From Daucus carota subsp. sativus (taxonomy: Eukaryota > Streptophyta > Magnoliopsida > Apiales > Apiaceae): a DNA stretch of 64,000 nt. The notes beneath the pieces were generated by a model. The model searched no databases. It saw nothing but the letters and a program-made list of their open reading frames with translations, and was not told the DNA's origin. The stretch spans positions 1,823,131 to 1,887,130 of the forward strand of contig NC_030381.2 in NCBI RefSeq assembly GCF_001625215.2, in the 5' to 3' direction. How positions within the stretch are numbered: the stretch's first letter is position 1; each line of letters starts with the position of its first letter. This document shows positions 1 to 64,000 of the stretch, one piece after another. A program made the translations under genes and the position numbers.

Positions 1-1134
1 ATGGCTTTTCCTTTTATTTTGACAATTATGAAAGGTATACACCCAATCTCGAGCATTTCCTATTTGCCATGCCTTTGCCACGATAATTTGTTCCAGACTC
101 TGTACGGAAAACTCATATGATAGCACCCCATGCTTATTAAGTAACTTCATAGTAGCACATAAATGAGCAGGTGAACAAGATCTAAGGGTCTTATCACACT
201 CTTTCTCGATGGACTGCGAATCAGATGGTGCATCTGAAAACATATTGGAAGAATCATGCAGCGGAGGTTTGCACAACGCCCTGGTATTGCAACCTTTCTT
301 TACCGAAGACACCTCAACACACTTGGAGGCAGAGTCTAAAGAACTTCTCTGTAACTTGGACTTTGTAAATGGATCAAACACCTTCCTAATTGGGCTGAAA
401 CGGGATCTGGGACTGCTCGAATTAGAGCAATCACTTTCTGAGTGAGAAGGTGAATGAGGCAGGGCTAGTTTAGCAGAAAGTGATTTGTGCAAAGTGAAAG
501 AAGAATCTATTTCTCGAGGTCTATTACCATTTCTTAGAGGACGGATAACTGGATCATGTCTGCCCTTGGAACCCGTAACCATCTGTCTCTCTACTTCTTC
601 AGCTAATTGGTTTGCTTCTGCTGAGACCCCCTTTTCTAGAATAGGCCGTAACGGGTGAGCCAGATGAAGGTTTTGAGCCTTTTTTAACGATGTAAAAGAA
701 TCTCGGTTTCTTGACTTCAATGTGGGTCTATTCTGTTCTACTTCCATGTCATCCTCATCAGAATTACACAGGGAATCAATAATACCAAATGACAAGGCAG
801 TGGCACTACTTCGTGGAAATTCTATTTTCCTCCTACTACCATCATCTCGCATTTCCTTCATATTCCTAGTTTCTTGAGAGCTTTGATACACTGAACCCCT
901 CCTTTGCACTTCATAATGACATTCCGTTCTATGTTGGATGGTTTTACAGGATGCACTACGATACCGTTGAAAACTAATATCCGCAAAGCCCTTCTTTCTG
1001 CTCAATAGGTCATTTCCACATTTGGGAATTCCTCTAACCTTTTTACTGTCAGATTTGGAAGAATGCCGAGGTGATGGAAGAACAGTATCAGGACTTCCAT
1101 CTAGTACACAGTATTTATCAAAATCCAGGTCCAT
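1..1134 (-). CDS. DUF3527 domain protein, N-terminal part (cut by window edge)
   Basis: A continuous minus-strand reading frame of 378 codons starts at the ATG at 1132-1134 (an in-frame stop lies four codons upstream) and runs off the left edge without a stop. The protein begins MDLDFDKYCVLDGSP and is Ser/Arg-rich and probably disordered for its first 300 residues. Blocks such as RRGSVYQSSQETRN and a SPRSRFSPIRKVFDPF segment are typical of plant DUF3527 proteins. The visible C-terminal part (SPAHLCATMKLLNKHGV, then AKAWQIGNARDWVYTF) looks like the start of the DUF3527 domain itself. The molecular function of this family is not established, so none is assigned. The rest of the domain lies outside the window. 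The family call rests on remembered motifs; the reading frame is seen directly. Confidence 0.75.
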   Translation of the reverse strand, partial: MDLDFDKYCVLDGSPDTVLPSPRHSSKSDSKKVRGIPKCGNDLLSRKKGFADISFQRYRSASCKTIQHRTECHYEVQRRGSVYQSSQETRNMKEMRDDGSRRKIEFPRSSATALSFGIIDSLCNSDEDDMEVEQNRPTLKSRNRDSFTSLKKAQNLHLAHPLRPILEKGVSAEANQLAEEVERQMVTGSKGRHDPVIRPLRNGNRPREIDSSFTLHKSLSAKLALPHSPSHSESDCSNSSSPRSRFSPIRKVFDPFTKSKLQRSSLDSASKCVEVSSVKKGCNTRALCKPPLHDSSNMFSDAPSDSQSIEKECDKTLRSCSPAHLCATMKLLNKHGVLSYEFSVQSLEQIIVAKAWQIGNARDWVYTFHNCQNKRKSH

Positions 1135-2275
1135 TCCCAGTTTCACTTATGAATCAGCGACCTATTATTAATGAAAAAAAGTAGTGAAAATCCAAACATA
1201 TGACTTGCGAGGACAAGTTTCAACCAATTAGGATATCATAAATTATACGCATAATTAAGGCAAAAAAATGGCCGCAAGTGGAAATTTTAGTAAATAAAAA
1301 CTAACACATTGTATATCCAAATCAAAACAACAAACACATGAAATCCTACAGACATATTCCGAACCAAAGGAAATTAATCTGTGGAGCATAAACATTTAAT
1401 TCTCTCTTTTCTTCGTAACACGAGGTCGAGGTTCGAGCCCAAGTAGAGGCTTATGTACAGTGTCTGCTCTTCACAAAGATGAAACAAAACCTTAATACCT
1501 AAATAAGTATTCAAATACAAACATACAAGATTCAGCTATACCAGTAAATCTACAAGTACAAATTAGAAGCTTTACCAGATAGAAGACTTACACTCAAGAG
1601 CACAGACATTGTCAATAAAAATGCAAACAAACCCTAATAAAGCAGATCAGAAAAACCCTGGCACACAAATCCACTAAAACTAAACCCATTGATTCAAAAT
1701 CAGTGACTTTCATAACATCTGAAATGTGAACAACATTAAAAACAACCAAACCCAACTCAAAAGCAATAAAGATTCAATTTTTATGCACATTTTCTATTCA
1801 AGAAAACATAGAAATAACTAAAAATCAAATGGCAAGAGCAAATGTGAAAGAAAACACACCCTGCAACAGTGGATCTCAGAGAAGTGAATGCAAAGAAAGC
1901 CCCAACACAAACATATGGTGGGCACTGAAGCAATCATATATTTATGATTTACACACTTTGAGCTTAAGTCTTCTTGATTATATGTAAAATGAAGTGCTTA
2001 TGCAGCTGCTGATATATTAGAAGCCCTGTAGCAATGTGAAGCAAGAAATGTCCAAAATGACAAAAAAGCAGTGAGAATTCACAGAGAAAAGCAAATGAGA
2101 GAGAGAGAGAGAGATGGAAAACAACAGTGAGAGAGAGAGAGATGGAGACAGAAGCAAACAACAGTACCCACGAAAACCCAACAAAAGAAAAACACCAAAA
2201 AGAAAGTTTCTTGAGAGAGAAAATGAGTCAAAGGAGTAGAGAGAGAAAAGTGGAGGCATGGCTTAAAAAATCTTG
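1135..2275 (-). promoter_or_regulatory. 5' leader and promoter region of the DUF3527 gene
   Basis: The sequence between the DUF3527 start codon and about 2275 has no credible coding frame. Read on the minus strand it begins with pyrimidine-rich DNA containing two (GA/TC)n runs at 2097-2114 and 2129-2142, a common feature of plant 5' untranslated leaders. It continues into AT-rich sequence that could be a leader intron, with a possible TTGCAG acceptor-like site near 1862-1867. Transcript data would be needed to place the start site and any leader intron. Confidence 0.4.
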
Positions 2276-3220
2276 ATTGGGTTAAACACTTAAAAAATGA
2301 TACTCCATTTTTTTTACATAGAACCTGCACTACATTTTTGTGTACAGTAGTCTTTGATATTAAATTTTCATTGGATATGAAATTTTAGATTTTAAACTTA
2401 CGATTTTTCTGGTGTATCGGCAGAAAATAATATTAAATAATAAATTTATATTAGCTTCAATTTTATTAATAATAATGATGTCATATAAAAATGTATATGA
2501 ATAAAAAATTTATCATCTACATAAAAAACAGTTATTATTGTATAGTTTATGAAAAAATATGTTTAAAATATATTTAAATAATTTATATAATATATATTAG
2601 TAACATGTTTATAACTATTTGATTAATAAATAGTTAGTTACAAAATGTGTATAATTAAGAATCATTTGTATCAAAATAAAATTTAAATCAGAGCACCTTT
2701 TTTTGACAAGATAAATTAAAACACTTAAGGCAGAATGATTTGTAAGCGGTAGATTAGGAGTATTAAATGCGGGAGACATGTGAATAGATTGTAGACAAAA
2801 ACTGACGCACGATAATATTTTAATGTTTGGGGAACAGGGGAAGCAATAATTTACTTGGATTTTAGTACTAGAGTTACTGATTACTCCTGTTGTTAACACC
2901 CGAATCCAATTAATTAGTTTGTCCAAAAGGTTAGGTTCATGCTCGGGAAAAAATAGTTGGGTGGGTGCATCCAGTAAACAAGGTATGATGAAAATACAAG
3001 ACAACCCAATGGTGTGTAATTGATATACCAATAAAAAATACATGGAAAAACTGTGAATTATTATTTCCAAACATTATTATCCTCCAAGTATTCAAATTTT
3101 TCGGACATGATACTTGAGTCATTATTATGTGAAATTGTGATAACGGAACAACACCCTCAAATAGGACTATCAATCAATCCGTCAATTTTGCGACTGATAT
3201 TACAAACTGAGATGATAATA
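2276..3220. other. AT-rich intergenic DNA, nothing recognised
   Basis: The stretch between the DUF3527 leader and the first MITE is AT-rich and holds no frame with recognisable protein similarity. The apparent minus-strand frames here have random composition. No RNA gene was seen. Confidence 0.5.
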
Positions 3221-3353
3221 GGGCGATTATTCGGTAAAAACCGAGCCGAATTACCGAATACTAAAATACACAGAAAACTATAACCGAAATAAAACCGAAA
3301 TATTTCGGTAATTTTGGTTCGGTATCAGGTTAACCGAACCGGATGCTCAGCCC
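3221..3353. mobile_element. Short hAT-like MITE remnant rich in CCGAA/TTCGG
   Basis: The block starts GGGCGATTATTCGGT and ends ACCGAACCGGATGCTCAGCCC, with internal CCGAAAT and GGTTCGGT repeats in both orientations. GGGC...GCCC ends with subterminal CGGTT/AACCG repeats are characteristic of short non-autonomous hAT elements in plants. No clean 8-bp target duplication could be read, so it may be degraded. Confidence 0.45.
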
Positions 3354-3362
3354 TAAATGATA

Positions 3363-3643
3363 CTCCCTCCGTCCCACCCAATTGTTTACATTGGGTTTGG
3401 GCACGGAGGTTAAGAAATATGTATAAAGTAGTGAAAAAGAGGAAGAAAAGTGGGTGAAGTGGTGGGACCCATCGATTTTTAATATATAAAAGAGAGATAG
3501 TGGAGTAAAAGTAGTGTGAAAAGGAAGGAAAAGTGATAAAGTGGTGGGACCCATTAACTATTTTGGAAAAGTTTTGTAATGTAAAGAAATGGATGGGACG
3601 TCCAAAAGAGGTAACTGTAAAGAACCTGGTGGGACGGAGGGAG
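3363..3643. mobile_element. Stowaway-type MITE
   Basis: The element starts CTCCCTCCGTCCC and ends with the reverse complement GGGACGGAGGGAG. It is flanked by TA on both sides (3361-3362 and 3644-3645), as expected for Tc1/mariner-type Stowaway insertions. Length is 281 bp, with no coding capacity. It lies between the DUF3527 gene and the 3' end of the AIPP3-like gene. Confidence 0.88.
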
Positions 3644-4274
3644 TAATACAATTTACTAAAGCATATGGTCATATGGGTCATGTGATTTGATTTAGGCGGG
3701 AGGAATCAAATTTTTGTGGGCGGTGGGCGGTCACATTAGAACGAGGGACATGTACATATGCAATTAGGCAGATGACAATAACCACATTCATCGGAGAAAT
3801 GTCCATTTGTTTATTTCCCAACTAATAAGAAACACTACATTATCAGAATTAGACTTGAAAGAAAGCATATATAGTTCCCCTATGATCACTCTTAGCTTCC
3901 ACATACTACCTGAGTAGCACCGCTGGTTATCTGGTACCGGATATCGGCAGCACTGATCGAAGATCTTTCTTTCTGAGTTCTCTCTTGAATCATATGCAAC
4001 TGAGACCATGCATAAGAAAAAGATTAAAGGAACAGTTTATGTAATATTTAACGTCTACAGGATGCTATAATAAGATCCTTCTTTAACCATGTTTATAATT
4101 ACTCATTCATTGCCATCTTTAGGCACCAACCTTGGACAGCAAAACAGTAATACCACGATATAAGTAATGTCAAACTTGACTCCACAAAAGCCCAACCTCT
4201 AGAATTAAGCAAAGCCATGTTCTATTACTAACAGTGAAGCAACCATTTGCAGGATCCGAGCATGAGGAGATATT
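3644..4274 (-). other. 3' flank and probable 3' untranslated region of the AIPP3-like gene
   Basis: There is no coding frame of interest. This sequence directly follows the stop codon of the AIPP3-like gene and probably includes its 3' untranslated region and polyadenylation site. The exact end cannot be fixed from the sequence. Confidence 0.4.
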
Positions 4275-7200
4275 CTAAGATTCGGCAGTTGTAGCTGCTA
4301 CATTATCTTCAGATCTGGACTTGTTGAAAGATCTCTGGTTATCAAGGACAGGCATCTTGGCTTCAGTGGTTTTCTTAAGAAGATCAGTTGCAGACTTCTT
4401 GTGTTCACGGGGACTAACCAGCTTCTCAACATCTTCAAACTTGGCAGTGGCCAGTGGCGCAGTACCTACGTTCCTAGAATTTGACCCATCTATTGTGAGT
4501 GTAGATGCTTCATCTCTGGATGTCCACCAATCATTACCACAAGCATGGCACTCCAGCTGAAAATACAATAAGATAACTTTAAGAAATACAGAGGAGCTTA
4601 ATATTGGGCATTCGCAAATTAGCCTGGTAAAAGGACCCATGATCAAACAATTACTCCTCTATCCCCTTTCCCCATGATCAAACCACTTATATATCATGTC
4701 TCTACATATAACCTGGAGCTCTCATGACACCAAATTAGCACTAAAAGAGAAAAATCATATCACCACTAGTAGAATGTCCAAAACTATTTGGCTACTTTAT
4801 ACAGAAAAACTTGTTGATATTTGCACAAGATCAATGTAGATACCCGGTATCGATCTCCATGTCCAGCTTGGATGATTTCTGTCAGACCCACTTTTTTCTC
4901 CATGCATCTCTTGCAACGAGCATCCGTCATCTGTTTACGAACAAACCCATGCAATCAATTTAATAAGTGTTTTTTTGAAGAAAAATCAAAGTCTCTAATG
5001 CAAATTAGCAATTAGTAGTCTTGATAAAATAGTTAATTGTAGAGCTTATTGCACTTTGTAACCCCACACTTTGGCTGATTAGCAAATCAGACCCCACACT
5101 TTGAAACGTGACAGTTTGTAACCCTAAGTTTCATTTAGCTTTCGGTTTGTAACCCTGGCCCACACATCCGTTAAAAACAGCCGTTAGCTTTAACTGTTTG
5201 AGAGATAACAGTGTGTCTATTAGTTTCTAACAGCTACTTTACTCCACGTGACTCCTCAAAATTTATGTATCGTATTTGGAAATTATTTCTGAACACACAC
5301 AACGATGTAAAACAATTTAAAATAATTTTTAAAATATGTATTTAGATTTAGAATCTGAAAATTTATTTATTTTTACATAAACGATGTAACTTATTTTAAA
5401 ATTTTAAAATAAATACATATTTTAAAAATTATCTGTAATTTAATATATATTGTTGTGTGTGTTTAGAAAAAATTTAAAATATAATACATGAGGTCACAGG
5501 AGGTAAAGTAGCTGTTAGAAACTAATATACATATTGTCACCTCTCAAACAGTTAAAATTAACGGTTGTTTTTAACGGATGTGTGGGCCAGGGTTACAAAC
5601 CGAAAGCTAAATGAAACTTAGGGTTACAAACTGTCACGTTTCAAAGTGTGGGGTCTGATTTGCTAATCAGCCAAAGTGTGGGGTTACAAAGTGTAATAAG
5701 CTCTTAATTGTATCATGGAAAACCCAGTACAAGATAGTTTAATAGATCCCTCAACAAACATAAGAAAAAATTCAGCAAACCTGTATGTGTGCAGACTCTT
5801 CTGGCTCTTTGCTTGCTATTTCCTCCGTAGTAAGTCCCTCCTAATGGTGAAAGAAAAAGTAAGTACCGACTTTTGAATGATATTGTAGTGTCCAGTCTTA
5901 GTTCAACAAGTTGCGGATGTGACCAATAAAGAATGGAACTTGAAAAAAAACAGCGAGTGGCATTTATCCTTATATAATTGCAACAGTGGGTTATATTTAT
6001 TGAAATAATAATGAATATATTATAACTTATAAAACCAAACTATGTCTATATCTATAAGTCCAGAAGTGATCTTAGTTTTTCAAATTTTCTATGTTGCAAG
6101 CAACATATATATCAACATGATCTAAAAATACAGAAAGGCATGTATATAATTTCAAAAGAATAAAAAATGATTTTTCAGTAACATATTAATATTTGATGAT
6201 ATAACTTATGTTTTAGGATAGTTGAATTTTAAACCTATAATAATCATCAATATATAGTGAGATATAGTATGCACAGTGCACAGGAACTTCAGATAAATGA
6301 AGTATAGCAATCAGCAAAAGCTGTCTAAAAAGGTTATACCTTCAACTCAACACTGGACATTTTTAGTATTTTTATAGGTTCCAACTCTCCAGCAAGTAAA
6401 CGCCGAGATAACTGTGCATTGTTCTGCCAAAGAATAAGAGAAAAAGAATGTTCAGTGCAAATACCATCGCATATAATACATATCAGCATCTTCTCTGTTA
6501 CTCATCTATTACTGCTGCATTAGTGTAAAGATAAATGAGTTTAAAAATCAAACCTTTTCCAGAAAATCACAATTTAACATACTCATGCAACAGAGAAAGA
6601 TCTTCACAAAAGACTCCTGACTCGCAGTTAAAAAGTCTGCTGTCTGCTGCTTGTCAATTTACCATTTCAATTCACATAATCATTCCCTAAACTGATATGT
6701 GATACACTTATTTTACGAGAGTAGAACGATTAAAAAATATAAGAAGTTTGTGAAAGGACTCCAGCGAATTTAAAATTACTAATTTTAGTTTCATGGTTAT
6801 CTATTTTCATCTTTCGAGATTATGTCTAATTAATCAACAGAACTGCGAAATAGAAATTTAACACAGGCACCTCTTACATGTGCTCACCAAGGCAATCATG
6901 ATCAAACTTCTCAGAATCCAAAATATTAACATACAATAACCAAAGGGGGATCCCTCTATCTACCTTGAGATTAAATGATAGCTGGCGCATCTTCTGGTTA
7001 TACTTCTCAAAAACACCAGAAAAAGTTTCATGTGATGCCTTCTCTAGAGCAGCTATAGCAGGAACAGCAGCATCAGGCCAAAGAAAGGTAGGCTTCCCCT
7101 AAGAGAGAAATCAGGAGTCACATCCAACTATTAAGCCCAAGTAAAAAGCTGTCACTTTAATTAAAGACAACACAACAGAAAGACAAAATTACGTTTCACG

Positions 7201-10200
7201 AGGAGTCGAGGACCAACGCAACAGTTACTGCAAAAACCATCTACTTACATTTTTACTATTCTCCTCAGGAGCACTTCCACTTTCTTCACTTGGAACATTG
7301 TTGCCTTCAGTTTCCGCCTTTTCTTTACCATCAGCTTGACTGCTTGCTGGAGGGGTGCATATAGATTGAATCCCCTCGAGAAGCTTTTCTAGCCATTTAT
7401 CACGCTGTGATTCTCCGGTCAAGACCTTGAAGTTGGCCAGAATTTTGTAATATTCTGAGCCATTACTGTTACAGCTTCCTGGTGTTTCTGCTTTCTGGAG
7501 TTGACTAGACATTCCAGACTTGGCAGGGTCTTCATCCACTCTTGAAACATCTAACGGGAGCATATTTTTTCTTCTTAACAATCTTTTGTTTCTCAACTGA
7601 TCCTCCTGATTAGCTTCACCATCTTCAGTCTCAATGTCAGGAACATCTCCAAGCCGTGAAAAGGTTTTCTGAACAAGAAGATCAATTTCATGTTGCTTGC
7701 TATCTTCATAATCTTTATCTGTCAGCTTAAAGAGTTTCCTTTGTTCAGTATCATATACTCTCTGGACAATAAATCCTGGATGCTCTTTACGCTTTGGGAT
7801 CTGCTTGTTTAAAGGAATGAAGTGTACCACACACTTGTGCATTACAGATTCTGCAGCCACCTCATCACGGTGGAAACTGTAAAAGAGTTCTCTTGTATCA
7901 GAAGAATTCCAGTTTCCCCCACCCTTTTTTTCAGCCTCCTCCGGACGGTAAAACCATTGCCCAAGCACCATCACATTACCTTCCTTGTCTTGCATGATAT
8001 CCTGCCGATAGAATAGTATAGACAAATAAGGATGCAGGTATCAAAGAACACCAATCTTAGATAGTCTCTACAAACGTTACTGGAAATATGACCTAAAACT
8101 ATACGAGGTAAATGGGCTAAGAGCCCATTTGGCCGAGCTTAATTGTGACTTATGACTTAACGTGACTTAATGTGACAAGCTGAGAGGTTAAAATGTCTGT
8201 TTGGATACTTTCTTGAATGAAAGAATTATCACGGTGAATTGCCGCTTCATATTCGTTGAGATTCATTCTCATTATCAAAAAAAAAATGTCTGTTTGGATA
8301 ACTTTGACTTACTAATGACTTGTGGATGATTGAAAATGTAATAATAAAAAATAAAAGTGATTCCTGGATAACTCATAACTTATGAATAATTTTTATCAAA
8401 AAAATTGTTTTAAAAAATTAAGTCATTGAAAAAAGTACCTCAAACTAACTTCTGACTTTAAGTCAGTTTCTGGCTTATTTCTGACTTAAAGTCAGTTTCA
8501 GGCTTATTACACAAACACACATTTTTCAGTTTAAAGTCAGAAACAGCTTTAAACCCCCGGCTTAAAGCCCAGACAAACAGGTTGTAAGGCATGGTCATAA
8601 AGTGGTAAGAACTGCCAAAACCATGATCAGTTTCAAAAAAAAACCCGACATAGAGAATGTCTATGCTAATAGTAAAAGTATTTCCTCTTTGTATCTATAT
8701 ATCTTTTCTTAGTCCAATCCCATCAAATAGATCAAAGTTGTAACATCTTAGTACACTCGATGACATTACTTCCAACAGGGAAGAGCATTGGTCAGTTTTG
8801 TAAGTTTTGTAAGGCCAGATAAAACCAACCCGAACAAGTCGGTGGGAACGGTTCAACTTAAAACCAAACAATCGATTAAATTGTCCCTTCGTGTCACAAT
8901 TTTACTTAAATAATTACTTGTTTTACTCAATTGTCAAGAATCCCAAGATTTTTTTTATTTAGTCTATGAAATTGAGAGCATTACACAATTCAAGAAGTTA
9001 TTTATTTTCTTTTATCAACTAATATTATCAAATAATAGTTCATATATGATATCTTCATTCTCTAAGTGAATGTTCTTAGTGCTACTTTCTCCATGTTCAA
9101 TTGGGACAGAATAAAACAAGGCTGAATATACCCATCTCTTCATAATTTCTTCAATGGAAAGTTCTTCCACTCCCAAGTTTGTTCCGAGAGGAAGTTTGTT
9201 GCTCAGAGGTCTCACCTAATTCTATCAGACAGGTGTAACTCTGTGTCTGAGAGTCGAGAGGTTTTGTAACCAGCTCCTTGGTCCGTTTTTGTGCTCTGCC
9301 CTACAACCTACTGTTTACATATATGGGACCCTTCTATTATGTTACATAAATAAGTACATAATACATAATGATTTAGTCAATCATTCTAACTAACATTTTT
9401 TCCCAGAAATACTACCAAGGGCAGAAATTTAAAGACACCAGCAATACTACAACCCAACAAATGAGCTGGGGGCTTCACAAAAATGCAAAGATTTCTCAAT
9501 TACAGAGCATCAGAACATTAAAGTGCTTTCTTATATCTTGCATTGCACAGATACCATCTTTCTATAAATTATATGTAGTCAAGAACAAGCTAATTTCTTA
9601 ATTATGCATTACACCGAACATAAAAAACTGTAGCAGACTTCAAAAATAAATATTTATACATTTAGGGCTGTCAAACGGATAATTAGGATACGGATACAGC
9701 CATATCCGAATCCGAATCCGGAAGTCCGGAACCGTATCCGAATCCGTATCCGGATCCGGAAATATCCGAAAAATGAATATTCGTATCCGAATCCGTCGGA
9801 TATTATCCGGATTCGGATAATATCCGGATCCGAAATCATTTATCAAAAATTGATTTTTTTTTAATAAAAGTTGTAAATACTAAAAAAAATAAGCAAAAAA
9901 ATATGATAAAGTTTTGTAGATAAATGAAATAGTTATTTCCGCCAGGAGCATTACAAAGACCTTGCAAATAACCCAGACAATCAGTCATCAGATGCCAAGC
10001 AAGTCAGTTGTGGATCGATCCTTCTTTTAGAGAGAGAGTATCGAAGATTCAGAGAAGATCGTGGGAGGCGGCGTGAGAAAAAAATGAATAGGCAGGGGGC
10101 TGTGGGAGACTGTAAGTCTATTAGGGATTTATATTCTAGGGTGAACTAGTGAGTCATGAGTGATGTTAAACTGTTAATCAAATAGGAATATATGATCCAA

Positions 10201-13200
10201 AAATCAAAATACTTGAGTATATACTCGTATATTATAGTAAACACTTAAATAAATATTATATTTTAATAAATATATAATAAATATATTAATTAATTAATTA
10301 TTCGGATTCGGATATTTTCGGATGCGGATGTGCCTATATCCGTATCCGTATCCTAAACATTCGAATTCAGATACGGATAATATCCGGTTCACTTCGGATA
10401 CGGATAATATCCGTTTTTTTCCAAATACGAATACAGATATTTCGGACGGATATCGGATTTTTCGAATTTTTTTGACAGCCCTACATTTTACAAAAAAACA
10501 ATGTACCTTAATAATAGCCACATAAGGCTTTTGATTCGTCTCTTCGGGCACTAAAAGCACAGCGTCCTCCTACAAAAGAGAACAAACCATCCAAAATATC
10601 GACAAAATTATAAAATAAAATATAGCACATCAACTTTACTGAATATTACTCATTAATTCTAGTACATATCATATATCAAATAATAAAATCAAGATAAAAC
10701 AAGCGACAAACAAAACAAAATGAGAACTTGCAAAATCATATCATAAACTGTTGTATTATACTCAGTGCTATTAGAAGCGCGCATATGCGAGATCAGTGAT
10801 GGGCTTGCTTTTATGTGCCTTGAGTGCTTATTCTTATATGATTCTTGCGTATAGATACACATATCTTGTATATACAGATTTGTATATACATACATTTTTT
10901 GTATTTATGCATATGATTTGAGGATGACGATGAAGAACACTTTGTTGAGGATCCACCGATCCAAATAATACTCCCTCCGTCCCATGGAGTAGTATACGCA
11001 TGGGGTGAGACACGGATTTTAAAAAAAATGTAGTTTAGTGAAGAAAAGTGGGTAAAGTGGTGGGACCAACTAGTATTTAATATATAAAGTGGGTGTAGCG
11101 GGGGTAAAGTGGTGGGACCAACTAATATTTAATACGACCTTTCTAATATGTACCCAAGGGCACACAATAAGCACCAACTCTCATGAAAATGGCTTGTTTT
11201 TATTGGTGGATTTTGTGTGCATGCAGGAGGTCATCAACATTTATTATTCATCCACCAATCAAAACTTAACATTCTCATGAAAGTTAGTGACTATTGTGTG
11301 CCTATGGGCACACCGTAGAAAATCCCTATTTAATACTCCCTCCGTCCCATCCATTTCTATACAATTTTCTTTTTGGGTGTCCCATCATTTCAATACATTC
11401 CAAAAATAGTAACTTTTAATAATATAAAATACTATTGCACCAACTACTTTCTTCTACTATTTTCATTCTATAATAATATAAACACTATTACACCCACTAC
11501 TTTCCTCCACTATTGCAAATCTATAATTAAATATAAATGGGTCCTTCTACTTTACCCACTTTTCATCTAACTTTACTCAATGTTTTACACTTTTTCTTGG
11601 TCTCCGTGTCCACACCCAATGTATATAATTCATTGGGACGGAGGGAGTATATGAAGTGGCTATATTGAAAGAAAATAGTGGGTGTAGTTAAATTTTTATT
11701 ATTATAAAATTTTACTATTTTTGGAATGTATATAATTAAGTGGGGCGTTCCAAAAAGGAAAATATATATTTTACTATTTTGTAAAATGTTGATGACCAAG
11801 AGGAAGAAGAATGGACCAACTTTGCATTTCTTTGTTACTTTGAATTTAAATTGTTCACTCTTAATGTATATGATGATGAATTTGGGTTCTTTACTCATTA
11901 TGTGTCTCCGTATCTGTAACTTAACAATATTCTACATTATATACCATTTAGATATGTATATACCATTGATTGCACACTTTTTTGTCGAAACAATAAGATT
12001 ATAATTTTTGGCAAATATATATTAATTATTAGATTCTCAACTTTCAAACATAGCACAGCATGTCTAATATAATAAAATTATCAATAATAAAGTACTTATC
12101 AATGATGTTTAATAATTCAAAAGCTTCGGAGTCATTTGGTTTAAATTCCGGTACTTCAATTTCTCATTCTTCCTCTTCTTCTTCATCTATTAAAATTGAA
12201 AATAAAGGCCTGTGAGTTGAATTTTGAGGCATAGAAGTGTCAAGTGTCTCCTATGATAAAGAAGTTCCTTAGCCCCACAAGCAATAAACAAATCATTCTA
12301 ATTAAGGCATTTGTCTTCGTGGACACCCACTGAACTTGAGGCTTTTTAGAGTTTTTCAGCGCTTAAACACGTATCTTGAACACTTTTTTGCTGATTTCAG
12401 AATCACATTAAATTGCTAATACTTAAATTGCACATCCTGCGTCTAAGCGCAAAGCGCCATTAATTAACACTGCCAGGGGCATTTTGTGTTTTTGTGCCCA
12501 CATCGCATTTAATAACAGTAATGCTTGCTCATATTGCATGTCTGTGAGTATTAAATGATAATCGCATACAATAAAACTATATAAATACCTCATAGGATCA
12601 TATCATAAACAACAACAACCTCAAACCATATAATAAAATAACTGCAACAAAATGCAGTAACCGGACGAAATTATATGAGCAAACAAAATCACAGAATGTT
12701 TTGTTTACAGGTAATAAAACTAATAAAAAACGTCAAGATCATATCATAAACAGCAATCACATGCTATATAGAAGAATAATTACAACAAAATGAAGCAACA
12801 AAACGAAATAAAAGATTCACTATATCAAAAAGTGCCCAGGCAAAAAGACTAAATAAAAACCCTACGAGTTTGTAAACAACGAGCAAGTACATATCATAAA
12901 CACCGAGATCATACTACATATCAAATAATTACATTGAAATGAAGCAATAACACACAAAAAAAACACCGAGCTTATACTACATTTAAAAGTTATGACTTCA
13001 AAAGTAACGAATTAAAACACTTACGAGCTCATATCGCAATCCGTCATACTCGAACGTCTCGAAATGATTACGCAGCTTCTTCCCCTTTCCGGATGACTTA
13101 ACCGGCTCGCCAATCGGCTTCGCATCCACCACAGCTTCTTCTTCCTCCTCCTCCTCCGCATCCTCCTCGTTTTCGCTCTCGTCTTGCTTCGTTTTCTTCT

Positions 13201-13378
13201 TTTTAGGACTCGGAGATTTCTGTTCTTCTTCTTCTTCGTCGATTAGTTTCATTTGCTTACGCTTTCGCTTGCTCCGGCGGTGATCGTCGTCGGAGTGCGG
13301 CGCCGGAGACGGAGGCTTCGCCGGAGCGTCGTCCTCGTCGTCGCTCATCGCGACTTGCGCGAATCGCCGGTTGCGCAT
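4275..13378 (-). CDS. AIPP3: BAH domain and TFIIS-like protein, AIPP3/BDT1-like (8 coding exons)
   Basis: Coding exons on the minus strand are 13378-13025, 10569-10507, 8001-7249, 7098-6964, 6423-6340, 5840-5781, 4930-4844 and 4556-4275. Every junction reads GT-AG and every exon is a whole number of codons, giving 605 residues plus stop. Residues 1-105 are acidic and Lys-rich with nuclear-localisation-like runs. A BAH domain follows (about 105-270), including GQWFYRPEEAEKKGGG near 153-168 and DTRELFYSFHRDEV. The C-terminal half resembles the TFIIS central region and ends in a zinc-ribbon-like pair: CKRC at 489-492 and CHAC at 515-518. In Arabidopsis, AIPP3/BDT1 is an H3K27me3-binding BAH protein that acts with PHD proteins and the phosphatase CPL2 in transcriptional repression, and is linked to the ASI1-EDM2 pathway. 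Function here is inferred by similarity. Introns 1 and 2 are about 2.5 kb each and filled with transposons. Confidence 0.88.
5042..5703. mobile_element. 662-bp foldback Mutator-like MITE
   Basis: Two arms of about 130-150 bp are near-perfect inverted copies. The left begins GAGCTTATTGCACTTTGTAA and the right ends TTACAAAGTGTAATAAGCTC; both contain CCCCACACTTTG, CGTGACAGTTTGTAACCC and CACATCCGTTAAAAACA blocks. The flanks are a perfect 9-bp direct repeat, TTAATTGTA, at 5033-5041 and 5704-5712. A 9-bp duplication with long inverted arms points to the Mutator superfamily. The element sits in intron 6 of the AIPP3-like gene and its transcript would fold into a long hairpin. Confidence 0.88.
8110..8586. 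mobile_element. Degenerate inverted-repeat MITE with CCTGTTTG-type ends
   Basis: The left part (GAGCCCATTTGGCCGAGCTTAA) is loosely the reverse complement of the right part (CCGGCTTAAAGCCCAGACAAACAGG). Multiple GACTTA/TAAGTC and CTTAAAGTCAG blocks run in both orientations between them. This is the usual look of an old foldback MITE in an intron. Ends are approximate and no target duplication is claimed. Confidence 0.45.
8208..8282 (+). repeat. Small poly(A)-tailed retroposed insert with about 18-bp target duplication
   Basis: The 18-bp block AAAATGTCTGTTTGGATA occurs at 8190-8207 and again at 8283-8300. The roughly 75 bp between them end in a run of A residues. An insert ending in poly(A) and bounded by a long direct repeat is the signature of LINE-machinery retroposition. 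The inserted RNA is not recognised. The insert lies inside the older MITE at 8110-8586. Confidence 0.6.
9665..10481. mobile_element. 817-bp non-autonomous hAT-like element
   Basis: The termini are GGGCTGTCAAA on the left and TTTGACAGCCC on the right, an 11-bp perfect inverted repeat. The flanks are TACATTTA (9657-9664) and TACATTTT (10482-10489), an 8-bp target duplication with one mismatch, as expected of hAT transposons. Both subterminal regions are dense arrays of ATCCG/CGGAT units in opposing orientation, which in hAT elements commonly serve as transposase-binding sites. There is no transposase frame. The middle (about 9950-10150) is unrelated sequence of unknown origin. It lies in intron 2 of the AIPP3-like gene. 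Confidence 0.82.
10971..11335. mobile_element. Stowaway-type MITE, left end and body, interrupted by another MITE
   Basis: This begins CTCCCTCCGTCCCATGGAG and contains the internal GTGGGTAAAGTGGTGGGACC motifs seen in the Stowaway copy at 3363. The matching right end is not present in place. Instead a second inverted-repeat element (about 11140-11323) and a further Stowaway (from 11336) follow. It lies in intron 1 of the AIPP3-like gene. Confidence 0.6.
11140..11323. mobile_element. Small MITE with GTGTGCCC/GGGCACAC ends nested in a Stowaway
   Basis: The left arm runs TTTCTAATATGTACCCAAGG, then GCACACAATAAGCACC and CTCATGAAAATG. The right arm is its reverse complement with a few changes (CATTCTCATGAAAGTTAGTG, ATTGTGTGCCTATGGG, TAGAAAA). 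The arms are about 45-50 bp. The superfamily is uncertain because no target duplication could be fixed. Confidence 0.6.
11336..11647. mobile_element. Stowaway-type MITE, complete
   Basis: It begins CTCCCTCCGTCCC and ends GGGACGGAGGGAG, with TA on both sides. Length is 312 bp. It lies directly next to the interrupted Stowaway at 10971. About 100 bp on its right (about 11655-11760) resemble the interior of yet another Stowaway, so this intron collected several family members side by side. Confidence 0.85.
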
Positions 13379-13557
13379 TTTTGTGATCGGTGATTGAGTG
13401 TGGAGGTTGAATTAGGGTTTTTGGGATTTTTGGGAATTTTTAGTGTGTGTGTGTTTTATTTTCTTTTATTGCATTTTTTTCATGAATTTTTTTCATGAAT
13501 GTGTGTAATGAAAACAAATAGTAATTCTTTATTTAATTAAACTTCTATAATGTTATA

Positions 13558-13736
13558 CTCCCTATCAGTTTTGACTTTTTACGCGTAATTTGAGTTATAA
13601 AAATAATATGCTTCTACATATTGTTAAATTTTTATTCAAAAAAAAATTTTGAAAAATAATATGTAGATTTATGTTTTTTTATACTTTAAATTACGTGTAA
13701 AAAATCAAAGCGCCTCTTATTATGAAGCAGAAGGAG
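13558..13736. mobile_element. Stowaway-like MITE upstream of the AIPP3-like gene
   Basis: The left end is CTCCCTATCAGTTTTGACTT and the right end reads as its diverged reverse complement (AAAATCAAAGCG, then GAAGGAG), flanked by TA on both sides. Both arms contain the ACGCGTAAT/ATTACGTGT block. It lies about 180 bp upstream of the AIPP3-like start codon, so it may sit in or next to that gene's promoter. Confidence 0.65.
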
Positions 13737-15095
13737 TATCATATATGATGCATATATTATCATATTCTTTTTCTTAAAAATAAATTTGGTTATGAAGCTT
13801 GATCAACTGGAAATATGCGGGATATTTTAACGTTTATCTAATATAAATTTACATAAATATAAATATAAGTGGAGTTCTGTGGGTATCCATTACATTTGAG
13901 AATTTGGAATCCCTTAGATCCACCGTTAAATTAGAAACAGATCCTGCGGTCAAGATTTAAAGAATAATAAAATACAATTTACAAATTTCACCCAATATTA
14001 AACTTGGCTTCCGCGCACGTTTCTTCAGAGTCGTATCCCGCATTCTCCGGTGACAGATACAAGAGCGGCCGTTACCAAGAAGCCCTTATTTTTCGCAATG
14101 ATTGACCATAATCAATCACCTTCTGCTTGTGGGTGTGCAGGACGAATTAATATTGTGGGGAAATGAGTTTGGGTATGCCTGCTTTCTCATCATTTTGTCC
14201 TTCAATCGCCTTGTATGTCGGTTTTCTCGCCACTCAATTGCAGGAATTTATGAACCCATGCAGCACGCTTCAGTGGGTTGTCCTGCACTTGATGGCTTTA
14301 ATTCGTAGATCCCCTCTTTTTTTTGGGGGCATTTAAGTTTGTATGTGTTTTAAGTCGGCAATGCAACTAAATTTCAGTAGATTGTAATCTTTAGGACTAA
14401 TTAGTGTTTCCGGTGAATTTGGGTCTTAAGCTGTGTTTTTTATTCTTAAAATTTAAAATGCAAATTGGTGTTTTGTTCTGCACTTGGTAATTGTTTTGTT
14501 ATTGAGTTATGTATGCCCTCTGGAAATTTCTTTTGATGTTCTGCATTTTGATGATGCGAGCAAACAGTTTGATGATATTCCCCACACACGGAAACTCTTC
14601 TAAAATTGAGAAAATCTGTCCTGCAAGCTTGTAATATGCCATTTTAAATATCTAATGGGTTGTATTACGGTTGTGGTTTAAATATCTAGAGGAACTCTGT
14701 ATGTTTTGTGTGGATATTTGGTACATTGTGAACCTCCATTTGTAGCATACATGTTATTTTTTTTTAACTTGAGTGCTGCAGTAAGACATCGCAGAACATT
14801 TGTTTATAGTTTGGAGCTTTGGTTTTTTTATTGTTTTTTTTTTTCTGTTTGGTAAAAGTCTACTAGCTATGTCATGCCTTTCTATGTTGCCGAAGTAGAT
14901 TTTGGTGATGTTATTGTGACTTTGTACAGCTAATGTGAGAGAGACATGATCATGAAATTCAACTTTAATTGTTTGAATATAATATTAGTGTTTGAAAAGC
15001 CTTTACTAATGCTAGTATTTTTGTTAATTTTGCACGAAGTTAGGTGTTCTTTACGTGTCTTGCTAAGTGTATAATACTCTACCTCATTTGCTTAG
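13737..15095. other. Unassigned DNA between the AIPP3-like gene and a small reading frame
   Basis: From about 13990 to 14310 the base composition becomes gene-like (higher GC, CCGGTGACAG and GGCCGTTACC blocks). A short plus-strand frame ends GCPALDGFNS followed by a stop at 14306-14308. It resembles no family I recognise. The rest is T-rich and intron-like, with a possible TTGCTTAG acceptor at about 15088-15095. This could be the first exon and intron of a plus-strand transcript that continues in the next entry. Confidence 0.3.
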
Positions 15096-15121
15096 GTCGA
15101 AGAAGAAGCAGTAGCCCGTAA

Positions 15122-15451
15122 GTATACAACTGGACTAAGAAGAAACCTGAATACATAAGTATTGATGACAGCGGCTATAGTTCCAGGCCTGCCGAAATTT
15201 TTTCCGGCGGTACTTTGCTTAAGAAAAAGGTACGTGGAAGCGTGTTCAGCAAGTCCCAAGTGGAGGTGTCGAGACAATTGCCTAGATTGGACACACGTAG
15301 TGAAAGGATGGATGTAGATAGGATGCATTCGAACGTTCTTGATGAAGAAGACGATGAGTTTGTCACTCCTCGAGAGCGCTTTGATAGCTCTGGGAAGAAG
15401 ACTGCAAGACGACCACATAACCGAAAGGACAGTACAAAAATTACACGGTGA
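15122..15451 (+). other. Unrecognised open frame, possible exon or captured gene fragment
   Basis: A plus-strand frame of 109 codons runs from just after a TAA (15119-15121) to a TGA at 15449-15451, with the first in-frame ATG late (15308). It contains KKKPEYISIDDSGYSS, RPAEIFSGGTLLKKKV and LDEEDDEFVTPRERFDSS. The composition is protein-like (mixed charged residues, no low-complexity artefact), unlike the shadow frames around it. It is preceded by a splice-acceptor-like TTGCTTAG and contains a perfect donor-like CCCGTAAGT at 15115-15123. I do not recognise the family. It may be a terminal exon of a small gene or a fragment carried by a transposon. Confidence 0.35.
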
Positions 15452-16051
15452 ACCACGCAACCATCAAAACAAAGTACTGCAAATTCGACAGAAGCACTTA
15501 ATCATATGTGCAGAACACAACGAAAGACGCATAATAAAATATGCAGAACGAAAAACAACCATTACGTTGTAATAATGCAAACAAATCCTGCACAAAAACT
15601 AAGGCACATGATAGCTTGTAGTACAGGATTTAAAATGAACAAAAGATGCTGTAAAAAATCCGCAAAACTTACTTGATTCGGCCTTCTTACTAGACATTAG
15701 ACACTTGTTATAAAGAAAAACACAGATGATCCAAGTATTATAGATATTGCCTCCTGATTATGAAAATACGAATAGGAGAAAACGAAAGGAAAAAAATGGT
15801 TTGAGCAGTGCAGGACCTTCTTCTACGAACTCTCATGGAAACAGTCACAGGCAGTTGTAACTGCCGCATGACATAAGGAGCACGTGACATTTACTCTAAA
15901 AATGCACAGGCTGGTGTTTAAAAAATATAAAACTAACAAATAAAAGATTACATCAAAAAACATAACAGCCATTGGATTAAAACAAATTGGATGGCCTGGA
16001 TTGGGACTCCAAGACTCCAAAAATATATAGAACTCCATATAACTTTTGTCA
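15452..16051. other. Intergenic DNA, nothing recognised
   Basis: AT-rich sequence with no credible coding frame between the unrecognised frame and the first TA-bounded element. No RNA gene or inverted repeat was noticed. Confidence 0.4.
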
Positions 16052-16066
16052 ATATATATATATATA

Positions 16067-16752
16067 GGCTCATGATCAAATAGAAACCACTTTTAAAATA
16101 AAAACTAGAAACCAATACAAGTTAGTGATATCCTCAGTACAATTTAGTGATATTCTCTTTACGATTTAGTGATATGTGTTGCACGAATTAGTGAAAACTT
16201 GCGGAAACTGCCCAGAATTTCTGAATCTGTTCTAGTTGCCGATTCAGGTGGTGGTTGCGGTGGTGGAGATAATGGAGGTGAAGGTGGAGATGGAGGTGGT
16301 GGACATGGAAGGAGCCTTTAGCTTTGTCCGGCAGATTTTTGGCAAAGATCTGGAATTTAAATCGGTATTAAGCTAGATATACGGTATTGTAGGTGAGGAA
16401 GACCGAGGTGGAGGTGAGGACGAAGGTGGAGGTGGAGGTGGAGGTGGAGGTGGGGGTGGAATGGAAGGGGCGGTGGAGGCCGGAGGGGGGTTGGATTTGG
16501 TGGTGATATAAATAATGGAGGCCGACATGGAGGTGGTGGCTATGGAGGGTCGGGCGGCATGGAGGTGGAGAGAGTAGCAGAGACTTGGCGAGGGTGGTAG
16601 GGTGAAGCTGCCGGAAGTGGGGTGGAGGGTTGGTGGGTTGGAGAAGAAGAAGGCAGAAAATGGGGTTGTTTGAGAATTTAGTGATATTCTCTTAGAAATT
16701 TAGTGATAGTTTCTAGTTTCTAGAATAAGGAGGTTTCTATTGGAGTAAAGCT
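16067..16752. mobile_element. TA-run-bounded inverted-repeat element carrying a GGTGGA minisatellite
   Basis: The element is bounded by (TA)n on both sides. Its ends are GGCTCATGATCAAATAGAAACC and the inverse of GAGCTTTACTCCAATAGAAACC. Subterminal TTTAGTGATATTCTC blocks recur near both ends. The middle (about 16225-16640) is a G-rich GGTGGAGGTGG minisatellite-like stretch, unlike anything around it and perhaps captured from a glycine-rich protein gene. No transposase was found. Confidence 0.55.
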
Positions 16753-16772
16753 CTATATATATATATATATAT

Positions 16773-17239
16773 GGGAGGGTTCTGGTACAAACTTACAAAC
16801 TTACAAACTTTTTTTGTTCAACACATATATAACTTGAGTTCAACATTTTTTAAGATATTTTGTTGAACATCGATCAAAATTGTGTTGGAGAAGTACATAA
16901 ACCAATTTTTCAATGTAAAAACTAAGCTAAACCTATTATATAACCAATATTTATATTTCTAGACCCTACCCAAACCCAGAGGTATAATTTAAGCATCTCT
17001 ATATATGTATTCAACACAATGATAACTAATGTTCTACACCTAATGTTGAACCTCAGTTACAAATGTGTTGAATGCACGATTTATCAATGCGTTATTTTTA
17101 AAATTGTGACGTTTTTTCAATAATTTTGAACATAAATACTTTCTATAACTAAGGATTAACAGGCTGGGAGAATAAAAAAAATTCAAAAAAAAAGTTTGTA
17201 AGTTTGTAACTTAAAAAAGTTTTTATTTGATCATGTCCC
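16773..17239. mobile_element. TA-run-bounded inverted-repeat element
   Basis: The left end reads GGGAGGGTTCTGG followed by repeated ACAAACTTACAAACTT. The right end reads AAGTTTGTAAGTTTGTAACTT then TTTGATCATGTCCC, its diverged reverse complement. Both ends abut (TA)n. Internally TTCAACA/TGTTGAA blocks recur. The element is non-coding and 467 bp long. Confidence 0.6.
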
Positions 17240-17251
17240 TATATATATATA

Positions 17252-17438
17252 GTTAAGTTTTATGTAGACCACTTTTATTGGAGACCGTGGAGACCACTTA
17301 TGTCCGGCAAGTAAAATATTGCAAACCGAATAGTTTTGCGAATCATGTTGTACAAAATCATTATTTCATTTAGAATCTTGAATATCATATACGTTTTTTA
17401 TATTGAACATTACAAAATGTTTTATTCTGGGAAATATG

Positions 17439-17440
<2 letters not shown>
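17252..17440. mobile_element. Partial TA-bounded element related to the one at 17492
   Basis: The left end (GTTAAGTTTTATGTAGACC, then TTGGAGACCGTGGAGACC) resembles the ends of the next element, but no inverse right end is present before the TA run. It is probably a truncated family member. Confidence 0.35.

Positions 17441-17441
<1 letters not shown>

Positions 17442-17491
<50 letters not shown>
17442..17491. repeat. (TA)n microsatellite, 50 bp
   Basis: An uninterrupted TA dinucleotide run that separates two inverted-repeat elements. Confidence 0.95.
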
Positions 17492-17493
<2 letters not shown>

Positions 17494-18161
17494 TTTAAGT
17501 TCCTTGGAGACCGTTTATATTTGGAGTATTGGAGTCCTCCATCTAGACCGTCCATCTTTTTCTGATCTAACGGCTGAGGAATGGATAGATCATTAAAATT
17601 GTTACTCACTTGCAAGCAATCTTCGTGCAGGGCGGTTTATCCGTAAAGAGCCAGGCTTTCAACATGGATTTTGTTCCCTTGTTCAGTGCGCGTAATTGTC
17701 CTTCAATGTATTTCAAAATTGTTTCATTATTTTTTTATCATCTCTCCCAAACTCAAATGTTCTATTGTTCTGCAATTAATGAATCAAGAGGAACCTTAAA
17801 CCAAAATCAAGATAAGTCAATATCAGTATTGTATAAGCAAACACATGTGGGTGACAAGACTTTACCACTCTCATCGTATGAATTCAATGAAACCACTTAT
17901 CTCCACTTTGCTGCTTTCATGATGGCGTCCCCAAGATAATTTTAATTTGTAACTGCCCAGATTGGTCGAGTGATGTGCAGGACAATATTGCTCTTGCTCT
18001 TCTTTTTACGGGTACATAACACTGTCTCCCAAATTCTAAGCCGTTTAATAAATATTGTAATTATTCACAATTTTTAATCTTAATTGTCCTTTGTGTTGTA
18101 GATCTAACGGTCTAGATTTGGGTCTTCAAAGACTCCAATTATGTGGGTCTCCAAGGAACCC

Positions 18162-18164
<3 letters not shown>
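17492..18164. mobile_element. TA-run-bounded inverted-repeat element, 673 bp
   Basis: The left end is GGTTTAAGTTCCTTGGAGACC followed by TTGGAGTATTGGAGTCC, TCTAGACCGT and GATCTAACGG. The right end reads as the diverged inverse: CTAACGGTCTAGATTTGGG, AAGACTCCAATT, GGGTCTCCAAGGAACCC. The arms are therefore about 70-100 bp. Both ends lie in (TA)n. The 109-codon plus-strand frame inside (17610-17939) resembles no protein I know. Confidence 0.65.

Positions 18165-18236
<72 letters not shown>
18165..18236. repeat. (TA)n microsatellite, about 72 bp
   Basis: A pure TA run between the element ending at 18164 and the larger element starting at 18237. Confidence 0.95.
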
Positions 18237-18240
<4 letters not shown>

Positions 18241-19480
18241 GGCATTCTAGAGAGGGCTCCTTATATGAAGTTATATAGTACACCACCATCTGAACCGTTG
18301 ATCTATTAAATATAAAATGAGCGGCTGTGATTAAAGATGTTTTATTTAGTTGTAATATACTTAAAACTTAAAAACTGTTCTGACCTATATACACACATTA
18401 CAATACACACATTCCAGGGACCGAGATACACAACAACTAAGATAAAACTGAGCTTGCAATACGAAATCGAGCTTTGTTTAAGAGCAGATCGAAGATTTGC
18501 AACATAAAATCGAAGTGATTAGAATCTAATCGAGCAAAATCTATTCTATTTTGGTTGGACAAAGTTCTAAACTAGAACATTTCGATTTGTATTTATAACA
18601 TTCTTTGTTCATTTTGTTTGTTTCAGATTGTTTGGAGAAGCAATAATAGCTTGAAGATGCACCGGCAAATAGGTAAAATATGAATTTACATTTGTCTTTT
18701 TTTTTCGGGACAAGCCTGTTCTATAATAGAATATATATATCCTTTAATGCTATTCCAAGCATGCATATTCTATAACAGAAGAAATTTTGTTTATATTTAA
18801 AAGTAAATTACAATAGATTTTATACAATAAATTCATTGTTAATCTTGTTCTACAGTGGAATAAATTCATTGCTTATACAATAGAGTATTTTTACTCCTGC
18901 AGTAGCATATATTACAATTTTATCAAATTTGTTCTATATTAGAATAAATTGATTTATACAATAAAGTATTTTTGCTTCTACAGTTGAATATATTACCAAT
19001 ATATCAAATTTGTTCTACGGTAGAATAAATCATTGTTTATACTAGAGAGCAGATTAAATGTGTAATATGACTTTATACTTACGTTCAACAATAAAATATT
19101 TTTGTTTAAAGTAGAGAGCAAATTACAAGTATTGTAATTTTATAGATTACAATACTTTATTGATTGATATTTTGAATTGATTCTGCCATAGAGTAATGTT
19201 TTACAAATTGCAGTTTCATATTAGAATCAATTTTATGTTCAGTTTTAAAATCACTTTATACTATAGAAAAATATTTCATAGATACAAGGCATTGTCTATA
19301 ATTATTTTGTGAATTTATATACACCATAGAGATAAGTTCTTATAGTTGAATCGTTTCAATAGTAAATAGCCAACCCATTTCCCTCAACCCTCAATACACT
19401 ACCTGTGTTGATATAATACAAGGTCAGAAATATGGGATAGATTTAATCTATGCAAGGAAATTTTACTATGGAATACATGT

Positions 19481-19592
19481 TTTTTTTTACGTAGGAACCC
19501 GCAGCCGCTACCCTTTGGGTGCGCACTAGGTAAACCCACGAGCTCACGCAATAGCCTGCAAACTACGTGAACCAAGGTAAACCGCACCTAAG
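19481..19592 (-). mobile_element. SINE-like element, probably 5'-truncated (Au type)
   Basis: Read on the minus strand it ends GTTTACCTAGTGCGCACCC, then GGGTAGCGGCTGCGGGTTCC and a T-stretch complement that acts as a short poly(A) tail (TTTTTTTTT at 19480-19489 on plus). GTGCGCACCC...GGTAGCGGCTGCGGGTT closely resembles the 3' half of the plant Au SINE. No A box or clear target duplication was seen, so the 5' end appears missing. Confidence 0.55.
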
Positions 19593-19994
19593 CACGACTT
19601 ACTATTCATTTTGTCGATTAAAATTTTGAATTGATTGTCCAATAGAGTACTATATTACATATTACAACTCCATATTAAAATCAAATTTATATTCTGTTTT
19701 AAAATCATTTTATGTTATAGAAATAATTTGTATAAAAATAAGGAATTGTCTAGAATTATTTGTTTGGTTGATTAATATATTTTCTTGACTAACTTTATCT
19801 AATGATGGTAGGTACAAGATCAAGAGTAAAGAAATATAAATTCAAAAGTTCAGGATCCATAGATTATGGAAGTAGAGAATGAGAAATACGCAACATTTAG
19901 AGGTAATATTTTCTTGCCCTTGGATAACCACTGCAAAGGATTTATCACACTATCTATATTTTACTACGAGAATAATTTTTTTCCCAATGAGAAG

Positions 19995-20321
19995 CTAATG
20001 TACTTGTTTTCGAGCATTTCGAATGCAGATGAATGGGCAACAAGAGGGGGACTGGAGAAGACAGATTGGAATAAAGCACCATTCGTGTCGACATACAAGG
20101 AATTTAACGTCGAAGGATGCTAGTGGGAAGACCCTTACCCTGCCTGTGTATCGACTACAACAAAGAACTGGTGGGATCAATATGAATCTTGACATCTTAC
20201 CAAGGACCAGAAGACTGATTTTGCTTTGGTTGAGATAAACTTTGTTATTTATGATTACTGCAAGGACACAAAAAGGTTCCCAACCTTGCTTGAGGAGTGT
20301 TCATTGAGTCCATGGGATTAG
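19995..20321 (+). pseudogene. XTH (xyloglucan endotransglucosylase/hydrolase) fragment
   Basis: One frame reads through the family-typical stretch [20 protein letters not shown], then [15 protein letters not shown] and NVEGC, a stop, then WEDPYPACVSTTTKNWWDQY, a second stop, then VIYDYCKDTKRFPTL, EECSLSPWD and the terminal TAG. This is the C-terminal half of an XTH, a cell-wall enzyme that cuts and rejoins xyloglucan. The catalytic ExDxE region, normally upstream, is absent. Two internal stops (TAG at about 20121-20123, in the position of a Gln codon; TGA at 20188-20190, in the position of a Trp codon) make it non-functional. It lies inside the DNA element starting at 18237, so it is most simply a captured fragment. 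Confidence 0.82.
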
Positions 20322-20840
20322 TGATCAAGACAGATCACTGATTTATCCGTCATCCTGTGTTTCAGAGAAGTATATGAAGAGGCATATGTTATATTCTTTT
20401 GGAGATTGTATGCAAACTAAATTTATTTGTTCGGGTTTATATCCAATAAGTATATGATAAAAACATTTATAACTAACATTTAATCAAAAATAAATGCAAC
20501 TGGAAAAACAAGACATGAACTTGTGCAGTAAAATATTAATATATTACACAAACATGATGGTAACAGGTCCATGACCCTTAAAGGTTCCACATGGTATGTC
20601 ATTGTTATATAGTGCCTTATAACAAGTTAACAACACTGAATGTTTTACATTTAGACACTTGTACATTAGACACTGAAAAATGCAAAACAAATCCAGGACA
20701 CTCCACAGTACTAGTACTAGACCACTAGTTTCAATATATCGATATTATAAGTATATATCGGGTAGAACGCTCAGATGTAGACACTGAGAAGTTGCAACGT
20801 CGGGCAGATTGATATGCTGCCACCACTACAACTTAAAAAC

Positions 20841-23254
20841 TGTAAGTCTAAATGTAAAGACAACCCTATCTGTTACATAGGGATGATAACTCAACAAATA
20901 GAACAGGACAAGTAAATAACACTACGCCTGCACCGGAATCGGAAGATACGAAGACAAAGGTTGAAGAAGCCATCTACAGTCTTGAAGGAATAAGTTCACT
21001 GGAAGAAGTTCATTAATATGTTCATGCCTCAGTGAAGAATAAAGATTGAAGTATTCAAGATTGTGGAAGCAATGAAGATGTTGTCCAAGTACTCGAAAGA
21101 TTTCAGTGCAACCCCTGAAGCAAGATATTTCTATATATCTTGGTTGGTTATTTATAATCAACAAACTGAAGCATAAACTAACCCGGAACCGACTGATCAA
21201 TGGTTGCTGACAAAGAAGGTACAATGTTTGACTTCAGTGTTAGTCGCTTGTGAACCAGACCAGTGCACTAAGCGTCAGCACGTACGGAGCTTTGCAAAGT
21301 ATTTATCGATCGAAGAAATTGATCAAGTTATCAAGTCATTTGTTCCAAAGCCAAGCCAAGCCAAATGCTCTCCTTTTACAAGCTATGCCAATGCTTACTG
21401 CTCAACTGTCAAGTTTCCACACAAAGCCATATCAGGAAGTGACCTATCTTTTATATGTGTGCACTTATATATTTGTATATGTACAAATATATTTATATAT
21501 ATGTATATATGTATATTTAATTAAATATAATATATATAATATATATGTATATATGTTTTTAAACATATGTATATGTATATTTATATGTATGTATATTTAA
21601 ATAAATATATATGTATATAATATATGTATTTATATTTTACATAAGCAATTATATAATTAAGTGTATATATATTATATTATGTGCATAAATATATGTATAT
21701 TTAGAGAGAGTTATATATATCTTTATATATATATTTATATTTATATTTACACATAGTTATATGTATATTATATATATTTAAATATATGAGAATATATTTA
21801 AATATATGTGTATATATATGTTACTATATGTTTATATAAATATTATATATATGTATATATTTATATATACTTTTCTTTATATAGATTTATGTTTATATTT
21901 ATATTTATAAATAACTATATATATATTTATATATATTTATATATATATATTTACATTTGTATTTACATATAATTATATATTATATATATTTAAATATATG
22001 AGAATATATTTAAATATATATACATATATTATTATATGTTCATATAAATAAAATATATATGTGTGTATATATTTATATATACTTTTATTTATTAATATAA
22101 TAACAACATAATATATTATATTATATATATTATGCATGCATGTGATGATGTCAGGTGTCAAGGGCAACCTAGGGTTTGCATGTGTCTCTCCTGAGCTAGG
22201 GTTTCACACACACTTGATTTATATTCTAAGGCATTGCAGGAGGAGTGATAACAGTAGTATACAGGAGTCTCCTTGGCGCAAGTTTAAATCAAAGAAGGTC
22301 TTAGGAGAGAGAACAGTGGATGGTTTACCCCATTGAGGCGCAAACTCAATATACATATATGTGTATATATGTATTCTGGCGCAACTTGAAGAGAGAGAAG
22401 AGTGGCAGTGCTTTACCAAGCGCAAGTTCAAGTCTCCCAAATATTTCTAAGTCATATGAATACTCTGGGTGTACTATGGCGCAACAATTGACCTAAGATT
22501 AACTCTCCATCTCAGCGCATCATTTGACCTCCCTGAAATTCCTCTAAGTCCCAAACACAGTGTCACACTGTATAGCGCAGCTTTTGACCCTCCCAGGCGC
22601 AAAGTTTGACTGACTTACACTTAGAAGAATTTCTTCTAAGTCACTATACTGAGATCTGTGAAGTTTGGCGCAACAATTGACCAGCACGACATTTGACCTT
22701 CTCTTCTACACTGATAAACTTGGCGCAACTTCAAAGGGACGAACTCATGCGCAAGTTTGATATACACATTTGTGTATATATATACATCTTGGCGCAAGTT
22801 TGGCTTGATGAAGTTAACTAGGGTTAGTTAGTGAAAAGCCTATAAATACCCATGGATTTTGTTCTCATTTGTAACACACTCTCCACCACCTTTATGGTGG
22901 AATGGCTTTGTGCCTTGCACACTACTACACACAAATAAACTCTAGCTTAGTTTTGTATTATATATATATTTAGAAGCTAGGGTTTGTGAGTGTAAGTAGT
23001 AGTAGCCATTGTAGCCAACCTTTGGGTTTGGATTTATAGCACCTTCGAGGTATTTATCAATATACAGATATACCTTGAAAAATATTGTGTGTTGGTTTAA
23101 TATTTTCATATCCTCAGAAACCGACCTAATAAATATCCGGAACACGAAACCCATTACAGGACTGCAATTTATTTATCCGCAAGATTCGAAAGAATTTTAA
23201 ATTGTAGTGAGTATCGTATTCAACCCCCCCTTCTACGATACTTTGGACCTAACA
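20841..23254 (+). repeat. 5' LTR of retrotransposon copy 1 (2,414 bp)
   Basis: This carries TG...CA ends, an AT-tract of about 690 bp (21440-22130), the GCGCAA/TTGAC motif array (22270-22800), a TATA box (22841) and AATAAA near 22936. The small frames inside it are repeated exactly in the 3' LTR and are not genes. Confidence 0.93.
22841..22848 (+). promoter_or_regulatory. LTR TATA box
   Basis: TATAAATA follows AAGCC just downstream of the GCGCAA array, and the same sequence stands at 34125-34132 in the other LTR. On the minus strand it recurs in copy 2 at 48983-48990 and 59727-59734. The conserved position marks the probable start of the R region about 30 bp downstream. Confidence 0.7.
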
Positions 23255-23256
23255 AT

Positions 23257-23268
23257 TGGCATCAGAGC
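23257..23268 (+). other. Primer-binding site (initiator tRNA-Met type)
   Basis: TGGCATCAGAGC lies two bases after the 5' LTR. It matches the usual Copia primer site TGGTATCAGAGC, complementary to the 3' end of initiator tRNA-Met, except for one T-to-C change. Confidence 0.85.
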
Positions 23269-26200
23269 AGGCTGATTGATATACAAATCAGGATCCTAAT
23301 CGTACGGAAAATCAAGAACCTTGCTTTCGATATTTGATTAGGGGAAATGTTCTTCCGGTTTGTGTTGCTGAATTTGTCTGTAGGCCTAAGCAAGGATTAT
23401 CTGTCGGATACTGAACTTTGGACCAGGACTTAAAAATTTATACTTTAAATTTTAAAAAGTTTATTTTATAAATTTGACTTAATTTATTTTAAACTTATTA
23501 ATTGAGTTTATTATGAATTAATTAAATTTATCTTATAAACTTAATTAAATTTACTTTATAAACTTTACTAAATTCAATTATAAAATTTGTTTAAATTTAT
23601 TTTAGACTTGTAAAGTTTACTCTTAGACTTTATCAAGTTTATCATAAATTTTTATAAATTTATTATTTAAATTTGTATAGTTTATGATTTAAATTTAAGT
23701 TAAAATCTAGAATATAAATTTAAGAGGATTTAACTGATTATGGATATAAGTTCAAGTTCAAGGGTTCAATTTATTTTGTTTTGAAAGCTATGATTTAATT
23801 GGAGACGAGACACTTGAATATTTTCAAAAATTAAATTTATACAATAAATTTTAATATATTTACTAAATGAATTTGAAATAAATTTATTCTAAACTTATTC
23901 AGTTTATTATGAATTTATTTGAATTTATTTTTTAAATATAATTAAATTTATTTTATAGATTTGATTAAGTTTATTTTATACTTTATTTTCTTTTATCTTT
24001 TAAAACTTATTTTTTAAAAATTTATTTTCTTTATAATTTAAACTTAATTTAAATAATCAAGTGTCCCGTAACCTTTTTAATTATTCTACTCCAAGATAAA
24101 TTAGATTGACATTTAGTTGAGACAGATCAGGCTGACAGATTACAAGACAAACACCGGGCTTTCAAATACCAGATTCTCAGAACCGGTAATGGAATTACAT
24201 TGATGACCCAATCCAATTTGTTACTCAAAGGATTATTAGAAGCAGTTTTCTATGTTCGACAAAGCTGATTGTGATTCGAAGAAGATTCTATTGAAGACTA
24301 ATTTGGTACTACTAAAAGTGGATTTTGAAGAAGGTACTTCAGGCCTTGATCTGAGTAATTACTCCTACTTGATTATCAGATCACCAGATCAGGATGGGAA
24401 TTTGCTACATCTACAATGAAGCATCTTTCCAGGGCTCGGAATGTCAACTTTGAATGGAACCACTGGTAGTAGGAAAAGAGAAGTTTTTACGGACGAATCT
24501 TCAAGGGATTTCAATCTAACTCAGTGATTCGGGGATATGCAATTACACAGTGAATTGTAGCAATGCTAAATCCATCTAGAATCAACTGAACCAAAGACGG
24601 AGAACTGTGGAGGTTTAAGGATATAATTATCGAGTTACTACCGCACCAAATCAGTTTCGTGCATTTATGTCAGAATCTTAGGATTGAACAGAAGAGTTTG
24701 TAACTGCTGAATTTGAGGAAGCTTAAGTCGACGAAAGTTAACACTTTTGAAGAATGTGAGGACATAACTTCAAGGATTAGCATAACACTGTATGAGAGGT
24801 TTAGTCATGTCAGATTCAGATGGAACCTATTGGTTTCAAGTGGAGACTCTTCGGGGTTCAGTTCGACAGGTTGTTTGAAAACTGAGTTGGTTAGTACACA
24901 CAATATTGATTGGTATCTTTAGCAAAGAAGGGTTGCTATATATATTGAATCCTCGACAAACAAAGATGATGGGGCTTGTCTGAAATTCAAGTGGATGTTT
25001 TGAAAGAAGCATCACAACAAGTTCTTATGCTATTTTAGGAAAGGTGTGAGCTGGATCAGTTGCTGATGAGAAGGATGATTATGGTTATCTGGCTATCCTA
25101 GCATTCTCTGAAGATGACTCAACTCGCACATCTCAGGTACGAATTCTTTCTAACTATGCAATACATATTTCTTTATATTCAAAGCATGTTATAAATCTCT
25201 GAGTAGAATTGTTTAACACACAAGCACAAGCATGATAGCATCACAGTAGAAAATGTTAAACTGGTATGCTAGATGACTGTTCTAGTTACTAGGCTTGATG
25301 ATAATCTTGTGCATGTGTCTTTAGCAGATTCTTAACATGTGTATGAATATTTAGGATTTGATTATTTGCAATGGTGAGATTAGAAGCTTTCCTTTGGAAC
25401 ACGACTCTTAGTTTTATGGGTTATGATCCTAGCATATATAACTTTGTTAAAACACTTAGTTTCAAATTCCCTAGTACAACTAGATTTGCTTATTTATCTA
25501 AATTGTTTGTTAAGGAATTTATTTGTTCTATGATGGAATGTCTACCTTGTGTTAGTAGAACTTTTAGAACTTCATGTTAGATCTAAAACTAACTTAGGTA
25601 ATAGAGATAGTATAATGCCGTATAACAACAGATTGGGATTAATCCTTATGCTCTTAGAAGATTATTGAATATCTGTAATTCTACATGCTACCTGTTACAC
25701 TTGTGTTAATTGGTTTAAGTAGAGAGTACTGAATCTTCTGAATTGCATAACTGCCTACCTTGCTCTTGTCTTATCTTTGATTATTTGCCATGTGTATTCA
25801 ACATCATGTCTGCTTAGATTTTAGAAAAGCATGTTTGAGAATCACATTAGGGCAATGTCTAAATAAGAATTAGCATGTTAAGGTTGATTCTGTTGTTACC
25901 ACTGTTAAAGAAAAATCTCTAATCCATCCGGACCCAGTTATGATTGGGGACCATAGAACACTTTCCATTTGTGATTGCAGGTTACATATGTTCCATATGA
26001 TTTTTGGTGCACTCTGTTTGCTGAGTAGCTGAAATCATATATTTACCAAAAGTACCCTGTCAGCAAATGTAATCGTGTGAGCAGTTCCGTCAATAATCTT
26101 TGAAAGATGACAACAAAGATTCTCTTGCGGGACATGCCTGTTTTCCTGGAATGTCATCATGGAAACATATCTTTCTTGAAAGAGTCAAAGCACACAAATT

Positions 26201-26466
26201 CCTAGTATCAGACTGTTCTCTAACAAAGGACATTATGTCAGTTCATGGAATAGTGTTTTATCTCAAATCAGGAAGGATTTGAATTTGCTCGTAGCTAATA
26301 TGTAACTTCAATTGAAGATGGAGTGAGCTGTTTCGATAGTAAAGCTTCATGAGATAAGTGTTAGCTATGGCATCTGAAGCTCTCGCACTTGTATGTCAAA
26401 ACAAGGAGCTCTTTCTATTCGTAAGAAGATAATTGGTGAGAGGACTACCTCATCTGGAATTCATTA

Positions 26467-26721
26467 TTGGATGAAGAATATGAGTTATGTCAAAATAGGG
26501 AAGTCGAAGGAGCATCGCACAGAAGCAAAGATATGATCAACATTACTGAGCCGCTTCAGATGATACGTATGGATTTCTACGGATCAGCTAATGTCATGTC
26601 TGCAAACAAAGCCAGATATCTTTTTGTGATGATCATTGACTACTCTAGATTCTTTCGTGTTGTTCGTATGTGTTCGAAGGACAAGACGTCACAAATGAGG
26701 GTTGATCAAGATGAACCCTGA
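26467..26721 (+). pseudogene. Copia integrase core remnant in copy 1
   Basis: The frame contains ITEPLQMIRMDFYGSANVM and YLFVMIIDYSRFFRVV, which correspond to the Copia integrase core around its first catalytic Asp and the DDYSR motif. The surrounding polyprotein is destroyed by stops and frameshifts. No reverse transcriptase or RNase H frame is recognisable elsewhere in the element. Confidence 0.7.
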
Positions 26722-29700
26722 TCATTGATAAATCCAAAAAGACACCATTCTTGTCAGTGGCCAATCAGAAGCAAACACTAACTCTTGGTATGTGTTTGGA
26801 GGAAAATGCCTCTTTGCAACTCTTGCATTTGAAGCTCAAAGAATATTTTCCTCGGCTACTCTATGAAGTCTACAATCTACAGGGTGATTGTGATTGATCA
26901 ATAGAAGGTGATTGTAAGTCTAGACGGGACATTGAACGACACTTTGCTCCAAGCTGTTAAAGGTGATAGTATTGGTTTAATAATGATTCAGATCCAAGCA
27001 GAATCTCTTTGCAAGGATAAGGATTATTAAGGAGATCCCAGCAACAGTTTAGGGGGAGCATTTGGTGGATTCACTAGTCAAACTCAACACTATATTGAAG
27101 AATGAACAGGACATATCAAGAACGTATCTGCTTAGACAAAAGGTTTGAGTCTATATCATTCCCGGATTCTAGTTCTTAAATGTTCCTAATGGTGAAGTGA
27201 AGACTAGGAGAGCTATTGTGAAAGGATGTTATTTCTTTTAGTTTCAATCTGAAGTGAAACTTGAGGAAGATTCAGAAGCTCTTAAAGGGATCCAGATTGA
27301 GTGATTGCACAGCAAGATGATCTCAATCAATTTGAAAAGCAGATTGTGCGGATTCTGATACCCTGACCTAAAGACAATTCGGTACCTAGTACTTGTCGGG
27401 TATTCAGATTCCAACTGGATAATTTTGGCTCTGTTACGAGGGACAAGCCAATTTGGTTGCTTAGAGTAACTTCAAAGAGAAGGTTATGAAGATGATGGAA
27501 ACAGAATCTTCAAGTTCAGGACTCTACATCTTAGGGGACTCAACGACCTTCATGATTGAACTAAAGCACCATTGACGAGACTCGGGTTCAGGATATTACA
27601 GTGAGCTAGAAGATGGAGCTTCATGCAACATTTCAAGGACTTTGCAGTTGCAGATCCAACGGAATTTGTATTCTCATTCTTCACCAGCTCTCTATGAGTT
27701 GTTATCCAACACCTGATGATCGTCACAGACATGGTATGACATCTGACTAGCATACTATTTTAATATCTGTTTGCTAGAATCATATTTGGTATCCAAATTA
27801 TTACCTTTCATGATACAAGGCACAGACAATACGACTATATGTGCTGTGATACCATGATTATATTATATGTGGACTAATGTTACTTGTGCAAGATAATTGC
27901 TAAGTGAATGCAGATTAGTGATATGATGAGTTTGTTGGAAAGTTGCAATTCTTTATGGTCTACTAGTTAGCCTAAAGAGTGATGGCAATAAAAGGAAGTC
28001 AGGAATCTTTTGAATATGCGCATTTTGGAAGATTATAGACCTGCCAAGACTTAAACCAACAACCACTGAACTTGATCAGTACAATAAAAGGTACATCAAC
28101 TGAAATGTCAAGTCTCAGAGGTATTCAACTTATCACTTTACTTAACTGCAAGTAGATCACATACTATATTTTCTATAAGGTATTACTTCTTTCATGAGCA
28201 TGTCTATCGTATTTCTTAAATGAATTCATGAGTATTAAATTGTCTATACATAGGACTTGTGAATTTATTTAAAATCCAGTACCTCGTGCTTTTTGCTATT
28301 TTATATGATTGCCATGTTTATTGATTTGCATGCTTAGATGGTGATTATATGTTTTAGCATGAGTATTTGCTATTTCAAATTATTTAAATTGTGTTGCATG
28401 ACAATTAAGTGACTTATTTGTTCATGATTTAAATGATTAGAGATGACATGAAGCATGACTTAATTATGTTATCTTTCTTGATCTATACCTCTTTAACAAT
28501 TGGTATCTAGTAGAGAAATTTATCATAATCTAGTTGCGATATATCTGTATTTGTGAACACACTTAGGATTATCTTCTAGGTTGAACTCACTTATATTTGT
28601 ATATGATCTGTAGCATGACTTATTTGTTTCTAGACTTATGACTTGTATCAGTAATTGGTATGTGGTTAGAATCTAGTTAGAATTAGTCATGATATACTAG
28701 TATTTTTGGAGTTACTTAGATTCTCTCTAGGCTGAATCCATTTATATTAGTGTATATACTCGAAGCATAACTATTTGTGTTGGATATTTAATGATTTATT
28801 ATTTGGTATTTTATTTCATGTCTAACTGCATATAGTTGTGATACTTTTAGTGTTAGTGATTTTTTTTGCATGCTTATATGTAGATCACTAATATTAATTG
28901 TTAATATTTTTCTGCGAGGAGTTGTGTGAATTCACTTGTGTTTAATGATTACATGTATAGGACTTGTGAACTTTTCTTCAACTTTCCCTCGGGCTTGCGA
29001 ATATCTTTGTATGATTGTCATGATTTTAGTTGTTATATGCCCATCTGATAATCATATGATATTGCGTAGATAATTATTATTTTATCTTAGTTAAATTGTG
29101 ATCCATGACAATTATATGCTTATTTGTTTCATGATTGACTTTGATAGAATAATTAGAAGCATGATTAATTCATTTTTGAAATGTTTAATTGGTATCTATT
29201 TTTGATGCTTTGTTAATGTTTTATTTGTGAATTGATTGTGATGTGTTGGCACTGGTGAAATATTGTTGCATATTTCTTAAAACCACTGGTGCTAATATAT
29301 TTTAGGTGTTTAATATTCTGAGTACAAGGGAGACAACAAAATCTTTATTCTGTCTCGTATTTATGTTCTAAAGTGGTGAGTTTCTGTCAAGAAATTTCCT
29401 TATCAATTGATTTCAACAATTGGTATCCACTACTCTATTTCATAAATATTTCTTAGAATATTTTACATCAATACATGAAGCGTCATAGGACGAGACATTG
29501 ATTATCTTGTATTTGTGTACTTGGTGATCTTTGTCACTTGCAGCGTCTGTTTTGACGATGTGCTAGTATGATGCCTTTTCACTAATTATTGTGATGAGTG
29601 CTTTATACACTGTAGCGAATAAATTTTCTTGTTTCCTTTTTAAATTGTAGTGAGAAACAAGAGTCTGTGTCTTTTTCAAAGACAAGTTCATTTAAAACTT

Positions 29701-30369
29701 TTATGCATAGATTCAGACTCTCGTACTCAAACCAGTTTTTAATGGAAAACTTTGATTCTTTCATCAGTTGTGATTGTCATTCTTTATGTAAATCATTTTA
29801 CAGTCACAGCTGATTCATTTTTCTCAAAAGATTAAATGCAATTGCTTTCATTCAAAATCATAGATTTTCAAAAATGCATTTATATCTCTTTCTGTTCTTC
29901 GGAACTTAATCAGCCTTTCGGCTTTCCTAAATAGTCATAAGGTTGAAAACCAACAATCTTTATCCCAGACTATAAAACCAAATTCAGAACACATCCCAAC
30001 TTTCCCCCTGGAGTAATAAGGAATTTTTTAGACTAGAGGTCAATGAGGGAGAAACTGTACTTGTTGCAGCAAATAAGGATGTGAGGGATAGTGTACCCAC
30101 AGCTCTACCTCTCAAGATGAAAAGGTGTTTTCAAAATTGAGGTAACTGTTGCTCATCTGTATTCTCCCAAAAGAATATAGAGCTGAAAAGGCAATAAAAC
30201 AGTCTCTGGAATCATTCTCTCAACAGGATGAGTCCATTGAAATTCGCTCGTCAGCCAGAGCATCTTGTATTGAGTCAAGCACATCATCAGTAATCACTCT
30301 GATGAAGAGCCTAAACAAAAATCTTATGGACACAATACAAGAGAGTGCACAGTAAAGTTAAAGGTTTTG

Positions 30370-31280
30370 TTCCAGAAGCAACTTCTTCATTTACCATTTT
30401 ACGGTAGATAAGATGGTTGATGCCTTTACAGGTGTAAGGAGGAAACGAGGATCTCAATTGCCAAATCTTCAGGATTCTCGTCTCCCTCCCCAGATAAGAA
30501 CAGATCTGGATCCAATCGGAATGGATTTCCTATTTATAGGAGATCGGCAACTCTCTGACTATGAGTCAATTTATTGATGAGTCAGTTGAGGATCGGGGAT
30601 TTACGAAACCCCATTGCACCGCCAGTGACCTCTCTTGAAGGGGCTATGGTGATTTTCTCATGCAGGTACAGAAGACCATACTTTGAGTGCTGAGAGAAAC
30701 ACTGTGAGCCAAACACTGAGAGTTAAACACTTGGTGAGATTCTGAGAAGGTTCAGTTAGATATCTGAATGAGAAATATGGCATGAGTGAGTGCAAACACA
30801 TAGGATTTTGAGAAGAGTGAAAATTGGTATTGAAAGCTCACAAGTTGTTGAAAGAATTGACGGAAGCAACTACGGTTCATTCCATTTCACGGTGTGAATT
30901 TATGGTTGATGATTCTCTTGAATCAAGTGTCTTCACAGACATTGAGGAGGACTTAGGCCTTTGCCATAATTAAGCCTTTGTCTAACCTCCCAGAGCAAAC
31001 AACTCTGGATCCTTAATTGGATAAGCCACTTAGTGGTTGGCAACTTGTGGACCATGATTCGGATTTATCTGATGAGTCTGCAGGGACTGGGAATTACGAA
31101 CTCCCATTGCACCACCGGTGACCCCCTTTAAGGGTGGCTAAGTTGATTTTCTTGCAGGTATTCAGCATTTTGGAAGCTCAGTATTTGTGTGGTGGGATAC
31201 ACTTACAGAACTCGTGAGTGACACCCTTACCTAAAAACCGAGAGAAAATTGAGTGTTGAGTGATACACCTGCAGAACATT
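30370..31280 (+). repeat. Diverged tandem duplication inside the retrotransposon
   Basis: Two blocks of about 450-480 bp share the same order of motifs: a CATTTTACGG/CATTTCACGG start, TGGTTGATG, CTCTGGATC-like text, GATGAGTC, TTACGAA-CCCATTGCACC-CC-GTGACC and TTCT(CAT)GCAGGTA. The first covers about 30370-30840 and the second about 30850-31280. The same pair is present in the minus-strand copy, so the duplication predates both insertions. Confidence 0.6.
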
Positions 31281-31555
31281 TTAGTGAGACACCCACTAAT
31301 TACCAAATTTATACCTAAAGTCAAAGTGGATGTTGTTACTGGAATGTTAGTTTTTACTCATTACTTTTCCGTTTGGAACCTATTCTTTCAGCATAGGGAC
31401 CAACCCAATCAAAGTAAACCCTTCTTCTGAACTCTTTCTTCGACCCCAGCTTTAGCGTTGTTTAGTTCTCTATGGGGAGATTATCTTTTGGTACAGGAAG
31501 TATTGTACACGTTCCTTGACCATATTTGATACCACATATCCTCGGAGGATTCCAC

Positions 31556-31760
31556 AACTAAGGGGGAGAATATATTTAGGGGGAGAATTTATGAAAGGGG
31601 GAAGAAAAAGTAAGTTAGCTTTCTTTAGCTGTCTACAACTAAGGGGGATTAAACTACTCTTTAGCTGTGTACTACTGAGGGGGAGATTCTTCTTTCAACT
31701 AAGGAGGGGGATTGATCTTTCATCTAAGGAAGATAGCTACTTATAACTAAGGGGAACCTG
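31556..31760 (+). repeat. Array of polypurine-tract-like blocks
   Basis: At least five AAGGGGGAGA-like blocks (for example AACTAAGGGGGAGAATAT, TTTAGGGGGAGAATTT, CTGAGGGGGAGATTC) are spaced over 200 bp, about 400-550 bp before the 3' LTR. They resemble the genuine polypurine tract at about 32108-32122. The same array is present in copy 2 (about 50735-50935, minus). Confidence 0.7.
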
Positions 31761-32107
31761 ATCAAGGTAACGGGAGGAGAAGTATAAGGTGATACAATTA
31801 TTCTTCAGTAAGTGGTAGACAGGAACTTATTCATTACCACTGAAGAATTCAATGAAGCTGCTGATTGTTCTTTGCATAATGGAATGTTTTGAATTCTCTT
31901 CAAGACAGACTATGAGGATTATCTGGCAGGTAAGCAAGAACCATGGAAATACAGGTGATATGCACATCTGTTGTTTCTATTCATGAAATCTGGAAATGTA
32001 TTATATGATCCAGAAACTTTGTAGCATTATTTACTAGTCCAGGACTTTACTTTTTCTAGTGTTAGTTGAGTTATCCTCCAGAGGATTTGCTTGTTATGAT
32101 TAACAAA

Positions 32108-32122
32108 CAAATAGGGGGAGAT
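32108..32122 (+). other. Polypurine tract
   Basis: AAATAGGGGGAGAT directly precedes the TGTAAGTC start of the 3' LTR, as expected for the plus-strand primer of reverse transcription. Confidence 0.85.
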
Positions 32123-34538
32123 TGTAAGTCTAAATGTAAAGACAACCCTATCTGTTACATAGGGATGATAACTCAACAAATAGAACAGGACAAGTAAATA
32201 ACACTACGCCTGCACCGGAATCGGAAGATACGAAGACAAAGGTTGAAGAAGCCATCTACAGTCTTGAAGGAATAAGTTCACTGGAAGAAGTTCATTAATA
32301 TGTTCATGCCTCAGTGAAGAATAAAGATTGAAGTATTCAAGATTGTGGAAGCAATGAAGATGTTGTCCAAGTACTCGAAAGATTTCAGTGCAACCCCTGA
32401 AGCAAGATATTTCTATATATCTTGGTTGGTTATTTATAATCAACAAACTGAAGCATAAACTAACCCGGAACCGACTGATCAATGGTTGCTGACAAAGAAG
32501 GTACAATGTTTGACTTCAGTGTTAGTCGCTTGTGAACCAGACCAGTGCACTAAGCGTCAGCACGTACGGAGCTTTGCAAAGTATTTATCGATCGAAGAAA
32601 TTGATCAAGTTATCAAGTCATTTGTTCCAAAGCCAAGCCAAGCCAAATGCTCTCCTTTTACAAGCTATGCCAATGCTTACTGCTCAACTGTCAAGTTTCC
32701 ACACAAAGCCATATCAGGAAGTGACCTATCTTTTATATGTGTGCACTTATATATTTGTATATGTACAAATATATTTATATATATGTATATATGTATATTT
32801 AATTAAATATAATATATATAATATATATGTATATATGTTTTTAAACATATGTATATGTATATTTATATGTATGTATATTTAAATAAATATATATGTATAT
32901 AATATATGTATTTATATTTTACATAAGCAATTATATAATTAAGTGTATATATATATTATATTATGTGCATAAATATATGTATATTTAGAGAGAGTTATAT
33001 ATATCTTTATATATATATTTATATTTATATTTACACATAGTTATATGTATATTATATATATTTAAATATATGAGAATATATTTAAATATATGTGTATATA
33101 TATGTTACTATATGTTTATATAAATATTATATATATGTATATATTTATATATACTTTTCTTTATATAGATTTATGTTTATATTTATATTTATAAATAACT
33201 ATATATATATTTATATATATTTATATATATATATTTACATTTGTATTTACATATAATTATATATTATATATATTTAAATATATGAGAATATATTTAAATA
33301 TATATACATATATTATTATATGTTCATATAAATAAAATATATATGTGTGTATATATTTATATATACTTTTATTTATTAATATAATAACAACATAATATAT
33401 TATATTATATATATTATGCATGCATGTGATGATGTCAGGTGTCAAGGGCAACCTAGGGTTTGCATGTGTCTCTCCTGAGCTAGGGTTTCACACACACTTG
33501 ATTTATATTCTAAGGCATTGCAGGAGGAGTGATAACAGTAGTATACAGGAGTCTCCTTGGCGCAAGTTTAAATCAAAGAAGGTCTTAGGAGAGAGAACAG
33601 TGGATGGTTTACCCCATTGAGGCGCAAACTCAATATACATATATGTGTATATATGTATTCTGGCGCAACTTGAAGAGAGAGAAGAGTGGCAGTGCTTTAC
33701 CAAGCGCAAGTTCAAGTCTCCCAAATATTTCTAAGTCATATGAATACTCTGGGTGTACTATGGCGCAACAATTGACCTAAGATTAACTCTCCATCTCAGC
33801 GCATCATTTGACCTCCCTGAAATTCCTCTAAGTCCCAAACACAGTGTCACACTGTATAGCGCAGCTTTTGACCCTCCCAGGCGCAAAGTTTGACTGACTT
33901 ACACTTAGAAGAATTTCTTCTAAGTCACTATACTGAGATCTGTGAAGTTTGGCGCAACAATTGACCAGCACGACATTTGACCTTCTCTTCTACACTGATA
34001 AACTTGGCGCAACTTCAAAGGGACGAACTCATGCGCAAGTTTGATATACACATTTGTGTATATATATACATCTTGGCGCAAGTTTGGCTTGATGAAGTTA
34101 ACTAGGGTTAGTTAGTGAAAAGCCTATAAATACCCATGGATTTTGTTCTCATTTGTAACACACTCTCCACCACCTTTATGGTGGAATAGCTTTGTGCCTT
34201 GCACACTACTACACACAAATAAACTCTAGCTTAGTTTTGTATTATATATATATTTAGAAGCTAGGGTTTGTGAGTGTAAGTAGTAGTAGCCATTGTAGCC
34301 AACCTTTGGGTTTGGATTTATAGCACCTTCGAGGTATTTATCAATATACAGATATACCTTGAAAAATATTGTGTGTTGGTTTAATATTTTCATATCCTCA
34401 GAAACCGACCTAATAAATATCCGGAACACGAAACCCATTACAGGACTGCAATTTATTTATCCGCAAGATTCGAAAGAATTTTAAATTGTAGTGAGTATCG
34501 TATTCAACCCCCCCTTCTACGATACTTTGGACCTAACA
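32123..34538 (+). repeat. 3' LTR of retrotransposon copy 1 (2,416 bp)
   Basis: Almost identical to the 5' LTR. I see one extra TA unit near 32945 and one G-to-A change (GGAATGGC to GGAATAGC, about 34187). Confidence 0.93.
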
Positions 34539-34834
34539 AAAACCATGTATCTTGATGTGTTCCTTCTTCACAATGCCTACCTGTTCAGATGAACATTAAC
34601 ATGGAATTGATTAAGAGAACACATTGTACTAGACAAATGTTTTGGACATTGGGGAGTATGAGAAGATTACTTGAACAAGGAAGGTTGAAAAATTCTTCCG
34701 CTGATAACCTTGAAGCTGAATAACCTGATACATTAAACAAACTGTTAAACTGTATAAAATATGCAAATAAAAAGTATGCCAACATAAAGCAAAATATGCC
34801 CACCATTCGGAGCTCAGGGTCTCGAACTACAGTA

Positions 34835-35110
34835 TCATTGTTGGATGTTCATGTTGACTGGAGGAGCTCGCAAAGTATCTTGAACTGTCACCCACATATC
34901 CAAAAACAAGGTGCTATCAGTGTTTAGTGGAACATGTTTATTGATCCATACATGACTTTTCATGCAGGAGTGACTCTGTCGAAATTCTTTTCCTACTCCC
35001 GATTGTACAACTATAATACTAGCATCTCCCGAAAAATTCAAAAGTTTGTTTAATGAGTTTCGAATACACATGTTTCTTATTGCAGTAGAGCAGATCATAG
35101 AGAATTGCAA
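34835..35110 (-). other. Unrecognised 91-codon frame, possible captured fragment
   Basis: A minus-strand frame reads MQFSMICSTAIRNMCIRNSL, then SIIVVQSGVGKEFRQ, WINKHVPLNTDSTLFLDMWV and APPVNMNIQQ. The composition is protein-like. It lies just to the right of the retrotransposon in the same DNA element that carries the XTH fragment, so it could be a second captured gene piece. I do not recognise the family. Confidence 0.3.
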
Positions 35111-36099
35111 AAGAATCTCTACATGGACATGTCATGTAAACTTAAATTTTACAATCAATAATACATCTTACCCATTCTTTAAAAGAGAAAGGCACCAGCA
35201 TGATTGGACATGCTTCTCTTCAAATTAGGGACGTTTAAGTAGAACAAAATTTCACAGTAGAATAAAAATTTATAACATTGCAGATAACATGCCTAATTTG
35301 GTTCTTTAGTAGAAGCGTAAATATAACACAAGAGAAAAAGTAAAAAAAAAAAATCACCAAAGCAGTCTACAATAGAATCCAAATTAAACATATAAATCAT
35401 TGAAACATACATATCTCATGTATAATATGATTCTATAGTAGAACATAAACAACTTACCCATATCAAACTCAATCCAGTATCTAACTTTAAAAATACACTC
35501 ACGGATCATATTCGAAACCACTAAAACAACAATTATGTTTATAAAATCATAACTTTCCACAAATTACAGTGATATGCAACTTAAAAAGTGAAAATCAATA
35601 AGATTAAACAAAAAAAACCTTTAGGATCAATGAATATGCATATTTTCATTCTATATTAGAGCCATAAATTATAGATAACAAATAACATATATTGCACCTT
35701 TAGGAGAAAAATTACTATCAAGTAACATAATTGTATCAATTATGTGATTCCACAGTAGAACTGAAATTAATAAACAACAGAATAACCAAGGAATATCATA
35801 TATAACATGGTTCCACAATAGAATAAAAACAAAGTAGCAAGTATTAACAAAATCAGGTAGTAAATTAACAAATCAAGTTTAATGTTCAATAATAGAATCG
35901 AAATCATAATCGAAATTAGTAAATCAACAAGTTATGACTGTAGAATCACAAACTCTTACAAATGAAACAAATTTGACAATTAATTAAAACGGATAATAGT
36001 AGTCAGAATTAACATAACCTGATGGACATCGAACATCGAACATCGAGAGTTGATTTGATAATTTGAGTTCATTCAAGAAAGGTTCCCGGATTTCATCGT

Positions 36100-36225
36100 G
36101 CGCGCCACAAAGAGTGTAGATAGAGGGCTGGAGAGGAGGGAGAGTAGATCGGGGAGAGAGAGGGAGCAAGCGAGGAGGGGAGAGAGTAGAGGAGAGAGAG
36201 CGCCCGTAGAGAGAGTAGAGAGAAA
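36100..36225. repeat. Purine-rich GA tract near the right end of the large DNA element
   Basis: About 125 bp of almost uninterrupted purines (GGAGAGGAGGGAGAG and similar) with TAGAG interruptions. It differs from the AT-rich surroundings and may be a captured untranslated leader. Confidence 0.6.
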
Positions 36226-36365
36226 CATCGTAAGGAACAATAAGTCAAGATCTTTTTTTCAGAAGTTCACAACCGTTAGATTAGATAAAAACGAACGATT
36301 AAGATTAAATTTAGGGTGTACAACGAAACTCCATATAAGATGTCCCTCCATTGAATTTAGGCCTA

Positions 36366-37733
36366 CTCGTGATAAAATTATAAGACTCATGGATAATTGG
36401 ATAAGAAAAATGATATTTTTTCTCAAAAAGAAAAATGATATTTAATCATTTGATATTCGAGACAAATTCAAAGAACTAATACAAAATCACTATACTGCAT
36501 CACCAAAAATATTAAATTTTTATATTTTAGCTCAATACGTAAAAACATTCGAATTAATATTGAAATTTTGAATAATATATTTGTTCTAAAAATTAGTTAA
36601 GCTCTAGAAATTGGTCTCCGAAAATATAATTTGAAGAATATTTTTTTAACTAAAAATTCAAGCGGCGTGTTATAAAATCCATTTAAGTGATGAACTTGTT
36701 TAAAAATTATCAAATGTCTTGATGTGTATTATGAGGGATTATCCTATTGTAAGAGATAAAATTGATCATATATTACAATATTTTCCGAAAGATCTACTAA
36801 ACTATTTTAAAGACTTCTTTATGCACAATACATTAAAGGAATGTGTAACCTACTCACATATATTTGGTAGTAATTGGTGTTATTTCTAATAACAAAGCTG
36901 AAACTGTCTAATTAGAAAATTATCATGAGAGATGTCTAATTAAAGAAAAAAATAGATCTCGTGACTAATCATGGAGTGACCGGTTTTTTATGCGAACATA
37001 CTATAATTGGTTTTGTAATGAATAAATCATAATGTCTTTATATAAATCAATTTCCAAATATATGATAGATAACTGTCTTTATATTAAGTCAATTTCCAAA
37101 AAACATAGATTCTTAAGTTTGAGTGTTTTAATTTCGACAGATTCAATCAAGTGTCATCGAGAAAAATATCAGATATCGGTGGTAAAATCTCGTGGCTAAG
37201 TGACAATATAGAGTGATGGATTTTATAATCCTTCTAAGTGTGGAATGATGAATTTTTTTATGCAAACGTGCTATAATTAACCTGTAGTGGATAATTGTCT
37301 TTACAGAATCTACAGACCGTAAGTAACAAAGGAATGCTGCATGTAATAAGAACCTGCGACTAAATCCAAACAACAAGGAATCTGAAAATAGCTAAATTAC
37401 CTCATTTCTCAAGACCATTCTTTTTCCCAGCATCCAAATTCATGCAACAATAGTATCAGTCTACAAGTTTGATCATACCACAAGGAAAACAGTGAAGTTC
37501 AGTTTATAACTTTATATAATGATACAGACAATACATACATGGTACATACACAGATGACACATGAAGAGGTTCCGAAATATAAAACTCTCTTCCTTTACAG
37601 ATTTCTTTTCTTAATTTTTTTTGCCAAATTTACTTTTCTTTTTCTCCCCTATCTATTACTTGTACAAAGGGTAGTCAATATCGAGCCTTAAGAATCAATA
37701 ATTAGATTTTAGCACTATACATCCATGTGTCGA
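36366..37733. other. AT-rich intergenic DNA and 3' untranslated region of the PyrP2-like gene
   Basis: No credible coding frame or RNA gene. The right part (about 37400-37733) is less AT-biased and probably includes the 3' untranslated region of the adjacent minus-strand gene. Confidence 0.4.
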
Positions 37734-38882
37734 TTACCAAAAGTCATCATCAGTCGCCACTGACGTGGATGAGGACAGATCAGCCTCTTCCTCAAACTCC
37801 ATCTCCAACTCTGGCTCACCGAATTCTGGAGAATCAATATCAGCAAGGTTCTTTAAATCAACAACAGAAAGCTCGTCTAAGCGCTTCACGACTAAGTCAG
37901 CAGCTCCAAGTTCGTATACTGGATGCTTGCTAGCAACAGCCACACACTTCATTCGTGCATCATGAGCTGCCTCCACAGTTTGATTAGAGTTTCCAAACAC
38001 AATACAACGCTCAGGTAAGAACTGTAAAAGTTGTGCTGCATACATAAACATCTCTGGATCTGGCTTTCCTCTATATACATCTTCCGCTGTCACAATCACA
38101 CTGAAAACCCCTTCAATCCCAATAGCTCCAATCGCATTTTCAAGAGTTTTCCTTGGCCGGGTGGATACCAGGGCAATTGGTATCTTATAATGTATCAAAA
38201 CATCTACAAACTCTTGAGAACCAGGTCGAAATCTATATATTCCACCCTGCAAAGATTGGTAAATCTCCTCCTTTCTTGTTGCCATTCTTCTCAGCTGAGA
38301 GGGCTCTCTTGCCCAGCAAAGAACTTCAGAGATCGCTTGCTCATTTTTCATACCTTCAATTCTCCGAGTGACGAAAGTCGGTGGAGGTGATTTCCCTTCT
38401 TCCTGAGAAAGAATCAACCAAGCCTGCTTTTCAAGATCAGGATTTTCCTCAATTAAGACTCCTTCCCATTCAAATATAGCACCTAACCACCCACACCCCA
38501 TCCTTTCTTGTCGCAGCAATGGATTCTGAAGTGCAGCGTTATCAGCCCTGTTCTCTGGAGGCCACAAACTAGGCTTGCGATCTACACCACTATCAGACCC
38601 ATGATTAAAATTCCTAGGTAACCTCTCCTCATCTTGATAAGAATAAGCTTCTTTCGCCAACCCCATAGCCTGAGCCTTAACCAATATTCTCCTCAACGGA
38701 CGACCAACACCCACCCCCCGCAAAGAGCTACAACATACCAATTTTCTACAGAGAAAATCATTTTGTGGAATCCTGACAAAACCAACTGCCTTCTTCTTAC
38801 CTCCAACATCCTTACACTGATGCAATCCAAGTACCGGGCTGTGTCTCAAAACAGAAGTAGCACTAATGGACTCAACCATCAT
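37734..38882 (-). CDS. PYRP2: HAD-family riboflavin pathway phosphatase, PyrP2-like, chloroplastic
   Basis: A single open frame of 382 codons starts at ATG 38880-38882 (a second ATG follows immediately). The first 70 residues are Ser/Arg/Lys-rich with few acids and look like a chloroplast transit peptide. The HAD fold follows: motif I region GAIFEWEGVLIEENPDL (134-150), cap GKSPPPTFVTRRIEGMKNEQ, motif II ALVSTRPR (237-244), motif III RGKPDPEMF (271-279), motif IV VFGNSNQTVEAAHD (295-308). The tail is acidic and ends TDDDFW. It resembles Arabidopsis PyrP2 (At4g11570), which dephosphorylates 5-amino-6-(5-phosphoribitylamino)uracil in plastid riboflavin synthesis. Motif I shows Glu138/Glu140 where HAD enzymes usually have Asp-x-Asp, and motif IV has GN instead of GD. 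I believe the Arabidopsis protein shares this, but the substrate call rests on similarity. Confidence 0.88.
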   Translation of the reverse strand: MMVESISATSVLRHSPVLGLHQCKDVGGKKKAVGFVRIPQNDFLCRKLVCCSSLRGVGVGRPLRRILVKAQAMGLAKEAYSYQDEERLPRNFNHGSDSGVDRKPSLWPPENRADNAALQNPLLRQERMGCGWLGAIFEWEGVLIEENPDLEKQAWLILSQEEGKSPPPTFVTRRIEGMKNEQAISEVLCWAREPSQLRRMATRKEEIYQSLQGGIYRFRPGSQEFVDVLIHYKIPIALVSTRPRKTLENAIGAIGIEGVFSVIVTAEDVYRGKPDPEMFMYAAQLLQFLPERCIVFGNSNQTVEAAHDARMKCVAVASKHPVYELGAADLVVKRLDELSVVDLKNLADIDSPEFGEPELEMEFEEEADLSSSTSVATDDDFW

Positions 38883-38919
38883 CGCCTCGTAAAACAGATC
38901 TCCAAGTACTTATACCTGA

Positions 38920-39540
38920 CAGCTATTTAACTCAACAACTTTCCTCAAATCCAAAATACACCCAATAAAAACAAAATAAAACCCCTGACCTCAACCAAAG
39001 TTTCAAACTTTATGAATCAAACTGACTCAACTCAGCTCAGAAACCCCAAATCAATCACTTTACCCTGACACACAATCTAAATAAACCAAGAACACACACA
39101 ACTACACAGGTATATTCACAAACCCACTTCAATTTCCCTAATTTGCATCAATCCAAACGCCAACAAACTCAAACTTGCACAAAAGAACACAATCTTTTCA
39201 CAAAACAGCACAAAATATTCCCAATCAAACACACACAAAAGAGCACAAAACCAATAAAGATCCAAACTTTATGCAAAACCCATCAAAGATAACCCCTTTA
39301 ATCACACAAACAACAGCTAAAAAACAGATTAAACACAAAAAAGATAATAAAGATGATAAAGATTCAAACTTTATGCAAAACCCATCAAGAAAACACCTTT
39401 AATTACACAAACAACACCCAAAAAAAAGATAAAACACCCCAAGATTCAAGAAAAAAGGCACAAGACTTATATATACAAGACTAAAGAAGATGAAAATGAT
39501 TGGGAATAATGAAGAAGTAGTTAGAAGAAAAGTAAGAAGA
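38920..39540 (-). other. Probable leader intron of the PyrP2-like gene
   Basis: On the minus strand a possible donor CACAGGTTCTTC lies at about 39543-39535 and an acceptor-like GCTGTCAG at about 38925-38918. Between them the DNA is A/C-rich on plus (T-rich when transcribed) with a repeated ATGCAAAACCCATCAA block (about 39270 and 39372), fitting an untranslated intron. Inferred, not proven. Confidence 0.4.
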
Positions 39541-39597
39541 ACCTGTGGGTGAAAACGAATGGGGAGAAAGATTCGTGTAGTGTTGCAATCAACAAGT

Positions 39598-39604
39598 TTA
39601 TATA
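39598..39604 (-). promoter_or_regulatory. TATA box of the PyrP2-like gene
   Basis: TATATAA (minus strand), followed by ACTTGTTGATTGCAACACTAC, stands about 720 bp upstream of the start codon and just upstream of the proposed leader exon. It is a good plant TATA element, though without transcript data it remains a prediction. Confidence 0.45.
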
Positions 39605-39699
39605 TTTTTTGTGGCTTGTGTAGAAACAAGAATGAGCCTCTAGAGCCTTTGCGTACCGGTGGTGCCGGCAAAGCTATTGAAATATACACGTGTCGGTCA

Positions 39700-42131
39700 T
39701 TTCATTAGATTTATTAAACTGAGATGCAATTTAAAAAAAAAAACTGAAATGCAATTAATCTGTATTATAAAAAAAAATTAAGAGAAAAGAAGAAAGTACT
39801 ATATAATATTGATTAAATATGAATGATTATAAAAAAAAATATGATTAGTATTGTTGGGAAATATGATGTAAAATGAAATATCATTTTGTGAAAACATGTA
39901 CTCGTAGTGTATATTTTTAGTTCAAGTATTAGAATTGAATGATTAAAATCATAAAAATTATTGACATTCTTTCAAATCACTTTTAATTCAGATTGCAAAT
40001 TACATTTCATCTTCTCTCTATTCTCTTACATCTAAGTGAACATGATTATCGTCATATGGATTTATTGATGATTTGTGAAAAGGAAAGAAATTTGATTGGT
40101 GCTTATTTCAAAATTCGATTGGTGACTTTGATCTCAGTTCGTTTGGTTTGATGTAATTCAGAATTTGGTTGGACTATAATATTGAATTGGACGTACTCAA
40201 GATTCGATGATTTGGCTGGATTATACGTTATTGGATTGTGTAACATATGACGTATCTCGAGATTTGATTGGATGACGCTATGATATTGTACAACTTTTTT
40301 GTCGGACGTGATCGAAATTTTGATAAGATTACGATGTTGATTGTATAAATTCTTAAACGAAGTAAGTTGTGTAATTACAAAATGACACGTAATTCACGTT
40401 TTAAAATATTTTTGATCTCTTTATTAATATTTTTTTTATATCGAATACGCCTTATCTTCTTATAAAATTAAGATCCTCAACTATATTAGGACTCGAAATT
40501 TGATATAACCATATTATTAGAAAAATTTAAGATGACAATCTTTGAAATTTAAAAAGATTTTTTTTTATCTAAATAGCTAGATTTAAAATAATGATCACAT
40601 ATAAATATATTTCAGTAGACAAAATTGAGAATAAAATAAGAAAACAACTAGACTATAAACCAGTTGAAAGATGGATGGAGAACAAAATATTAACACAACT
40701 AGACTGTAAAACAAACGTGAATAAATATTTAAATCGTGTGAAATAAAATAAAATAAATTCCTTGAGATTGAGGAAATATTACCAAACAATATGAGTGTGC
40801 AATGTATAATCCCTTTCTCCCCTTAAATTTTATATATTTTTTAACGTTTGACTGGTATGTTAGAACTTTAAAATTTAAATTTTTATTTACATTCTTTTTT
40901 ATAAAATGATAAACTATTAAATTATATTATATATGAGTATTAAATACGAATCACATATCGATTGGAATATATTACTCTAACCTTACCCAATTAAAATATC
41001 TTAAAAGTACAATTAAGCTAAAACCAGCACATGACTAGAGTAAAATAATTGTGAGCATCCAATATTCCCGTAGAAACCTAATACTACCAGATATTTATAT
41101 TTAAACATGCATATAGATATAATTTTAATGAAAAACAACAAATAAGGTCCCTATCAATTTGGTGAAAAAATTGTTAAGTACTAGGGAATGGATAAGAAGT
41201 GAAAATAATAAACGTCTTTTCAATCCTCTAATAAGTTGTTACATACAAATATTACTAATAATTTATTGTAATTTATTGACATAGATTAAGTTTATTCCAT
41301 AATTTTATCTTCTATGTATGTTTGTACGTAAACGTATAGCCAATACATGCACACATGATCCAATTGATTACATAAAAATAAGATACTCCATAGAAGACTT
41401 TGTTATTTATACATGTCTGATATGGACCAACTTATCCAGTTGCAGCTTGAAAGTTGTAGCGGAGAAACTAAGAAATTATTGGCCATTTTGTTACGTGTAA
41501 AGTTGGTATGCATGCAATAGTCAAGGCAAGATCACATACTTATCATGATATAACATTTTTGATTTTCTTTCAAAATTCAAAACATTTATTAATTATCCAA
41601 CGTCCATATGTATTTCCGAAAAATCTCAAAATTCCAGTATTTTTAACATTATTATTAAAATTATTAAAACATTATTATATGGATCTTGCCTCTGATTATT
41701 GGCTGCTTTCTAAATTAAGATAAACAATTCTTTTCCTTCAAAATAGGAAGGCTGAAATCGCCACACAAGAATAGTGTATATTCTCTGTGGGGGATTTGGG
41801 GTGATAAAATTAGACCTAATAATGTGAATTTTAATTTAAATTAATTTTAAAAAATTAGTATTTTAAATTATTTGAAAGCTGACGGAAAATTAGTATATTA
41901 CATAAATTATGACATATCTTATTTAAATATCATGTATATGGATTTATTTTGAATATTTAAGTTTATAATAATTACAGTATGTTTTGGCTAAAGAGCTCAA
42001 TCATAAATTACTTAAATATTAATATCTTTTGTACGTATTCTTTGGAGTGCTATATGAAAACACAACACTATTGAAAAAGTATGGGGAGAAAAAAATATTA
42101 TCATGAAAATCATTAGGTAATTTGTCTTATA
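39700..42131. other. AT-rich intergenic DNA, nothing recognised
   Basis: About 2.4 kb of AT-rich sequence with no frame resembling a protein, no inverted-repeat element that I could bound, and no RNA gene. Confidence 0.45.
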
Positions 42132-42259
42132 ATTTTTAATGGAAAATGTTCCACAACCAAAGGTGGATAACTAGCTTATCCAACCAACTGATCTCTAGCC
42201 GTCCAAAATAGGACAATCAACGCACAGAATTCAAAGTAGATCCTGGATAATACGCATAA

Positions 42260-42390
42260 TAAAACAGCGTATACGCAACTTTAAAAAGCGTATACGCTAT
42301 AAAAAAGAGCGTATACGCTATATAATCCAGCGTAAGAACAGGTTACGCTTTTCAGAAGATCCACATACGCTACATTATATGGCGTCTAGA
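42260..42390. repeat. Subterminal GCGTATACGC repeats, left end of the MULE
   Basis: GCGTATACGC occurs at 42268-42277, 42288-42297 and 42309-42318, followed by ACGCTATATAATCCAGCGT (42315-42333) and TACGCTACATTATATGGCGT (about 42364-42383). The matching cluster near the right end is at about 63305-63431. Subterminal palindromes of this kind could be transposase-binding sites. Confidence 0.7.
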
Positions 42391-42629
42391 TCCGCACAGC
42401 TTCAAAAACTAAAAACACGACCTCTTCTTCCTATACACCATTTTTAGAGCATACAAACCCAATACACACAAAATACTAGCTTGGATCTTTATTGGAGCTT
42501 ATATTCGAGTTTAAAAGCTAGCTTGGATCTTTATTGGAGTTTAAAGCTTGAAATTTGAAGCTTATAGCTTGAAGCTCGGAGCTTGGAGCTTTATTGGACT
42601 TCTTTATTAAGGTTAGATTTCATATTTTC

Positions 42630-45050
42630 ATGGCATCTTTCATCTTTTCTAAATTAACATCCCCTAGTAAGCCCATTACACCTAGTAAATCTAGAATTGA
42701 GATTGAAGAAGAAAATGATAGTGATGCTAAAAAGACCCCAATAGTGAATGTTGATGATGTTGATGATAGTGATGATGATGTTGAGGAGGTTGTGGAGGAG
42801 GTTGGGGATGATGATGTTGAGGAGGTTGGGGGTGAATGTTTTGATGATTTTTGTGAGAAACAAAATTCAAAAGATGATGATTTGAATGAGAGTTGTCCTT
42901 GTGTTGGTCAATTATTCGATAGCTTAGATGAAGCGGAGATGTTTTATAGGGATTATGGTAGACGTGTTGGTTTTGAGATAATAATTAGAACCACACATAG
43001 GCGTGTGAAAAGTAAGAGAATTTGTTCGCGTTTGTATATATGTCGGAAGGGTGGGCGAATAGTAACAAAGTCGTTGGATGAAGAAAAGGATGTTCACAAA
43101 AAAAAGAGAAATAGGGATTCTATTGGTAGAACGCATTGCTTGGCGCGGATGTACGTTGTGCATAGGGAGAAATTGAATAAATGGGAAGTGACATCGGTTT
43201 ATTTAAAACACAATCACACGATGATTTCAAAGGATGAAGTGCTTTTCATGCAACGGCCAAGGAATATAACTCCCGTTATTCGGCAATTGATTATAACATT
43301 GAATAAATCGGGTATTGGGCCTTCAAAAACTTTAAACGTGTTAGGGGAGTTAACGGGTGGCTTGGAGAATATTGGATTTGGTAATCAAGATGTTCGGAAT
43401 GTATTGCGTGATATTCGACATTATGTGTTTGATTCGAGTGATGCTTTAGAGGGTTTGGCATTACTTCGAGAATTGAAACGTAATAGTCAAGGTGAATTTT
43501 TGTATAAAGTTGACGTGGACGAGGAAAATCGTGTGCGGGCCATGATGTGGGTTGACCCGAGATCAGTCAATGCCTACAAAAATTTCGGAGATGTTGTTGT
43601 TTTTGACTCCACATATCGTACTAATAGGTATTGCATGCCGTTCGTGCCATTTACGGGGGTAAATCACCATTATCAGTCGATTTTGTTCGGATTTGCCCTG
43701 ATAAGGGATGAGACCGAAGAATCTTACTTATGGGTGTTTAAGAGTTGGTTGGAGGCTATGGGGAATGTGGCTCCACAAACGATCATCACCGATCAAGACA
43801 TTGCTATTGGAAATGCTATTGCCGAAGTTTTGCCTAACACAAGTCATCTATATTGTACGTGGCATATAAGTACAAAATTTGGTGAAAAATTGTCGCATTT
43901 ATATGCAAATCATGATCACTTCAAAGAAGATTTCAACTCTTGCATCTACAAGTCACTAACGGTTGCACAATTCGAAGATAGGTGGGAGGCATTAGTTGAA
44001 AAATACGATTTGATGAACCATTCTTGGTTACAAGATATGTACTCCGTTCGACACAAGTGGGTCCGTGTTTACACTAAACTGCACTTCACAACCGGGATGA
44101 CCACTACCTCCAGAAGTGAGTCAATGAATTCTTTCTTCGATGAATTTGTCAATGCTAGTACCGGTTTGAAGGAGTTTATAGAGAATTCACAGAAAGCGTT
44201 GGAGAAACAATATTTACGTGAAAGAGAGGCTGATTACGAAACAAAGAACAAGGAAAGATCCAAAATAACATCATCATCATTGGAGAGTCATGCGGCATCT
44301 CTTTACACAAAAGAAATGTTTAGACGTTTTCAACACGAACTCAAAGAAAGTGGAGCTTATGTCGTGATTGAGAGAGAGAGGAATCCAATTTACAAGCATT
44401 ACGAGGCATACAAAACAACGGTCCAAGAGGAGTATAGAAAACACTATGCTTTGTTCGTCACCGAGAATGGCAACATAAATTGTGTTTGTCGAAAATTTGA
44501 AAGTTCGGGAATGCTTTGCCGTCATATTATTCGATACTTGTATAAGATGCAATGGTCAGAGATTCCAAAGCAGTGCATCACTTTGAGATGGACAATTGAA
44601 GGCAATAAAAGAGTTGGAGCCTTACAACACAAGCGTCCTAAAATTGGTAATTTCCTTGAATCACAACCCGCCCGATACAGTACTTTATGCAAAGCATTTC
44701 AAGATTTAGCAGCTCGCGGAAGTTGTTCAATAGCGAGATACAATTATCTCATGAGTGTGATTGAAAAAGAATCGAATTTTATTGAAAATTTTCCGAATGA
44801 AAGTGGGGGAAAACGTGCGCGTGAGGAAGAAGATGATGCACATGAGTTCGGGGATGACGATGATGACGAAAATTTCAATGATTTGAGAAATCCTATATTA
44901 TCTCAAACCAAAGGTCGTAAAAAAGAAAGGGTGAAAAGTGGCATAGAGCGCGGCAAAGCGAAAAAAGGTCGAAAATGTAATTTTTGTGGTGCAATTGATG
45001 CCCAACATGATTCAAGAAATTGTCCCACAAAATTAGCGACAAATTGCTAA
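42630..45050 (+). CDS. FAR1-type MULE transposase (MURA-related)
   Basis: An intact frame of 806 codons starts at the first ATG (42630, MASFIFSKLTSPSK) and ends at a TAA at 45048-45050. Order of parts: acidic N-terminus; FAR1 WRKY-GCM1-type zinc finger (FYRDYGRRVGFEI, then CSRLYICRKGG, THCLARM and LKHNHTM); MULE transposase core with FDSTYRTNRY (first Asp, residue 326), IITDQDIAIGNAI (second Asp, 388), CTWH (409-412) and a candidate Glu in RWEALVEKY (453); SWIM zinc finger CVC...CRH from residue 618; and a CX2CX6HX4C knuckle from 783 in KCNFCGAIDAQHDSRNCP. It should bind the element's ends and cut and join DNA. All key residues look present, so the enzyme may be active. Confidence 0.93.
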   Translation: MASFIFSKLTSPSKPITPSKSRIEIEEENDSDAKKTPIVNVDDVDDSDDDVEEVVEEVGDDDVEEVGGECFDDFCEKQNSKDDDLNESCPCVGQLFDSLDEAEMFYRDYGRRVGFEIIIRTTHRRVKSKRICSRLYICRKGGRIVTKSLDEEKDVHKKKRNRDSIGRTHCLARMYVVHREKLNKWEVTSVYLKHNHTMISKDEVLFMQRPRNITPVIRQLIITLNKSGIGPSKTLNVLGELTGGLENIGFGNQDVRNVLRDIRHYVFDSSDALEGLALLRELKRNSQGEFLYKVDVDEENRVRAMMWVDPRSVNAYKNFGDVVVFDSTYRTNRYCMPFVPFTGVNHHYQSILFGFALIRDETEESYLWVFKSWLEAMGNVAPQTIITDQDIAIGNAIAEVLPNTSHLYCTWHISTKFGEKLSHLYANHDHFKEDFNSCIYKSLTVAQFEDRWEALVEKYDLMNHSWLQDMYSVRHKWVRVYTKLHFTTGMTTTSRSESMNSFFDEFVNASTGLKEFIENSQKALEKQYLREREADYETKNKERSKITSSSLESHAASLYTKEMFRRFQHELKESGAYVVIERERNPIYKHYEAYKTTVQEEYRKHYALFVTENGNINCVCRKFESSGMLCRHIIRYLYKMQWSEIPKQCITLRWTIEGNKRVGALQHKRPKIGNFLESQPARYSTLCKAFQDLAARGSCSIARYNYLMSVIEKESNFIENFPNESGGKRAREEEDDAHEFGDDDDDENFNDLRNPILSQTKGRKKERVKSGIERGKAKKGRKCNFCGAIDAQHDSRNCPTKLATNC

Positions 45051-45628
45051 TTTTATTTGTATGCCGATGTATCTTAATTTCTTATGAAAATATTTGTAGA
45101 ATTTTGTGTGATTTTAATTTCGTATGATTTTAATTGATATTATGTTTGTTTGCATTTGGTATTTTGTAGAATTTTATTTGTTTGCATTTTGTAATTTTTG
45201 TGGTGCAATTGCTAATTTTGTATGATTTTAGTTAATTTTGTATGAATTTAGTTGATATAATTGCTCTGTTTTTAAGGGTGCACAATGAAAACTGCTCTGT
45301 TTTCATTGTTTTCACTGTTTTCATTGCTCTGTTTTTAATTTTATGCTTACGCTAGATTATATAGCGTAAGAACAGTCCAAATTGCTCTGTTTTCTAATTT
45401 TATACTTACGCTACATTATATAGCGTACTTACGCTATATAATGTAGCGTGGTCAAGCATCGGAAACCGACGCTTTGCCTGGGAACTGACTGATTGACTGA
45501 TTGCCTGGAAACCGACGCTCCAGTATATCAATTTCTCCTATATATTTTCATCTCCATTTTCTCCATCTTCATCTCCATTTTCATCTCCATTTCTCCATCT
45601 TCATCTCCATTTCTCCATTTTCATTCCT
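45051..45628. repeat. Spacer with palindromic ACGCTA...TAGCGT and GCTCTGTTTT repeats
   Basis: This holds ACGCTAGATTATATAGCGT (45349-45367), ACGCTACATTATATAGCGT (45408-45426) and ACGCTATATAATGTAGCGT (45431-45449), plus several ATTGCTCTGTTTT copies and a CTCCATTTTCATCTCC pyrimidine repeat (45538-45625) just before the small acidic frame. The pyrimidine tract could be the leader of that frame. Confidence 0.65.
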
Positions 45629-45892
45629 ATGGCAGATCTACCAAAAAAATTTTGGTTCGGTGATGAGCACGAAGAAGATGAGCACGAAGAAGAGGTAAAG
45701 CGGCTTTTTGCCGAGATGGATGTTTGTTTGAAAGAATTCGAGGAGGAGGAGGAGAAGGAGGCCGAGGTGGAGGAGGAGGAGGAGGAGGAGGGGCATACTC
45801 GGGAAGAGCTCGTGGCGATTTTCGAAAATTATATCAAAGAGTTGCAGGAGTTGGACGAGGAAGAGGACGAGGAGGAGAAGAAGAAAATGTAA
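45629..45892 (+). CDS. Small highly acidic protein of the MULE
   Basis: ATG to stop, 87 codons, starting MADLPKKFWFGDEHEEDEHE. The middle (KRLFAEMDVCLKEFEEE) and the HTREELVAIFENYIKELQEL segment look amphipathic and helical between Glu-rich runs. It lies in the transposase direction, 578 bp after the transposase stop and before the convergent PMD-Ulp1 gene. A pyrimidine-rich leader precedes it. The length, the real helix-like segments and the placement inside an otherwise intact element favour a gene, but the GAG/GAA repeat content could create an open frame by chance. No known family is recognised. By position it invites comparison with the accessory gene of maize MuDR, but no similarity is claimed. 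Confidence 0.45.
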   Translation: MADLPKKFWFGDEHEEDEHEEEVKRLFAEMDVCLKEFEEEEEKEAEVEEEEEEEGHTREELVAIFENYIKELQELDEEEDEEEKKKM

Positions 45893-45899
45893 TAATGAA

Positions 45900-46624
45900 G
45901 AAGAAGATGTAAAATAATTTTAATGAAATTTATTAATAAAATTTCCATGTTTATTAAATTTTGTCTTGTTCTTGTTGGTTTTAGATTTTATCTTGTTGTT
46001 AGTTAGATTTTGTTTTTTAGTTAGATTTTGTCTTTTTGTTGTCTTTTGGATTTTTGTTAGATTTTGTCTTTTTGTTGTCTTTTGGATTTTAGTAAAAAGG
46101 AGTTGGGTTTTGATTTGGAGTGATTTTGGTTTTAAAAATCAGAGGTTGATCTGGGGATGAAACGTGAAGTGAAGGTGTGTGCTGGTACGCTATATTATGT
46201 AGCGTAAACCCAGAGGGCATAATTGCTCTGTTTTCTCCGCTACATAATACAGCGTAAAGCCAGAGCGCCTCAGAAGCTCTGTTCTTATCTGTGTTTACGC
46301 TATATAATATAGCGTAAACCCAGAGCGCCTCAAAGAGGCTCTGTTTTTTTGTTTCTTACACCTAAAAACAGAGCCAAACCTCAAAGGTGCTCTGTTTTAC
46401 AAAACCTGTAACAAAATCCATCAACAAAATCATACAATCCCATCAACAACAAAATCCATCAACAAAATCTAAAACAAAATCTAACGATCAATCCATAAAC
46501 GAAATCTAACAATCCATCAACAAAAAAATCTAAACAATCCATAAATGAAATCTAACAATCCATCAATACCAAAATCCTAACAATCCATCAATAAATTACA
46601 ATCCATCTAACAAAATCTAACAAT
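45900..46624. repeat. Spacer between convergent MULE genes with palindromes and short tandem repeats
   Basis: The first part (45960-46090) is a TTTTGTC/TTTTGGATT tandem repeat. Then come palindromes ACGCTATATTATGTAGCGT (46187-46205), CCGCTACATAATACAGCGT (46237-46255) and ACGCTATATAATATAGCGT (46297-46315), each beside GTAAACCCAGAG-like text. The last part (46400-46620) is an almost G-free AATCCATCAACAAAATCTAAC tandem repeat running into the 3' end of the PMD-Ulp1 gene. Confidence 0.65.
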
Positions 46625-46930
46625 TTATAATCCGGCTAATCTAGCTTGAAGCGATGTTTCCGTTGGATGACGGGCTATGCCTTTATGAAGCTCCCATGCG
46701 ATGCGATGACGAAAATTTTTTATAACATCTTCATTCCAATCCGTCCCAAGCCAGTTTTCAGAATTACAAGTCAAAATGCAATCCACGTATTTCATGAGGA
46801 ACACACCACAATCAATACAATTTTTCTGCTTGGGTCGTTCCACCACATTCTCTACTTGTGGATATATAATCGCATCTTCCGGGAATCTCTCGGGGGCCAA
46901 GCGATGAAACATGATAGGTATAATTTGTTC
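46625..46930 (-). CDS. PMD-Ulp1 gene, exon 5: protease catalytic cysteine
   Basis: Last exon on the minus strand, 101 codons plus TAA. It starts after a TATTATAG acceptor and carries the oxyanion Gln and the nucleophile in RPKQKNCIDCGVFLMKYVD. Counting the gene as joined, these are Gln839 and Cys845, the expected six residues apart. The rest (WNEDVIKNFRHRIAWEL) matches the helical C-terminal end of Ulp1/SENP-type C48 proteases, which cleave SUMO or SUMO-like proteins. Confidence 0.85.
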   Translation of the reverse strand, partial: EQIIPIMFHRLAPERFPEDAIIYPQVENVVERPKQKNCIDCGVFLMKYVDCILTCNSENWLGTDWNEDVIKNFRHRIAWELHKGIARHPTETSLQARLAGL

Positions 46931-47019
46931 CTATAATATACAAAGAAATTAAACTATATTAATTAATACGAAGCACTTGGAAGTAAATCAAAAGATAATA
47001 GAAGGGATTAGAAATTTAC

Positions 47020-47595
47020 CACAACAACAAACTCCTTTCTATATAATTCTCGTAGAGACATGCAAGGGGCATCGTCATATAGAGAATCGAATAGGGTAAT
47101 CCGAAAGTCCTTTACGGACCATAAGAAGAGTATCCAATGTCCGTCCGTGGCGATTGGTATTATAATGTAGTCAAAATCGCAACACTTAATTGCTCCTTTG
47201 TCCATTGTGCCATATGACACGCAATCAGTATCAAACTGTGCCCATTCTTTGGCCGTTCTCTTTAAAAGATTCTTCTTTTTGATATGATATGATATCATCA
47301 ATGGAGCAAACCATGGACTCATATAATAAAATCTTGCAGCCTTCTCTGACTGACTGTAATACATCCTATCCCTCTCCATGACCAACTTACAATACTCATC
47401 AACGATTGAGTCCTCGACTAGGTTGCCCGGTGCTATTGATCTCAGAGAACGTTCTTTGCAGTGTGTCGGTATATCAGCCAAATCAATTGGTTGTCCACTC
47501 CACCAATGTGCTTGCAACCAGTCCACCTTGCTTTGGTTGAGGGGTTTGAGAAGATGTCCCTTTTCATATCGAGGTACCGGCATCGTGATAAAATC
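47020..47595 (-). CDS. PMD-Ulp1 gene, exon 4: protease His and Asp
   Basis: 192 codons on the minus strand between a TTTTTTAAG acceptor and a GTGGTAAAT donor. It holds the active-site His in IATDGHWILFLWSVKD (His765 in the joined numbering) and the Asp in RITLFDSLYDD (Asp782), the 17-residue spacing expected of C48 proteases. Upstream segments include WLQAHWWSGQPIDLADIP and MERDRMYYSQSEKAARFYYM. With exon 5 this forms a complete catalytic set (His, Asp, Gln, Cys). Confidence 0.88.
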
Positions 47596-47720
47596 CTTAA
47601 AAAAGACAAGATGAGAAAAAGAGCTACAATTAGACAAGATGAGAAAAAGAGCTACAATTAGACAAGATGAGAAAATGAGCGACAAGTGACAAAAAAATCA
47701 AACTAAAAGCGGATCGTTAC

Positions 47721-48170
47721 CTCGGTAGGGAAGTCCTCGATTGGAGGAATAGGATCCTCACGAGAAATTGGTACATTATAATAATCAGCAAAATCTATTA
47801 CCGGCCGATAAACAAAATGAGGTGCACTAGGCTCGACATCATGCTGTGCACTGGGCCCAACATCATACTGAGGTGCACTGGGCCCGACATCATACTGTGT
47901 AGTCTCGAAAGGAGAACTTGTAGGATGTTCATAGGCTTCGTACTCTTTGAAGAAATCACTCCCAGACGGTTGACTCGATGACTCCGTGGTCCTTCTTGCC
48001 TTCCTTTTGGGCAGCACATTCTTGAAGTCGGGCCTCTCATAAGTCGGACCGAAAGTCTCTAACATGAGCTCGTCATAACCCCTGACAAATGTCGGTAATA
48101 CGGAATCATGGAAAACCGGGGGCATCTCATGCAGACAGAGCTCGCTCATACCTCGAGCAGTCGTGATGAT
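47721..48170 (-). CDS. PMD-Ulp1 gene, exon 3: linker
   Basis: 150 codons on the minus strand, from a TGTATAG acceptor to a GAGGTAACG donor. This is a linker between the mobile domain and the protease: MSELCLHEMPPVFHDSVLPT, basic VLPKRKARRTTESS (possible nuclear signal), then a short internal repeat of QYDVGPSAP units. The frame joins exons 2 and 4 without shift or stop. Confidence 0.75.
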
Positions 48171-48281
48171 CTATACAGAAAATAATAGAAGGCCACCATT
48201 TATCAACATATACACAATGCAATAAACTCAACATATAAACTCAAGATGGCAGTAAAATAGAAATGCGATATTTAAACATAC

Positions 48282-48583
48282 CAAATCCATCGCCTTGGAC
48301 ACGTCGCATTTGTCACGGGCTTGTTGGTACACGGCCGGATTTTTCGTGGCCCTCGATGGCGGTATAATCTTTAGCTTCGTGATATTGTAGTACCAATCCA
48401 TATAGGCTTCCTCCGAAATCTCATTCTCCGCTGGCTCCACAATACCAACTCCATTTTGGACGAAGTTATTCCACATGTCTACATACTGCTGCCGGTAGAA
48501 TGGATGCACTTGCATGAAAGGATTGTCATTGGTATACCTCAAACCTCTCATGTCTGCAGGGGGATCTGGAGGTATACACAACG
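48282..48583 (-). CDS. PMD-Ulp1 gene, remainder of exon 1 beyond the retrotransposon plus donor
   Basis: About 99 codons on the minus strand continue the mobile-domain frame directly (PPDPPADMRGLRYTNDNPFM...). Bases 48579-48583 (CAACG) are the target duplication made by the LTR retrotransposon. The segment ends KCDVSKAMDL before the GTATGTTT donor. Without the retrotransposon this belongs to the same exon as 61104-62192. Confidence 0.8.
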
Positions 48584-50361
48584 TGTTAGGTCCAAAGTAT
48601 CGTAGAAGGGGGGGTTGAATACGATACTCACTACAATTTAAAATTCTTTCGAATCTTGCGGATAAACAAATTGCAGTTCTGTAATGGGTTTCGTGTTCCG
48701 GATATTTATTGGGTCGGTTTCTGAGGATATGAAAATATTAAACCAACACACAATATTTTCCAAGGTATATCTGTATATTGATAAATACCTCGAAGGTGCT
48801 ATAAATCCAAACCCGAAGGTTGGCTACAATGACCACTCCTCTAAATATTACAAGCCCTATCCACTACAAATATTTATGGTACAAAACTAGGCTAGGGTGT
48901 GTGTATATTTGAGAGAGTTTGTGCAAAGCACTTGGTCATCCATCCCGAAGGATGTGTGTGTATTGTGAGAACCACAATCACATATTTATAGGCTTTCATA
49001 AACTAACCATGGTTAACGAGTTCGTCCTGGACGACTTGAGTTCGTCCTGGACGGATTCGATTTAACAAAATAAATCTAACTCCAATTGTGTGCATGAAGG
49101 GGCGCAGGTTTTATATACACACATATATATATATATAACAAAGTTGCGCTTTGAACATATATATATGTATATATAGAAAGTCAAAACTTGCGCCAGTCAA
49201 TTCTTGCGCTTCAACATATCTTCACTGTTGCCACTGTAGTTTCAGTACTTGGAGAAATTCCAAGTAACCAGAGTTGCGCTTGGATGAGTCAAACTTGGCG
49301 CCAGGTGAGTCAATCATTGCGCCTCACATTGCACTCCACTTGCTGGGACTTAGGCAAATGCTTCACACACTACATTGCTCTTTAATCATAGTCAGAGGCG
49401 CAACATTTGACTTGGTCAAATGTTGCGCTTTGACCAAGGTCAAATGATGCGCCTGAGCATCACTGTGTTGCCTGTGACTTAGCCAAATAAAGAGAATGTT
49501 GCGCCAAGTGCAATGACAGGAGGCGCAACATTTGACTTTAGTCAAATGTTGCGCTCCTTCCTTCAGTATACTGATAGCTTCACTTAGCCAAAATCCTGAT
49601 GAATAAACCAAGCGCAAGTTTTGACTTCTGGTCAAACTTGGCGCCTGATTTATTCACAGTGTATACAATGATTGTATACTTAGAAGATTTTGCCTTAGAC
49701 TACCCATTTGTATCACTTATTAAAATATATATATACATATATATAGAATTAATTGTGTTTAAATAATTACTTGAATTATTTATGTTCAAGTAATTCACAA
49801 TTAATATATATATATATATACATATATATATAATAATAAGTTCCTTTGGCAATATTCTGGAGCAGCTCGATTGACTTGATCAATTAATCCGTTGATCGAA
49901 TCCACTGAATACTTTCGTACGTCCTGACGTCCTGTGCACTGGTCTGGTTCACGAACGACTCGAACTGAAATAATCCCTTGAATTCTTTTGCTTAACAATA
50001 TACTTGATCAGTCATTCCGGGTTAGTTTATGCTTCAGTTTGTTGATTATAAATAACCAACCAAGACATATAGAAATATCTTGCTTCAGGGGTTGCACTGA
50101 AATCTTTAGAGTACTTGGACAACATCTTCATTGCTTCCACAATCTTGAATACTTCAATCTTTATTCTTCACTGAGGCATGAACATATTAATGAACTTCTT
50201 CCAGTGAGCTTATTCCTTCAAGACTGTAGATGGCTTCTTCACCCTTTGTCTTCGTATCTTCCAATTCCGGTGCAGGCGTAGTGTTATTTACTTGTCCCGT
50301 TCTATTGTTGAGTTATCATCCCTATGTAACAGATAGGGTTGTCTTTACATTTAGACTTACA
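48584..50361 (-). repeat. 3' LTR of retrotransposon copy 2 (1,778 bp)
   Basis: TG...CA ends; TATA box (minus) at 48983-48990; GCGCAA/TTGAC array at about 49105-49650 including two near-perfect hairpins; tandem GAGTTCGTCCTGGACG (49018-49053). It is shorter than the LTR of copy 1 mainly because the long AT tract is reduced to short TA runs. Confidence 0.93.
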
Positions 50362-50376
50362 ATCTCCCCCTATTTG
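50362..50376 (-). other. Polypurine tract of copy 2
   Basis: On the minus strand CAAATAGGGGGAGAT directly precedes the TGTAAGTC start of the 3' LTR, identical to copy 1. Confidence 0.85.
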
Positions 50377-53300
50377 TTTGTTAATCATAACAAGCAAATC
50401 CTCTGGAGGATAACTCAACTAACACTAGAAAAAGTAAAGTCCTGGACTAGTAAATAATGCTACAAAGTTTCTGGATCATATAATACATTTCCAGATTTCA
50501 TGAATAGAAATAACAAATGTGCATATCACCTTTATTTCTCTGGTTCTTGCTTACCTGCCAGATAATCCTCATAGTCTGTCTTGAAGAGAATTCAAAACAT
50601 TCCATTATGCAAAGAACAATCAGCAGCTTCATTGAATTCTTCAGTGGTAAGGAATGAGTTCATGTCTACCACTTACTGAAGAATAATTGTATCACCTTAT
50701 ACTTCTCCTCCCGTTACCTTGATCAGGTTCCCCTTAGTGATAAGTAGTTGTCTCCTCTTAGATGAAAGATCAATCCTCCTCCTTATTTGAAAGAAGAATC
50801 TCCCCCTCAGTAGTACACCGCTAAAGAGTAGTTTACTCCCCCTTAGTTGTAGACAGCAGAAGAAAGCTAACTTACTTTTTCTTCCCCCTTTCATATATTC
50901 TCCCCCTAAATATATTCTCCCCCTTAGTTGTGGAATCCTCCGAGGATATGTGGTATCAAATATGGTCAAGGAACGTGTCCAATACATCCTGTACCAAAAG
51001 ATAATATCCCCGTAGAGAACTAAACAACGCTAAAGTTAGGGTCGAAGAAAGAGTTCAGAAGAAGGGCTTACTTTGATTGGGTTGGTCCCTATGCTGAAAG
51101 AATAGGTTCCAAACGGAAAAGTAATTAGTAAAATTGACATTCCAGTAACAACATCCACTTTGTCTTTAGGTATAAATTTGGTAATTAGTAGGTGTCTCAC
51201 TAAAATGTTCTGCAGGTGTATCACTCAACACTCAATTTTCTCTCGGTTTTTGGGTAAGGGTGTCACTCACGAGTTCTGTAAGTATATCCCTCCACACAAA
51301 TACTGAGCTTCCAAAATGCTGAGTACCTGCAAGAAAATCACCTTAGCCACCCTTAAAGGGGGTCACCGGTGGTGCAATGGGAGTTCGTAATTCCCAGTCC
51401 CTGCAGACTCATCGGATAAATCCGAATCATGGTCCACAAGTTGCCAACCACTAAGTGGCTTATCCAATTAAGGATCCAGAGTTGTTTGCTCTGGGAGGTT
51501 AGACAAAGGCTTAATTATGGCAAAGGCCTAAGTCCTCCTCAATGTCTGTGAAGACACTTGATTCAAGAGAATCATCAACCATAAATTCACACCGTGAAAT
51601 GGAATGAACCGTAGTTGCTTCCGTCAATTCTTTCAACAGCTTGTGAGCTTTCAATACCAATTATTATTATATGTAACTCACACGTGTTTCACTCTTCTCA
51701 ATTTCCTATGTGTTTGCACTCACTCATGCTCACATATTTCTCATTCAGATATCTCACTGGTCCTTCTCAGAATCTCACCAAGTGTTTAACTCTCAGTGTT
51801 TGGCTCACAGTGTTTCTCTCAGCACTCAAAGTATGGTCTTCTGTACCTGTATGAGAAAATCACCATAGCCCCTTCAAGAGAGGTCACTGGCGGTGCAATG
51901 GGGTTTCGTAAATCCCCGATCCTCAACCGACTCATCAATAAATTGACTCATAGTCAGAGAGTTGCCGATCTCCTATAAATAGGAAATCCATTCCGATTGG
52001 ATCCAGATCTGTTCTTATCTGGGGAGGGAGACGAGAATCCTGAAGATTTGGCAATTGAGATCCTCGTTTCCTCCTTACACCTGTAAAGGCATCAACCATC
52101 TTATTTACCGTAAAATGGTAAATGAAGAAGTTGCTTCTGGAACAAAACCTTTAACCTTACTGTGCACTCTCTTGTATTGTGTCCATAAGATTTTTGTTTA
52201 GGCTCTTCATCAGAGTGATTACTGATGATGTGCTTGACTCAATACAAGATGCTCTGGCTGACGAGCGAATTTCAATGGACTCATCCTTTTGAGAGAATGA
52301 TTCCAGAGACTGTTTAATTGCCTTTTCAGCTCTATATTCTTTTGAGAGAATACAGATGAGCAACAGTTACCTCAAGTTCAAAAACACCTTTTCTCCTTGA
52401 GAGGTAGAGCTGTGGGTACACTATCCCTCACATCCTTATTTGCTGCAACAAGTACAGTTTCTCCCTCATTGACCTCTAGTCTAATAAGTTCCTTATTACT
52501 CCAGGGGGAAAGTTGGGATGTGTTCTGAATTTGGTTTTATAGTCTGGGATAAAGATTGTTGGTTTTCAACCTTATGACTATCTAGGAAAGCCAAGAGGCT
52601 GATTAAGTTCCAAAGAACAGAAAGAGATATAAATGCACTTTAGAAAATCTATGATTTTGAATGAAAGCAATTGCATTTAATCTTTTGAGAAAAATGAACC
52701 AGTTGTGAGCGTAAAATGATTTTCATAAAGAATGACAATCACAACTGATGAAAGAATCAAAGTTTTCCATTAAAAACTTGTTTGAGTACGAGAGTCTGAA
52801 TCTATGCATAAAAGTTTTAAATGAACTTGTCTTTGAAAAAGACACAGACTCTTGTTTCTCACTACAATTTAAAAAGGAAACAAGAAAATTTATGCGCTAC
52901 AGTGTATAAAGAACTCGCCACAATAATTAGTGAAAAGGCATCATACTAGCACATCGTCAAAACAGACGTTGCAAGTGACAAAGATCACCAAGTACACAAA
53001 TACAAGATAATCAATGTCTCGTCCTATGACGCTACATGTATAGATGCAAAATATTCTAAGAAATATTTATGAAATAGAGTAGTGGATACCAATTGTTGAA
53101 ATCAAATGATAAGAAAATTTCTTTAAAGAAACTCACCACTCCAGAACATAAATATGAGACGGAATAAAGATTTTGGTTGTCTCCCTTGTACTCAGAATAT
53201 TAAACACCTAAAATATATTAGCACTAGTGGTTTTAAGAAATATGCAACAATATTTCACTAGTGCCAATACATCACAATCAATTCAAAAATAAAACATCAA

Positions 53301-55794
53301 TAAAGCATCAAAAATAGATACCAATTAAATATTTCAAAAATGAATCAATCATGCTTCTATTATTCTATCAAAGTCAATCATGAAACAAATAAGCATATAA
53401 TTGTCATGGATCACAATTTAACTAAGATAAAATAATAATTACCTACGCAATATCATATAATTATCAAATCAGCATATAACAACTAAAATCATGACAATCA
53501 TACAAAGATATACGCAAGCCCGAGGGAAAGTTGAAGAAAAGTTCACGAGTCTTATACATGTAAGCATTGAGTACAAGTAAACTCACACAACTCCTCGCAG
53601 AAAGTATTAACAATTAATATTAGTGATGTACATATAAGCATCCAAAATATCACTAACACTAAAAGTATCACAACTATATGTAGTTAGACATGAAATAAAA
53701 TATCAATTAATAAATCATCAAATATCTAACACAAACAGTTATGCTTCAAGTATATACACTAATATAAATGGATTCAGCCTAGAGAGAATCTAAGTAACTC
53801 CACAAATACTAGTATATCATGACTAAATTCTAACTAGATTCTAACCACATACCAATTACTGATACAAGTCACAAGTCTAGAAACAAATAAGTCATGCTTC
53901 AGATTTTATACCTATAAAAATGAATTCAACCTAGAAAATAATCCTAAGTATGTTCACAAATACAGATATATCACGACTAGATTATGACAAAGTTCTCTAC
54001 TAGATACCAATTGTTGAAGAGGTATAGATCAAGAAAAATAACATAATTAAGTCATGCTTCATGTCATCTCTAATCATTTAACTCATGAACAAATAAGTCA
54101 CTTAATTGTCATGCACCATAATTTAAATAATTTGAAATAACAAACACTCATGCTAAAACATATAATCACCATCTAAGCATGCAAAACAATAAACATGACA
54201 ATCATATATAATAGCAAAAAGCACGAGGTACCGGATTTTAAATAAATTCACAAGTCCTATGTATAGACAATTTAATACTCATGAATCCATTCAAGAAATA
54301 CGATAGACATGCTCATGAAGGAAGTAATACCTTATAGAAAATATAGTATGTGATCTACTTGCAGTTAAGTAAAAGTGATAAGTTGAATACCTCTGAGACT
54401 TGACATTTCAGTTGATGTACCTTTCTTGTACTGATCAAGTCCAGTGGTTGTTGGCATAAGTCTTGGCAGGTCTAGAATCTTCCAAAATGCGCATATTCAA
54501 AAGATCCTTGACTTCCTTTTATTGCCATCATTCTTTAGGCTAACTAGTAGACCATAAAGTGTTGCAACTTTCCAACAAACTCATCATATCACTAATCTGC
54601 ATTCACTTAGCAATTATCTTGCACAAGTGGCATTAGTCCACATATAATATAATCATGGTATCACAGCACAGATAGTTGTATTGTGTGTGCCTTGTATCAT
54701 GAGAGGTAATAATTTGAATACCAAATATGACTCTAGCAAACAGATATTTAAAATAATATGTTAGTCAGAAGTCATACCATGTTCGTGACGATCATCAGGT
54801 ATTGGATAGCAACTCATAGAGAGCTGGTGAAGAAAGAGCATACAAATTCCGTTGGATCTGCAACTGCAAAGTCCTTGAAATGTTGCATGAAGCTTCATCT
54901 TCTAGCTCACTGTAATATCCTGAACCCGAGTCTCGTCAATGGTGCTTTAGTTCAATCATGAAGGTCGTTGAGTCCCTTAAGATGTAGAGTCCTGAACTTG
55001 AAGATTCTGTTTCCATAATCTTCATAACCTTCTCCTTTGTAATAACCCTAAGCAACCAAATTGGCTTGTCCCTCGTAACAGAGCCAAAAACATCCAGTTG
55101 GAATCTGAATACCCGACAAGTACTAGGTATAGAATTGTCTTTAGGTCAAGGTATCAGAATCCGCACAATCTGCTTTCAAACTGATTGAGATCATCTTGCT
55201 GTGCAATCATTCAATCTGGATCCCTTTAAGAGCTTCTGAATCTTCCTCAAGTTTCACTTCAAATTGAAACCCAAAGAAATAACATTATTTCACAATAGCT
55301 CTTCCAGTCTTCACTTCACCGTTAGGAACATTTAAGAACTAGAACCCGGGAATGATATAGACTCAAACCCTTTGTCTAAGCAGATACGTTCTTGATATGT
55401 TCTGTTCATCTTCAATGTGGTGTTGAGTTTGACTAGTGGATCCACCAAATGCTCCCCCTAAGCTGTTGCTGGGATCTCCTTAATAATCCTTATCCTTGCA
55501 AAGAGATTCTGCTTGGATCTGAATCATTATTATACCAATAATATCACCTTTAACAGCTTGGAGCAAAGTGTCGTTCAATGTCCTGTCCAGACTTACAATC
55601 ACCTTCTGTTGATTAATCACAATCACCCTGTAGACTGTAGACTCCATAGAGTAGCCGCGGAAAGTATTCTTTGATCTTCAAATGCAAGACTTTCGAAGAG
55701 GCATTTTCCTCCAAACACATACCAAAAGTTAGTGTTTGCTTCTGATTGGCCACTGGCAAGAATGGTGTCTTTCTGGATTTATCAATGATCAGGG

Positions 55795-56045
55795 TTCATC
55801 TTGATCAACCTTCATTTGTGACGTCTTGTCCTTCGAACACATACGAACAACACGAAAGAATCTAGAGCAGTCAATGATCATCGCAAAAAGATATTTGGCT
55901 TGTTTTAGACATGACATTAACTGATCCGTAAAAATCCATACGTATCATCTGAAACGGCTCAGTAATGTTGATCATATCTTTGCTTCTGTGCGATGCTCCT
56001 TTGACTTCCCTATTGACATACCTCATAATCTTCATCCACAATGAA
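55795..56045 (-). pseudogene. Copia integrase core remnant in copy 2
   Basis: Collinear with the remnant in copy 1: the minus strand encodes the same CTGAGCCGTTTCAGATGATA region and the DYSR-type stretch, but with additional differences. No intact polyprotein surrounds it. Confidence 0.6.
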
Positions 56046-59000
56046 TTCCAAATGAGGTAGTCCTCTCACCAATTCTCTTCTTACTAATAAAAAGAGGTCC
56101 TTGTTTTGACATACAAGTTTGAGAGCTTCAAGTGCCATAGCTAATACTCATCCGATGAAGCTTCACTATCAAAACAGCTCACTCCATCTTCAATTGAAGT
56201 TCCATATTAGCTATGAGAAAAATTCACATCCTTCTTGATTTAAGATAAAACACTATTCTATGAACTGACATAATGTCCTTTGTCAGAGAACCGTCTGATA
56301 CTAAGAATTTGTGTGCTTTGACTCTTCCAAGAAAGATATTCTTCCATGATGACATTCCAGGAAAACAGGCATGTCCCGTAAGAGAATCTTTGTTGTCATC
56401 TTTCAAAGATTATTGACGGAACTCCTCACACGATCACATTTGCTAACAGGGTACTTTTGTGAATCATATGACTTCAGCTACTCAGCAAACAGAGTGCACC
56501 AAAAATCATATGGAACATATGTAACCTGCAATCACAAATGGAAAGAGTTCTATGGTCCCCAATCATAACTGGGTCCGGATGGATTAGAGATTTTTCTTTA
56601 ACAGTGGTAACAACAGAAGCAGCCTTAACATGCTAATTCTTATCTAGACATTGCCTTAATGTGATTCTCAAACATGCTTTTCTAAAATCAATGCAAGTAC
56701 AAAGACATGCATTCATGACATGAAAATAAACAGACATGATGTTGAGTACACATGGCAAACAGACAAAGATAAGACAAGAGCAAGACAGGCAGTTATGCAA
56801 TTCAGAAGATTCAGTACTCTCTACTTAAACCAATTAACACAAGTGTAATAGGTAGAAAGCAGAATTATAGATATTCAATAATCTCCTAAAATCATAATGA
56901 TCATAGACAAATTAATAATCACATTATCAATTCATACTAATCCCACTCTATTGTTATATGGCATTATACTATCTCTAGTACCTAAGTCAGTTTTAGATCT
57001 AACATGAAGTTCTAAAAGTTCTACTGACACAAGGTAGACATTCCATCATAGAACAAATAAATTCCTTAACAAACAATTTAGATAAATAAGCAAATCTAAT
57101 TGTACTAGGGAATCTGAAAGTAAATGTTTTAACAAAGTTATATATGCTAGGATCATAACCCCTAAAACTAAGAGTCGTGTTCCAAAGGAAAGCTTCTACT
57201 CTCACAATTGCAAATAATCAAATCCTAAATATTCATACACATGTTAAGAATCTGCTAAAGACACATGCACAAGATTATCATCAATCCTAGTTACCAGAAT
57301 AGTCATCTAGCATACTAGTTTAACATTATCTATTGTGATGCTATCATGCTTGTGCTTGTGTGTTAAACAATTCCACTCAGAGATTTATAACATGCTTTGA
57401 ATATAAAGAAATATGTAATGCATAGTTAGAAAGAATTCGTACCTGAGATGTGCAAGTTGAGTCATCTTCAGAGAATGATAGGATAGCCAGATAACCATAA
57501 TGATCCTTCTCATCAGCAACTGATCCAGCTCACACCTTTCCTAAAATAGCATAAGAACTTGTTGTGATGTTTCTTTCAAAACATCCACTTGAATTTCAGA
57601 CAAGCCCTATCATCCTTGTTTGCCGAGGCTTCAATATATATAGCAACCCACCTTTGCTAAAGATACCAAACAATATTGTGTGTATTGACCAACTTAGTTT
57701 TGAAAGCAACCTCCTTGAACTGAACCCTGAAGAGTCACCACTTGAAACCAATGGATTCCATCTGAATCTGACATGACTAAACCTCTCAGATAGTGTTATG
57801 CTAGTCCTTGAAGTTCTGTCCTCACATTCTTCAAAAGTTTTAACTTTCGTCGACTTGAGCTTCCTCAAATTCAGTAGTTACAAACTCTTCTGTTCAATCC
57901 TAAGGTTCCGACATAAATGCACGAAACTGATTTGATGCGGTAGTAACTCGATAATTATATCCTTAAACCTCCACAGTTCTCTGTCTTTGATTCAGTTGAT
58001 TCTGGATGGATTTATCATTGCTACAATTCACTGTGTAATTGTATATCCCTGAATCACTGAGTTAGATTGAAATCCCTTGAAGATTCGTCCGTAAAAACTT
58101 CTCTTTTCCTACTACCAGTGGTGCCATTCAAAGTTGACATTCTGAGCCCTGGAAAGATGCTTCATTGTAGATGTAGCAAATTCCCATCCTGATCTGGTGA
58201 TCTGATAATCAAGTCGGAGTAATTACTCAGATCAAGGCCTGAAGTACCTTCTTCAAAATCCACTTTTAGTAGTACCAAATTAGTCTTCAATAGAATCTTC
58301 TTCGAATCACAATCATCTTTGTCGAACATAGAAAACTGCTTCTAATAATCTTTTGAGAAATCAATTGGATTGGGTCATCAATGTACTTCCATTACCGCTT
58401 CTGAGAATCTGGTATTTGAAAGCCCGATGTTTGTCTTGTAATCTGTCAGCCTGATCTGTCTCAACTAAATGTCAATCTGATTTGTCTTGGAGTAGAATAA
58501 TTCAAAAGGTTACGGGACACTTGATTATTTAAACTAAGTTTAAATTATAAAGAAAATAAATTTAAAAATAAGTTTTAAGAGATGAAAGAAAATAAAGTAT
58601 AAAATAAACTTAGTTAAATCTATAAAGTAAATTTAATTATATTTAAAAAAAATAAATTCAAATAAATTCATAATAAACTGAATAAGTTTAGAATAAATTT
58701 ATTTCAAATTCATTTAGTAAATATATTAAAATTTATTGTATAAATTTGATTTTTTGAAAATATTCAAGTGTCTCATCTCCAATTAAATCATTGTTTCTAA
58801 AACAAACCAAATTGAACCCTTGAACCTGAACTTAGATCCATAATCAGTAAAATCCTCTTAAATTTATATTCTAGATTTTAACTTAAATTTAAATCATAAA
58901 CTATACAAATTTAAATAATAAATTTATAAAAATTTATGATAAGCTTGGTAAAGTCTAAGAGTAAACTTTACAAGTCTAAAATAAATTTAAACAAATTTAA

Positions 59001-59313
59001 TAATTGAATTTGGTAAAGTTTATAAAGTAAATTTAATTAGGTTTATAAAATAAATTTAATTAATTCATAATAAACTCAATTAATAAGTTTAAAATAAATT
59101 AAGTCAAATTTATAAAATAAACTTATTAAAATTTAAAGTATAAATTTATAAGTCCTGGTCCAAAGTTCAGTATCCGACGGATAATCCTTGCTTAGGCCTA
59201 TGGACAAATTCAGCAACACAAACCGGAAGAACATTTCCCCTAATCAAATATCGAAAGCTAGGTTCTTGATTTTCTGTACGATAAGGATCCTGATTTGTAT
59301 ATCAATCAACCTC

Positions 59314-59325
59314 GCTCTGATGCCA
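59314..59325 (-). other. Primer-binding site of copy 2
   Basis: On the minus strand TGGCATCAGAGC lies two bases after the end of the 5' LTR, the same site as in copy 1. Confidence 0.85.
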
Positions 59326-59327
59326 AT

Positions 59328-61103
59328 TGTTAGGTCCAAAGTATCGTAGAAGGGGGGGTTGAATACGATACTCACTACAATTTAAAATTCTTTCGAATCT
59401 TGCGGATAAACAAATTGCAGTTCTGTAATGGGTTTCGTGTTCCGGATATTTATTGGGTCGGTTTCTGAGGATATGAAAATATTAAACCAACACACAATAT
59501 TTTCCAAGGTATATCTGTATATTGATAAATACCTCGAAGGTGCTATAAATCCAAACCCGAAGGTTGGCTACAATGACCACTCCTCTAAATATTACAAGCC
59601 CTATCCACTACAAATATTTATGGTACAAAACTAGGCTAGGGTGTGTGTATATTTGAGAGAGTTTGTGCAAAGCACTTGGTCATCCATCCCGAAGGATGTG
59701 TGTGTATTGTGAGAACCACAATCACATATTTATAGGCTTTCATAAACTAACCATGGTTAACGAGTTCGTCCTGGACGACTTGAGTTCGTCCTGGACGGAT
59801 TCGATTTAACAAAATAAATCTAACTCCAATTGTGTGCATGAAGGGGCGCAGGTTTTATATACACACATATATATATATAACAAAGTTGCGCTTTGAACAT
59901 ATATATATGTATATATAGAAAGTCAAAACTTGCGCCAGTCAATTCTTGCGCTTCAACATATCTTCACTGTTGCCACTGTAGTTTCAGTACTTGGAGAAAT
60001 TCCAAGTAACCAGAGTTGCGCTTGGATGAGTCAAACTTGGCGCCAGGTGAGTCAATCATTGCGCCTCACATTGCACTCCACTTGCTGGGACTTAGGCAAA
60101 TGCTTCACACACTACATTGCTCTTTAATCATAGTCAGAGGCGCAACATTTGACTTGGTCAAATGTTGCGCTTTGACCAAGGTCAAATGATGCGCCTGAGC
60201 ATCACTGTGTTGCCTGTGACTTAGCCAAATAAAGAGAATGTTGCGCCAAGTGCAATGACAGGAGGCGCAACATTTGACTTTAGTCAAATGTTGCGCTCCT
60301 TCCTTCAGTATACTGATAGCTTCACTTAGCCAAAATCCTGATGAATAAACCAAGCGCAAGTTTTGACTTCTGGTCAAACTTGGCGCCTGATTTATTCACA
60401 GTGTATACAATGATTGTATACTTAGAAGATTTTGCCTTAGACTACCCATTTGTATCACTTATTAAAATATATATATACATATATATAGAATTAATTGTGT
60501 TTAAATAATTACTTGAATTATTTATGTTCAAGTAATTCACAATTAATATATATATATATATACATATATATATAATAATAAGTTCCTTTGGCAATATTCT
60601 GGAGCAGCTCGATTGACTTGATCAATTAATCCGTTGATCGAATCCACTGAATACTTTCGTACGTCCTGACGTCCTGTGCACTGGTCTGGTTCACGAACGA
60701 CTCGAACTGAAATAATCCCTTGAATTCTTTTGCTTAACAATATACTTGATCAGTCATTCCGGGTTAGTTTATGCTTCAGTTTGTTGATTATAAATAACCA
60801 ACCAAGACATATAGAAATATCTTGCTTCAGGGGTTGCACTGAAATCTTTAGAGTACTTGGACAACATCTTCATTGCTTCCACAATCTTGAATACTTCAAT
60901 CTTTATTCTTCACTGAGGCATGAACATATTAATGAACTTCTTCCAGTGAGCTTATTCCTTCAAGACTGTAGATGGCTTCTTCACCCTTTGTCTTCGTATC
61001 TTCCAATTCCGGTGCAGGCGTAGTGTTATTTACTTGTCCCGTTCTATTGTTGAGTTATCATCCCTATGTAACAGATAGGGTTGTCTTTACATTTAGACTT
61101 ACA
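59328..61103 (-). repeat. 5' LTR of retrotransposon copy 2 (1,776 bp)
   Basis: Near-identical partner of 48584-50361, with one fewer TA unit near 59868-59880. All short frames inside it are duplicated in the other LTR and are not genes. Confidence 0.93.
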
Positions 61104-62192
61104 CAACGGCATATCGAATTGCCTTGGGACCCTTTCTGGGAGCTGGTACTCTACATCCTCAAAGTAATGGAGTGGTACACGGGCAATGCCGGCAATTAGA
61201 GCTCTCTCGAAATGCGCATCAGGCCTCCGATAGAAACGTGCATATGGCCTCCAACGCACCCAATCCAAATAGAAATTATCGAACATACCTCTGTATGCAT
61301 CGATGTTGTGATGAACGTTGTAGAACTTTGACCTCCCTGCAGAGACTGGAGCAACAGCCCATGCTAATGCCCTAGGCCATATCATCCTCGTATTTTCTGC
61401 TATCAAAGGTTGTCCCGGGCGCAACCTCTCACGAGACCATAGCATCAAAACTGTTGTACAACCGGATATGGACCTGACATCCTTTCTACTAGCCTCTTGC
61501 AAATTCCTATATAGATATGCAAGAACTGCAGCCCCCCAAGCATATCCATAAATTTTGCTCGGATCCTCTAGAAATAGGATCAGTCGAGGGTGGACGACAT
61601 TGTTGGACTTGGTAGGAAACAGTATTGCCCCACACAAGTAGAGAACATATGCCCGAGTGTATATCACCATCATATCCCGATCTGTACTCGAAGGGCAAGT
61701 ACCATACTGCGCTCTCAAAAATCTCAACTTCACACCACCACGGTCCAAGGCAGATATCCTTTGCTCCTCTGTAAGTTCTGGATCGTGCCATCTTCGAAGC
61801 CATGTACTCTTATGTGGAATATCATCATCGGATCTAATTGGCTCTCCAACCACTGGTAGACCCATCAACATATATACATCTTCAAGGGTCACAGTCATCT
61901 CCCCGAAAGTGAAGTGAAAAGTGTTGGTCTCGGGTCTCCAACGCTCCACTAAAGCTGTGATCAAGCTAACATCATTCTGCATAACCGACTTTGGGTTTAC
62001 AAACATCCCAAATCCCCATTGCCGCAATAAGTGGACTTGATAATCATGTAAATGCCATTCGCCGAGATTAGATGTACTCTGACGGATTGTTAGCTTTTCT
62101 CTTAACCCCCCGTTCCAGATTGTGGTGCTTATGTGATTAGCTTGGTCATAGAGCACAGAATTATCGACTGGGCCACAATAATCATTCGCCAT
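61104..62192 (-). CDS. PMD-Ulp1 gene, first exon: plant mobile domain
   Basis: 363 codons on the minus strand from the ATG at 62190-62192 (MANDYCGPVDNSVLYDQANH) to the retrotransposon junction. The protein shows the hallmarks of the plant mobile domain (PMD, MAIN/MAIL1-like): LITALVERWRPETNTFHFTF, GEMTVTLEDVYMLMGLPVVG, then YLCGAILFPTKSNNVVHPR and YAWGAAVLAYLYRNLQEA. PMDs occur both in host genes that affect silencing and genome stability and inside plant transposons. The biochemical role is unknown. The open frame itself runs on to 61044, but its last 18 or so codons are LTR sequence. With the four segments at 48583-46625 it makes a 905-residue PMD-protease protein, disrupted now only by the retrotransposon. 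Confidence 0.88.
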
Positions 62193-62229
62193 ATCTACAA
62201 ATAAAATGAGATCATGTTATTATTCTCAA

Positions 62230-62995
62230 CATCAACAAACCAAACTCCAAATTAAATTCCAAATCAAACTAAAATATCAAACTATTCCAAATCTATACTA
62301 TCAAACTCAAAATCCAAATAAAATCCAACAAAATATTTCAAATTCACCAAATTCTACAATATCAAAGTCCAAATCAAAATCAAATTCCAACTTTTCCAAA
62401 ATCTACACTATCATACTCAATATCCAACCAAAAATCCAACAAAAAAAATTCAACTTCACCAATTCTACAATATTAAACTCCAAATCACCACTATCATACT
62501 CAAAAATCCAACTAAAAAACCAACAAAAAAATTTAGCATCACCAAATTCTACAATATTAAACTCCAAATCAAAATCCAACTTTTCCAAAATCTACACTAT
62601 CATACTCAATATCCAACCAAAAATCCAACAAAAAATCCAAGAAAAAAAATTCAAGTTCACCAAATTCTACAATATGGCCTCTCCAAATCAAAATTAAATT
62701 CCAACTTTTCCAAAATCTACACTATAATACTCAAAATTCAACAAAAATAATTCAACATCACCAAATTCTACAATATTAAACTCCAAATCAAAATCAAATT
62801 CCAACTTTTCCAAAATCTACACTATCATATTCAATATCCAACCAAAAATCTAACAAAAAAAATTCAACTTCACCAAATTCTACGATATTAAACTCAAAAT
62901 TAAACTAAAAATCTAAATTTTCCAAAATATACACAATCAAACCCAAAATCAAACTCAAAATTAAACTAAAAAATTCAACTTCACCAATTTCTACA
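62230..62995. repeat. G-poor tandem repeat upstream of the PMD-Ulp1 gene
   Basis: About five to six copies of an 85-118 bp unit built on TCTACAATATTAAACTCC, then CAACTTTTCCAAAATCTACA, CTATCATACTCAATATCC and CACCAAAT. The plus strand is almost free of G for some 750 bp, so the strand transcribed for the PMD gene is nearly free of C. The 163-codon plus-strand frame here is a by-product of the repeat. Confidence 0.75.
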
Positions 62996-63299
62996 TACTT
63001 CGACCAAAAAACCCAACATCGAACAGAAAATCAAGCTAAAAAACTTAAACTTCACATACATTATTGTATATAAACATTCATAAAGCGAAATCAAATCTTA
63101 CATACAAGAAAATACAAACCTATACATACACAAATACGCACATATACATACAAATCGGACATATACATACCTCGAATTAGCTTTGAATTGCCTTGAATCG
63201 CAAGAACGTGCCTTGAATCGCCTTGAATCGCCTTTAGAATCGTGGTTATCGGTGGTGGTTAGGGTTTTCAGTTGTTATTTTCGTTGATTTTTACTTACT

Positions 63300-63545
63300 A
63301 TCCACGATACGCTATACAATGAAACGAAACCCGGTTCCGTTAAAAAAACCGGCTCCGCTATATGATAGAGCGTAAACCCAGAAGGAAAAAAACCGGCTCT
63401 TCTCTTACGCTCTATGATATATCGTATACGCTTTTTTAAATCGCGTATATTGTTTTAATCCTAGCCGTCCATTGCTAAATGGACGATTATAAATAAGTTG
63501 GATATATTTTAATAGTTATCCACCTTTGGTTGTGGAACAAGCCCC
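63300..63545. repeat. Right subterminal and terminal region of the MULE
   Basis: Contains CCGCTATATGATAGAGCGT (63355-63373), ACGCTCTATGATATATCGT (63407-63425) and CGTATACGC (63423-63431), counterparts of the left-end motifs. The terminal inverted repeat TAGTTATCCACCTTTGGTTG-type sequence (from about 63513) ends at 63545. Confidence 0.75.
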
Positions 63546-63554
63546 ATTTTTAAT

Positions 63555-63891
63555 ATCTATATATAGGATATAAAAAAGGTATATTATTATTGGTGATATT
63601 TGATAAATTAATATGATTGACGGGGATTTTCGCTTAGTCACGGTTGCATCAACTATACACCAAACGAACAGAAGTGAAACGGTCGCCCTGAGGTTCTAAC
63701 TTCAAGCATCAATCCAGGTCAGCCTGTTTCTCCTTCAATATGCGTGCTTAATTAATCTATCTTATACGGTTGTTACAATTACATATAATTTTGCTTGTTT
63801 TTTCTGATTATGTACATGTTTTATCTATGTCCACCAATTGTTTGTCAAAATGCCTGACTGAAAATCCTTAACAGATTGAAAATAGAGCATC
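63555..63891 (+). other. Promoter/leader of the right-edge gene with a probable leader intron
   Basis: A likely untranslated exon ends ATCCAG at 63717. A GT...AG intron (GTCAGCCTG at 63718 to CTTAACAG at 63874) precedes the exon with the start codon. The intron is about 157 bp and T-rich, typical of plant leader introns. The MULE's right target duplication (63546-63554) lies only about 340 bp upstream of the start codon, so it inserted in or next to this promoter. Confidence 0.45.
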
Positions 63892-64000
63892 ATGGGCAGG
63901 AAAGGATCACAGAATAAGAATGTGGGTATGTTGCGTAATAGTTCAATGACACTAAGAGAAGAATCTTTGGGTAAGAAGGAAACCAATGTTAGTGCAAAGT
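63892..64000 (+). CDS. Start of an unrecognised gene (cut by window edge)
   Basis: ATG at 63892 opens a frame of 36 codons that continues past the edge: MGRKGSQNKNVGMLRNSSM and onward, Lys/Ser/Asn-rich. It follows a credible splice acceptor and a short leader. Too little is visible to assign a family. Confidence 0.45.
   Translation, partial: MGRKGSQNKNVGMLRNSSMTLREESLGKKETNVSAK

Follow-up and report, generated by a model that had tools for sequence, protein, structure and literature searches.

In this study, we describe a MULE family of carrot with a four-exon gene that runs opposite to the transposase and specifies a protein of 905 aa in which a plant mobile domain (PMD) is followed by a linker and an Ulp1/C48 protease with all four catalytic residues. 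One copy lies in the window, by which we mean the whole 64,000-nucleotide stretch of DNA analysed (Table 1), and the anatomy of the PMD–C48 element as described here is, in our judgement, practically certain. As to its role, we give a probability of about 0.4 to the reading that the protein is a VANC-like trans-acting counter-silencing factor with an attached Ulp1-type protease.

Table 1. Features of the element in the window (position 1 is the first nucleotide of the window)
Feature	Position	Strand	Basis or remark
Target-site duplication ATTTTTAAT, left	42132-42140		identical to 63546-63554
Terminal inverted repeat, left, 27 bp	42147-42173	+	reverse complement of 63513-63539, identical
MULE transposase (FAR1, MULE, weak SWIM), open frame	42594-45050	+	Pfam; same gene in L010 and L012
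Intergenic region of the converging gene pair, with 10 AGCGTA/TACGCT half-sites	45051-46624		
Exon 4 (segment 5): last part of the C48 domain, carrying Gln839 and Cys845	46625-46930	-	Pfam, copies, residue alignment
Exon 3 (segment 4): first part of the C48 domain, carrying His765 and Asp782	47020-47595	-	Pfam, copies, residue alignment
Exon 2 (segment 3): linker	47721-48170	-	comparison with other carrot copies
Exon 1, second part (segment 2)	48282-48578	-	contiguous with segment 1 in L009, L011, L012, L014, L015
CAACG target duplication of the inserted retrotransposon	48579-48583		identical to 61104-61108
LTR retrotransposon inside exon 1	48584-61103		LTR pair and 5-bp duplication
Exon 1, first part (segment 1): PMD	61104-62192	-	open frame and Pfam profile match
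5' non-coding region of fusion gene, repeats and 4 AGCGTA/TACGCT half-sites	62193-63545		
Terminal inverted repeat, right, 27 bp	63513-63539	-	pairs with 42147-42173
Target-site duplication ATTTTTAAT, right	63546-63554		identical to 42132-42140

The original prediction assembled the gene from five segments, all of which are open in the frame it gave. The segments are real, and the LTR retrotransposon sits within exon 1, so that segments 1 and 2 are one split exon, the exons number four rather than five, and the window copy, presumed intact, is broken. An intron of 12.5 kb between these two segments is ruled out by the near-identical LTRs (1778 bp, no mismatches, one gap) and the 5-bp duplication that flank the gap, and further by intact copies without any sequence at this position. 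The retrotransposon has no long reading frames, its longest stop-to-stop frame being 110 aa; its insertion is recent and the fusion gene of this copy is disabled. The PMD proposed at the N-terminus and the C48 domain proposed at the C-terminus are both recovered by Pfam profile matches, the former in segment 1 (PF10536, E 1.5e-58, 199 bits against a cut-off of 34.9) and the latter in segments 4 (1.4e-10) and 5 (1.4e-5), or at E 1.9e-17 when residues 373-905 are taken as a single protein. The C48 region also matches SENP1 structures (best E 4.3e-5), and the predicted catalytic numbering proved exact on the residue alignment.

Uninterrupted copies, which the original prediction proposed to look for, are present in the same genome: the 905-aa frame is whole in L009, L011 and L012, where exon 1 is continuous from the PMD into the linker and three GT-AG introns keep the frame, confirming that PMD and C48 lie within one MULE gene. 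These copies make it barely conceivable that two separate neighbouring genes were fused by an over-eager gene model, a suspicion that the database model P0002 (LOC135151355) invites by starting at residue 373, without the PMD; P0002 itself has three splice junctions identical to those of the whole copies, and Cinnamomum P0061 is annotated as a PMD-C48 protein. The genome holds 76 C48 loci in our search; 41 of them are closely preceded by a PMD on their own strand, and at none of the 76 is there a PMD in any other arrangement within 6 kb (neighbourhood count over all 118 PMD rows and 48 DUF1985 rows: 41, 6, 29 and 0), so that the separate PMD and protease genes that could have undone the prediction are not seen within this distance. 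When the C48 region was searched against a protein database, P0002 of carrot was the only match, and thus the spread of the fusion across plants rests on one annotated protein, P0061. Among 20 fetched PMD loci, six are without a C48 piece (L010, L016, L020, L021, L027 and L028). As L010 keeps the PMD and a full transposase match, the protease is not needed in cis.

A transposase domain, a 9-bp target-site duplication and terminal inverted repeats place the element among the MULEs. The transposase, claimed to be intact, has an open frame with MULE (PF10551, E 5.9e-32) and FAR1 (E 2.8e-15) domains above the Pfam cut-off and a SWIM match below it (17.4 against 19.6 bits), and the defined ends that had also been claimed were found as the duplication and the identical inverted repeat of Table 1; at other copies the duplication is unreadable, since these sit in (TA)n runs. 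Wherever fetched loci show transposase pieces, these are on the strand opposite to the PMD, and the C48 domain of the second gene is reverse to the transposase, which is the orientation of VANC and Kaonashi elements. A frame at 37734-38882 (382 aa, equal in length to the PMD frame), considered as a second PMD copy, is a HAD hydrolase by Pfam.

Across subfamilies, the fusion persists and evolves under purifying selection. Between the window copy and L018, dN/dS is 0.15 for the PMD and 0.25 for C48, and between L023 and L026 it is 0.12 and 0.13, with bootstrap upper bounds below 0.4 for the PMD and C48 comparisons; among the youngest copies there are too few changes for the ratio to be used. The Peptidase C48 catalytic set (His765, Asp782, Gln839 and Cys845) is retained in all nine aligned carrot copies, a count that leaves out P0094, a DUF1985–C48 protein of Nicotiana whose excised region misaligned. 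The original prediction, which would have been weakened by relaxed selection, thus withstands this check between subfamilies (0.12–0.25). In this regard, it is very unlikely, and already disfavoured, that the gene is a passenger of no use to the element, that is, a transduplicated host PMD-protease gene or two host fragments. Host gene capture is common in MULEs (PMC2528002, in the part available), unfused PMD and C48 genes are present in databases and several copies (L014, L015, L017) are decayed; against this stand dN/dS values well under 1, the retained residues, the frequency of the fusion among C48 loci, and the fact that most carrot MULE PMDs form a single clade apart from MAIL2. Protease activity is not kept everywhere, since the catalytic D, Q and C are lost in all three carrot DUF1985-C48 copies read, and N replaces the catalytic D in the Cinnamomum PMD-C48 protein.

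Inside one element, the fusion gene and the transposase differ in age: in L018, dS is 0.24 for the transposase and 1.0-1.3 for the fusion gene. In closer pairs, identity is 87-89% for the transposase against 73-77% for the second gene, and the difference vanishes in the deepest pairs (e.g., 45% and 47%). The separate histories in L018 disfavour a tight partnership and thereby an accessory of transposition (MURB or VANB type), which would work with the transposase at the element ends, unrelated to silencing, for instance by freeing the transposase, or a repair protein, of a ubiquitin-like modifier. Such an accessory would fit the opposite strands of the two genes, dyad sites close to both ends, and comparable selection on both genes (0.15-0.25 for the fusion gene, 0.27 for the transposase). 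We consider it rather unlikely, since PMD relatives are silencing proteins, according to the available part of PMC5418596, and 10 of the 22 half-sites of the window element lie between the genes.

These half-sites (AGCGTA/TACGCT) number 22 in 3380 nt of non-coding DNA and 0 in 5500 nt of coding DNA; they occupy three non-coding regions, including those near both element ends, and are laid out as dyads, with 6-bp half-sites flanking an AT-rich spacer. Genome-wide, the dyad pattern occurs at 184 sites and the reversed pattern at 0, and among the sites listed, 11 of 50 exact dyads lie away from known copies of the window subfamily. The subfamilies examined each carry a distinct dyad motif, mostly in non-coding DNA, CCGCGG or AGCGCT replacing AGCGTA/TACGCT in others, so that candidate sites of the VANC short-motif type are present. 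The dyads take the forms TACGCT-N9-AGCGTA, CCGCGG-N7-CCGCGG and CAGCGCT-N5-AGCGCTG. The 5' region of L012, included in the site table, has four CCGCGG, no AGCGTA and no TIR that was found. The non-coding bounds of L018-L027 are approximate, and the 'coding' interval of L027 takes in non-coding DNA, with six sites there at 3875-3974, at and beyond the point where the open frame stops. Transposons commonly have subterminal binding sites for their transposase, and the arrays could instead be bound by the transposase through its FAR1 zinc finger, the PMD-C48 protein having its target elsewhere, perhaps competing in a general way with MAIN/MAIL silencing complexes. The window element and L018 share their half-site and 87% of transposase identity, with PMDs only 73% identical, in favour of this proposal; many sites are central, though, and their spread over three non-coding regions resembles VANC targets (PMC5735166, as partly available), and we judge the proposal distinctly unlikely.

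Profile comparison indicates that the PMD is likely a remote homologue of DUF1985, the domain of the Arabidopsis VANC anti-silencing proteins. Database PMD proteins, mostly named MAIN-LIKE, match DUF1985 by hhalign at 92% (E about 6e-7), with negative comparisons at or below 0.5%; MULE-only PMDs give a weaker 48-79%, and PF09331 (DUF1985), a mark of VANC and Kaonashi proteins, gives no match to either P0001 or P0002 even when E values of up to 10 are allowed. A counter-defence role of the fusion, which we infer as the original prediction did, gains a basis in this probable homology and in the subfamily-specific dyads. In the counter-silencing reading, the PMD half would recognise the dyad sites of its own element, or chromatin bound at them, and bring in the C48 half, which would free silencing proteins of SUMO or another ubiquitin-like modifier and let the element's genes be expressed; as the dyads differ between subfamilies, only kin elements would be affected. 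Precedent is provided by VANC (PMC5735166, PMC10398659, in their available parts), for which counter-silencing by a plant transposon is known in detail in Arabidopsis. Weighing against this mechanism are the weaker MULE-only match, the loci without C48, the catalytic residues lost in relatives, possible binding of the dyads by the transposase, and the statement, in the available part of PMC6117577, that SUMO is an unlikely substrate of Kaonashi ULPs. It is somewhat doubtful whether all of the following would hold jointly: that PMD and DUF1985 belong, as its two branches, to a single transposon-encoded superfamily of targeting domains; that PMD-C48 is the TIR-MULE counterpart of VANC/Kaonashi, a sequence-specific anti-silencer whose dyad code turns over between subfamilies, which travels between elements as a module independent of the transposase, and which uses its protease half to reverse modifier-dependent silencing; and that MAIN and MAIL1 are domesticated relatives of transposon anti-silencers. 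If the PMD–DUF1985 link is true, the intact protease and the dyad sites would extend the VANC system to many plant MULEs and tie it to silencing by MAIN/MAIL1 in the host, with defined DNA sites and the catalytic Cys845 open to experiment.

Several parts of this arrangement have precedents, which we cite from the available portions of each source. In VANDAL elements (PMC5735166, PMC10398659), the MULE likewise encodes a second gene, VANC, whose N-terminal domain is likely homologous to the PMD, short family-specific motifs lie in non-coding DNA, and the transposase is better conserved than the second gene, as in the closer carrot pairs; unlike the carrot element, VANDALs have degenerate TIRs, VANC carries DUF1985, its motifs are not described there as dyads, and its anti-silencing is demonstrated, whereas that of PMD–C48 is proposed. 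Kaonashi (KI/KIU) MULEs and other ULP-bearing MULEs and CACTAs (PMC13317346, PMC2528002, PMC6117577) also bring C48 into a MULE, reverse to the transposase in KI-MULEs, but KI-MULEs are described as non-TIR and the fusion partner in carrot is a PMD; the same group of reports records ULP in TIR-MULEs of melon. PMDs in MULEs are known as well (PMC5418596 and the table of PMC6446971, where we read 'PMD' as plant mobile domain), being antisense to the transposase in most MUDR-group members (PMC6446971), and Ikeda 2017 (PMC5418596) already proposed counter-silencing by a MULE PMD; there, the PMD is fused to or beside the transposase, and the available parts mention no C48 fusion. The MAIN/MAIL proteins (PMC7156037) share the PMD but are host genes outside any MULE context; that source states that PMDs may be fused to protease, kinase or phosphatase domains, naming no C48 example in the part available. 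The literature thus already mentions MULEs with a PMD, MULEs with an Ulp1 and the joining of a PMD to a protease, and the fusion is not new in kind. What goes beyond the original prediction is the likely homology of PMD and DUF1985, the dyad motifs of each subfamily, and the differing ages of fusion gene and transposase.

The fusion of a plant mobile domain (PMD) with a Ulp1-type protease domain (C48) had been predicted to lie inside a transposon with a transposase and defined ends, and the anatomy of both the element and the fusion gene is solid. The MULE carries two converging genes, and the transposase domains, the target-site duplication and the terminal inverted repeat were all found.

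Features of the MULE in the window
Feature	Position	Strand	Evidence
MULE	42141-63545		flanked by a 9-bp duplication (ATTTTTAAT); terminal inverted repeat of 27 bp, identical at the two ends
Transposase	42594-45050	+	FAR1, MULE, SWIM match (below cut-off)
PMD–C48 gene of the MULE		-	
LTR retrotransposon	48584-61103		CAACG duplication; two 1778-bp LTRs, 0 mismatches, one gap

The searched genome comprises 441 Mb in 11 contigs, with the window at C1:1823131-1887130; carrot loci with PMD, C48 or DUF1985 matches carry L numbers. A (TA)n-like run flanks the MULE in 11 of 11 loci with an end found (L009-L013, L015-L019 and L021), the window copy with its duplication ATTTTTAAT being the exception, which suggests a preference for AT microsatellites.

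The five segments of the original prediction stand as a gene, since the whole 905-aa protein is encoded without interruption by three other carrot loci (L009, L011 and L012), in four exons separated by GT-AG introns of 98, 97 and 89 nt. What did not stand is the 12.5-kb gap between segments 1 and 2 as an intron: the LTRs and the CAACG duplication mark it as an LTR retrotransposon, in which no stop-to-stop frame exceeds 110 codons. As this insertion splits two segments that are contiguous in L009, L011, L012, L014 and L015 (L014 with one internal stop, L015 with four), the window copy is a recent casualty. The model of the carrot database protein LOC135151355 starts downstream of the retrotransposon, at residue 373; the protein is identical to residues 373-905, and its sequence is compatible with both the window's pieces and L009; the C48 parts of these two show zero differences. 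Another retrotransposon of this type, oppositely oriented, occupies 20841-34539 (LTRs of about 2417 bp, 99.9% identical), with about 95% identity to the first in the longest aligned pieces, and the window also holds an inverted repeat at 5041-5704 (212-nt arms, 94% complementary, 240 nt apart).

As had been claimed, PMD and C48 form one gene, not two. A genome search for C48, with 150 of 168 candidates scored, gave 92 matches that merged into 76 loci, and at least 41 of these have a same-strand PMD match 0.26-2.7 kb upstream, a lower bound because 112 of 361 PMD candidates were scored. The neighbourhood count took in all 92 C48, 118 PMD and 48 DUF1985 rows; among the matches listed, DUF1985, a domain of the Arabidopsis VANC anti-silencing proteins, lies upstream on the same strand at six loci, and neither domain is present at 29, including the window copy, whose PMD has been displaced by the retrotransposon. 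PMD and protease as separate genes would have told against the fusion, and no other arrangement of PMD or DUF1985 within 6 kb of C48 occurs at any of the 76 loci among these matches. Conversely, C48 pieces are present in 14 of 20 fetched PMD loci and absent from L010, L016, L020, L021, L027 and L028, L010 retaining its PMD and a full transposase match. Beyond carrot, annotated fusions include a PMD–C48 protein in Cinnamomum micranthum (P0061) and a DUF1985–C48 protein in Nicotiana attenuata (P0094).

The predicted catalytic residues His765, Asp782, Gln839 and Cys845 are conserved in all nine carrot copies aligned (L007, L009, L015, L017, L019, L022, L023, L024 and L026), although L015 and L017 have stops elsewhere and L007 is a C48 locus whose closest PMD match, in L020, is 22 kb off. 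The Cinnamomum set is H/N/Q/C, and three carrot DUF1985–C48 copies (L041, L042 and L043) show H/N/M or L/S; these three are Kaonashi-like genes whose protease is probably dead. Purifying selection was borne out by NG86 dN/dS with bootstrap: 0.15 (0.09-0.22) for the PMD and 0.25 (0.14-0.38) for the C48 part between the window and L018, 0.17 and 0.23 between the window and L019, and 0.12 and 0.13 between L023 and L026, ratios that are rough because dS exceeds 1, with at most 28 of 300 replicates lost to saturated dS. Among the youngest copies some dN/dS values, calculated from very few changes, approach or exceed 1, as is expected for copies after insertion.

Profile comparison makes the PMD and DUF1985 likely remote homologues. 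Twenty PMD proteins matched nine carrot DUF1985 frames with 90% probability (E 1.6e-6 over 211 columns, against at most 0.1% for the reversed control and for five controls with shuffled columns), and 70 PMD rows matched 34 database DUF1985 proteins with 86% (E 5.5e-6, against 0.5% for the reversed control and no more than 0.2% for ten shuffles). Seventeen database PMD proteins, mostly named MAIN-LIKE, gave 92% (E 5e-7 and 6.5e-7), MULE-only PMDs 48% and 79%, and comparisons with transposase and C48 profiles 0.1-0.3%; the Pfam DUF1985 model matched carrot MAIL2 weakly (E 0.22). In a tree of 27 PMD rows, where several long branches make placements tentative, the carrot MULE PMDs form a single 100/100 group separate from MAIL2 proteins, except that of L028, which falls outside. 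The group also takes in a row from Apium, the remaining domains of which resemble those of a retroelement, and the Cinnamomum PMD–C48 protein clusters with Cinnamomum proteins named MAIL2. The fusion may be ancient, or it may have formed on two separate occasions.

A putative counter-silencing role of the PMD–C48 protein is the best-supported reading, though unproven. In the available portions of the sources, MULEs are reported to have captured the PMD, with anti-silencing proposed (Ikeda 2017, PMC5418596); PMD is described as fused to protease, kinase or phosphatase (Nicolau 2020, PMC7156037, which cites Babu 2006 on PMD proteins) and as antisense in most MUDR-group MULEs (Dupeyron 2019, PMC6446971). 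Those portions also cover Ulp1 in MULEs and VANC/KIU (a 2026 review, PMC13317346, and a grapevine paper, PMC2528002), VANC motifs (Hosaka 2017, PMC5735166; Sasaki 2023, PMC10398659), both transposon PMDs as counter-silencers and the subject of MOM1, PIAL2 and SUMO (a 2021 review), and Kaonashi ULPs as probably not acting on SUMO (PMC6117577). We found no open-licence paper pairing any two of DUF1985, plant mobile domain and Peptidase_C48; among the matches listed, none combined the PMD with Ulp1 or C48 except one review, whose available text describes no such gene.

Each MULE subfamily examined repeats short motifs in its non-coding DNA. The 3380 nt of non-coding sequence in the window element contain 22 copies of AGCGTA/TACGCT (four at the fusion gene 5' end, ten between the genes, eight at the transposase end) and the 5500 nt of coding sequence none, with three in the 42,570 nt of window outside the element and one in the retrotransposon. 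L009-L012 have 18-24, none in coding sequence, and L018 and L019 have 10 and 8 against one each in coding; L023-L026 have none, showing instead 8-14 CCGCGG (two in coding), and in L027 AGCGCT is grouped into three clusters, at 839-985, 3875-3974 and 8105-8236, the middle one beginning within the end of the open frame. The units are dyads, among them TACGCT-N9-AGCGTA, CCGCGG-N7-CCGCGG and CAGCGCT-N5-AGCGCTG. The 21-bp pattern has 184 genome sites with at most one mismatch (reversed control, 0). Among the matches listed, 39 of 50 distinct exact sites lie within 16 kb of this subfamily's PMD or C48, a neighbourhood of about 0.25% of the genome, none close to any of 42 PMD rows from other subfamilies and 11 elsewhere; when distance is taken from all 118 PMD rows alone, leaving C48 aside, the count is 38 of 50.

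Finally, some elements are mosaic. L011 and L018 share 66-68% identity as far as position 6205, and from 6239 onwards the identity is 85%, so that an old half with the fusion gene abruptly gives way to a younger half with the transposase. Here dS is 1.26 (PMD) and 1.02 (C48), but 0.24 for the transposase (0.12-0.52 along its length), and the two halves thus differ in age; either the fusion gene passed whole from one element to another, or the half with the transposase was replaced. The 5' region of L012 (560-1800) is devoid of its own subfamily's half-site and terminal inverted repeat and holds four copies of CCGCGG, the site of a different subfamily, which may reflect an exchange or truncation between elements.
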